Source of the DNA: Sialis fuliginosa
Taxonomy: Eukaryota > Arthropoda > Insecta > Megaloptera > Sialidae
NCBI GenBank assembly: GCA_961205875.1
Contig: OY540816.1
Coordinates: 16,378,701 to 16,442,700 of the forward strand
Length of the DNA stretch: 64,000 bases
Direction of reading: 5' to 3'
The notes below the pieces were generated by a model. It had not been told where the DNA came from and searched no databases. It saw only the letters and a list, made by a program, of their open reading frames with translations. Shown here in pieces: positions 1 to 64,000 of this stretch (positions are counted from its first letter, which is position 1; every line of letters begins with the position of its first letter). Position numbers and translations under genes: made by a program.

Positions 1-1910
1 TCCAACCACCAGTTCAAAAGTTATGGCCTTTTTTCTCCAAAAATTTGAAACAACTAAAACTTTGAGAGGTTATATCTCGAGAACGGTTTGAGATAAAGAC
101 CTGCGGTTTGAAAATTTCAACTTTTCACGTCATTTTCAATACAATAAACATACTTTTAACGAAATCAAAAATTCAACATTTTTTAGTGAAATTTCCTTAC
201 AAATATCGACTAAAATACAAGAAAATAATACGTAGAATCATTTAGTTACTATATAAATATATAATCACTTATACAAAATTTGTATGTATCGTATACCCTA
301 CAATTTTTTTTATATTACATTAATATACATAGTTGCTTGATATTTTATAGATGTAATGCAAAAATCTAATAGCGTTTTAAAAAAAGCAGAAACTCGAACT
401 TGGAACGATAGATAATTAAATTGCATAATTTGCAGTAATAAATTGAAAATAAATAATTAGTAATAGTTCTAAAGTAATAATCAATTTTAAGAACAGATAC
501 TGGCTTCTTTTGATAAGTGCATACACATATTTGTAAGTGTACGTAAGTTCTTTGAAAAATACACTGTAGTTATGTCCTTATCTACCACATCCTTTTTATT
601 TCATTAGTACATATCTATATTATCAATTTACGATAAGATACACAATATGTTTTATAGTAAAGGCATCTTGTGATGGATAAAAAAGGCGTAATTTCTTCTT
701 ATACGTATGGTTAAAAACATGAATAAGTGGGTATTTATTTAGAATATCCGTCAATTGTCTAACTATAGGGTGGTAGGGTTGGTTAAAATTCTCAAAAACA
801 TTTTGTATATTTGGTTTTTTACTTTGTTCACCAATTCACCGTTTAAAACCACATGTTCGTAAATCAACTACTGTAAAGGATCCACTTTAAAAATATTCTA
901 GAGGTCCGAAATTTGTCGCCACACAATAACACTCTATTTGTGTTATTGAATACAAATATTCTTAAAAAAATAATTCATTATCTTTACTAAATAATATCTA
1001 CTATGTAAAAAATTCATCAAAATATGAAAAGTTATTTCTTGAAACTTTTAAAAATAAACGGTTCATTTTGGATTCAGGGTCATGAAAAATACAGTTCTCT
1101 GGGGTTCATTCATGTCTCTGATTATAATAGATTGCAAATTATAAGGTTAACTTTTTTTTAAACTTACCAATTAGTCGAGAATTCTCTACACAACACAATT
1201 CACAAAATCCCGTGATATTCAAAAAATGTTATTAATTAATTAGAAAGTTCACACCAACTAAAATAGAAAACTTTATTAATTATTTGAAGCTATTTGTATA
1301 CAATTTTCATTGAAGCATTTTTATAAATTGTCAATTTAAAATCAATAGTAATTTTTTACAAGAATTTAAATGTTAATATGAATATTAATTATATTAAAAT
1401 CTTGTAAATACATAATTAATTAATTAATATAGCCTTGAGTAATGTCATGAGCAAATGTATTTCTACTTTTTATCAAAACTTTTTAAATTAGAAATTTGCA
1501 TAAAGATTCATATTTCGGGTAAACTAAATTCAATATAAAATAAAGAAGCAATGGTTTTTAGATGTAAATGATAAGAGAAGAATATTGAGATAGAAAATTA
1601 TAACATAAGGTAAAAATTTTAAGTAAGTATGTATGTATACAAATAAATGTTATTTTGAAACGGATACTAGGGTTAAAGTTTTCTGTAGGAAGTAGACGAG
1701 GGACTCCCTGATTATATTATGGCATGTACAACTTAATAACTGCAATACGAATATAATATTCTTAACTTGAAGTGTAGAAAACACAATATTATAGCAAAAA
1801 TTGACTATTTTAGATGTCAAAATTGACTCTGTTTCAACCCAGACAAAGCTTATATCGAGATATCAATGTTTTTGATGAGCGCCAAGAAAAATTCATTTGT
1901 GATTGTGTTA

Positions 1911-1990
1911 TATCTATTTTTATTGGAAAAAGTTATTTGGCGTTAGGGTATATCTATTTTTATTGGAAAAAGTTATTTGGCGTTAGGGTA
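1911..1990. repeat. Exact 40-bp tandem duplication
   Basis: Bases 1911-1950 and 1951-1990 are identical (each begins tatctatttttattgg and ends cgttagggta). No divergence is seen, so the duplication is recent or an assembly artefact. Confidence 0.95.
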
Positions 1991-2925
1991 GATTATACAT
2001 CTTTCAATAAAATCTGAAAAACATTTTTTATAATCATTCTATCTTTAACGAAACCTATTTTTGCAGAAATTGTTTTTGTTAAATTAGGTACATATAATTT
2101 AAATACATTTTTGTAGCTATGAGCTATTTTCTTTAATATTGTAAACGTTATTTTGAATGAAACTTCATTCATAACTCAAAAACGATATATTTGTATGGGT
2201 TGATACATTTGTGGATATCATAGTTCTAAACATGTCAATTGTTTAAAATAAGTATAATTAATATACAAAATTTAAATTTCCCTCAAATCTATGTATTCTT
2301 TAAATTACATTTGTGCCTTTAAATATTCCAATATCTTTAAAAAAAATAGATTCTTAAGATAAATTTAACTACTCAATGTTTATAAAAATAAATAAAAATG
2401 CATACATTTTCAAATCCAAAAGTTTTCTCGAAAATTTTCACAAAAAACAACCACACTTATATTCAGATCACGATAAAAACACATCTACATCATATTGCAG
2501 CTATGTTCATACTGCTCGTTTTAGCTGTTTCTTGTAGGCGTGTCTTACACAACGGGAGTGGGGATAAACGTAGGTGGGGTATATCATAGCTCACTCGATT
2601 TTATGTATTGTTTAAAGATAAATTCTGGAGATTATAATGTTAAAATCTTGTATTTCGATTTTATATTCTTTTTTTTCAACATAACTTTTTTGAATATCTT
2701 TTTTTGCTGTCAATTTGAACGTGGCTTGTTCAAGATAAATGCTAATTGTTTTATTCAATTCGTTAATTTATTTTATGATTTTTATATTTTTTAATAACAA
2801 TGTGTGAAATTATATTGTTATATATCTACTAATTGTAATTGGTTTTAAATCAGTTTGTTGTACTTTTTATTGTTATTAAATATTTCACAGATATTTAACC
2901 TTATGAGGTATAGGTTAAAGTATAT

Positions 2926-3499
2926 CAGGGTTGGCAAAAACCCCTTTTTTTAAAAAAAAGCCCAGCCTACCGAGTTTTATTTGGTTTATAGCCGGTTTTT
3001 TTGGATTTTACTGTTTTTTTAAAAGTAATACATGCATGTATATAAAAAATATTTTTTTTACATAGGAAAAATTCATATTTTCATATAATATAAAAAAGGT
3101 CCTTCGGATTTCCATATACTTTCCTAGATGTGTTTTTTGAATTACCTAATAACTAAATAAAAAAATTATTATTTTTAATTAACTGTTACAATAAACTGTT
3201 CGAAATGGTTTCCAAGTTTTTCCAGAAACTCGACAATGTTTCTCGAAGACAAAAGATAATAAAATTAATATTTTTCTTATATTTAAAATATTTTTAAAAT
3301 TAGATATAAACGTATTAATTTATTATTTAAAAGTAAATTTTGGGGATGTTTTTTACCCCTTTTAATGGTTGCTTTGGTTCTATAAATAAATAAATGTCCT
3401 TTAGGTTCGATTGAACTATCATGAGTTTCAAAACAGACTCTGTTTATTTATGAGAAATAAGAGGGTTTTCTTGGGTTACCCAGTGAGAAGCCAACCCTG
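2926..3499. mobile_element. Non-autonomous hAT-like element, 574 bp
   Basis: The ends are a perfect 10-bp inverted repeat, CAGGGTTGGC and GCCAACCCTG. The flanking 8 bp (aagtatat and tactatat) match at six positions, a plausible decayed 8-bp target duplication. No coding capacity. Confidence 0.65.
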
Positions 3500-5143
3500 T
3501 ACTATATCTATTAAATTAACACATCATGTTATTTATTGTATTAAAATCTATTTTGTTATTAAAGTACCTATAATGTATCAGTAAAGGCAACCTGAAGTAA
3601 AAACTTTTAGGAATGTTACATGTTACATCAAATGGCTACATTTATCTCGGATTTTCTATTACCTATCATACAGTTAGTTATTTACACACAAATTTTGAGA
3701 TAAATCGAATTTGGTATGTGAAATTTAGTTTAAAACCCTCACTCACTGTTAAATCTCAAACTGTTATATATTTAAGTTTTATGGATTAATTTGAAAATAA
3801 TATATCCATATTAAGGATAAAGATTTTTCAAGAATTTATTATTTATTATTTTTCAACATTATGAATAAATGTACGTTATTAACGAGCTCCTCCAATTTTA
3901 TTCAGTTAGGATTTTCGGCGACCTTCTCGTACCTGTGGCTTATTTCAAATGACCTCTATTTCTTATCTTAAAAAAATTACCAGGTGCAATTGAATGACTC
4001 TTTTTTTCTCTTTACTCATATAAAAGCCCCCCCCCCCCCCCTCCCTTTCATATATAGTTCATATAATATGTATTTCGTAAATCATGCGATATGCGGTCTA
4101 CAGGAGATTGACACTTTTTTATCAAAAATACATCACAGCTTTCTTGCAGTTAATTAGATATAAATAACATTAAGACTACATAAGAATAAAACACCCCTGT
4201 ATATATGTAGTTATACTTTAATGGGCAAAAAGTCTATATATTATCTAATTATATAAATGTGTAATCTCTCTTTATATATCACATGCTGACACTAGTACGT
4301 TATATTCTTTATGGAATTAAAAAAGGTTTTTTAATATAGCTCGTGCACTTTCAGATATCATAGCATAATACTGCATCTCATAGAAAAAATAGTTCCGATT
4401 AAATCATTTATGATAAATGGCAAAAAAGGTAATAGGTTTCCAAATTTCTTCTACTTTTTTTATAAACTACCAACTGCCTTTTTTATAAAGGTAGTTGGTA
4501 CATACAAATTGAGAAAACTTGTTTATTTATTAGATGTAGATATAAGTTCATTTCCTAATGCTGTGGGTCCAAATTCTCAGAAATCCGACAATCCTTTACA
4601 TTGTTGTAGTTGAAAAAATAAATACTTTAAAAAGTCAATATTTTCCATTTTTATTTTAACAATAAAATCGAAAAACCTCCCCCTGTCCACACGTTCTAAT
4701 TATTAAAAGAATCCTCCCCTCTAAAAAAAAATATTGTGGGTTCATTCGATTACTTGTGGTGGGGCTGAAATTTGTTGCTAAGGCGCTACAGTTGTGTTTT
4801 TTCAATATTTAAGTACTTTCAACAGTGATTCATATTGGTTGCTCGTTATATTATTACATATATTATTATATAAATAATATACTTTTATCGAATTTTTTTA
4901 TTTATAGACACTGTCCGCCGCCTACGTACGTAAGTGTAGTGATAGACAAAGAAAATCATTCAGTTGTTATCGTTTGAGGTTTTTGCAGCAATTATTAACA
5001 TATGATTAATTCGCAAACGCAAATTTCTTAGAAAATGAACTATGTGCATTTAGTACATACTTATACATGTATGTATTATTATATGATAATTACAAGTGTA
5101 TGTACATTTTTACCTATTTTTATCGATTAGAACTGTGCAGAAG

Positions 5144-5690
5144 TACAACAATACAAGTTCAATTACTTTTGCCAAAAATTGTACCTAAGACCTTTGTAAA
5201 AAAAATATTTAAAAATAGATTATAAAAACGCTTTATGATTAATCATCTAAAGATATCGTCAAAATAAAATCTATGTTAAATTTATTAATTTTATTTTGAC
5301 GATATATATTTGCTCACTTTAATAACCTTTTATTAGTTTTTTTTATGATTTTGGGCTTATTCGTGTTATTTTTTAATTTTCCGAAAAATTTAACAAATCC
5401 CGCGAGCACAACAGTAGATATTTAAGTACTTACAACAATACAAGTTCAATTTTGCCAAAAAATGTACCCAGGTCCTTTGTAAAAAAAATAAAAATTATAA
5501 AAATATATAATTTATATAAATATAAAATCACAACGTTAAATTTATTAATTTTATTTTGACGATATCTTTGCTCAGTGTAATCTTATTTTATTTATTGATT
5601 TTTATTTTTTTTATTTGGGCTTATTCGTGTTATTTTTGAATTTTCCGAAAAAAAAAACACGAATCGCGTAAGCACTACAATATATTAAGT
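5144..5690. repeat. Diverged tandem duplication, two units of about 260-290 bp
   Basis: Units begin at 5144 and 5431 (tacaacaatacaagttc) and share, in order, the segments ccaaaaa.tgtacc, taaatttattaattttattt, gacgatat and ttgggcttattcgtgttatt. The first unit also has an internal inverted repeat (atatcgtcaaaataaaat against its complement, about 5253-5303). Confidence 0.8.
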
Positions 5691-8600
5691 TTGTGTTGGG
5701 ACGTCTGTGTGCTCAACGTTACCAAATTTAATTTAATTTTATATTACTATTTTTTTCTCTTTTAATAACATATAGCGGACCTTGTTCCTTCCCGAGAAAC
5801 ACCTTAAAATTAGGCACGTATATCGCATACATATCGATCATTTTGATGATATTATCTATATAATTATTAACTTATTTTATTTATAAAACTATCTTACCTT
5901 TTTCGCTTTAATAAATAAATCTTGATATCATAAATTCATTATCGGAAGGAACTTTCATTGAAAATCGTCGACGAGAAGTACTGTTTTTCTGTATACCGTC
6001 TATAACACAACTTTTCTTACTCTCGACCCTCTTTCTACAAGACATTATTTTTGCGACCCCTAAAGTGCTTCTAAAGTGATTTCGTTTGATTTACAAAAAT
6101 TAAAAAAAATTATGAAACATCCTCAAGGAGTCGTGGCCTACAGTTTAAGAACCATTGAACTACTTCACATTTGGATAAAAGTATCTGGGTCTGGATTAAA
6201 TAATCTTTGGAGATTACAGAAAATACCGAGGTAAAGTACAATTTAGTCTAGGGTGCCATTTTATTATATTTTCCAATTAATTAGTGCAATCAAAATAATA
6301 ACGAATAAAAAAATCCAATACAGTCATATATCCCCATAACTTATTAACTTTTAGGACTTTGTACTAACTAATATGTTTATACATATATTGGGTGTATATA
6401 TAAACATAAAGAACATATTAGCTTAAAAACGATCATAAATTTTCTAGACAAATTTAAACCACTAAAACAAAATGAGGAGTACCAACATAAATAAAATAAA
6501 AACACCAACCTGTTTTCCCCCACCATCTGCATCTCAATCTCCCATTGGTTGATTTCTTAATAATCACGCCTATAAGGTAGTTGAGATTATATTTAACCTG
6601 TCCAAAAAAATCAATACAAAAATATACACCTGCTTTCAAATATAACTAACTACACGATGAACAAAGATAGTGTTATATATTAACCATAAATACTCGATAA
6701 GTGAAAGTGGGATAGACACTGTACTTACTTAAGTTTATATTTCAATTTCTTGGAAATGTAATTGATTATTTTGAGTTATGAGCTTCAATTAAGATAAAAG
6801 ATAATACAAAAACGTGGGCAGAAGATAGAATTACTCTAATTTCAAATATTTATTATTAGTTGCGGCTGTATTTATTTTAATTGGTTGAAATCAAATACAA
6901 TTGTTAATGATTTTGGGAAAATTTTACTAAAAATATTCAAACAAAATAATTATCTGAAAAATATATAAATTTAATCAATTAATGCAAGGGGTAGGAAAAA
7001 AAGAGCTTCAAGAAAACAAGAAATTATATTTTTCACTTAATTTTTTATACACGACATGATAAATGGTAGTTATAGCAATTTAAATTTTAACTTTCCTTAG
7101 CGCAAATTTTTAAACCGGTCATTTTGACCGGTTGGTATGTATATCTAATGTTAATATTTAATTTACGTGACATCCATTTATGCTGATCAAAATCATAATT
7201 AATTATTCATTAAAAAATAGAATTGGGTCTTACAAAGCCCATTTTAACGTTTTAACGATTCAACGTTTTTTTTAATTCGATTTTTTCAAAATATTTTGGG
7301 GTCCTAATCAATAATGTGCATATGTTGAACTTGAATTATTAAGATGGGAAAATTCGTAAATAAAAACCATAACGCAATATAAAATATTTATTTAATTGCA
7401 TATATTAAATTAAATATCACAAACAATATAGTAGTTTTTTTTTTCTTCTTTAGGTAAAAAGCAATGGTGAGTACCTTATAAAATTCGTTATAAATTATAT
7501 TAATTATAAATAATACATAAAATACGTACAATGCTCATATAGTTGAATTTTGAGCAGTTATAATTTGACAATACCTTAATAAGCAAAAATAATTATATAC
7601 TAATATTTTGTTTATTTTTTCTATCTAATTTTTCATTTTAAGAAAAAGAAGTTTGCTACATGCAACCAATATATAAAGTTGAATTTAATTCTCGAAATTC
7701 AAATCAAAACAGTAATAGTTTTAAAAATGGCTTGTATTTAAATGCACTTTAAAAAAAATCATTTTACTAAAAATTTTAAAGTATGCACTTTGTACAGTCG
7801 AACATAAATTTTAATACTTTGCACTGAATGATCCCACTGATGTTTTGATATTTTTAATATGATTTTTTGATGATTATTTACTAAATATTTTTTGATATAT
7901 TTGTTGTGATTTTCTATATTTTAACCTAACCAAAACTAAACAAATCTCTATTAACGTGTATATTATTAGAGTATTGACTTTATTCTGAATTACTAGGTAT
8001 ATACGTGATTTTTGACAATTGTGACGTCATACCGGCATATTCTTCAATACGATTTAAAATATAGTGCAAAATATTAAAATTTATGCTCGAGTGTACAAAG
8101 TTCATACTATCAAAATTTTAAGTGAAATTATGTATATAGTTTTCTAACAGAACGCCAACAAAAGGAAAAGAATTATTTATGTATTTGCTGAGTTATATAA
8201 AACTGTAAAATTCAAAAATATGCGTTTTGAACATTTATTTATATATACACTAAAACATCATAGAAATGAAATAGATAGGTATCGACTAGTACCTATATTT
8301 ATAATAGATACCGATTTATAATTATGTATGTAAACTTAAAAAGAAAATTTATTGTATTTACATTATAATGGAAAATATTTTGACTATCTTAGATAATAAA
8401 AATGTATATACATACATATTAAAAATATCCTACGTTGTCAATATTTTATGTCATACCTACATGTAATTCGATAATCTTAAAAATAAATATGTATAAATTT
8501 AGCAAATTATTGTTTTTTCTACATTTTTAAAGCAACATATATTAATAATATAATGATATATTATTTCACCAAAGCATTTTATAATTTTAGGTCTTATTAA

Positions 8601-8793
8601 ATATTTATTTATAATAATATTTTTGGCTGAAATATATTTTTATGGTTTTATACATAACAAGATATTTACAAAATGATTTCTCAGAAGAGTAATACAAAAT
8701 TTTAAAGTATAGTATACCTGTTTTCTTCAGATATCGTTAAATTACCGTTTGAAAACTACTGACTTTTGTTTTAATAAGTCATAACTAATTTAA

Positions 8794-9092
8794 AGTGCTG
8801 GCATTCTACAAAAACGGAGACCGTTACTGTATCATTTGCATAAAATCCAAATGAACAGATTTCAAGCGCTTGACGGACACCGTTTTCTATAAAAAAGCCA
8901 GTCTGATTGAACTCAATAATACAGATCTTTGAGGTCTCGACGGCCGTCATTTTTACACGCCAGCAAAGCGTTTTTTTAAACGCCCGCCGTGCCGTTTCGA
9001 CGGTGCTAAAATGCCACTCATATTAAATCACATATAACAGATTTTCAAGGTCGATACGGTGACGGTCTCCGTTTTTGTTAAGTGCCAGCACT
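8794..9092. mobile_element. MITE-like element with about 30-bp terminal inverted repeats
   Basis: The left end AGTGCTGGCA, five unlike bases, then CAAAAACGGAGACCGT recurs inverted at the right end. TTAA lies at or next to both ends (8790-8793 and 9092-9095), which suggests but does not prove a piggyBac-type insertion. The interior is GC-richer than the surroundings and non-coding. Confidence 0.7.
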
Positions 9093-9866
9093 TAACTCCA
9101 TTCGACATCTGTAGTAGTTTCCTCGGAATATGATCACGTTGTTTGTATCATTCTGCTATGATCGGTCCATTATCAACATCCCTATTCGTGTTTTGTCTCA
9201 TTAATACATTAACTACATACTTATATACACTATTAATACAAGAAGAACCGACACAAGGAGCTTAATTCGTGTCTAAAATAAATAATTTATGGATGATAAT
9301 AATGATAAAAATCGATTCTGATTGATTTATATCTATAAGATTGAATACCCTAACAAAAAAATGAATACTTAATATTTTATTTATTTATCAGTTATAGAAT
9401 TTTCCAATACATACAGTTTACATCCTGTATTAATGTATGTAATTAAATTAGTTGGTTTCCATTTCAAAAAACCTTTTGTGGGTCAGATGAATTGAAAATG
9501 AGCTAGATTCCACCAGAAGGATCATAGGTTGCCGACCCATGACTATAAAAATAAATTAGTCACGACCTTCAGGTCCGAAAAACAAATGAAAAATGAGGTA
9601 ACATTAAAAAAAAATTGATCAAACAATAAGTTATGTTAAGTTTTGAGACCTTTTTTTCTCTTCTGCAACCAAAAAAGTTAAGTAATTTAGCTTTATAAAA
9701 TGTAATATTATATTATAGAGACCCCTTTCTTCCTGAACGTACAGTTACTGTCTCAAGAAAATTTTCATAAGTACGGCTCTGGTAAGAGTACTTGAGATGT
9801 ATATTTATTGAAAATTGGTACTATATCAATAAATATGTATACATTAACTATATTTACAAACAAAAT

Positions 9867-10345
9867 TTTATTTAGCGTGACATCTGTTGACGAATGGAAA
9901 AATTACATTTAGTCAAGTTTCAAACCTACATATATTTTAGTTAGTAAGTCATGACTAGAGTGCGCTACTGATGCGTCCAAGAAAAAAATTACATATAGTA
10001 GTATACCAACAAACATTAGAATAACATAAATTATGGACGTTTTTATTTTTAAAAATACTACAAAACTATTTTAATTATATTTGATTTGTTAGTTGTCAGT
10101 CATTTACTTAAAATTGTCATTAAAAAAAACACAATAAATTAAACCTATGTACATTTTTGAACTAACCAGTTTGGTCAAATGTATAGCTTTACAATTTAAT
10201 AATTATATATATATTTGTGATGCATTATTTCTAGACTAGGGTAAAGTTAATTCAAAACATTGAAAATTTTCAGTCTGAAAAATTTCGTTTTCCTCAAAAC
10301 GCTAGCCTTTTACATTTGCGATGCGAGGTTGTTTTTTTCTGAGCG
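9867..10345 (-). other. Probable 3' UTR of the GATAe-like gene with candidate poly(A) signals
   Basis: AT-rich sequence downstream of the stop codon. AATAAA hexamers on the minus strand at 10047-10042 and 9872-9867 are candidate polyadenylation signals, giving a 3' UTR of about 300 or 480 nt. In sequence this rich in A+T such hexamers also occur by chance. Confidence 0.3.
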
Positions 10346-10460
10346 TTAGTTTGTTCTTGGTATTCCTCTGTCATTTCCTGCAGTTGATGTGGAAGTGATG
10401 ACACTTCCGGTGGTAGTCATGACGTCACTCCGGCTTGTTATTGGATCCAATGGTGGGATG
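10346..10460 (-). CDS. GATAe: GATAe-like exon 8, C-terminus and stop
   Basis: 115 bp of coding sequence from acceptor tttttccag|C to stop TAA at 10348-10346. It reads [20 protein letters not shown] then [17 protein letters not shown], a Ser/Thr-rich tail without a recognised domain. The frame joins exon 7 exactly (AA+C = Asn604). Confidence 0.85.
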
Positions 10461-13400
10461 CTGGAAAAAAAATATTCAAATTAAATATCGTCTTAGTATT
10501 TTAGGTTTTTTACGAATTGTGCAGGTATGTATAACTGAAAAAAATATACCTATTCGTATATATATTATTTAATCATTCATCATGCGAGACTGAGACGAGA
10601 CAAAAATGAAACCGATAAAAGCGTCGGTCTCGTGTGCTATGTTTTCACAAAAAAAATGTTTTTTTTTTTCTATTTTACTATCTTTATCTATATTTTACAT
10701 TAATTATTATTGATTTATTATTTATTTATATTACAGTTTCAAATTAATGTTTAGTGTATCAACAAATGAGTGTATCGAGGTGGGTTTTGTCTTAATGTCG
10801 AATATCTGGTTTGTAATTTCAATGCATATTCAAAGTTAAATAAAACATTATTTAAAAAAATATGGTTAACGTATGAAGCCCTAATCTTTTTTATTTGATA
10901 CGTAAAATAAGATTATTTTCATTTTTGCTATTGATTAGGAGACTTTTTAGGAAGAGTAATGACCCAAACGTCCATTATCTGGCTACGTGAATAAATGATC
11001 TGTAATTAACATTTTTTTTGTATCAGGAAATATTTTTTCGCTACGTATCGCGATTTAATTCGTGATTACAATTTTATGAAAATATAATATAATTCTTACT
11101 TTGAAATGATATGTCTATTTAAGATGGTACCGTTGGGTATCAAATACTGATCCGAAAGTTGCTGACTAGATAAAGAAGTACCCTGAAGATCATTTAAATT
11201 CACCAGTGATGACAGCACTGAAAAACAAAACATGGTTTAATATTAATTTATGTTTTGTTTTAAAATTAATTGAAAATACAGAAGCAATATTAGCTTCATG
11301 ATAGATGAAATCATATATTAAACATAGTATGTTTAATATATCATGAAATATAGCTGCTAATGTTGTGTATTTTATTTCAAATAATTAATTAGCAATTAAA
11401 ATAATCAGGTCGCTTCTTTATCTAATTGAAGATTTTTTTGTTCGTCTGTCTATAAACATTATGCTTTACCTATGGAAATTATACCTATAACGAATATACT
11501 CTTTTATTAATATAATTCAAGAAAATGTAGCTGATTTTGAATATTTTGTATCGCGGGGTTCTAGGCGAAACGCGCCGACTAAATCAGTTTCTAAAAAAAA
11601 AATTTGCCCACCTCCCTGAACAAAATCCTGGGAACGCCCATGAGAAAGGTGTCATACAGTAGGCACTTTAGAGTCCTTTAGACAGCTGCCTATAGGGCCC
11701 CGAGATAAAGTGGTAGGTGGAGGTGAACTGAAATTGGGAAACAATTGCATTATAATTTTTTTGGTCTAAAAATATGTTTTTTGCTCTTGCAATTGGCTGA
11801 GGAGTTTTTTTATTCCACATACAAAATTAATATTTATTGTGTGCGAGTTTATATGTTATAAGACATGACATTGATGTTTGTTTAATTTTAAGGAATAATG
11901 TTATGATTAATACATTTTTCAAGTGCTGATATATTTTGTACGTAGGTGTGATTGCGTGATTAATATACTTATTGAAAAGACATTTATTTCTCACAGAAAT
12001 AAAGTAAACAACAAGTACTTTATATTGAATATCTAATTAAGTTTTATTTGCTTTTAGATCATATCATTTCTGATAAGAACATTTTAAATTGTCTTGTAAT
12101 GTTTTAAAATAAACAGAGGTAATTAATAAAAAGATAATGATATTTGCGATCGATTTCATAATTTGTACAAACAAATATTAAAATGAATAATTGTTAAATA
12201 ACGCAAATTATTTGTGTATTATTTATATTTTAGTTAGTCATATAAATGATAAATTTATAAGAACACAAAAATGTGGATAAAGTGAAAAAATTCTTAGAAA
12301 TCGTAATATTCTTAAGATATGATAGTAATATTCATATACATATGTATGTAGAATTAAGATATGTATTATAAGTAGGTACATATGAGTAAATATGTATATT
12401 TCGAATTAATATGTAAACATGTTATTTTAAATTTTACGGTGTATGTTATTTTAATAGTGTATGTCGTCTTTACGATATTTATTAAAATAAAATTATAAAT
12501 TTTCTATTTTCGCTAATATTCGCGTTCTTATCAAGAACGAGACTGGCTTAAATTTTAGTGAAGACGCTATCTTTATTTATATACTATAAGTTACGTTGAG
12601 AATCTCGGTTTCCAAGGATTGTCAATGTTTCTAGTAGATTTATTTCTTATTTCTATATCTTCATTAGGTACTACCGTAATGGTATTTGGTGAAAAATATA
12701 TAATAGGTCAGTATATATAATTTAGATTCAAGGAGTTACTCTTTGTGCCATTGTTTTAGTACTTCTATTGTAGGCATCAACAAAGAAAGAAGAATATACT
12801 TTGTATGTTTTTAATTTTTTTTTGCAAATATGCGAACTTTGGACTTTCTTTGTTAGTCATAAAATATAACTGCGTATTAAATTAAAAAATATATTTCAAC
12901 AAATTCTTGAAATATTTTTTCTATTATAGATTACAATGATACTAGTAACAAGTTTCCAGATAAAAATAATAAGTGTGTAAGTATTTGAAATATATTGATA
13001 ACGATTCCTTTTTTAAGAATTAATAAAATATTGAAACACAAAATATGAATGTAAGAAAATTTAATAGAATTAATTTATTTTAATTGAAACTTTTTGAGAC
13101 TGTTATGAAGTTTATATTTCCAGAATACGAATGTAGAAAAACAGGAAAATATTGTACATACATATTATGGTGTTTTTTTTAGTTTTATTTTTTCGGTCCC
13201 ATTGGCCTATGTTTTAGCTTTGGATCAAAAGTTAACTGTCCCAAAATTTCAGACTCGTAAATCAAACCTGTGAACAGCGCAAACCGAGTCTTTTTCCAAT
13301 TTGATTAACATGGGAAATGAATTTTTTACTTACGCGTGAATAGCTCGTTGAACTTTTTTTTTAATTTCTCAGATCAATGTTTTGTAGAGAACTAAGTGTT

Positions 13401-16400
13401 CAGTTCATTAATAAAAATTTTTTAAGATATATTTGTTTAAAAATTATCTTAAAAATTGGATTTTACTTTTTATGATAATGTTTAAACGAACATATCTTTA
13501 AAAATACTGAATCTATGAATTGAGCACTTGGGATCTTTTTTATAGGAAATTTAATTCTCTATAAAATGTTGCTGTAAGAAATTAAAATAAATACATTTTT
13601 CAACTAGCTATTCACGCATAAGAAAAAAAGTAATTTTTTCCATGTTAATAAAATGGGAAAAAGACTCAGTTTGCACTGTTCAAATTGTGACATGGAATTT
13701 CTGTTCTTTTTTTTATGCAAAGTTTATTATTTTATGCATTAATTGTTAGTACTTACTATTGTTGTGTCTAATGTGGACCCCGGAAGGACCAGGAACTGTT
13801 GAAATCATGTTTCCTGCATTCTTTGGTTTACGTTTTCTTGTTTGTATACCTTCTTTTTTCATACTTAGAGGGCGAGCAACCTGTATAAATAATAAAAAAT
13901 ATTAATAAATTATCACGTATATTTTTTTATACATATACTATATTTTGTAATGTGTGAATTGATAACTACACAAAAGTACCTATTATTCCTAATTTAATTC
14001 TAAAAAAGTATTTTTGTTCTAGATATGTTTATTTGTAATTATAATTTATTTAGAATCAATTGTTATTATTAATATTCTTTATACTGCTATGTCGATTATT
14101 ATATCTATGACATATAAAATATGGATTACAGTAATTCCTCCATTTACGCAGTTGAATTTTTTTTACATGTTAATTAATCTGCTAGACACCGGTTGTCACC
14201 ACGCACATGTATAATGGAACTTTCCACGAACTTATTCGAGTATTTCCATGGAGATAACATCGAGTAGGTGAGGCATCCGAAAAAGCGAACTTCTGTCGTT
14301 GGTAGAAAGAGAAATAAAGGATTGTGACCTATTTCATCTTTGTTAAACATAATCAATTTGATTGATTTTGAATAAAAATTAACAATAAGATGCTATATTT
14401 TTATGATAGTTAATCAAAAACTGTTATTATTATTTTTATTTTTTATCTCATCAAGACTAAAATAATTGAGAATATGGAACAGATGCCTATTTTATTACAC
14501 GGATTTTTATTTTTCAATTATGCGTTATTTAACGTGCTGTTTTTATGGAACTAATCAACCACGTGATAGAGGGATTACTGTATTTTAATTTAATTAAGAA
14601 AGTGTTAGATATAGTAAATCCGATTTTTTTCGAATTCAAGATTTTGATGGAAATATCCATACTGACGATTTTAGCTATTTTTTTTATATAATTATTTTGT
14701 AGATGTATTTGTAGTTGATTTACCACTGCCGTATCAGAGGGGCCAACTGGTTACACTATAAAAAATATATGCATATCTATTATGATACTTTTGTTTGTAA
14801 ATAAATACATTAATAGTTTTAATATAATACGTTAATCAATTAGTTTTATCTATAACAGTGACGTACAAAGTACGATATATAGTGGTTTAGGAAGGATGAT
14901 ATAAAATGAATCAGGAAGTATGACAGATATGAGGAATATCTATACGAGATAGATAGATAACTTCTGTTGAAGATATATATTTATTAAAAATAAATAAATA
15001 CATAGATAGTATAGTTTATTCATTTTTAACCTGTTAACATTTATCTGGAGATAGAGTATAATATCGTGAAGATTATTTGAAATCTCGCGCCACTGATTAA
15101 CAGCTGATGGTATAGTAGTTATCTATATTAACAACTGCGATTTTTTTTTAAATCTGTACATAGATACTAAGGGGGTTTCCCGTAATGATAATTTGTTATC
15201 ACTTAAAAACGTGTTTGTGTGTGTATATTTTGTTTATTCTAGTACAATTTATGCTGTAAATATTTACTTCTATTATTATGAGAATGTTGTAAAAATTTTG
15301 TTTTCGATACAATAACATAAATTTTAATTAAAGATTAATATATATAATACAGATTTGATATATTATAGTACAGAGTTTAATCTTTTACTAGTCTTACAAG
15401 GGAATCACCTATCCAGTTGAAGTCAAACGCAACTGCAATCGATTTTTTTTTTTTTATAGGTAGGTACATATGTTTAAGCGAATTTACAGAGGAATTTCAT
15501 TTTTTTGTCTATGCCACTACTACAACCCTAATTTTTTAATGCTAAAAAATACCACCTATTATAGGTACTTTTGGGGAAAAATGTATTTTTCATAAAAATT
15601 TTCAAAAATATAAATATATTTTTTGACTTTGATGAGCCATAACTCTGAACTGGAAACACGGCTAGCAATAACACTAATAATAAAAATACATTAGTTAATT
15701 ACCTATGAAACTGACGCATTGTAGTTGCTCTAATTACGTTACTTTGGAAGTTATGAGATAATCTTTGTTTGTAAATACTACTTTGAACGAATTTATTCAA
15801 CACCCTGTAGCTCAGAGGGTGTTGAAGATAGACCCCACCTTCCCGTACAATTTTTTTACTCACAATGAGCCAAAGAATCAGCTCTTAAAATATCTGTATC
15901 CCAAACCGGACCACCCTGTATATTTGTACTTATAAAAATTATCTTTAGATGCTGAGTTCCTTCTTGATGATTATCTCGCGTTCTATTTGTGATCAGAAAC
16001 AATAATTCCGGGTTTCATGTATATCTATATAATATATTATATACTGATGATTTTCTAAGTTGTAACTAATAAATCAGTTAGTCATATTTGCTATACCTAC
16101 ATGGGCGCCGGTAGGGGGGTGCAAGAAGGTGCACTTGCACCCCCCTGGCAAAAAAGAAAAAACACATGAAAAAATTAAGAAATACAATTTTTATTTTAAA
16201 ATTCACTCTTTGAATAACATTTTAAGTCATAGGTGTCTAACCTTCTGAACTTTCTGAGGACCCTTTTTTTTAGTCATGCTAATTTCAATGCAGGTTTATT
16301 ATTACAAAAATATTATTATTATTTTTTAATTATCCTCGCATATAATTTAATTTTATATATCTAAATGCAATGATAGAAATTCTGACGGCGCCCATGTATA

Positions 16401-19400
16401 CCTATGTATTGTACATGTACATGCGGTGATATTATAAATCGTTACAATTTAATAGAGAAGCAATGTGTACCCTCAATATGGAGTATGTATGTATATATTT
16501 TGACGTTATTTGAAGTAAACATTTCACAGTGCAAACATCACACACCTATGTATGTCTGTTATCAGCACATGGGCTGATAACGTGTCAACACAGGTGATAA
16601 CGAAAGATCGATCGCGCGAAGGCTTAATAATTGAATATTTCTCAGTAATCTTCCATAATACTCATTAATACATGTTATACATACATGTAAATGTACGTAT
16701 GTATGTATGTAGAAATAGACCAAGTACTTAATATAATGATTAATCGTTTCTTACGTATTCACTAAAATTTTAAAATAAGATGATTTTCTTTTTGTCGCTA
16801 AGCCAACAATTATACAGGCCTACGAAAATGGTCTTAACCGAATTATACTTTTCTTATGTATTTTTGAGCTCTGAATAAAAAATTTACAATAAAAAACTCA
16901 CTGATCCCCAAAATTTTTTTGCTATCGTCGGCCAACTGCAAAAAATATAAAATTTATATCAATTTTGAGATGCACCGATAAATTTTTTGACCAAATCTTG
17001 TAGATAAGATTTTTCTCTTTAATTTGCCTTTTTCGTATCTATGACCGTTTTGATCAAGTCTTTTGCAATTAGAACAAAAACCATATTTTGAACAAAAATC
17101 ACAAGATTAGGAAAAACTGAAAATCTTTTCTTCATAACTCCATCAAAAACGTCCGTACAGCGATACAAAAATAGCAAATTGAAGAGAAAAGTCTGATTTA
17201 CAAAAATCAATAATTAGATTTAGTCAAACAAATTTATCATGACTCATGGAGGCTCTCAAAGTTGATATACATTTTTATTTATTTTTGCTATTTTTTGACG
17301 ATAGCAATTTAAATATAATTCTTTTTACAGTAGTCTTGAAGACATACTTGTACCTATATATAATATATATTTTTTTATCAAAGGGTAGATGTATATATTT
17401 GTATATAAGATAATTAAAGTTAAACTTGTATTTTTTATTAGTCAATCTCTTATAAAATGTAATGTTGAAAGATAAATATTTGAATTAAAACCTATGTCTA
17501 AATATAGATATGAAATACACGATTAAACATGGTAACTGATTGATTTTATATCTGCTTTTCGCAAGTGCAGGTTCTAATCAGTCGTCACACTCATATACTG
17601 TTTAAATTTTGTATTTTTATTATTAACTTATAAGGATTATTTTAAATTATCATAACTTAAAAAAAAAAATAGAAAAATATTTTATATATCTTTTATTTTC
17701 GGATTATTATGAAAGATTAGATAAATCTCGTCTCCGAAATGTCTCGTTATAACCGAATGTCTCGTTTCATGAAAATTAAAGTTGATCTTCATTGAACGAA
17801 CTAAAGGTTCGTCTCCACTACACCGATCAGCAAGGTCACTTGGCAAAGCCGATCAAGTGTATAAAAATACCGTGAAGTTTTGTCGATAGCCTTAATGCCG
17901 TGTTTAGACCGAAAAAACAAAACAGCAATATCGTGTCTTTTTGGCATAAGATTCGTCTCACTATACCGATCGGCAATGCCACTCGACAAAGCCGATCAAG
18001 TATAGACATGTCGTACAGTTTTGCCGATGGACAGTGCGGCATATGCTTCTTGAGTAAAGCCTTAATATTCGTCTTCACTATACTGATCGGTAAGGCTACT
18101 CGAGCAGTTTTGCTGACAGACCGCGTGGCATGCCAAATTCAAACCTATTCGTAGTGATTTCATCAAAGGAACCGTCCCAATACGCGTAATGGGGACGCGG
18201 CTTACGTAGGATTTTTTTGCAATGCAAGGGCAACGTGATATGAAATGTGGAGCCTACTGGACGTTCTTTGCCAAATGGTATTACCGATCGGATTAGTAAA
18301 GATGAACCTTTACTTCTAAAATGTGTTGTGTATTGCAGGAAAAATACTTTATATTTGAATTCCTGTTACGAAGCTAAAGGCTTGAGTATTTTATACAGTG
18401 GTGTAGCTAAGAGAACGGGGGCCACTCGCAAAATATTTTGGGGGGTCCTACAAAAAAAACAACTCAAATTAAATCTTCCTAAACATCCAATATACGCAAT
18501 GTTGTGTTCTTGTTATTATTAAAAATTAGCATTTATTTAAATAAAAACTTATATTAATCAAAATTTATGTATAAACCACGTCTTGTTTTACACAAAAACT
18601 CCAAATCAATATTTTCAGTATATTTCTTCTTCTATTATATTCTATTTCTTCGTAAATAAGATTTTTATTAATTTATTTGTATAATTTTTATTTTGTTATT
18701 ACTTTTTTATGCGTATGCGTATTTTTTTCTGGCTTTCCGGGACCAACCCACATTGTGGGCCCTATTCCCAAGCCATTGATTTTATATAAACTAAGGTAAA
18801 CAAATTTTTAATCTAAAAAGCTAATCTAAATTATTCTTAAACTTTGATTCGACAGAGCTTTATTAATATCTGCTGTTAATATTAAAAAAAATGGTGAGCT
18901 TACCCCGTGTAATTTGAAGTACAGTCCACATGCGTTACAAACAGGTTCCCCACTGTTGTTTCTTCTCCAGAGGGTTGTTTGAGTTGTCGAACAATTGGCA
19001 CATGCTACTCCTGATCTCCTGTTACCACACTGCATAGATAAATGCAATTTTATTATTTAATATTATTTGCTTGATTTGAATATAAAATTAATCTGATTAT
19101 AATGATTAATTTTAAACGATTCTGATTGTAATAATGTTGTTAATTATTATTTTTGCAAAGGTATTTATTTTTATCACATTACGTTATGACTGCATTAATT
19201 ATCGTCCACAAGGCGTTGTGACATTTTCAAATTGCCAGAACGCGTTTTGGTCGATTATTAAACAAATATCAAATATCGATTTTCGATTGATGGTCTTTTT
19301 TAAATGTTTCATAATATTTTTTAGCGAAAATTAAGCATTCGTATTTGTAAAGATCATAAATTGCAACACCGCCATGAATGTTACTTGTTCGACAGTAATA

Positions 19401-22400
19401 AGGTAATACTTGATAATTTTCAATGCATGTTGAAAATATTTCTTTATTTTTTATAAATACTTTTTTCTTTATTGTGTAAATAGATACATATAAAATAGAA
19501 ATGTCCATTAACAAAAGTGGGTATTTTTATATTATACTGTGTATTATAAAACGATTCCACCTAATACAATTAAAACAAATAGTAATAACGGTTATAAGTT
19601 TATGATTTTCTGGAAAATTTTACGGTCGTAATAGCGCTTATATGATATTTACAGAACATCTATAAAATAAAAAATGCGTTGGTATAATATACAAAACATA
19701 CTTAAGAATAATTTTTACGACACTTTCTGAATCACTTTGAACGACAAACAAGGGAAACAACGTATAATGATTCATTTTCTTTGTTTTCGCCGCTTTTCTT
19801 TAAAAAGTAAGAGTCAATATATGTGTATATATTGTATATATTACACATATTCATTGAAATAGGTCAGATGTGTTTGATTTATGTAAAAGACAAATACATA
19901 TACATACTTTATATGTTTTTTTTACTTATCAAGTAGACATAATGTAATCTAAAATCTAGATCAATTTTTTTAATGAACTTGGACTAAATTTTGTATTATA
20001 TTCAGGACCGGCTTGGTATATAAATGTAGTAATTCGTAATTGAGAATAAAAATTAACATGAAAAGGGAATAAACTATTCATTCAATTTTGAATGTTTTCT
20101 TTGACAAAAAATAGCCTTAATAGGTTTTTTCTGAAACAAACATTATTTTGAAAAGCACGACAAAATTATAAAATTATAAATAGACCATAAGAAAAAAGCA
20201 ATTTTCACATACATATATATATGACAAATTTCCGCATTTTTTTCTACGTTCATTGGTTTTTAAAGATTAAATACATATTTTTTAAATTTTATACTATTGC
20301 AAATAACGTATAGTCTTAAAGTATTGTTGATTTAGTCAATTGGTCAAATAGTATTTTTCTTTTGCATTGGTTTCATTATAAAGGTGTCTCAGAAGTCAAG
20401 ACCCATAGGCAAAGAAAAAAGTCCAAACATTTATTACATAATCTATTTAAAGTGTGCACCATTGTATCTGTAACAAACAAAAAATAAATAGAAATTCGAA
20501 TGGTTCCTGACTTACGGGACAGCCTGTATCTGTGAGAATCGCAGAAAATGAGTGAAAAACACAATATTAAAAATTAAAGATTTGCTTACCGAAGTAGGTT
20601 TTTTGATTGGTCGCACCGGAGGTCTGTTGACGCCGTTGATTTTGTTATAGAGACCACACGCGTTACACAGGTAATGACCGGTACCGTCTCGTCTCCACAG
20701 CGGAGTGATGCTGGCTCCACAGTTCACGCACTCTTTCACGACGTTCATCACGGCTATAAGTAAATAATACACACTATGTAAAAACGCGATATTTGTCTTT
20801 CAGAAATATAAGCGGTTAAGTACATTTAATCAAAAAGAGAATAGATGTTTTATAAATAATGCAAATATAAAATTAACATTTATTTGAAATTTTTTCTTTT
20901 CTAGAATATAAAACCTTTTAAAAATAAATAAAACCGACTTAAAAAACCCTAAAAACACTGAAAATTATATAATAATAATTCAATTTAATAGTTTTTTTAA
21001 ATTTTTTTCTTAAAAACTTTCTTATTGGGTTGGCACCTACTTCAAAAACTGTTAAATTGAATTATTATTATATACTTCTTAGTGTTTTTAGGGTTTTTAT
21101 GAAATCGGTTAATTAATTTGTTTTTAAGCTTTATATTTTTTCCCTTTTAAATGGCGTATTTAAGAAGTCTATTGTCAAACTCTGATAAAAATGTGGAACT
21201 ACCTCGGAGGTATAGGCTTTCAAACACACAAAAATTGTCCAAATCGAGGCATGTTTGTCGGATTTATGCTCGTACATGCAAAAAAATATTTTAAATTTTC
21301 CTCCTTTTTTGAAGTCGGTTAAAAAAAGGATACTTGTCAAGTATTATGATGCCAAAACTGACAAAAAGTGGATTTAATAATTTGAACTAAATAGACTCTC
21401 ATTAATGAATCATGCAATTAGGCAGCGTTCATTAATTACGTAAGATTTTGGGGGAGGGGGGTTTCGTAAAATCTTACAAATCATTACGTCGACGAAGATG
21501 GGGAACCAAATCATTATTTACATACATTTAATTATTTTAAATAAGTTAACAACAGTTTTGGTTGTTGAAATTCCTTTACATATAAAAATTTTAATAGAAA
21601 AAAAATAATTAAAAAATCACTTTTTCCAATAAAACAAACAATCTCATATAAGGATGGTTTGCATATTTTCAATTTGACATTTTAGTTAAGATTTTATCTA
21701 TCTCTGTTGACTATAAATCAAACTTTAGAGTTGAAAAATCTACTAAAGAATTATATATTACTCACCGCCATCTGGATACGATTCCTCAACAACCCAAGCA
21801 CCCGAAGTACCACCATTTGCCGTGTACCCTGAATACATAGCAGTAACATTAGGGTCTCCTCCTTGTATCCCGCTCGAAGCGTTGACAAACGCGTACTCGG
21901 GTGATCCTCCGTTACCTCCGGCGCCGGCGTTAGGTGCTGTGGTCAGTCCGTTAGGCCAGTACTGCGAGTCATTGGCGTGATGGTGCTTGGGCGTCGGGAT
22001 GAACTGTTGACTAGTGTTGTTTGTGCCGTACAGGGTTACTTGCTGCGATCCAGGAGAGCCCGGGTTTTGCGGGTCGAAGTAGTGGTTTTGGTGTCCGGTT
22101 AGACTCCCGTATAAGATATGTTTTGATGGACCTGCAGAAAAATGTTTACTTTAATTATTTAGGAATACTTCGACCTAAAAATGTATATTAGGTATCTATC
22201 AAAAGAAATAGCTAAAGACGCAGATTTTGATGAAAATAAAGACTATTTCTTAACCGGAGCATAAATATTTAAAAATAATAGAGATTGCTAAAAGCGAATG
22301 TTTATCAAACTTAAATGTGTAAAAAATTTTTGCTTTCGTTACGAAATATGATATATTTTTATTTAAAATAAATCCTCGCAGAAGGATTACCCTGTAGTTC

Positions 22401-25214
22401 AATTTTAAGAGGTGCCGCAAGAGGGGGTCCCGTTTCCCTTTTAAATAACATGGAAAAATGATTCTTTAGTACTAAAGTTGGTATTACTGATGAAAAAAAG
22501 ACATTATTTTGTAGAAGATAAAATTCTCTACAGAAGTATCTGCAAAGTCATGTCAACGTATCAAATGTTACAGGCATTCAAAGTGATTTATTTTTTAAAC
22601 TGTACGTCTAAAAGGCTCTATCGTTTCTATAAAAATAAGTTAAATTGTAATTTTGTAGGAAATTTAATTCTCTATAAAAAAAATTCAGAGAGCTTTAGGT
22701 GTAAATGCAATGAGTTAAAACTTATAAGCGTTTTAAATATTTATTTTTTTACGGTATTATAAATAATTTTGTCTCGAGTAAAAGCTAAGCTAACGCTATC
22801 TGCGTGATATTAAATACCATAAATGACAACCCACTGACAGTTCTAATCAATGGTATTGTTTATTTTATATGAATGACGTCGATACATGCGCGTTAAGTAG
22901 AAATTAGTAATTTAAAAGCTGTGGTGACAAGTGTACCTCATAAAATGCATAGCATTAACATTATTATACATTTATTATCACTGATCTGAAATCCCGAGCG
23001 AATTCATAGCGATTTAACACCTCGCAGATTAAAAATCCACTAGACAAAAAACCTATGAGAAGAAAAGAAGTGTTAGCTTAACTTTTGCTTTAGAGTAAGT
23101 TCTTTATAATACCCGATATTAGAGATTGTAAAATGTTTTAAATAAATCAATAAAACTATTTGAGTAATCGATCGAGTGCTTTCGTTTGCAAAATTAGGGT
23201 GACGTTTTTTTTTCAGAATATAAAAAATATTAAAATTTTGTTTTATTTACTACATAATTTTTGAAAGTAAGATTTGCAAAAGTACGTGCTGTATAAGTAC
23301 ACAAACTATATATTTCCTAGAAATTCTAACAATACCTTTGTTTTATTACAATTATTCTTTTATAGTATTATTATTGTTAAGTATTATAAAAATGTGTTTG
23401 TGTACTTATATACATACATATGTATGTACACAATTTAGAATATTTATTTGTTATTTTCAATGCTATTTTTAACAAATTTTTAATGCGTTCTATATATTAT
23501 TATGTACGTAGTTATATTAATATTAGGAATTGTTTTTTAAATTTACATATAACATTATTTTATATTGATTAATTAGAATATAATATTTTAATAGTAGGTA
23601 TTATATTATTCATTATATGGTAGAAAAATCAATAAATAAAATCAATAGCTAATTAAGTCATTATAATTTAAGGAATAGATAATAAATAACCTTGAGCTGT
23701 CTGATTAGATTACGTCATTATTAAAAATAAAAATTTTTTTTTGTAGATGTCATTTAAAATTATGAAAAAAAAATTATATAAAAAAAATCAAAAACATTAT
23801 TTTTCTTCGTACAGAAAAACTGTGTAGAAAAAGATAAAATGTTCACATTTTAAATATCAAAATTAAACACGTGTGCAATGCTTAATAAAAAAAAACTTAT
23901 CTGCCCAAAAGGAAAAGTACAGGGGAGTAAAGAATGAAAAGGAAACAGAATGACTCGTTGATTAACCTTAAAAAATGTATTTTGAGTTAAATTGTAAAAA
24001 GCAAGTTAAAAGCGGTATTAAGTTCCAACAGACATTTTTTTTAAAGAATGGATACGAAAAAAAGGTCTTCACATATTATGCGGACAATTTTTAATTTAAA
24101 TTTACTGAAAAAACAACTTTTCTGAGTTCGCCACTGAATCGCTATTCAGTTAAAAATTGCAATTCTTACTGGAGTATCTCTAATATCATCCAAAGCCTAC
24201 CTGGTAAAGACGACGAAGTTAAAGTTGGATCAGCTTTATACAAAACCGTCGGCGGACTATCATCATTATGTCGAGATGTGGAAGCGCCCCCTCCCGGCGG
24301 ATACAAAGACACATACGTGTTGTATGGCGGTGGTATAGTGTGGAACTGGTGCGTAGCTTCCGTGTATATATTATTGTACGCTTGTTGATTCTGCTGTTGT
24401 TGTTGCTGCTGCAGTGACGTCACCGTCTCCAAGTTGGTGTACTCAGTAGGCTTGGGTTCGACTTCCTCGTATTTGATCGCATTCGATTCGTAGATGGCCA
24501 TGTTCGGATGCTGCTGCACGTGGTTTTGGTTCGACTCGACGATTGAGATCGTGGCAGTTGGAGGAGATGATGCGGTCTGGACGTATTCTTGAGTCTGGTA
24601 TTCGGATGTACCATCGTTTGAAGCGTACGTGGAATTTGTGTGGATTATTCTTTGGCTATATCTGTGAAATTAATTGTGTTTAGAAAATTTACACATTTTA
24701 TCTATTGTCACACTTCGTAATATCTTTATAATATCGGGCATAAATCTAAAATATTAATTTACCTGTCAGTACTAGGTGACGCATAAACTTGATGACCATC
24801 CTGTATCTCTTCTATTCTTGCTACATTTTCATACCGTTCCTGAATTTGTGGCGTCTGGGTATATCTGGTATGATCAATCGGTTCCCTCTGTATCTCGAAT
24901 CTCTCATATTCCGGTGATACTTCTTTATTCTCATTTGAGTAACTATCAGTCACAGTATCTTCCGAACTGGCACCATCTTCGGTAATCTTCTTCGGCGGTT
25001 TATCCCCAACCTGGAGATCTCTTTCAGAATGAAGAGTGTTGTTGTAATCTTCCTCAGTTATCTGACCAGCAGTTGTTATAATTCTTCTTGTAGTAATTAC
25101 ACTTTGTGAGGAAGGCGAGTCGATTGTTTGAGCTACTGGTTGGGTCATATTTGATGGAGACACTGATTGTCTAGTGTTGGGAGATTGGATTTTGTCTGGT
25201 GATCCACCTTCCAT
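10346..25214 (-). CDS. GATAe: GATAe-like GATA transcription factor, complete eight-exon gene
   Basis: Sequence-specific nuclear transcription factor expected to bind WGATAR sites; in insects GATAe maintains endoderm/midgut identity (family knowledge). Joining 25214-24763, 24661-24201, 22131-21766, 20753-20590, 19029-18904, 13880-13757, 11217-11100 and 10460-10346 gives an open frame of 642 codons (641 residues) with GT/AG at every junction and matching phases. Residues 1-426 are low-complexity, Ser/Thr/Gln/Asn/Pro-rich. The N-finger has Cys435, 438, 456, 459; the C-finger has Cys491, 494, 512, 515, followed by the basic tail [19 protein letters not shown] (526-544). A Ser/Thr-rich C-terminus follows. 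The assignment to GATAe rests on N-finger features ([14 protein letters not shown]) and its place next to a serpent-like gene. Pannier is the main alternative. Being a GATA4/5/6-class factor is nearly certain; the orthology is about three in four. Confidence 0.85.
10461..11099 (-). other. Intron 7 of the GATAe-like gene
   Basis: 639 bp, GTAAGA...ccag. AT-rich; nothing else recognised. Confidence 0.85.
11100..11217 (-). CDS. GATAe: GATAe-like exon 7
   Basis: 118 bp, acceptor tttttcag|TG, donor TCAAA|GTAAGA. It completes Met565 with exon 6 and leaves two bases for exon 8, so both junction phases agree. It encodes [20 protein letters not shown] and further residues to NRHIIS. No known domain; the exon is supported by its splice sites and by continuity of frame on both sides. 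Confidence 0.85.
11218..13756 (-). other. Intron 6 of the GATAe-like gene
   Basis: 2.5 kb. It contains the foldback element at 13272-13682, and nothing else that I recognise. Confidence 0.85.
13272..13682. repeat. Foldback element, about 80-bp inverted arms
   Basis: The left arm (gaacagcgcaaaccgagtct, continuing through cgcgtgaatagct) recurs inverted at 13600-13682 with scattered mismatches. It sits about 75 bp inside intron 6 from the exon 6 donor. Confidence 0.75.
13757..13880 (-). CDS. GATAe: GATAe-like exon 6, C-finger basic tail
   Basis: 124 bp, acceptor ttatacag|GTT, donor AATA|GTAAGT. It encodes [20 protein letters not shown] followed by [21 protein letters not shown]. The basic arm after the C-finger contacts the DNA minor groove and holds the nuclear localisation signal in GATA factors. 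Intron 5, separating it from the zinc-binding half of the finger, is 5 kb long. Confidence 0.95.
14129..14580. mobile_element. Pogo/Tc1-type MITE flanked by TA, 452 bp
   Basis: The left end CAGTAATTCCTC and right end GAGGGATTACTG are inverted repeats with one mismatch over 12 bp, directly flanked by TA on both sides (14127-14128, 14581-14582). No transposase frame. Confidence 0.65.
16100..16396. mobile_element. Non-autonomous hAT-like element, 297 bp, with exact 8-bp target duplication
   Basis: The ends CATGGGCGCCG and CGGCGCCCATG are inverted repeats. TATACCTA occurs immediately on both sides (16092-16099 and 16397-16404). The left interior carries a small hairpin (ggggggtgcaagaaggtgc against gcacttgcacccccc). 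Confidence 0.88.
16558..16601. promoter_or_regulatory. Cluster of three GATA-factor binding sites in intron 5
   Basis: GTTATCAGC, GCTGATAAC and GGTGATAAC lie within 44 bp, the first two as a perfect 9-bp dyad six bases apart. All three match WGATAR (TGATAA). Their position inside a GATA gene intron suggests auto- or cross-regulation. This is inference only. Confidence 0.35.
17808..18154. repeat. Tandem repeat, two full and one partial unit
   Basis: Units begin at 17808, 17952 and 18068 with ttcgtct..actat/caccgatc.g and share gcca.tcgacaaagccgatcaagt-like cores. Unit lengths are about 144, 116 and 87 bp. Open frames over this stretch on both strands are by-products of the repeat. Confidence 0.8.
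18904..19029 (-). CDS. GATAe: GATAe-like exon 5, C-terminal GATA zinc finger
   Basis: A 126-bp exon (42 codons, phase 0 at both ends) from acceptor tatgcag|TGT to donor CACGGG|GTAAGC. It encodes [13 protein letters not shown]..., then [19 protein letters not shown], then KLHG, the zinc-coordinating half of the DNA-binding C-finger. Ending right after KLHG is the ancestral animal GATA intron position, as in vertebrate GATA4/5/6. The serpent-like gene in this window lacks an intron here. Confidence 0.97.
19030..20589 (-). other. Intron 4 of the GATAe-like gene, between the two fingers
   Basis: 1.56 kb, GTAAGC...gcag. AT-rich; nothing else recognised. Confidence 0.85.
20590..20753 (-). CDS. GATAe: GATAe-like exon 4, N-terminal GATA zinc finger
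   Basis: 164 bp, acceptor cttatag|CC, donor TTCG|GTAAGC. It contains the complete N-finger: [19 protein letters not shown] followed by [20 protein letters not shown], with CX2CX17CX2C spacing. In the family the N-finger modulates DNA binding and contacts FOG/U-shaped cofactors. The end of the exon (VRPIKKPTS) is the linker towards the C-finger, and the junction falls at the intron position conserved between the two fingers in animal GATA genes. Confidence 0.96.
20754..21765 (-). other. Intron 3 of the GATAe-like gene
   Basis: 1.0 kb. It holds the inverted-repeat element at 20932-21110 and a related end (tgaagtcggtt) near 21310-21320. Confidence 0.85.
20932..21110. repeat. Inverted-repeat element of the 'AACCGACTT' type
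   Basis: The left arm (AACCGACTTAAAAAACCC, then TAAAAACACT and aataataattcaatttaa) recurs inverted at 21043-21110. A further copy of the terminus (GAAGTCGGTTAAAAAAAGG) lies at about 21311-21329, so the full element may extend to there. Confidence 0.65.
21766..22131 (-). CDS. GATAe: GATAe-like exon 3, Gly/Asn/Tyr-rich
   Basis: 366 bp between acceptor ttctgcag|GT and donor GGCG|GTGAGT. It completes a Gly codon split with exon 2 and leaves one base for the Ala codon that opens exon 4. It encodes a Gly/Asn/Ser/Tyr-rich low-complexity stretch ([13 protein letters not shown]... [10 protein letters not shown]... [10 protein letters not shown]) just before the N-finger. Its GC content is clearly above the flanking introns. 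Confidence 0.9.
22132..24200 (-). other. Intron 2 of the GATAe-like gene
   Basis: 2.1 kb, AT-rich. Short open frames (for example 22478-22762 +) have no recognisable similarity. No repeat stood out. Confidence 0.8.
24201..24661 (-). CDS. GATAe: GATAe-like exon 2, Gln/Tyr-rich
   Basis: 461 bp. Acceptor ttcacag|A at 24662-24663, donor CCAG|GTAGGC at 24200. It completes the split Arg codon (AG+A), reads 153 codons and leaves one base. The product is rich in Ser, Thr, Tyr and Gln, with a CAG/CAA-coded glutamine run ([12 protein letters not shown]) and a Pro/Gly stretch (YPPGGGAS), typical of a transactivation region. No fold is recognised. Other-frame open stretches over this exon are shadows. 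Confidence 0.88.
24763..25214 (-). CDS. GATAe: GATAe-like exon 1 (first coding exon)
   Basis: Starts at ATG 25214-25212 ([13 protein letters not shown]...) and runs 150 codons plus two bases of a split Arg codon to donor AG|GTAAAT at 24762. No domain is recognised. The segment is rich in Ser, Thr, Gln and acidic residues, as expected for the disordered N-terminus of a GATA activator. The ATG is the first in frame after an AT-rich 5' leader that contains a possible acceptor near 25264. Confidence 0.88.
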
Positions 25215-25810
25215 TATGTTTTATTTGTATTCGCTTTTGTAGCACCTCTTGTAACAAGTTTTTCTAAATTAGAAAAGTACATATTTATTTATTTTTTATA
25301 AACAAATAGAAATATAATAATATGGAAACGTCGATCAACTACGTAAAGTTAATTTTCAAAATTTTTGACCTCCCTCAATCCTGCAAGGATTCGTAAGTAT
25401 TAAGTGACCCCCCCCCCCTTTCCTTACAGCAGGTAGCATAGTCCAGTTACAACAGTCGAACAAATTTTTTTTATTTTAAAATACCTTAGGTACGTAAAAA
25501 ACTAGAAATTGCCATATATTTTATAACGAATCTATTTGTTATTTCTAACGCTTCCGTTAACGCAGTAATATTCCGAAACGCATCTACGTCATGGACTGAG
25601 GTATAACTGAAACCGTTGAGTCAAGCAGGGTCGGTGTAAGGGGACAGGTTTGCGAACAAACATATAGCGGGTGACGTTGTAGAGGAAACTGGTGTCGTCT
25701 GAGGAAACGGATTATTGTCACAGCAAACATTGCGGCCGATCGCTGCGGACACGCGACACCTCGCACCCGCCGCTCTCGGCGGGGTACATACAACATTACA
25801 AACGAGTATT
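25215..25810 (-). promoter_or_regulatory. 5' UTR and candidate promoter of the GATAe-like gene
   Basis: Upstream of the start codon lies an AT-rich leader with a possible splice acceptor (tttctaatttag, ending near 25264). Further up, about 25590-25800 is strikingly CpG-rich for this window, and it may be a non-coding first exon or core promoter. It contains two initiator-like TCAGT sequences on the minus strand (near 25608 and 25597). A TATAAAA on the minus strand (25525-25519) is an alternative start region. A 70-codon open stretch at 25796-25584 shows no recognisable protein. Which element is used cannot be decided from sequence. Confidence 0.35.
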
Positions 25811-26188
25811 AATTAGTATTAAGTGATAAAATTAGTATATGTAGATAAATATTTTTTACTATATATTTATAAACTAGCCAGAAAATACATTTAGTTTTAT
25901 GTAGCACTATTATTAAAATTATTTTAGCATTATAAAATAACAGATTATAGAAATTGGCATGAAATCGTTATATCTTGTAGATTATTATATTTGAAAATTA
26001 TTATTAGTGTCTTTACTATCTTTAAATATTGTTGAATGAAACATTTACTTGATGTGCAATAAATCATTTTTCGGTTTCCGAAAAAACCTTATTAATCTTA
26101 CTTTGTCGTCCGTCCGTCCTTAATTATTCAGAGGGGAGGGGGGCACTAAAGAGCTAAAGCTAAGCAAAAAAAATGTTTTTTTTAAGCC

Positions 26189-26279
26189 AAGAGGGTCAAA
26201 TTCCGCTGGTTTGGTTTCATATTTTGACGTGTCACGTACGTCAAAATATGAAACCAAACCAGCGGAATTTGACCCTCTT
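26189..26279. repeat. Perfect 42-bp inverted repeat with 7-nt spacer
   Basis: The arm 26189-26230 (starts aagagggtcaaattccgctg, ends attttgacgt) is exactly complementary to 26238-26279, separated by gtcacgt. Any RNA across it would form a long fully paired hairpin. The 61-codon open frame over it is a by-product. Confidence 0.97.
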
Positions 26280-26847
26280 TCTTATTACGTACTTCGGAAC
26301 CCTTATGGCATATGTCCTGCTTGAATTATTTATGGTTTCATTGCAATTAAATGCTTGACAATATAAAATTATCATGATTGACTAATAATTAGGGTTTTAA
26401 CTGAAAATACTAACGAAAAGTAATTCACGATGTTACCTATATTTTTTTATATAAGTGATCATAGCAATTTAATTCAAAACCTAGAAATGAATTTTTCAAA
26501 AGTATTTACGAATACTTATAAGTTTAAAATGTTGATTTAATTGAAACATGTTAAATATAAAATCATCTAAAAAGGATAGCACTGCAGTCATTCTAATACA
26601 TTTCATTTTGGGAAAATTCCATGCTAGCTGATACTTGCATGCACCTTTATTTAGTCACAGGAAATGGGATGTGTGTGAAAAGTAATTGTGTTTTCCATGT
26701 ACGCATAAAAGTTTACATAAACAATTGACTTTACGAATAATAATCTAGCATTTGCTTTAATTAACTATTCTAATAATAAATATATTAATAAAGCATATTT
26801 CTATTTGAAAAAGCTTTGAAATTTAAGCAACTATTGGACTTATGTCC

Positions 26848-26895
26848 GGTATCATAAAGGAGCCAACAAATTTGCAAGCTTCTTTTTATTTTATT
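26848..26895. repeat. Partial copy of the CGGTATTATAAAGGAG repeat family
   Basis: CCGGTATCATAAAGGAGCCA followed by ACAAATTTGCAAGCTT resembles the termini of the element at 50326-50632. No second end was found nearby. Confidence 0.6.
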
Positions 26896-27039
26896 GACAG
26901 TTTTCATTAGTTTTACAAAGTCAGTTCATTGAAAAATTAAATATCCGATTAATTATTTTATAAGACATCGGGAAACACAATTTGTTACATTCATAGACAC
27001 AGGTAATGACAGGTATTGACCTTAGTGTGACAATCGGTT

Positions 27040-27180
27040 GTTAAAAATACAAACCGGAAGTTTGGTGGCGGTGTTTGCCGACAGAGTGTCACACCTTCGC
27101 GTTTCCGGGATTCCTCTTTACGCGCGAGCCCAACAGACGGATTTCGAGAAGTCATTCAAGGCGAGAACGCGTTTACATAG
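27040..27180. promoter_or_regulatory. CpG-rich patch upstream of the GATAe-like gene
   Basis: About 140 bp with many CpG (for example ttcgcgtttccggg, ttacgcgcgagcc) in otherwise AT-rich DNA, 1.8 kb above the start codon. No open frame or known element. It could be an enhancer, an upstream promoter or old foreign DNA. Confidence 0.25.
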
Positions 27181-27259
27181 ATGATTAATACAATTATTAG
27201 AAGTTATAGGGCTCTGTGATTCCCGGGGATCGGACGTAACCAAAGGGCAGACCGGATCT

Positions 27260-27624
27260 AAAGGCCTATATACACGACCTCCCCACTCTATCTCCCGACA
27301 AATCGGCTCTGCAGATTGGGTGATGTATAGAGGCCTTAAAGTTATTTTTATAGATCTCTGTCTGATTTAAAATTTAATAACCTTACTAAAATTAACAATA
27401 GACTGTACACGAGACGAGAGTAGACTAGACTAGACGAGTAAAGGCCTCTATACACCATCCAATTTGACATCCAATTTGCAGGATCCTTGCAGATTGGGTC
27501 GTGCATAGGCAAATTGGGGCGATTATGTATAAAAAACACTACTTATTATAACAATACCCAATGTATCCCCCCTCTAACTACCTACAAATCGGCCCTGCAT
27601 ATTGGGTGGTGTCTAGAGGCCTTT
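27260..27624. repeat. Two adjacent MITE-like units with 'AAAGGCCT...ATACAC' ends
   Basis: 27260-27337 and 27440-27624 each start with aaaggcct(a/c)tatacac and end with the inverted form (gattgggtgatgtatagagg, attgggtggtgtctagaggc). A related internal ggatccttgcagattgggtc occurs near 27481. Confidence 0.7.
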
Positions 27625-27699
27625 AGGTAATCTCGTATTGTCTCAGTATCGATATTTATAACTAACTGTATCGTTGAGGCTGAATCGATCTACATAATA

Positions 27700-27892
27700 C
27701 AAATACAAACTCATATTTTTTCACTAGTTTTTGATCTGTGGAGACCTGCAGAGATCTACAATGATCTACAAAAGATTTAAACGTTGAAAATTCATGAATT
27801 TTCAATGTTACAATGATCTTCAGAGATCTTTGTAGATCGTTGTAGATCTTTGCAGTTGTCCACAAATCCAAAACCAGTGAACAAATATGATT
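27700..27892. repeat. Large imperfect palindrome without loop
   Basis: Centred at 27794/27795 (gaaaattcatgaattttc). Arms of about 95 bp pair imperfectly and are rich in gatctacaatgatct-like words, with outer matches aatacaaactcatatt against aacaaatatgattttgtt. Confidence 0.75.
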
Positions 27893-29343
27893 TTGTTTCA
27901 AAATGCAGATCTATCAAGATCTGATTTGATCACTTCAGATCTAATTTTTTTTCCTGAGTAGGCACAGAGGGTCTTGTGAGGACCCTACTGATAAAATACA
28001 TGTTCTAAATTAAGACGGCAAGTGTCAAAGATTTTTTAATAAAAATAATATTCAAGATAGACTTCAAATCCGAGAGAAGTAGATGTTAGCACCAGTTCAC
28101 GCAAAGTAAGACTAAAGGACCCATAGATTATAGTACTATTAATTTATTTTATTAAATTTTAAAAGTAAATATTAAGCCACACAAAGTATGCTCGACCTAT
28201 GTGCTAAAATTCTGATTTTTTTTTAAATTTGACTTGAAAAGCCTAAAATTCATTAGTGGCACGGATATCGAGTACTTAGTACACTGTCTTATTTAATATT
28301 ATTTAAAAATTACAATTTGAAACATTATATGTATTGTGTTATTTATTTGACTATCAAATTAAATTGACTAGTCAAATTTTAATGCCCCCTTGATAATCTG
28401 GTACGTATAGTAGCGCTTTTGTCCAAAAGCGCCACCATTTACATAAACAATAGATATTTTTATATCTATTCATTCATTAAAAATTCTTATAAAAATAAAA
28501 ATAAATATTTACCGAAACAATCGCCTGTAGCAATCAAATATTTTTCTTTTACAAAGAACACGTTCCATACACACGATGTATAAATAATTAAAATAAAATA
28601 ATAGTAAACAAAATAAAACTAACGAACATAAATAATGTCTGAACAACTAACCCGTTTAATTGTTCGAAACGAACTAAAGATGTCGATGAAAAATCAGTAT
28701 TACACACCTTTACACATACACTCACACTTACGTACACACTCACACACCCATTTTATATACCTGGCACACGATTGGTCATATCGCGTATTCACTTCTCTGT
28801 TAGCTCATCTGATATTGGATATTTGGATTGTAATTTTTTCCTTGTTAATGATGGCTTCCAATATACGTGATTGAAATACATAAACGAAATCTTGCCATCT
28901 TCGTTCTTTAAGGTTTACGTGCATATTTTATCTGATTGTGCGTAATATAAGGTGGACTACTTTAATACGAAATTCGTTTTAACTATATATAGAGATGATT
29001 AATTATAGTTTCAATTTATACTACCTTTTAAATCAACCAAAAAAGTATAATTTTGATATTTGTAAATACAGCCAGGACTCGTTTATTGTAAGTCAAGGAT
29101 CTATACATAACTTGGTGGGAGCCCTTCTCGACTTAGAATAAACGCGACTTTCTCGTGTCAAACGATTCAGAAGGTTTAAAATAAATGAGTCCCGACTGTA
29201 GATATATAAGAGATCAATGGTCTTCAAACTTTGTCGACTCACGAAACCCTTAAAATATTATAAGCTTTTTTGACGAACTTCTTTATATCAAATATCAAGC
29301 CATTCGTGTAATTGCGTCTGTCGATAAATGACATTATTTCTGA

Positions 29344-29493
29344 GTTATCGTTGGGAAAATACCAAAAGAAGCTCTTGAAAAGATGTCTACGGCTTACAAA
29401 CTGTCTTATTCCATGGTCAAAAATGTAGTCGACTGTTTCAATAATGAAAAGAGTAGATTGAACACGATTCTCAAAGTTTATGGTTTTTTTTAA
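29344..29493 (+). pseudogene. Possible relic of a protein-coding sequence, 49 codons
   Basis: Between two in-frame stops (TGA just before 29344, TAA at 29491) the frame reads VIVGKIPKEALEKMSTAYKL, SYSMVKNVVDCFNNEKSRLN, TILKVYGFF. The amino-acid make-up is more protein-like than other open frames here, but I do not recognise a family. It may be a transposon-internal fragment; hAT-like end sequence (caatggtcttcaaactttg) lies just upstream at about 29216. Confidence 0.2.
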
Positions 29494-29648
29494 CAGGACT
29501 TGAAGCCACGGTACCTACTTATTTCATATAATATTAATTAACCTTTTTAAAAATGTATAGCAATTATAGTATAGCGAAAATAGCATTTTGAAGTGATGCA
29601 TTCGGGAAGTTGGATTTTATATTTATTTTCTTTTTATATGTTCTAAGA

Positions 29649-30082
29649 CAGCGGTTTTTAAGCTTATGTAGTCTAGGGACCCCCTTTTGAACAATTAATT
29701 TAAGAAAAAAATTTTAAAACTGCAAGATCTTATTTTTTGTTCCATATTTACAATTTTTTCTTTTCAACTGCAATGACCTTTGTTTTTTGCATTACATTTC
29801 TTACATTTTTTGTTTTTACAACTGCAATGACCTTTTTCCACACATTTTATAATTTTATTTATTTATTAAACATTGTTTCAATTTTTTGCACTATACAAAT
29901 TAACTCACTAAAATAACCCTCGCCTCCCTGATAGAAAAACAAAGAAGGTTGTTAGATACTAATTAATCACTGGTAAAAAGAAATGTAAAAGTACTTTAAT
30001 TTATGCCAAACATGTTTCACGGACCCCCGCAAAAGTTTCGCGGAACCCGGGGGGTCCATGGACCCTAGTTTAAGAACCTCTA
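29649..30082. mobile_element. Non-autonomous hAT-like element, 434 bp, with exact 8-bp target duplication
   Basis: TTCTAAGA flanks it on both sides (29641-29648 and 30083-30090). The ends CAGCGGTTTTTAA and TTAAGAACCTCTA are imperfect inverted repeats, followed inwards by GGGACCCC-type sequence and its complement. No transposase. Confidence 0.88.
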
Positions 30083-31424
30083 TTCTAAGATGATTGGAAA
30101 TTGAAAAAGTTAGGAAAATCAGCCATGTGCATCCAGAGAAAATTGCATAATTGTGCATTTTTGATACATTTCAAGTGTATCACTACACTGTTTTTGAAAT
30201 ATCTCCGGTTTTATAGGCCGTAGAAAAACAAAAATAGAAATATAATACTCGTAAGTTAATAGACTATTAATAATGCAATAATTAACGTAAAAATTAATGG
30301 ATTTTTATGAAAATAAGAAAAAATACATATGTATTTTTATAAAATTAAAAAAAAACATTTTTGATTTTTACGCTCACAATCGGCTATTTTCAACTCATTT
30401 TCGAACATATAAAGAGAAAATCAAAAAAATTATTTATCTCTATTCCCTCTACTATTATAATTTTTAGTTCTATAATACATTCATTTCTTTAAAAACTCAA
30501 TTAGTTTTTGATAGTACAAAATATTAGGTACTAAGCATTTGAAGAAGATAATTACAAATAAGGCGATTGGATGTTGAATAACTGTTCTTAATTATTATTT
30601 TTTATAATCTTTAATTAACAATAATGTAGAAAATAGGAAAGTGTACATCGGAAATGACAAGATAATTTATAATAACAATGATGTAATATAACATTATCGT
30701 ATGTACTATATTATATTTATTACATTATATTATATGATATCAACATTTTTAAAAACTGAGGATAACATATTTTATTTTATACGTATATATCTTTTACTAG
30801 GCTGTAATCTGTGATGATAAGTTAACTGTTAAGAGAAAATTTTAATATAAACTAAACATAAAATATTTAGTTTTGTAGATAATTCCACAGAAACAAGTCT
30901 GTGTATTACAATACAGTAGAAAATGTATAAATAAATTTGAATAAAAATTAACATTACATTAATAGTGAGTGAGTGTATTTTTTATAATCAAAATATTTTC
31001 AAATCAAGTGCGTTATTATTTTCGTTATGATTTTTTGGAGTGTGTGAAAAAAGTGTTGTTCAATTACTGATTATACACTAAATAATTAAAACATGTCATG
31101 TTTATAATTAGAATATTGTTTTTTCTCAAATATTTCAAGGTGTGGTGCTGTACATCGACAGCAATTTTGTTTAATCGATCAGCAAATAAGATATTGTATT
31201 TCATGTTTTAGACTTACACAATGAAAGTACGGAGTTCGAGTGGATTCTTATCAATTGTATAGTTTTTTTTTTTAATTAAAATTAAAAACAAATAATAATT
31301 GAAGTAGATAAATAATTGTATTTCTTGTTTCATTAAAATATGTAATGATTTGTTTTGTTAAAGAAATTGTTTAAACAAAGATCCCATTTTTGATATCAAA
31401 CTTCGTAGAAAATATTTATGCAGT

Positions 31425-32310
31425 GCCGGATTAACGATAGGGCATGGAAATTGTAATTTCGTGAGGTCATATTTTTTTTATATTTTTTATTGAGAATTCT
31501 TTGTCTTCTTATGATTGAGAAAATGTCGATAACTGAATAAAAAAATCTACCTACAAATACAATTTTTGTATTTTTCGTGATTAGGTACTGTAGAGATACC
31601 TACTCTAGTAGAAGTTATGACAGCGTTATCATTTTTCGCCAAAATTCATTTATGTATTATTTTTAGCAAACATAAAAATTAAAATTGAACGAAATATGAT
31701 AATATGAGATATATTTATTGATAAAATCAAATTTGTATCAACCAGAAATCGAGTTGGGGGGCTAGAAGAGCCATATGCCCCGTGCACCTGGGCTTCAAGG
31801 GGCCCCGAAAATTGTTTATATTTTACAAATATTTATAATTTTTACTATCTCACATAATATGAGTTCAAACAAAATTTAAGGATAATGCGAAATTTGTTAA
31901 AAAATTCCTTAAGTTTGCAAAACGGAAAGGTACGGGGCCCCTCGAAATGTTGTACCAAGTTTCTAAAGTAATAAATTGAATTATCAAGTGAAATAATATA
32001 TTTTTTTTTACTATTTAAAATTATATCATATTTTTTGTTATTAAATGAAAAATGTTATAAAGCATTATTGTTTCGATTTGATATGGGCACCTCGAAAAGT
32101 TGTTTGGCCTAGGCCCTATTGAAGCTCTCTCAGGGCCTGACTACGAGTATCTCTTAAGTACTGTAGGGGTACCAAGTTTCTAAAAAAATAAATTTAATTT
32201 TTGAGTGAAATAATTTATGCAAAAAATGAATATGTTTTTTTTTACTATTTAAAATTATATAATATTTTCGTGTTATTAAATACAAAATTTATTGTTTCGA
32301 TTTGATATAA
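31425..32310. repeat. Composite repeat with transposon-like ends and an internal direct duplication
   Basis: It begins cagtgccggattaacgatag, common wording for insect transposon ends, with several gggcccc blocks. About 115 bp starting taccaagtttctaaa at 31953 recurs at 32170 (shared ttttttttactatttaaaat and attgtttcgatttgatat). The boundaries are uncertain. Confidence 0.5.
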
Positions 32311-35300
32311 TATATCAGAACTGGGAGTTTCCGATTTTGTGGTTTGCATAAAAAACTTTATATATTTATAATATGTAAGTATTGATTTTTGTTATAAATA
32401 TGGAGCTACATATTTTGAAGTGTCTGTATGATTGAAGCGTACAGTAGACGGTTTTACTTCTATAATTCCTGTTATCAGTATTTGTCATATTAGTTTACTG
32501 ATAACATAGTTTACATAATAAAACTAAACCTTAAGCGTTGTTTGTATAAGGATCAGTGTCGTTTGATGTCAATAAAAAACAATATTTATTTTCTAGTTTT
32601 ACCCCTTGCATATTTGAATAAGACATACTGGTATATTTTCAATGATTTGTTACATAAAAATTATATTTATATCAAATAAAGTACTTGAATCATTAATTTC
32701 GAATTTTCTTTTAAACTTATAACAAAATAAATAAATATTTAAAGTATGAATAAATAAACCATTAAAATTTTGTCAAAAAAATTGGTGGAAGATATTTTTG
32801 TTCATATTTTTATATATCAAGTGGTGCCACCTATTATTATTATTGTCAATGTATTTGAATTTATAATTCTCATATATAGCTAAGAATGTTCTCTTTTAAA
32901 AAAAGTTATACATTTTTAAAAGGTTCTATAAATTATTTTTAATATGTTAATATTTTTAAAAGAGACTATAGATTATTAATGTACTATAATTATATATTAT
33001 ATAGATTATTAATTAGTCCAGTACATTTAGACGAAAAATAGATGTGTCTGGGGGAAAAATTCGCAGAAGGCAGAGTTTTTGTATACACCTTCATTTTGTC
33101 TTTATAAATAAAGTACCGATCCCTCGCGAGCATACTTTTTTACAGCCCACAAAAGGTGCTAATAATTAGTTTTATGATAATATCTCTGTATTTATAGATT
33201 TTACGATAATTAAAGTTATATAACGATGGGAAGATTAGAAAATTCTCTATAAAAAAGGGTTTTTATAGCTTTTTGTGTAAAAGTTACTGGAAATTTGTTT
33301 TAATTTTATGGCATGATGTGACTTCTTTTTTAATTCTATAACTCAATTACATTTCAATTTTTCAATTTTTTTAGCAATATTTTAATGGCTATTAATTTTT
33401 TTTTCTTCTTCAGAAAATATTTGTTAATTAATTTTTTTTCAATTACAAACTTGAACCCGAACTCGAAACTCTCCCTAAAAAAATAACAGTTTTGAACTCA
33501 AATAGTTTGCAACATGTTGAACCCAAACCCGAACCCGAATAAATTACGGTTCAAGTGCCTGGATTTAACTAAACCATTCTGTTCTCTTGGTGGTCATTGT
33601 TGCATAATTAGTTGTAATTAATGTTTTACAATTTCTTGAAACCTGTTTAAATAAGAAATAGATTTATTGTAGGTGATTAAAACACATTACTCTTATAAAG
33701 CTAATATATTAAATATATTTCAAATATTACATTTTAGCAAATATAAGGAAATTTTACAGGTGACTTTAAAATTATTTACAGCGGTATAATTTTTATTATA
33801 ACTATATGTATATAAAATTATTATAAATAATACATTCTGGAATATTATTTATACAAAACCATACATAGCTATCATTGTTTTTATTTTGATATAAAACAAT
33901 AAAAACCCTTTAACGCAATTGTCCCTTTCAAAAACCTATAATCAATAGCCTATTGTACGCTATTAAAAAATTAAATAATATAAAATTTTATCTATTCTGC
34001 TATGAGACACAAATACAGTAATACACATAATTTGTATGCTTATTTCAATAATTTTAACTATGAAAAAAGTATAATGTTTTCTACAAATTGGTACGTCATT
34101 GCTAGAAATTTAACAATTAGTTTGCAGATTTTTGTCGTCAAATATATTAATAATATTCAAGAATGTTATATGAATGTATATTATCTATTTATTTAAAAAA
34201 TTGAACGAAAATAAAAGTAGAAACACTTACAAGATGTATTTTTTGATATATTTTTGTATGATTCTTTTCCACCAGCAAGTAGTATTTTTTTATACTGTAT
34301 AGTTGAGAAAATACATATAATATGTAAGAAATACGTGTTTTGAAAAATAAATCTTAAGCAAATAAATTTACTGTATGATAGATTTTAGGAAATAGTAAGT
34401 CAACATTCTTATAAACTGAATAATTTGTACAAAAAATGTTGAGAAGTGACGATATGAGAAATAAATTAATAAAACTATTACTTTAAAAGGAAGCAAGGGT
34501 ATTTTAAATTAGAAAATTAATTTTAGATACAAAAAATAACCTAAAATCAAAATAAAGTTACAGTTTTATCCACGAAAAAAGGTCGAATGGTAGTTTACGG
34601 ATTTCTTACATATAACTTTTAACATTTTTAGCACAGTAAAAAAATCTATTTCTTTATATAGTATAATAAGTACTCCCAACCTGAATTTTTAAAAATAAAA
34701 GTAAAAATCTTAAAACAATGATGTTTTTATTTATGCTTATTATTTTACAGCTATTTTAAAACTAATAATTATAATAGATTTATATTAACACTTATTTTTA
34801 TATAGGTATATCTGAGTTTTATAGAAATATAAATATAAAACACTTATTCATAATGTTTATTAATTCAGTTCATGCTAACCTTAATTACTACACTATAAAA
34901 ATGTTTTTTATTCACTTAATGTCAATGTTTACGTTTAGAACATGTAACTATATGTTTAGATATATCTAACGTTTCAAATATGAGTTTTAAAAATATATAA
35001 TTAATTAAATAATTACTGTTTACACACAATAAGTGTGGTTTTTTTTTATTGTATTTTTATAATTAGTCATTTTAAGATATGTCATTCTATAAAATAATTA
35101 ACTATTCAATTTTAATGTAATTTTTTAAATTATAACAATAATAAAATATACAACGATCTATTTCACAATTTTCAAAATCAGTTAATTAAGATAATTATAA
35201 TTAAATGCATATATTAATTGACTAAAATAAAAAATTACATAAAACGAATTATTATAAAATAATAAGATCCATATAATTTTTTTTTGATTATTTTCATTTT

Positions 35301-35543
35301 TCAATAAATTATATACAACTCTAATTGTTAAAATCAACAAGTAACAAAAAAACTTATTGAAATGTTTATATGTACATTCACGTATTAAAAATAATAACGT
35401 ATTATTTATTAACGAATTAATTCGATCTACATCATTATTTTGATTATTTTACAAGCACTCAGTTGTTAAAATTTCCTACGAAGTATTATCATCCAAATTA
35501 TTATTTCCACTTCTCTTACAAGTGGACATCTAAGTTTATAGAA

Positions 35544-35971
35544 GGAGGATTTCAGAAACTAGATTAAAAGTAAAAAGACACGTGTTCGAGCATTTATCTA
35601 AATGCTCATTAATAATTACGATATTTAATTTTGAAATTTGTTACATTTCATATGCTGGATTTATTTTTAATTTTTATTTGCAATTGTTTTTTACTTTTTA
35701 TTAATTTGATTCATTAATAAAATCTAATAATTAATTTGTTACACAATAATCTTCATAAATAAATCATTGAATTTACCGACATAAAATATTTTAATCTAAA
35801 ATATGTGTTTTCGACTTAACCTAAAAAGTAAAATTCTTAAATCAAGATTCAAACCACAGTTCGCCGCATTCCCAATCTAGAATGTTAACCACTCAACCAC
35901 ATAATACATATTACACGTGTCTTTTTATTTTGAATTCTGTTTCACCCCCCAAAAGCTAACCGAATTCCTCC
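35544..35971. mobile_element. Terminal-inverted-repeat element next to the serpent-like 3' end
   Basis: The left end ggaggattt and, further in, aaaaagacacgtgt (35572-35585) recur inverted on the right as acacgtgtcttttt (35913-35926) and aattcctcc. It encloses a tRNA-like segment. The right end lies 100 bp from the stop codon of the serpent-like gene, so it may be transcribed in the 3' UTR. Confidence 0.5.
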
Positions 35972-36070
35972 ATCCATAAACTGTGGCGTCCCCTTGTTAG
36001 AAGATCAATTTTCACTGATTGCACAATGAAGTTTTCTATTAAACCTTTCACAGAAACATCTGAACAAACC
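35660..36070 (-). other. Probable 3' UTR of the serpent-like gene with candidate poly(A) signals
   Basis: Minus-strand AATAAA hexamers follow the stop at 35929-35924, 35702-35697, 35678-35673 and 35665-35660. The nearest lies inside the repeat at 35544-35971, so the transposon may supply or disrupt the 3' end. Which one is used cannot be told. Confidence 0.25.
35840..35907 (-). ncRNA. tRNA-derived SINE head
   Basis: The minus strand reads GTGGTTGAGTGGTTAAC (A-box-like, 35900-35884), a short stem-loop, then GGTTTGAATC (B-box-like, 35855-35846). This matches the Ser/Leu-type tRNA layout with internal polymerase III promoter boxes but does not fold as an intact tRNA with acceptor stem. It is read as the head of a SINE, not a functional tRNA. 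Confidence 0.5.
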
Positions 36071-36513
36071 CTACGATGAAAGTGACACGACTGTCGGTCT
36101 ATCCATATTATTATGCGGTGAATGTGTATCACCATTCCCTAAAATAACTTTATTATTGTTATTATTTATATTCCCCAACGACACGATATGCGGTGATCCC
36201 AGATCGCTCCGTGGCGACGAAGATTGCTGATGCATGAGTACTGGCGATCTGTTGGTAGGACTGTTTGGTTCCATTTTAGGTGATTGCATTGATGATTGGT
36301 TCACGTCTATGTATGACTGCTCGTAGGTCCTGTATGAGTTCATTGTTGGTGAGTGCGCGGTGTGGTAAGGTGAGGTCATTCTCTGCTGTTGCTGTTGGAC
36401 CTGTTGTTGCTGGTTCTGCTGCACGAGGTGGCTTGATACAGGGGAGTTGTACAGTGATGAGTACGCAGAGGACGTTGTGATGGCGTTGTGATGATGCAGG
36501 TGATTGTAGGTAT
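36071..36513 (-). CDS. srp: Serpent-like last exon, Gln/Asn/Ser-rich C-terminus
   Basis: 443 bp from acceptor aatttcag|AT to the stop codon at 36073-36071. It completes an Asp codon (G+AT) and reads [20 protein letters not shown], then Gln runs ([14 protein letters not shown]), Ser/Pro-rich segments, an Asn run (NINNNNNK) and ends RPTVVSLSS. Low-complexity C-termini of this kind are usual in GATA activators. Other-frame open stretches across 36276-36545 are shadows. Confidence 0.9.
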
Positions 36514-39500
36514 CTGAAATTGTCGTTAGTTTTGTTAGACATCAAAAGTTTTTTGATGATAGCAAAAAATTACGGGGGTCAGTTAAGTTTTACTGTCAAA
36601 TTCGTTTTCAGCGCTCAAAAATACGTAAGAAAAACATAGCCTGATTAAAAGGTACAAGTCATTTTTTGTGGGTTTGTGTATTATTTATTGAAAAATGTCC
36701 TAAAATTAATGGCCACTTTACCATATGCAAATTTAGTTGATATTTAATATTTCTTACCTATTGAATTAGCGTTTTCCATTTTAATCGATGTTGCTCCTCC
36801 GGATAAAGAACTTGACACCAAGTTTCCTGTTCCATTCGGGTTATTGTTTTCTCCTTTGCTACTGCCTTTGGGTTTACGTTTTCTAGTCTGTAAGAATAAA
36901 AATATTGAATAGAAATATTGATAAAAAAAAATTAAAACAAATACATTTTTTATAAAATGTACGATTCTGTAAGAACAGTGTTATGTGCGAGCAACCAAAT
37001 TCAATTAAAGAAAAATAATATACAATTATTAAATATAAAAAAAATTACGTATACCTAATAAAAAATATTTTGAAGTATTTCATTATTCTATTCATTTTTA
37101 ATTACATACATCCATGGCCATATCACAAATGTGTGGTTTGATACAAAAAAATACCCTATCAAATGGAAAAGCCGGAAATATTTTTACGTAAAAAACGTTT
37201 CGTTTTTTTTCATTTTCTGGTTTTCAAATATATTATATTTATGATAGATACATAGATTTAATTTCATAAAGTAATGATGCAAATATATTCATAAAAATTA
37301 ACAGTCTGAGGCCACCAAAAGGAACAAAAGAGAAACAAATTTGTCTAGAAAAGGACATCAGAGTGATAGAAATAAAAAAGAGAACTGACATTTATTAATT
37401 AATATATATATTTTTTTATCATTCAAAAATAATAAAGATCCTCAAAATATATTAATACGTCATTTTAAATAGAATAAACGACCACAGAAAAATGTGCAAG
37501 GAGGAGGGGGTAAAGAATTTGAACAAATAATTAACATAAACTTTTATTTAAATATTCAATTTGGATTTTTATTCGCAAGTAGTGGGTTATAGAATACAGT
37601 ATTGCATCAATTCACTCGATTCCAAAAGGAGACAAATGCTCCGTTTACCCCTCTCTGTGGACGCTCATAAGTGCGGTTGATTTTGGGAGAACAAAAAAAC
37701 TTTTCTCAGAATATTGATAAAGAAATCTTTTCTAATTTGAGTGTACAAAATTCAATATTTAGCTGATGTGAAAAACGTATTTTGAGATTTAGATAGAACA
37801 TGTATAATATGTAGAGATTGGAAAAATAGTTGTTATTTTCAATGAAATAATTACTAGTTGAATTTCATTTCGGAAAATAGTTGGTAAATAGTTTTTTTGC
37901 GATTTAATAATAATTAGTGCAAACGAAGCAGTAAAAAGTATCGCAAATAGTTTGAAAGGTAGTTGCAAATAGTTGATTTAAAATTGTGTTCAATCAAACC
38001 AGTTTTCTGAAAACGGTGGAGATATGTAATAAAAATTACAATAAATGCATTTTTACGCAATAGTTGAAAAACTATTTTTCCAATCTTTAATAATAAGGTA
38101 CATATGAGTATTATTACCTGTATGTTAGGTAAATAGTTTTTTTTACGATTTAATAATAATTAGTGCAAACGAAGCAGTAAAAAGTGTCGCAAATAGTTTA
38201 AAAATAATTTGAAAGGTAGTTGCAAATAGTTGATTTCAAATTGTGTTCAATCAAACCAGTTTTCTGAAAACGGTGGGGATATGTAATAAAAATTACAATA
38301 AAAGCATTTTTACGCAATAGTTGAAAAACTATTTTTCCAATCTTTAATAATAAGGTACATATGAGTAATAATTACCTGTATGTTATCCTTCTTCATGGCG
38401 AGGGGTCGAGTAACTCCGTGAAGCTTGTAGTAGAGCCCACAAGCGTTACAGACGGGCTCGCCGTGAGTATTTCTCCTCCACAAGGAAGTCATGGTAGTGT
38501 GACAGTTAGAGCAGGACAAACCAACACGTCTTGATGCAGACTAAACAGAGATACAAGATATTTAGTAAATTGTTTTCGAAAAATACACTCGCACCTACAG
38601 GCTGTCTAAATTAAATTACATTATTTTTAAAAACTAAAAAATTACAGTTAAACATAATAAAGCAATGTAACAGTCTAGTATTATTAGAATCCTGATGAAC
38701 TTGGAACAATTAATTGTTTTATTATAAATTTTAGTTTTTAATTGTCCATTTTCTGGCATTCATTTTTAGTATAAGGTACTGGCACCAGTCTTGGATCACA
38801 CCCCAATCTTGGATTCGTGTTTAATTAAATATACTAAATTAGAAATATTTGTTCATATTTAAAGAGCTTAATTTGATGACAATCGGCCAATGGGTGTTAA
38901 AATGGTGGATATTTAAACTAGTTATTAGTGTAATAGATTTATTAATTATTATCATAGCGTCTGCTTTACATTGTTTCAAAATTTACGATTCTTGATTTTA
39001 TAACTTTTTTGTCGTAGTACTTATCATTTTGTAATCATTAGCAAGTGTCCATTACTGGGTGTCCTTTACATATAATTTAAAAAAACAAACTATATTTGCG
39101 GACTTTCATAGTTAAATTGATTTAATAAAGAGATGCTTGTTTTATTAGTAATATGAGTTCATGAGAATTACAAAAAAGAAGCCCATCATCCCAAAAAACT
39201 GTATATCTTTCTGTTAAAGGGGCTAAGACTAGTGCCAGTATCTTATGTATATTATGTTCGTTTTAAATTATTAAAAGATCTTATTTAAATAAAGACAGCC
39301 TATAAAAGAGGAGCGAATCAAAAAAATATATATTTTAAATGTACATATATTTAGATTTCTGGGTATAATATGTCATATTGAGTGAAATAAATGTACTTTG
39401 TTTATACCAAGGAATCCAAACATATATAAATCGTGTAAGAAGCGTATAATCATGCATTAGGTGTTTAAGATTCAGTTAGTATAGCTAAAGTAAAGACAAA

Positions 39501-42500
39501 AAGCATTAAGTGACAATGATATATTTTTAATGCAATTTTTATTTTCAATTTTACATTATAATTGTTCTATGCCCGTTTGTAAGCAGTTCATAAAAATATG
39601 TAAATAACTATATATTGCAAATATTTTAACACAGAAATGTATAAAATAAAAATGACCTTAAAATAATAATAACTTTCTTTAAATAATATTATTAAATATT
39701 TAATTATAATTTTTACTGAACAATTATAATCTAGAAAGATGATGAAAAGCTACATGCAGACATGCAAAATGAATATAATTACGTTGAAACAAATACATAT
39801 GTACATAATTACTTAAAATTACATTTTACTTGACTTGACTTTTTGACCCATGTTTAAAAAAATACTATAGGTATTAAAATCAATAATGATTCTTCAGAAG
39901 TTAGTACTTGTTTCAAATTAATTATTACATTAATTACAAAATGTTCATTAGTAAATAAAAATGTTATTCTTACAATTAGTTTCTAATAAACATGCAAGCA
40001 AATAAAATACATACATACAACATAGTAATCTATTTAATATATTAGTGTATGTTTTTGTGAGTTCCATTTTATCCAATGCTTTTTATTTTATGATTATTTT
40101 ACCTCAAATAGCAATCGTGTAAAAGCAGTGAATTCAAAAACTCATTTTAATAATTTATTGGGTATAGTGGAGTGTATTTGCCAAAATCGTAAATAATATT
40201 CAAATTAAATAAATTTCAAACTTGAACTAATCTGTTTTGTGTTGCTTTAAAATATTTAAATAAATTTCACAATTAAAAAGTACATGCCGATTATTTTATT
40301 AAAATTAGAATTAGGCGATTGTTTATTTTCTTTTAACTCAAAATTTTGTATGTCTATTTTATTTTGGTAATTCCTCCCTCTTATTATTATATAAAAATTA
40401 ATTTGATAAAAGCTCAGTGATCCAATTAATTGAATTTTTAATAAAAGTACCAAAGCAACACAAAAACAGAACAGAGCAAGAAAATAAATGGTTTAGTTCT
40501 TATACTATATAAACAATATACAAACTAGAAATATAATTGAAGCTAATACAAAAGCATATGCGCACAGTGTAGAAGAATACGTGAAAATAATAATAATAGT
40601 AATAATAACTGATTTTTTCTAGGAATATAATATATAATTTTGTTTATTTGTAGTTTCTATAAATTAATATGCACAATTTTTAATAACAAAGTATTGTTGT
40701 AAAGTGTCTAATGAATTTGACATTTTTAATAGAAAATATTCAATTAACAACACAAGATTAGTTTATTGTGAAATTGTTGTCTAGATTTTAATTCATGATT
40801 TTTTAAAGGGACAGTTAGAATCTATTTTATAAAAAAAAATATTTTGAAAGTCAAAAATTATTAAAATATAAAATCTTGTATTACATTTATTCTAAAACTC
40901 TCCACTTTTATAAAGAAAATAAATTAAATACGTTCAATCCTCAATAACATTATCTGTAAATGTATACTACATATTTATGTAAAGAAAATGCTACAAGTAT
41001 GAATATCGGTGACGAAATAAATCTAATTTTATACTAATTAATTTTTTGAAGTTACAAAAAAATATTTTCTTGATTGCAGATGATACTTTATTGAATTAAA
41101 TTTTGAAAATACATTTTTGAATATTATTCATCATTATTTCACAAGATTAGATTTTTTTTAGTTGTAAGTTGTAATATTTTATTCTGAAGTAATTTAACAT
41201 TTTCTATAATTGCTACGAAATATCCGCATCAGTTACTCACTACTTTACCAAAAACATTGAACAACGAGCTTTGATTGGTTAATTCATGGAATTTCGGGTG
41301 GAATGTACCAGAAATTTAAAGAATGTCATTTTTTAAGCATTTAAGGAAGTGAGAAAGAAGTAATCAGAAAGAGATATAAACTAGTGTTCTGGCAGAAAAG
41401 TGAACATAAAAGTTCTTTGGTTAGCCTGGTTACTAGTTTCTATCTCTTTCTAGTTACTTCTTTCTCACTTCCTTACACGCTTAAAAAATTACATTCTTTT
41501 AATTTCTGGTACATTCCACCATAAATTCCTTAAATCAACCAATCAAAGCTCGTTGTTCCGTTTTTTGGTCAGACGTGAACGCTTCAAATATTTAAAAACA
41601 TGTTTAAAGTCTAAGGTAATGGTGCCCAAAATTAAACTTAACTTGAGTTACATTTGAGCCACATAGAAACGATCTGTTTGATTTTTTAAATTGAAACGTT
41701 ATCCGAGAACAACATAAATAAGTGATTCATAAAAAGAATAAGTATAATGTTTTTATTTTTTTATTTTGATTTTGAAGTAGCAAAAAGATTAATAAATCAT
41801 ATATACAAGCGTCAGTTTTGCAAAGTTTTACAATAAAGCAATGAACATAAATAATAAACTACAGGATTGAACGATATTTCCCTATTAAAGCCCAAATAGG
41901 AAATAAATTTTACTAGGAAAAACTACCCGATTACTGAATCTTTTTAATTATATAAAAATAACATTTCAGATTCCTCATTTCCAATAAAAAATTCTGCCCA
42001 CGTATCAGAAGAAAGCAAAATTAATATTTCGTAAATATCTCAAAAACAAAAAAACACATTTTTTCGTGTATTATCTCTAATAGTATGAAATATTAGAATA
42101 TCTATATAATAACTTTTTCCGGTCGAATTTATTTATACAAAAAATATGTTAGCTATTTCTTATCTTTATTTTATTAGAAATATAATTTTTTTGTAAAATT
42201 AATGGGTTTTGAGATATTTGGGATTCGTTGAGAAAACCTGAAATATTATTTGTATACAAATAAAAGAAGATTCAGTCATGCGACAGTTATTTCCATAGGT
42301 GGTCAAAACATTGACAAATAGCATGATTGGGGGAGACGGGGGTGGGGTATTTATTACTACGCATATAACTGACAAAAACAAATGCAAAAGAATTACGTGT
42401 ATAAATTTGTATATGTATGTATTTTTATGTATAAAAAACCTACCAATCTTCGACTGGATTTTTCCTCGGTAGATTGTAAGGAGGGGGCTGATGTTCTTGC

Positions 42501-45500
42501 CACCCCATTATACCCATGATAGTAGCTCTTGTAGAAATCACCCGTGACTCCAGGCTCGGCAGCCACTGAAACGCAACAGAGAACTCGTTTAAAACCAGTT
42601 TAGACCAGTTTTTAAACCAGTTTTGGGGGTAGGCTTTCGCGGCCCGATTTTCATTTTACATTCATATGTTTCTACAGGTTTTTTTTAATACAAAACGTTT
42701 TTTGCCTTGGTAATTAAAATTTCATATTTATATTATAATATTAATTCAAAATTTATCCAGATGTATGACAAATTTTTACCGAAAGAAACAAAAAATCACC
42801 ATAAAAATTTAAATTAAAAGCAGTTATGTTTATAAAAGGCAAAATTAACATGTAAGTGAAAAGTAATATTTAAAAAACCCGAAGAAACTAAGAAAGAAAT
42901 GAAAAATTTTAACTGTCGAAAAATCACAATTTTTAGTTCAAAACCTTTAAGATATTTATGATTTGCTTCATTTTTTTATATTTGGCATATTACAGGGCAT
43001 TAATTACATACATATATTGTGAGCAAATCATATAAAAACAAGTAAAAAAGGTTTATTCACCAAATTTGTTATGATTTTTCTGACTGTCAAAATCACGTAT
43101 ACCGAGAATGCCTAAGTTTTTTTTATATTAACAATTATTTACACTACAGTGCGTCTTTCTTGCTCAATATATCTATCTTTATCTCACAAACCATAGTCGA
43201 CTCGATAAGACCAATTTTTCGACGGGAGATTTCTACAAAGCTGTTTTGTGATATTAAAAAAATATGTATTAATATTTTGAAATGTTTGTTTTTGTTAGTT
43301 TTTCAATTATAGTTTTGTTATTTGTTTTGTTAATGTTAAAATATTTTTTGGTTGTTTTAAGGACATATTCAGGTAACATGCTCATATTCTGATTTTTAAA
43401 TTATTAATTACAAAATTAATTTTATAATTTTTACCAAGTCATTTAAAGGAAATATTAATATTCTATTTCTTAATGTTGTTCAACGTTTCGTCGGATATTG
43501 CAATGAACATCTTTAAGACGTTTAGGTACTGAAATCTAAAACGAAACGTTAGTGATAAAATAATTCACTACCAAAAAGTATTAAATATTAATAAAAATAT
43601 ATCATGCGATTTGGATAGGTTTCCATTATTTAATCATAAACCAAAAATATCTAACTAAAACCCAACAAAAACAAACAAAAAACAACAAAAATGAAACAAA
43701 TATGAATAAAATGAATTCTTGTGCGCATGCGTGCACAAGATGGTTGCCGGCGAACAGCTGATCATACCAGTCGACGTGGCTGTTTGACAAGCGGTCGGTT
43801 CATTCCGTTCATTTTGTGGTAGAGTCCGCAAGCGTTGCACAAGTAGTGGCCGGTACCGTCGCGACGCCACAGCGGCGTGGAGATGGCGCCACAGTTGACG
43901 CACTCGCGTCCCTCGGTGAAATATTCAGCTGCATCGACTGTCAGAGTTTAGAGGTTATGTACATGTACACATAAACACTACCTGCATATTTAGTGTGCTC
44001 TGACGAAAATTTGTAAATAAATTAACGTTCCGCCACTAATATCAGCGGCCATGGAACGTTTTGGGAAGGGAGGCATTTTTCATCAGAAAGGTGCAACTTT
44101 ATAAATTAACGAATTATTCAATATTTCATATTGTTAGTATTAAATATAATTATGCTATTTGACAGTATACCAGGGAAGGGGGACTGCTTCTGGTTTTCCC
44201 ACCTGTTCCGCCGCTACTGAATTAAATAATAAACTTTCATAAAATTATAAAAAAATATTCTCATATGCCGGTCTATAGTTTACCTATTATATACGGTATA
44301 CACTACATACATATAATATTATTATATTATTTTGTCTTCATTTAGTTACACTATTTTTTTTCAGTACGTAAAAAAAGATCAATAATCGTAAGTATATATA
44401 ATGTTCCCTATATTGTGTATTTTTTTACATTTGTACATATACTGTGCCGAAAGATTTTAAAATGTAGGTTTATATTAAATACACAATTATTTTATTATAA
44501 TAAGAGTTTATGTATTTTTGTTCATACTAGTAGTAATATAAATTTAAATTTTGTTGGAATTTTTATTTGGTGTGCCGCGAAATAAATCCTCTCCGCCCAG
44601 TGTGTTTTAAAGTAAAACAAAGTTTGACAAACACTGTCGTGGATACATATATCGATATATTTGTTTGTCTCAATTTAAATAGACCATCCGATATTCATAC
44701 AAATGTATACAATAAGTATACATATGTAAAAATAAGTGTTGAAATAAATTAACTAATATATTGCTTATCCATATTATATCATGCACGCTGAAAACTTTCT
44801 GATGTGCTTTTAATTATGTTCTTAATATATAAAAACGTTGGTGCGTATGTATGTGTTCTCACCAAGTCTAAACCACTGGACGTATCGAAACCATATTCAC
44901 ACCATATGTTAGTTTGGTGCTCTATAAGTTTATAGATTTTTAGGTGGCGCTGGAGTCGAGATATTATATGTGATTTTTAAACAAATTATTTTTGGGTAGA
45001 ACAACGTTTGTCGGGTCAGCTCAAACAACAATTACAACCCTCCATACGTGACAGGGGGTGAAATATTAACTCCCGTGCGAATCAGGTAGGGGTCCGCTAG
45101 TATTGATTAAATATTTTGGAAATAATTCAAACAATAATCGATTTGTTTTTGATCAAAATTATCACCAGTTATAGTTAATAAAAAGAACATTTTTTAATAG
45201 AACTAGTGCCAGATTCTACAGTCTATTGGCCCGGGGTCCCTACAGAATAAATTTTTGTAACTAAATATTTTTCAGTGGTGTGATGGCGTAGCAAGAAGAC
45301 TATTATAGACAATTCAGTGTCTCTGGTGTAGTAGTAGAATGCGGGGGTCCCTTTTAGTCATAGTATTCACAAATATAATTAAAATAATTTCTTATCTGTC
45401 ACATCCTATTATGTAGACAGCCCATGCTTGTATCTTCACTAATAATTTTTTTTTATATTTGCGAATATTATGTACAAAAGATCCCCCCCCCACCCCTTCA

Positions 45501-48500
45501 ATGGTGTCCTGACCAAGGCCTACAATATATATTTTTAAAAGGTATTGCATATAACATGCGATTTTCAAATTTGTAGATTTGTATCTACCTAGTGCATTCT
45601 TTTATAAATTAAAAATATATCAACCACTCGTTCTATTTCTTCCATAATACAAAAGATAATATGTTTTATTTTTAACATATACTATTACTTATCAAAAATC
45701 GATAAATTACAAATTACACACATACATATAGTGTATAATATATTGATTTTTGATAACACAAAAACCTTAGCAACGTATTGAAAATTAGCAATGTTTATAC
45801 CAACAACAAGTGTATGTGTGTATGTATGCGGGGGCGAACTACGCCATGTCCGTTTCCGGTTGACGAGAGTTCGAGCCCCGGCCGTTATCAGCGACGTGCA
45901 CTCAACCGCCGTTTCCGGTGCGACCGCGAGACGCCGCGTCTCACTTTAGCACGCGACCCTCCTTCTCTATCTAGTTTGGTATTTTTTTTGTAATATTATT
46001 TACAGTCTAAATCTGTGTTTCAGAAACATTTTTGATTCGTGGACTTATTTAGTTGCCAATGCGATTAAATCAACTTTATTAATTTTGGTAGCGAAATGCT
46101 TTATTTTTTAACTTCAATATATAAAACATATATTCAGCGCCGGATTTAGGGGGGGGGGGGCGAACATACATATAACTGAATTTTCAGACTCTCATTTAAA
46201 AATTCTATAAATAAATAAGCACAGTATAAGATTTAAAAATATAATTATGATATAACAAAGATGTGTAATAAAAAAATACAGGTTTGTATCTCATTTTATT
46301 TTATAATTAAATTAAAAAAAACTTTAATTTCTTCAAAATCGAATCCTATCCATGGGAGGGGGGATTAGAAATCACCCACCTCTCTCGAATTTGTCAATAT
46401 ACCTACATTAAAAGGATATAAATAAATAAAAATTATATATAATTCGTGCAAAAAAATGTACCCGAATCAGATTTTTTTTTAACCCTTAAATAGGGATCCT
46501 CCCAGTTTGAGAAATTCTGGTATAAGTGTGTGTATTATGTAAAGGTTATTGATGATAAGGTTTCGAAGCTACGACTAGAAATATTATTTCAAAATAATTA
46601 TTATTTTATATTTATATGTGTACACTCATGTATATATGAGAAAGACAGAAACATTCTAGTTAATATTGGTGGTAGGTAAAGTTACTATGAACTTTATAAT
46701 AAATGATATATCATTTTACTGTATTTAATATTTAAGATGATTTCATTATAATTTTTACAGCGTAAAGTTCAGACTTCGCATGCAGAAGTGGTCAACCAGT
46801 TTTCGTTCAAATTCGCTTATTACAAACTTAATAGCCTCCTCCCATTTGATTATTATAATATTTAAATCATTTCTCCATGTACCAAACAAAGATAGATATT
46901 TTGAAACTCATTTGCTAGATAAAGAAGTACTCTTCGTTTATATTACTCATATATATGTTTTTGTACGATTAAATATGTTAAACTTGATATAAAATTAATT
47001 AATGAAATGGACTTATATTTGTGTTTTTATTTAAAATAATGTAACTATATAAACACCGCCCTAGAAAAAGATAACCGATGATGTTTGTCTTAATTATTTA
47101 AAATCTGTTGTAAGTTATTCTGACTTTTAGGGTGGCAGACGACTTCTGAAGCCCATAGTACTTACATTTCATGAGAATAATAACTCAAAATTAGTAACGT
47201 TAAATAATAATAATTAAAATAATTTAAACTTTTAAAATAAATAAACCTTGCTATGAGACATGTTAATTTTTAATTTAGTGAAGTTCATACATAAAAAATG
47301 TTTGTTAGAAGCCAAGCATATACCTACTTATACCTATATAAAAGAATAAATGTAAATATAAGAAAGAGTAAATTCGAATTTTATTTCTAAGAGAAAACTA
47401 TGCGTAATGATCGTATAACGTGCGGTTGATTGGAATTTTGCAATTGACAGCTTCTTTCGCCAACAAATATGTATCTACGGTTAGTATATGTAGTTCCAGG
47501 AAGGCCATTTTGACCCCGCGTATCAGCTAAATTCAATCCATGGTCTTTTCTTACGCAATCCTACGTGTTTGGCGTCAACCAGCAGTCTCCAAATGTTTCG
47601 TTTTAATTATTTTAAATCGTATAGATTTCATAAATAAATCACAAATATCGGGTGCATTTTAATTTCCCCAGGTCAATATCTCGGAAACTAAATGAAGATT
47701 TTATGGGGTAAATGTTTTTTTCAAATAGTAACCTATATTTTTTATTTCTATTAAAACATACATTTTTTACGATATCAAGATAACTAACAGAAATTTCGGG
47801 ATTTTCAATATTTTTTACTCAAAAACTAAAACTTTAAAAAGAAAATCGTAAGAGGTAAAAAGTGCTAAGATTTAAAAAAATTTGTAAGAAATAAGAAAAT
47901 TTTATTTTCGTTTTTCAATGATAAATAATTTCATTAACTTGATGAAAAAGTTGGCAAAATATTAAAAAAAAATGTCAGTTCTATCATAACAAAAAACATT
48001 TTTGTCTTTTAAATTTTTTTTATTAAAGTTGATTTGAGTTAATTTAAAAATCATTTAATATCAACCACTTTTTAGATTTAAAAAAATCGTTTTCTAAAAA
48101 AATATTTCCTACAAAAGTTACGTATATTTTCCCGTACAATACGAATCTGCAATAAAAAATACAGGTTACTATTTGTAAAAAATTTCACTCCATAAAACCC
48201 TATAAACTATAAAAACCCATAGCAATACTAAATGTCCCCTCAAAATGCTACAACTTTTTGTTTAGTATTCGAGATATTCGCCTGGGGAAATTAAAACGTA
48301 GCACCTTGTATAACATAAACAATTATGAGTAAGTGTTAAAATGTATTCCAGATTAAAACAAAAATTTTAAGATCCTCAGTGCTGTATTTTTCAAGACCTG
48401 ACAGTACTAATATTAATTTTCTACATAGATAGTGTACGAGTATATGAAATACAATGGGTTCTTTTAATCGTAACATTTTGAAAGATAAACATTCGGCATG

Positions 48501-51500
48501 TTCTACTACTAACAAAGCGGCGTTGAACAAAAAATTTATTATTGATTATACATTGAGAGTACCTATGCAAAAATATTGTTTATAAATTTGGTTTTTGAGT
48601 ATACGCCGCGTCGGTTTGATCGTTCTATCGGCTGATAGAACAAATAAACCGTTTATTATTATTTATTAAGTAAATTAGTTTAATAAGTAAAGATTCGCCG
48701 CTTATGGAATATATTTATACAAAGCCGTAACTATCCATATTTTTGTTGTAGGTATGCATTTTTTATTTTGCATTTCAAATACATATATAAATTTAAATAA
48801 AAATAATATTTTTAATACAATAAAATTGCATAAATGTTAATTTGTATCCAATTTGCGCACTTATGCCAATCCACCTGCCAATATCTTCCTCTATATATCC
48901 GAATTGCTTTGAAACTAAAACTTACTTTTCATTCAGTTAAATGGAAGGAAAATATATATAGGGCGGGCCAAATTATATGGAAGGAATTTTATCGACCTCG
49001 GTTATCCCCCTACGTGAAAAAAAGCCCACCTCTACATTCAACTTTAATTCGGTGCATTTTTGATTGAAAATTTTAAGTTTGAATCCCATGAATTCAATAT
49101 GAATGTATGTAAAAAATACACATGAAAAAAATGGATGTCAAATTCGGAATTCTCGTACCCAAAAACCCTTGGGTTGGTGTTTTGCTTAAAAAAAATGTAA
49201 ATTGTATATTAACATATTTACATACACATTGAATTCAAGGGACTCAAACTTAAAATTTTCAATCAAAAATGTGCCAAACTAAAGTTAAATGTAGAGGTAT
49301 AGTTCCATGGGCGTTTTTTCTTAGAATTGAGAGTACTTTCACGTAGGGGGGTAGCCGAGGTCGGTTGGAAAATTGACCCACATTTTTATTAAAACTACTT
49401 CACAAATACTCCGATACTAAAATTATCTAACCGACAAGAATTGGAGTAATTAATTAACATAATGTAAGTTATAAATGAAGATATGAGATAACTGTTTTGC
49501 AATCACTGGTTGAATGAGAGCACGTCACATTGTTTTGAATATCGGCGCGGACATGCGATACTGGCCGCATTCACAACATTTCTTGAGGTCTCCGGTTCGA
49601 TGTTTTGAAATTCTGCGCCGCTGTTCAAATAAGCCTACGCAAAAAATCTTACCGGCTCCATTCATTTGTGCTCGATTGTTTACACACACGCACACACACA
49701 CACACACTGTTGCTGTGCACGTGTGTGAGAGCAAGCCATTCAACAATATTTTATTAATGAATGTAATGTAGTATGCTAGATTTATGGATTCTATGGTGTC
49801 CTCAAAAAATTGTTTGTTGACAATTGAAACTGCTAACGGTCATTGATATCTACATTTTCGAATGCACCTCTTTTGTGAAGAGCAACCAGGGCTTATTTCA
49901 CCAATATTTGCCTGAGCATGGCTATGATACTAGGAAAAAGGAACACCTTGTAATAAGCAACACCAAAAAAAACTATGTACTCAATGGGGTTGTAAATAGC
50001 TGCATAAGACTATTCAACAAACTGCCCCAAGAACTTAAACAACTACCAGTAAAAGAGTTCAAAAATAGGTTGAAAGAGTGGCTCTATGTGAAAATTTTTT
50101 TACATAATAAGAGAGTTTGTTGAATAGGAATTGTCAGGGTAAATCTTAAATATATATTCTAGTTTTTTAATTTTTATTGTAATTTTTAAATTGTAATTTG
50201 ACGCAATTTATGTACAATTAATTAATTTAATTAATTAATTTATGTAAAATTAATGTAATTTATGTAAAGATTATTATTATTATTATTGAAATATTTATTT
50301 TAAAAAATAGTCAGCACAATTATAACGGTATTATAAAGGAGTTCGCAAAATTTGCTAGCTTACAAGCACTTTCAAATGGGGTATTAATTCTGCACTAGTA
50401 TCTATGAAGTAGCTATGGAATTTAGAGCAGTGATACTTCAACTAATTGTAACACAGTTGGCGACTTTAACCGTACAAAATAATTTTCATAATATCACCAC
50501 TGTTTTAATACCATTGGTTTTTACCTACAATGTGAAAATTGTCAAAGTTTTCAACAAATTTCAAGAGAAGTTTGATATCTCATTTGAGAGTGCTTGCAAG
50601 CTAACAAATTTGCGAGCTCCTTTATAATACCGGACATTAACCGCAAATAAAACAATGTCATTCGACACGTGTTTCGACTACACAAGAAGTCCTCATCAGG
50701 AACCTAACCAGAATCATCAGCCTGGAATAGGTAGTTATTTAGTTTTTAGTGACTAAGAAACCACAGTTTCTCTGTTTTTCAGTAATTATTATTATACCTA
50801 ATATGACCACATTGTGACCACTACAGAAATGCGTTCGTTAACCTTACGTAATGTTCAGAGTGTTTTGCAGAATCGTTTATAGCGAATAAAAAATGTAAGT
50901 ATATAAATACTACAGAAAAAAAGTCGTTAAAAATCGAAAAAAAGTCTTTTTTCATTTATATTCTACATACGTCATATAATAAATTGAAAATATGCCATAA
51001 AGTTCAGCTATAATAAGAAATAATATTAAAAAATTACTCGTAAATATTCAAATTCTAAAAAAAAGTTCTCTGAATTTAACAGATACTGTATATATAAAGT
51101 ACATCTTCTCTTAAACGAACGCGTGTTTTTTTGTAAATTATTATAGGGTCGATTTTTAGCCTGTTATTAAAGAAAGACAGAAGATCACCACGTGGCCAGT
51201 CACTCACTAATGTAACACCAGACACTGCGTTAAAAGTTAATATTTCACCTAGAAGTATCAAAACCTGCCAAAGATCAGATCAAAACATCTAGATATTGGT
51301 AGGCTTCAGTGAATGTATGCGTATCTTTTATACATGTTATTTCAGTAGTTTTAAGTGCTTGCTTTGGGGGGGTTGGGGAATACTGCTCGGGCATTACACA
51401 CAGACAAAAAGATGCGAAAACGTTGCCAAAACCTATTACATATACAAACATGTATTATATTTTGTATATTAAAATTGTAGCAATTATTAGCAGATAAAAT

Positions 51501-54500
51501 TTATCAAATCCGCTAGCTTGCACTTCTATCTTCCTAAAAATAAACATATTTTAACTTGATTCCGCGTTTTCTGATTAATATAGAATTATACATTGCAGGT
51601 TTTGGCTTCGTTGTCGCGTCTTTTTGCCTGTGCGCGTCAGACCAAAGAGGGCTGAAATTCTGGTAAAAATTAAGAAAAATGTATTGTAATTTGAAACCGA
51701 TAAAGTAAACATTTTTTCTTACGAAAAGATTGAAAATTGTATTGCTATTGAGTACTTTAAATAGCATGGATTAAAAATTAGCAAATATTTAATCATACCC
51801 GTATTTTTAATTAACATATCAATCAATATGTAATATTTCTTTTTTTATTTTAATTGAACAAGTTATATTATAGTAATGAAAGGTATTTTCTATGACTGTC
51901 TTGATGTAATCATCTTTCCGGAAAGGGGGGGGGGGGAGACGAAAAAAAATTACCCAGTAACAGTGTTTATCATACACTATTTTGGTAAAATTGCATATAT
52001 TCCTTGAAATAAGTAAATATATTTCATACATCTTGATTTTAAGAATATGTTGGTCTTTAATGCCCGTTAGTGAAATTTCGGAACTGCTAAATATTATAGT
52101 TTGACTTTTTTCTTTCCTTGTGATTATACATTTCGTTTTTCATAAGATTATAATAGCTTATATATAAATTTTTATAAGACTCAAACAGATTGGGGATGCT
52201 AGTGTAGCTGGTTATATAGATTTGATTTTATTAAATTAATTTATAGTTTGCAGTAAATACTGCGTATACGAGCAGTACGTGTGGCCGAAGCCTTGTAACG
52301 TATTATATAGTGCGTGGCTATATATTTTACGTTTTTTAGCGAAAAATTCCACCAAAATTAGTTGGTTTATTCTTAAAAATTCTTATAAATATTCAATACT
52401 GTTTCAAACTAGATAATGTATAGTTCTCAAGAATTAAAAAATAGCATAAACACTATAGATTAGTATACCTTGACTGTACGCAGTCAAAAATAGCGAGTTC
52501 CAACCTAGGGCCACCAGTTTTAGCTTGAGCACTAAATCAGACAGCCACTAGACAAATTGCATCTGCGGGACGACTCTACTTGTGTCTGTGTCTGGTCAGA
52601 ACATGCATTCCTCGAACGTGAGCCAGTCAAACATCTACGTACTAATCGTTTATAAACGAATACAAATCTGTTAACTTACTACCAACTACAAACCATTTAG
52701 ATGCCAAATTGAAATTAAAGAAATGAGAAAATCGTTTTTTATCTATAATAATCAAGTCTATAGCTAGCTATAAAAAGAGAGTAATTTGACAATAGTTATT
52801 ATAGTTACCTTGGGTTGCATAAAGTAAAATTAATCACAGTTAGTTAATCAGTTGTTTTAAAACCATTATTACGTCAATTCTAAAATACAAACACGGTTAT
52901 GATATATTTTATAAGGTAAAAAATTATTATATTTAGTGAATTGTACCTTTTACAAAATGAAATTAAGTTTAAAATTAACATTAATCATGGTTTGAAAATA
53001 ACTGATTAACTAATTGTGGTTAATTTTGCTTTATGCAATCCGAGGTTATAGCTATTATAAAAACAAACTTGTTGTTTAAACGTCAAAATTTATTCAAGAA
53101 AAGGTAATCGCAAGCTTTCGATTCATAAATAACATCGTTCTCCCCTGTACCTGGCCACCCTGTACGTGTCAACCTGCGATGATCGGCCCATCAGCACATT
53201 CCCCTTCCATCTTGTATCCCTGTTAAATCACCAAATATGAAAAAAAAACAAAAAAAAAAAAACACCACTGAGCTGTTGGAAAAGGAACAATCCAGCCAAC
53301 AAGAATTTACATTCATCATCATCATCAACATCGTTCTCACATTTAAATCTTTATTAATAGCCTGACGATGATTCTGTGAATCGAAAGCTTGCGATTACCT
53401 TTTCTTAAATAAATTTTGACGTTTAGACAAAAGTTTGTTTTTATTTATATTTAACGTCACTACTATTATATTATAGTTATATTATACATAGTATAAAAAC
53501 GCATATTGCTGAATTCTCTTGAAATTTTTTAACTCAATTACATTGTACATACATTTTTGATTATTCAAAATTGAATACATAATTTTTTTATCTTAATAAG
53601 AAGGTTGTCAAAATTTAATCTGATTTTTTCATAAATACTGTGTTTATTGTTTATCTTTAAACCATTATAACTTTTGTAATTTTACTGACGTAAAGAGCAT
53701 TTAATTTAGATGCGAAAAATATAAAAATCATTTAAAATAGATGAATCAGTAAACACCACTACCTTTGCACCCCTTAGTCAACGGTTTCTTTAAGACACGT
53801 AATATCTAAATGTAAACCGACCAGAAACCAAAATTTACTTCAAAATCACCACGGTAGCTTGCATTCATGTTTAATTTTAATTACATTAGATAATAAAAAG
53901 TATATTTAAATATAATCAATTTTATTTTTTTTCCCACATTTGATAATTTTATTACATCAAAATATAACATATATCTTTTTTTCAAGTATTTGCAATAAAT
54001 ATATATTTATGAAGATTTTATATACACATATTATAACAGTGTAGGATAAATGTACATATATCTTAGGTAAGATTTATTATTTCCATTAAAATGGCCACAC
54101 AAGCCAGTTTTAAGTATTTGTGTTCTATATTTAGACCACCAGGCATCTTCCTTAAACCTCGACCCAATAAATTCAGAAACCACTTCTGGGTTTTTAACTT
54201 CTTGTTAGCTTTTTTTGTTGTGAAAGGTTTAAAGTGGCCTAGTTTAAACTTAAAAAGAAATTAGCGTTTAAATGGATATCGATATATTCTAAAATTATTT
54301 TAAAAGAAAATTAGAAATGTTAATTAATGAATATAGAATATTTATTCCGATATTTATAGCCAATATTATTTTTTTCTTTCCAATGTTTTGATAAATCGTA
54401 TAAAATAATATTTGATTATTTCAGAAAACAAATCAACTCGATAAGAAATCAAGAGATGTTGAATATTTTAAGTCATTATGATTTTGTGAATATTAACCCG

Positions 54501-57500
54501 GGTAACATCGTGTCCAATACACTAGTTTTATAATATTTCTACATTTAAATATACATTTTTAGGAAAATATTTATTTTCTAATCTATTGCACTATCCCGTT
54601 TTTAAGACGTTTTTGATTCGATCCATTCACTGTATTAATATATTTTATATAACTAATTATTAAATGAATCAAATATTACTTATTTAGTAATAATAAAAGT
54701 TAAGAAATTATATCCTTCAAATCCACTAATAATTTGATAGGTATTATTTTTCAACGTTTCGATGATAACGCCTTTGTGAGTAGATCCACTCTTCTCCGAC
54801 CTCCTCCAATACCCTTCGTCAGTATTTCACAAACACGTGTTGCGGTTAAAGAGGCGTATCACCCTTGGGATATAAATCATAGTGCTCAATTACAAATCGT
54901 CTATAAGTGTATGTGTGTACAAGTGTACATAATATACTCGTATATACAGGCCCGGATTTAGAACTTTTCCGCCCCTAGGCAGTTGCGAAAATTGCCATTT
55001 TTTTTAAATTTTTAAAATTAAAAAATGTTTAGGACAAAAGTTTATTTTTTCACGTAAATAAATCCTTAAAATAAAAATATAGATTTTTATTTAAAAAAAA
55101 GTTACCATTTAAAAAACACCCACAAAATAATTGTAAGTAACTTTTGCTTGATTTCTTTTATAATTTGCTTACTTTTCGAAATTAAAAATCGTTATGTTTT
55201 ATCACCCAGTATATCTTAAATCTGCTGTATTATTAATATAGAATAAACATACTACATATAGATATAGTTATGATTGTGTTAGTAGGTATGTGTTTACGTA
55301 TGTTCTTGTGGTATAAAAACACCGTCTGTGTGTTAACTTTACCGGAAAAGTGTTACATTGCATAACGCAGGACGTGTGTCTAAAAACCGCAAGGGAATGT
55401 TTGCAAAAGAATATAAAAATATATTATGTACATTTTTTAAATTATTTTGAATGTTCTGATAATATTGTAAACTTCATATTCATTTGTTCTTGTTTTACTT
55501 TCTTTCTTGTTGAATGAAATTTGTACAATAAAAAAAAATACCATTTCTTTAAAAAAAAGAAAAGGCCTCTACGATTATGACTTATGGTTATATAGTTTTA
55601 TGGGGGGCCATTAAACTGAGCATACATAATAAAAAAAATGACAATTTTCCTTAGCCGATACAATGTAAAGTTAAAATGTCAGACTTTTTAAAAAGGACCT
55701 TTGTGAAGAGAAAATGGGAAAAAGGGGTGGATCCAAGTTTAAATATAAATTACTATTAGAAGAAATTTCGGTATTTTTTTTAATAAAATTAATTATACTT
55801 TTTTTAAATTCGATAATGTGAAAATTAAATTTTTAATTACAAATCACTCATATGCCCACCTTAATAATGTTTATATATGATAGGGGCTAGGAATTATTAC
55901 AAAATATTTAATTTCGTGGGCGGTTTATTTAAAAATACATAATAAATTAATTTGCATAATATTATTCCTTTTATTATTATAAAATAAATTAAGTAGCAAA
56001 TAACATTAATAAAATTAATTACAAAAACGAACGAACAATAATCAATTAATACAATGAACAAAAAAAGTTCGCGATAAGACCTGCATCGTTCCAGACTATG
56101 TATACGTATATTAAAATAGTTTTGTTTCTAATGACCGGTGTCTAATAATAAACAAAACAGAACCGAGCTGCGATGGTGGTAGGCCATGAACAGACTGCAT
56201 TATTCACGACGACAAATGAGTTTCAGTGAGGTTTGCTATTGTTTTGACGGGCCAAATAGCTTCGGGTCATACAAATCAACGACGGATATTTTGACAGTTC
56301 GTCCTCGACATTCAATCTTTTTGTCTACGTGGGTATATACGAACGTTATACATCGTTTTATGCAAACAGTTGCGTACTTTATATAAATATACAAATATAC
56401 CTATGATATATGTACAGTTAGGGTTGCCAGAATGTCTCTTTTAAAGAGAACATGTTCTCTTTTTTAGCTTGGATCTTTCTTTTTCTTTTTTATATTGAAA
56501 TGTCCTCTTTTGTTCTCTTTTTTTAATTGGGCATATTTTGATTTAAATTTTTGTACATATAAAATCTAAACTGTATTTACTAACTAATATCAGGTCACAA
56601 ATGTCGTGATACAAATTCAATTGTAAACGAATTCCAATTTGAATATCATATGTATGTAGGTACTATTATGTACTATAATTTTTGGATTTTGGTGAATAGT
56701 GAATACGTTACATTTATTGTGGAATATTTTAAAACAATTTAATTTTATTAATTTAAATATTATTTTAAATAATATAAGTAAGATTATAAATTTGTAACTG
56801 TAAGTTAAGCCATGATCTAATAACTTGGTCCGAAATTTAGTACCAAGTTCTTGTATCGTGGACACAGGGTTTTATAGATAACATAACTGTATAATAATTA
56901 ATAAAATAACTTCAAAATGTGTTTAACAATTGAATATGTAAAGTATTTAAAATCAGAAAAAGAAAGATTTATTTAATAAAAATATAATATGTTTATATAT
57001 TTGACCAATTTTATCGATTTCCGTAAACCACAATATAATTTTTTTGATTTTTTCAATTTGTCCTCTTTTTGTCCTCTTTTTTAATGAACTAGTTCTCTTT
57101 TTTCATCTTGAGCTTCTGGCAACCCTATGTACAGTGTGTCCCAGAATAGATGTAACGAGAGGTGTAATGAAATTTTTTTTTCGAATTTCGGAATGAAATT
57201 TGGTGATCGAGTTCTACTTGATGTAAAACAAACGTATACCAAAAATTGGTTGATTTGGTCTTCTACAGGGTGTTTTATAAGCAAAGTTGTAAAAATAACC
57301 AAGAACAAACTACCTACTTTTTTTTAAATATGAAAAAAATTCACTATGAAAGTTTGTTTAGAATGCTATTTTGTAACTTTATACCGAATTTCAGAGCACT
57401 AAAAAAATTAACACTTTCAATAAATTAAGTAGATATTATATTTTATTGTGAAATGAAAATTAGGGTAATGAAAATTAGGGTATGGAAAAAACTATAGAGA

Positions 57501-60500
57501 CAAATTATTTAGTTGTTATTGGTTTTAAAGTTTTGTGCTTGTTCAACATTGACTACAAATTAGAGATGATGAAATTGACAAGAAAAAACAATACTGCGTT
57601 TGACAAATAGTCAATAACAACTAAATAACACACATTTTAAAAATTATAAAATTAAGGGTTTGAATAAGGAAAAAATATTTTAAATACAAATTATAGAGAA
57701 TATTATTACCTATGAAATATATCTTCGTTTTTAATTATTCAATTCTCTAAAATGATGTATAAAAAAGTCTTATGGGGGCCACATTAAAGAATTTTAAGAA
57801 CAATGTATACTTATACTCGTTTAGTATTGTCATTTTTTAAATTATAATCAAAAATCAGTAAAACTATATTATGTTACAAATTATTATATGTAGGTATATT
57901 GCATATATGTTTTTTATTAGCATATTAATTCTTACACACTTATGTTCATATGTATAACACATGCATGTGTATATGTATTAGTAGAGGTATGCATGGGATA
58001 CGTCCATCAGCAAAAAGGTCCTATGCGCCAAATAAAATATGTATTTTAGCAATGACAGGTGTCATGTACAAACCGCCCTTTTCAAAACTAACAAGACGAA
58101 ATTTTTGACATACAATAAATATTTTTTATTGCTTGTTGAAATAATGTTGAAGATGTTTTACATATAAGTACGTTTCAATGTGTTTCCATTTTTTTTTGTT
58201 AATCGGTTTAATTTTCATAATAATTAATTCGATCAAAGTATTCATATATTTTTCTTAATAGGAATATTTATGTAGAAAACTGAAAAAATGTAGAGCAACA
58301 AATGGGAGATTTCTATCCAGTATATTAAATATATAAGGTACCAAAAAAAATAAAAATAATAATAATATAAAAAATATATAAAGTAAAGTTTGTTGCGAGA
58401 TCTTATAAAAACAACCAACAAATAATCTTAATTTTTGTAAAAATGTTTTATGTATTTAGTTCGATCCTTAAAGTTTATGGTAAAAAGTTGATTTATATTA
58501 TTTTTATATATGTTTTAAATGACTTCTATAATTTTATACAAAAGTTTGGTTAATCTTCGTATTTTATTTCTACCCAATTTACACCAAAAATGTAATTTAA
58601 AAAAAATAAAAAATGGTGTGTAATATAATCGATATTTAATTGTCCGTTATACATTTTTTCACAAAAATTCCACCTATCACGTGGTAAAAATTCCTGTACA
58701 CACTTGTAGAAAAACCATTAGGTGTAGATGATAAAGACGTAAATATCACTCTGTTCATTTGTCTTTGTTTAAAATATGTTGTTTATAACAATGCAATACG
58801 ACACACAGACATTGCTATTCCAGTAGTAATAAATATTTGTTGATTATAATTTTTTTCAACAGAATGGAAATTCTATATTTGTCGTTCAATGAAAATCGAA
58901 AAATTTAATTTGGTAAAAAATAATTTTAATTTAATGAGAGGGGAGGGGTAAAGCAGTTAAGTTACATATTTTAATACATAGATTATTGTTTAGGCTACAC
59001 AATGTTTTTTTTGTAAATTAAACAAATAAATAAATAGTAAACACCATAGCTAAACGAATTTAAATAATAATTATCACCATTGATGGAAAATGTATTGGTC
59101 ACCAATCTAAAGATTGTGTCAATCTTCATCGTAAGCAAATACAATTGAAATTAAAGATCTTAATACTGTAATTTGGCCTATTAAAAATAAATTAATATAT
59201 ATAAAACATATCGCTAACGTTGGAATAAAAGTTTTAATTAATTGTTTAATAATTTAAAAAAATATATTTCATATATAAAGAAAGAATCGTCAAATTTGAA
59301 ACAATGTAAAGCAGTTGCTATAATAATATATTAATTAATAAATAAATTATACTAATAATTAGTTTAAATGTCCACCATTTTGACACTTATTGGCCGATTG
59401 CCATCAAATCACGCTGTAAGACAGTTAAATGTAATAGATTAATATTCAGAAATGGTAGTAATCAAATATCAACACATATTTCTAATTCAGTACATTTAAT
59501 TAAAAAACATCCATTACTGGGGTCATATCCAAGACTGATACCAGTACCTCATAAACGAATACTTTTTTTTTATTGATTAGGTACTTTATTATAAAAAAAT
59601 AAAAAGTCGGCACCTATGAAATGTACTATAATTTGTCAAAGTTTCATTATTATTTTTAAAGTACGTATAATATACGTTTTTCATACGGTCTCAATCTGAT
59701 TCACAAATCAACCGTCTCGTTTGAATTCTTATCAGTGCGTAAACCATAAATATAGCATAATGTTGAAGAATTATGTTATTTATTTTAGAGAGAACTAAAG
59801 AAATCATTGTACTGTATTCTATATATGTAAGTTGCTCATTTGTATTTAAAGTGTATTTATTAATTTATTTTTATTTATTGTCTACGTATTGTAGGCGTAT
59901 AATATTTTTTAATTATTTTAAATGCACGTTAATAAAAATATTTTTTTATAGTCATTAATTTAAATTTTAACAGGATTGTAATTAGTTCATTTTGTATTGA
60001 GTTTTAAAAAAATATTTTTATACAAAAACAAAAATCGAAAATAATATTTTCTTAATTTTAGAATATAATCTAGTTATTTCTCTTTAAAACAATATTGTCG
60101 AACGAAAACAATAAATTCTCCATTTTAAAACAATATTTTCTTTTGCTTTAATAAACAAACTTTTTAAGCGTGTGTGATAAATAAATATAAAACTACAATT
60201 CCAAAATATTATAAAATAAATACAATATACATAATATCGTTTAAAATATCAATACATTTATAAACAAACTCCGGGGAAGACGTAGTTCTTATTACATACA
60301 AGAAACTTATAAAAAAACTTTATAAAGCCGAATCGATTTCTGATTTTAATCAATATTATTAAATATACTTCATATTATTACAATATGTTTTTATTTAATT
60401 TTTTTATGCTTACTAAACATAATACAAAATGACTTTTTGAATAAATCGATTTGGTTAAAAATCGCGACGCTATTAAACTCTTATTAGAGTATCTCTAAAA

Positions 60501-63500
60501 ATTACTATAGTTACAGTAAATAAAGGCATCTAATTTATATATATGTATGTAAATTAATAATAATAATTAATGGGGTTTTCCATATTTTATCAACATTACT
60601 CAAGGACATTTATTAAAATTGTTTTAAATGCATTATGTAATATTTCAACTTTTTCTGAAATGATCACATCAATATATCGACAGAAAACTACGACCAAAAA
60701 AAATTATCAATATACACATTATATTAGTAGCATCGTAGTAAATACTATATCATTAAAATTGCAGACAAAAATGCATTCTTTAAAAAAAAATCCGCAATGT
60801 GTGTTTTTTTTCACAGATTACACAAATTGAACTTGAAATAACATTTAAATGCTGATTATAATGAAAATCGCTTCTTTGTTATATGCATTTCATACTGGCT
60901 TAGGTCAGGAGCGATATCACTAATGTCAGCAACTGAAATCTTTTTATTTAAAAAAATGCAATCAAAAACGGTACCGATAACGCTAATGTGTGAGGATTCA
61001 TATATTTTATTCGTTTACGAAATATAACTACTGGCGATGTTATTTAGTCCAGTTGCTATGTGAAATCCTGCCTGTTTATTTTATCTATTGCAATTAGTAA
61101 TGTTTTCATTTTTAGTGCGAATGGTTTTTAATTTTTTTTAGTTTTATTAATTAATTTTTATTATTTTAAATTAACATGTAAAAAAAATATTTTTTTAATG
61201 AAAATTTTTCACCTCATTATTTTTTTTATATTTTGCAAGGGAAACAAAAATAAAATAAATATAAATGTGATAGCTGATTTGAATAAATAAATCTAATAGG
61301 TACTTTGATACTTTGTACGAAATTTTATTAATGAATTTTCAAAAACAATATCTATAAAAATAGAAACTGTATTGTGTAAGTATATTCTTAACTTTTTTTT
61401 TCAATAACATTTAATTAGCTTTCGATATTACTCTTTTTAATGATTTTGTGTATAAATATAATTCAGTTATAATCAAGCACATAATTTTCTAATATCGCCT
61501 ACCCTGATCACCTCAAGAAACATCTCCATCCCTTCAGTAATCCATGTAAGTTGTTTAAGTTTTAGTTTTAGATTTAAATAAATATAAATATACTCTTATT
61601 ATAAATAATGTATTTTTTTTTAAATTTTATCTGTTAGAAAGTTTTCAGCATGAGATTAATTTTTTCAGCATGGTAATAAAAATTGTTATTATTTTTGTAA
61701 TTAATATAAAAAATAATATGTGCTATTATCTAGTATCTTATTAACAGTTAAAAATTAAGATTACAAATTTATCTAATGTAGATATAGTTTCATAAGTATT
61801 CAGGCATTTGTAATTTATAGATTTGTATTATTTTTTAACAATGAAGTTCCTTTATTTTGATACATTTTTTTTTTGCTCCACATCTGATTTCAATTGATAT
61901 ATATTATATTCATCATATAATAACAAAAATCTATTTAAATGTTAAAGACAAAATAATAAAAAAAAAATTGTCTTTATTATGTGGAATAATCATTAAAATT
62001 GGTCAATTAAAATGAAAAAAATCGTATATTAATTAACATATATAATTAAATAAATCATATTAAGAAAGACCTAATCTTGATATATATTACCACAGGGTCA
62101 TCTCTACTGTCGGAAATTATAAAAAGGATAGTATTTTATCCATTTACATATACAGGATGTTCGCCGGAATTGAGTGATCAATGCTAACTTTGTTATTATT
62201 GAAGCTAGAAGTTCGGTTAAATGGGCAAAGTATCAGTATTTTTTCCAGGGTGAATAATGGCGGTCTCAGAAAAAACAATTGAATGTCGAATTTCAGAGAT
62301 ACATATATTATTGAAATATAACATTTTTAAATGGAATAACCTGTATATTATATGATTTTATAGCTGAGAATGTTCTCTTTATAAAACTAGATAGTAGACG
62401 AGTTATAACAAGTATAAAATTAATAGAAAATATCAAAAAATAGTGTACTATACAGATTTAATAAAATTAAACAACTGATAAAAAATTTTTAAACAATCAT
62501 TTTAAGTTTATTCATCCCGGAAAAAAATCAGCCGGTTATTTATAAATTAAATAAAATCATGAATTTGACATGTTAAGGGTGTAGGTCTCGCTAAATACCC
62601 CAATATTTTTCCCGATATTTGCATTATAAAATATTGTAATTCAAGTAAAAAAGAAAGCATTATTCGTAAATTTCCTATCTCAGAATTTTCGAAGATAAAG
62701 TTTGTAGGTTACGCCGCAATGAATCCACTAACGAAGTTTCAGAGGAGTATATTTTATTTCAAAATTTAAAACCGGGACCGAGGACTATAATATTTTGCCC
62801 GTTTAACCGATCTTCTAACTCCAATAATAACAAAGTTAGCAATGATCATTCGATTCTAATAATTTTATTTAACTGTATTTATGTTTATTTTATAACTTGA
62901 TATTATTAGGTTAGAATTTGCATCAAAACGGCATATAAAATCAAAAAATACGAAGTTAAATGTAACAGCTCTCAATTTTTAAAATTGTATTTTGATCCTT
63001 AAACCAGGGCTTCGAACCGTTATTTTTTTCGTTTCGGTTTTCGTTCCGGTTCGAGTATAAAAATATATTTCGGTTCGGTTCCGGTTTTTGTTCCGCAAAA
63101 AATAACGGTTTTTCCGGTTTTCGGTTCAGCTCCAAGTGATTAATTAAAACAAAAAAATTATTTGTATTAAAAAAAAATTTTCTACCATAATTTATAATAT
63201 TTTATGGTGGTACCTACTTGTATGATAGTCCGAACGACAATTGAAGTGGGAAATAAGATCATGTTAACGCGCGTATTTTAACATGTACTGAACCGTAAAA
63301 ACCGATATTTTTATTTCGGTTCTGTTCCGGTTTTCGTTCCGGCAAAAAATAACGGTTTTTCCGGTTTTCGGTTCAGTTCCGGTTCGAATCCCTGCCTTAA
63401 ACCATAAAATACCAACTTAAATCAAGAAATGTATAAAATTCTTATCAACTTACATGCCGATAGCGAAGCAGCCGCGGAATGTGGATGTCTCCTAATGGGT

Positions 63501-63834
63501 CCAATCCCCCCAACGCCGGAACTAGACCCGGACGTCATCGCCGTGTACTGCTGTAACGCCGCAGCGGCTGCAGCTTCCGTGTATCCGGAGTTGGTCCACA
63601 TGTCACCGCCAGCTCCGGTCTGGTGGCCGCCGTAGCTGGTCGACGGGCCCGGTGAGTACGGCGAACCGCGCGATGACGGGTGTGCCCCAGAACCCGCTGT
63701 GGAGAACCCGCCGCCGAACCGTTGTGAGAATGATGGTAGGGTTGTGGTCGAGCCGGCGGATGCGTTAGACGTGCCTTTGACTGAGTTGTAGTCGTCGGTT
63801 GCCGAGCCTAGGCCGAGGTTTGGCGAAATAAGGC
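36071..63834 (-). CDS. srp: Serpent-like GATA transcription factor, 3' part with alternative exons (5' end outside window)
   Basis: GATA4/5/6-class transcription factor; serpent specifies blood cells, fat body and endoderm in insects (family knowledge). Visible exons: 63834-63454, then either 43937-43768 (N-finger) or 42565-42444 (no finger), then 38540-38376 (C-finger), 36887-36758 (basic tail) and 36513-36071 (C-terminus, stop). The finger form gives 428 complete residues from the first visible exon, the other form 412. Serpent is chosen over pannier because the C-finger reads [14 protein letters not shown] with tail [15 protein letters not shown], and because the alternative-exon arrangement is the one described for Drosophila SrpNC/SrpC. 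The start codon and upstream exons lie past 64000. The intron upstream of the alternative exons is 19.5 kb. Confidence 0.85.
36514..36757 (-). other. Last intron of the serpent-like gene
   Basis: 244 bp, GTAAGA...tttcag. Nothing else recognised. Confidence 0.85.
36758..36887 (-). CDS. srp: Serpent-like basic-tail exon
   Basis: 130 bp, acceptor ttcttacag|ACT, donor AATAG|GTAAGA. It reads [20 protein letters not shown], then [20 protein letters not shown], then NSI, and leaves one base. The TRKRKPK cluster is the DNA-contacting and nuclear-localisation arm of the C-finger. Confidence 0.94.
36888..38375 (-). other. Intron between C-finger and basic tail of the serpent-like gene
   Basis: 1.5 kb. 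It contains the tandem duplication that copies the splice donor. Confidence 0.85.
37883..38385. repeat. Tandem duplication reaching into the C-finger exon and copying its splice donor
   Basis: Copy 1, 37883-38127, and copy 2, 38128-38385, are nearly identical apart from an 11-13 bp insertion in copy 2 and point changes. On the minus strand each copy begins with TAACATACAG|GTAAT, that is, the last ten exon bases plus the donor. In copy 2 this is the real exon end; in copy 1 it is a decoy 258 bp downstream. Each copy carries an inverted-repeat-like end (gaaaaactatttttccaatc). Confidence 0.92.
38376..38540 (-). CDS. srp: Serpent-like C-terminal GATA zinc finger exon
   Basis: 165 bp (55 codons, phase 0 at both ends), acceptor ctgtttag|TCT, donor ATACAG|GTAATT. 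It reads [55 protein letters not shown]. Unlike the GATAe-like gene, the zinc-binding part and the start of the basic arm are in one exon, with the intron after DNIQ. The last ten bases and the donor are duplicated in the intron just downstream (see the repeat at 37883-38385). Reading through the donor would add 21 residues and stop. Confidence 0.97.
38771..39246. mobile_element. TIR element, 476 bp, of a dispersed family
   Basis: 38771-38792 and 39225-39246 are inverted repeats with two mismatches in 22 (core TACTGGCAC.AGTCTT). Related sequence recurs inverted at 59340-59560 and at the window end. Confidence 0.82.
41248..41570. repeat. Foldback element with about 135-bp arms
   Basis: The left arm (accaaaaacattgaacaacg to agagatataaactagt, 41248-41386) recurs inverted at 41431-41570 with few mismatches, around a loop of about 45 bp. 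It is the longest hairpin-forming arm pair noticed within the serpent-like introns near the alternative exons. Confidence 0.9.
42444..42565 (-). CDS. srp: Serpent-like alternative exon without finger (C type)
   Basis: 122 bp, acceptor gtttcag|TG, donor AGATTG|GTAGGT. It reads (L)[40 protein letters not shown]. Entry phase (two bases) and exit phase (0) are identical to the N-finger exon, and it also starts near Ala-Ala-Glu and ends Arg-Arg-Leu, so the linker into [10 protein letters not shown] is kept. It has no cysteines. This is the expected counterpart of the Drosophila exon giving single-finger SrpC. It could be missed by gene finders because it is short and lacks a domain. Confidence 0.85.
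42566..43767 (-). other. Intron between the two alternative exons of the serpent-like gene
   Basis: 1.2 kb. Just above the fingerless exon lie three copies of an AAACCAGTTT-like word (about 42590-42625), within the polypyrimidine/branch region on the minus strand. Otherwise AT-rich. Confidence 0.8.
43768..43937 (-). CDS. srp: Serpent-like alternative exon with N-terminal GATA finger (NC type)
   Basis: 170 bp, acceptor ctgacag|TC, donor CGACTG|GTATGA. It reads (F)[56 protein letters not shown]. The N-finger has CX2CX17CX2C spacing. It enters with two bases of a split codon and exits in phase 0, so it joins the C-finger exon as [14 protein letters not shown], the canonical inter-finger linker. 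Its coding sequence is much more GC-rich than its surroundings. It corresponds to the exon giving Drosophila SrpNC. Confidence 0.95.
45830..45975. promoter_or_regulatory. CpG-rich island within the large serpent-like intron
   Basis: About 145 bp of CpG-dense DNA (ccggccgttatcagcgacgt, gcgaccgcgagacgccgcgt) 1.9 kb upstream of the N-finger exon in otherwise AT-rich intron. It contains one GATA site (GTTATCAGC). It could be an internal promoter, an enhancer or an old insertion. The open frame across it shows no protein family. Confidence 0.3.
47649..48308. mobile_element. MITE-like element, about 660 bp
   Basis: The left end ggtgcattttaatttcccca (then ggtcaatatctcg) and right end cgagatattcgcctgggg (then aaattaaaacgtagcacc) form inverted repeats of about 34 bp. 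The interior is AT-rich without open frames. Target duplication not resolved. Confidence 0.7.
48960..49381. repeat. Foldback element with about 190-bp arms
   Basis: The left arm (cgacctcggttatccccc, ctctacattcaacttta, gattgaaaattttaagtttg, gaattcaatatgaatgtatg) recurs inverted in 49200-49381 in the same order with scattered mismatches and short gaps. Confidence 0.82.
49681..49709. repeat. CA microsatellite
   Basis: Mostly (CA)n with one interrupting CG. Open frames over it on both strands are artefacts. Confidence 0.9.
49815..50290 (+). pseudogene. 5'-truncated LINE (non-LTR retrotransposon) 3' fragment
   Basis: 49824-50123 encodes [20 protein letters not shown] ... [11 protein letters not shown] ... 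[19 protein letters not shown], the pattern seen at the end of reverse transcriptases of insect LINEs (conserved NTR-type motif and LYNKLP). The frame ends in TGA. It is followed by an AT-rich 3' region and a short (TTA)n tail at 50269-50287, as in LINE 3' ends. The upstream frame is closed by a stop just before, so only the tail is present. Confidence 0.7.
50326..50632. mobile_element. MITE-like element, 307 bp, with 50-bp terminal inverted repeats
   Basis: The left end CGGTATTATAAAGGAGTTCG through to CACTTTCAAATG recurs inverted at 50581-50632 with a handful of mismatches. The interior is non-coding. The 70-codon frame across it is incidental. The family is shared with 26848-26895. Confidence 0.85.
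51390..51645. repeat. Inverted-repeat pair
   Basis: acagacaaaaagatgcgaaa (then acgttgccaaaacct) near 51400-51434 pairs imperfectly with the sequence at 51596-51640. The outer boundaries are not resolved. Confidence 0.55.
52798..53055. mobile_element. MITE-like element with about 65-bp inverted repeats
   Basis: The left arm (gggttgcataaagtaaaatt, then aatcacagttagttaatcag) recurs inverted at about 52990-53050. It abuts a second, unrelated inverted-repeat element at 53056. Confidence 0.78.
53056..53444. mobile_element. TIR element with about 65-bp inverted repeats
   Basis: The ends ataaaaacaaactt and aagtttgtttttat are exact complements. Further in, aaaaggtaatcgcaagcttt (then cgattca) is repeated inverted. 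The interior has GC-richer sequence, an A-rich run near 53240 and no open frame. Confidence 0.82.
56419..57127. mobile_element. Non-autonomous hAT-like element, 709 bp, with exact 8-bp target duplication
   Basis: TAGGGTTGCCAGAA and TTCTGGCAACCCTA are perfect 14-bp inverted ends. TGTACAGT lies directly on both sides (56411-56418 and 57128-57135). The interior has repeated tgttctctttt/gtcctctttt blocks and no transposase. Confidence 0.93.
59340..59560. repeat. Second, inverted copy of the 38771-39246 family
   Basis: The complement reads gaggtactggtatcagtctt, then ggatatgaccccagtaatgg, gaattagaaatatgtgttga, gcaatcggccaataagtgtc, aaaatggtggacatttaaac, parallel to 38774-38930. Confidence 0.8.
62159..62857. 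mobile_element. MITE-like element, about 700 bp, with about 75-bp inverted repeats
   Basis: The left arm gatcaatgctaactttgtta (then ttattgaagctagaagttcg, gttaaatgggcaaag) recurs inverted at 62795-62857. The interior has no open frame. The target duplication was not identified. Confidence 0.82.
63005..63394. mobile_element. Non-autonomous hAT-like element, 390 bp, with exact 8-bp target duplication, beside a splice donor
   Basis: CCTTAAAC flanks it on both sides (62997-63004 and 63395-63402). The ends CAGGGCTTCGAACCG and CGGTTCGAATCCCTG are inverted repeats with one mismatch. The interior repeats ttccggttttcggttcag and ttcgttccgg words twice. It ends 59 bp from the serpent-like exon at 63454. 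Confidence 0.92.
63454..63834 (-). CDS. srp: Serpent-like exon upstream of the fingers, Ser/Gly/Ala-rich
   Basis: 381 bp, acceptor tattacag|GC, donor GCAT|GTAAGT. It starts with two bases of a codon split with an exon beyond the window and leaves one base (T). It reads [20 protein letters not shown], then Ser/Gly/Thr-rich sequence, an Ala run ([14 protein letters not shown]) and ends ...HSAAASLSA. It is strongly GC- and CpG-rich against its introns. The + strand open frame across 63429-63635 is its antisense shadow. The next exon makes the split codon Phe (finger form) or Leu (fingerless form). Confidence 0.9.
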
Positions 63835-64000
63835 CTGTAATAATGAAATAAATGTAGTTAGTAGACTATATAGTTATGTGTATTACACAAATATGAGATT
63901 GCAGAATGAAGACATTTAAAAAAATTAAAAAAACTTAAAAAAAGTAGACCCCATTATAGGCTATTTTTAAATTAATTGTACTGAATTAGAAATATTTGAT
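63835..64000 (-). other. Intron of the serpent-like gene running out of the window
   Basis: Upstream of the exon acceptor. 63947-64000 (accccattataggc..., tgtactgaattagaaatatt) resembles the interior of the 38771-39246 repeat family and may be a third copy cut by the window edge. Confidence 0.55.

Follow-up and report, generated by a model that had tools for sequence, protein, structure and literature searches.

The window, a 64,000-nucleotide stretch of Sialis fuliginosa DNA analysed as a whole, carries on its minus strand a GATA factor gene in which two zinc fingers are encoded by separate exons and a short fingerless exon lies between them. We read this locus, with high confidence, as an insect serpent gene containing the known pair of mutually exclusive exons. 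Serpent is a regulator of blood and fat body. A second GATA gene lies in the same window and on the same strand. The features are:

63454-63834, minus strand: shared upstream coding exon, corresponding to exon 3 (spliced translation)
43768-43937, minus strand: E4A, the 170-nt exon of the N-terminal GATA zinc finger (Pfam GATA PF00320, 2.7e-16)
42566-43767, minus strand: intron separating E4A from E4B, 1,202 nt
42444-42565, minus strand: E4B, the fingerless alternative exon, 122 nt (splice sites and frame; no Pfam match)
38376-38540, minus strand: shared 165-nt exon of the C-terminal GATA zinc finger, entered and left in phase 0 (PF00320, 1.8e-17)
36758-36887, minus strand: common exon with the basic tail TRKRKPK, 130 nt (spliced translation)
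36071-36513, minus strand: last coding exon, with TAG at its end (spliced translation)
about 18905-25220, minus strand: GATAe-like two-finger gene, outer limits guessed from open frames
20656-20730, minus strand: GATAe-like N-finger
18928-19002, minus strand: GATAe-like C-finger

The 5′ end of serpent is taken to lie outside the window, beyond the upstream exon. Right after the donor of that exon, the stretch 63280-63395 is rich in GAACCGGAA/AACCGG and by eye resembles a piece of a dispersed repeat. The intron adjoining the C-finger donor holds a 257-nt tandem duplication (37883-38385; 2.0 copies, 92% matches) which, as called, overlaps the last 10 bases of the C-finger exon. Rfam and ARAGORN scans of the whole window gave no matches.

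Across the genome there are nine GATA finger matches, which we read as five genes. The srp, GATAe-like and pnr-like genes, with two fingers each, lie on the minus strand of C8 in the order pnr-GATAe-srp within about 104 kb; on C5, 38 kb separates the two fingers of a grain-like gene, and C6 carries a GATAd-like gene with one matched finger. We presume these paralogue names from position and likeness and not from a tree. The GATAd-like gene (L014, from position 2812) shows a single finger match; a second finger, if diverged, could have escaped detection. The original prediction named the gene in the window serpent, an identification supported by its finger exons, by the intron that follows the C-finger and by its position in the pnr-GATAe-srp cluster. 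The gene has two fingers on separate exons, as expected of serpent (GATA456ba), a feature shared with other GATA genes. The intron at 38375-36888 follows the C-finger exon and lies inside the conserved domain. The pnr-like gene has no intron after its C-finger, and its finger and TRKRKPK lie in one open frame. According to the part of Gillis et al. 2008 (PMC2383905) available to us, GATAe genes outside Diptera also retain the post-C-finger intron; the same text describes the pnr-GATAe-srp cluster and these gene classes in insects, and GATAd as an insect-specific duplicate.

Prokaryote genome contigs and viral contigs were searched for relatives of E4A that insect contamination might have left there: the former held two loci, both partial and in bacterial records, and the latter none. 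The odorant receptor family PF02949, a mark of insects, has 42 matches in the genome. A search of the same genome for carotenoid desaturase (TIGR02734), a mark of aphids, returned 11 weak partial matches, none above the cut-off, and so did not point to an aphid. At G000 C13:8747243-8782469, seven partial matches follow one another, each to the first part of the phytoene desaturase family; they may represent FAD-binding oxidoreductases arrayed in tandem.

The exon anatomy at the alternative pair is precise. The upstream exon (63834-63454) ends in ...TCG GCA T (donor CAT-gtaagt), one base into a codon, and this split codon is filled as T+TC (Phe) with E4A and as T+TG (Leu) with E4B. E4A has the acceptor ctctgacag-TC, the donor CTG-gtatga and the C-terminal residues QPRRL; E4B has gcgtttcag-TG, TTG-gtaggt and SSRRL. 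The acceptor of the C-finger exon is ctgtttag-TCT. Coordinates and spliced translations agree with the original prediction that both exons are 2 mod 3 in length, are entered in the same split codon (phase 1), are left in phase 0 and terminate in Arg-Arg-Leu. A second CAG occurs 9 nt 3′ of the E4A acceptor, at 43937-43929 (cag-TCGATGCAG-CTG), making possible an in-frame E4A variant that is shorter by three residues.

Neither exon length is divisible by 3; zero or double inclusion is therefore out of frame. The product with E4A only is open for 428 codons, counted from the upstream exon on, to the TAG, and that with E4B only for 412. If both exons are omitted, a TAA arises after 32 nt of the C-finger exon, 130 nt from its 3′ end. 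Including both produces a TGA 49 nt into it, 113 nt from its 3′ end, and since E4B is open in the shifted frame this stop is met only in the C-finger exon. Both stops were correctly foreseen, and two further exons lie 3′ of the exon that bears them. Messages encoding the wrong products would presumably be subject to nonsense-mediated decay.

It had also been claimed that single inclusion alone yields a full protein. For the called splice sites this stands. When one AG or GT was moved by up to 100 nt, however, with bare dinucleotides accepted whatever their strength, in-frame double inclusion was allowed by 8 of 40 single alternative sites (3/12 E4A donors, 2/8 E4B acceptors, 2/11 E4B donors and 1/9 C-exon acceptors); none of the nine alternative C-exon acceptors within 100 nt rescued the frame of double skipping. 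The frame lock is valid for these splice sites and is not absolute, and splicing via the eight evading sites seems unlikely. Because both exons must share length modulo 3 and phases if they are to join the same neighbours, these agreements are not independent evidence, and the one free fact in the frame logic is that the shared remainder is 2 instead of 0. The logic proves little beyond the reality of the exons. It was said to be readable directly from the sequence; it does identify which mRNAs would be productive, but not which transcripts exist, and it reveals neither how the splice choice is made nor how rare joint inclusion is.

The argument depends on E4B being a genuine exon. The segment is short and matched no Pfam family at E values up to 1, both of which fit a stretch that is open, and has splice-like ends, merely by chance. 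Several observations speak against this. When splice sites were scored with approximate weights, E4B was the sole 60-300-nt segment in the 24,913 nt from 63453 to 38541 that was free of stops in the right phase and had both sites scoring at least as high as its own; the same 24,913 nt, scanned at E4B's scores on the opposite strand, held none. These cut-offs are E4B's own, and E4A, with weaker sites, fails them. A second scan used looser cut-offs and all entry phases. It returned E4B alone in the 5,227 nt from E4A to the C-finger exon, with one segment antisense, and one segment of low G+C in the 5,227 nt preceding E4A. The corresponding introns between N-finger and C-finger in the pnr-like gene and in the GATAe-like gene each gave none. 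E4B has a G+C content of 50%, well above the 27.9% of the window; 114 of 24,255 overlapping intronic segments of 122 nt reach or exceed the E4B level. The DNA from 42300 to 43767 (1,468 nt) was found at a single place in the 392-Mb genome, in a search that passes over very common words, and the 40-residue protein of E4B was likewise found at a single place. Other insects have an exon at the same position, as described in the accessible text of PMC8844375, and E4B shares the RRL end. We therefore consider it extremely unlikely that the segment is a chance stretch, and treat E4B, on sequence grounds, as an exon.

How E4B arose is less clear-cut. A published idea, put forward in the portion of PMC8844375 available, is that the fingerless exon is a duplicate of the N-finger exon; E4B would have begun as a copy that then lost its finger. 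In global alignment of the E4A and E4B proteins, 16 of 2000 shuffles of E4B scored as well, and in local alignment 44 of 2000, the match being YH..NG..R..P..K..RRL, after the finger. At the DNA level the two exons align no better than chance (136 of 1000 shuffles as good, not significant), which would suit an intronic origin of E4B, by acquisition of splice sites. The poor conservation of the exon among insects, apart from both ends and four to five early residues (accessible text of PMC8844375), suits that origin as well. Against it stand the weak protein similarity beyond the finger and the RRL end common to both exons. Immediately ahead of a GT, the N-finger frame reads KRRL in the grain-like gene and SKRL in the pnr-like gene, so RRL looks like an old end of the N-finger exon and may be inherited. 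The shared phase does not discriminate between these origins, as it is required either way. On balance the evidence leans weakly towards exon duplication, and an intronic origin seems a lesser possibility, somewhat unlikely.

We propose that splicing from 63454 to 43937 and from 43768 to 38540 would produce SrpNC, with two fingers, and that splicing from 63454 to 42565 and from 42444 to 38540 would produce SrpC, with the C-finger only. Both E4A and E4B would be used. SrpC would be expected to escape the FOG cofactor U-shaped, which acts through the N-finger in Drosophila. The choice of exon would be made by splicing factors, RNA pairing or both, following the Drosophila proposal, and nonsense-mediated decay would be a backstop that removes wrong products.

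Decay could have a larger part if exclusivity is not strict. E4A and E4B would then be real exons that are frequently skipped together or joined, with the stops and decay excluding the results and unproductive splicing adjusting the dose of Serpent. The stops of both wrong products lie more than 100 nt before the 3′ junction of the C-finger exon, and no intron-intron pairing beyond chance was seen in the 1-kb flanks, as such an arrangement would allow. In the published Drosophila model, as given in the available passages of PMC6071210, choice is instead set by RNA pairings, and stops are to be expected whenever the lengths of an exon pair are other than a multiple of 3. We regard enforcement by decay as unlikely and favour a choice made at splicing.

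Pairing was assessed by a gapless helix score for ten segment pairs with 1-kb flanks and 300 shuffles. Nine of the ten were ordinary, equalled by between 29 and 215 of 300 shuffles; for the two intron-intron pairs closest to the published model the counts were 52/300 and 54/300 (1-kb flanks). The other pair joins the middle intron to E4B through two putative arms:

43222-43239, minus strand: intron arm, possible pairing with part of E4B (gapless helix score)
42528-42545, minus strand: E4B arm of the possible helix with 43239-43222 (gapless helix score)

This helix would pair 17 of 18 positions, one as G-U, and was equalled by 1 of 300 shuffles at first and by 2/300 and 22/3000 in repeats. A whole-segment duplex calculation did not single out the middle intron and E4B (23 of 100 shuffles as good), and for E4A with the middle intron the figure was 53 of 100; five other pairs were run without shuffles, and these duplexes were uninformative, so that the gapless helix score was substituted. 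As a control, 25 exon-flank pairs in the window were scored, drawn from srp exons and from GATAe-like fingers and open-frame pieces, the GATAe-like exon limits being putative. For four of them no more than 5 of 300 shuffles did as well, where about 0.4 such pairs would be expected, and therefore the shuffles understate chance. The E4B pair had the lowest z in the control (-3.67), and a different pair reached 1/300. The helix between 43239-43222 and 42545-42528 is suggestive, a lead only. That it loops out the E4B acceptor (676 nt) and shifts the gene to the two-finger form appears very unlikely; if true, it would constitute an intron-to-exon switch, in contrast to the published intron-intron pairs.

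The original prediction held that the pair corresponds to the SrpNC/SrpC pair of Drosophila serpent, and it does match E4A/E4B as defined, in the accessible text, by Moussalem et al. 2022 (PMC8844375). That text gives an alignment of the fingerless exon whose species range from flies to a planthopper (hemipteran), louse, termite, mayfly and springtail. It also reports deletions of most of E4A or of the E4B acceptor region: viability requires SrpC, whilst larval blood and fertility require SrpNC with U-shaped. The word 'frame' is absent from its main text. PMC6071210, in the passages available, presents for serpent exon 4 the bidirectional model of Yue et al. 2016, based on long-range RNA pairings, and the text passages of the review PMC11802352 do not name serpent. 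The kind of exon pair, the gene and a mechanism were already known, and the finding is not new.

Drosophila serpent 4A/4B (SrpNC/SrpC) and its hexapod orthologues are the same gene, with the same exon order of N-finger, fingerless and C-finger, the same two products and a fingerless exon without known motif; the present case differs only in species. The likeness of E4B here to fly E4B is at the level of exon anatomy, by published description. The Yue et al. 2016 model (via the available text of PMC6071210) concerns the same exon cluster, but here no intron-intron pairing in the 1-kb flanks was above chance and the one helix that stands out, itself only suggestive, runs between the middle intron and E4B. 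The locus adds one more insect genome with this exon pair, by which Serpent could use its FOG-binding finger or act in its absence. With these splice sites a full protein would come only from single inclusion, which makes it an added example and not a principle. The exclusive exons IIIb and IIIc of FGFR2 also give early stops in wrong combinations, which are subject to nonsense-mediated decay. Wrong combinations here would likewise bear early stops, but the gene is another one and decay is putative. Alpha-tropomyosin also has an exclusive exon pair, of 126 nt in the available text of PMC6572816; that length is a multiple of 3 and provides no frame exclusion, whereas the serpent pair described here can exclude.
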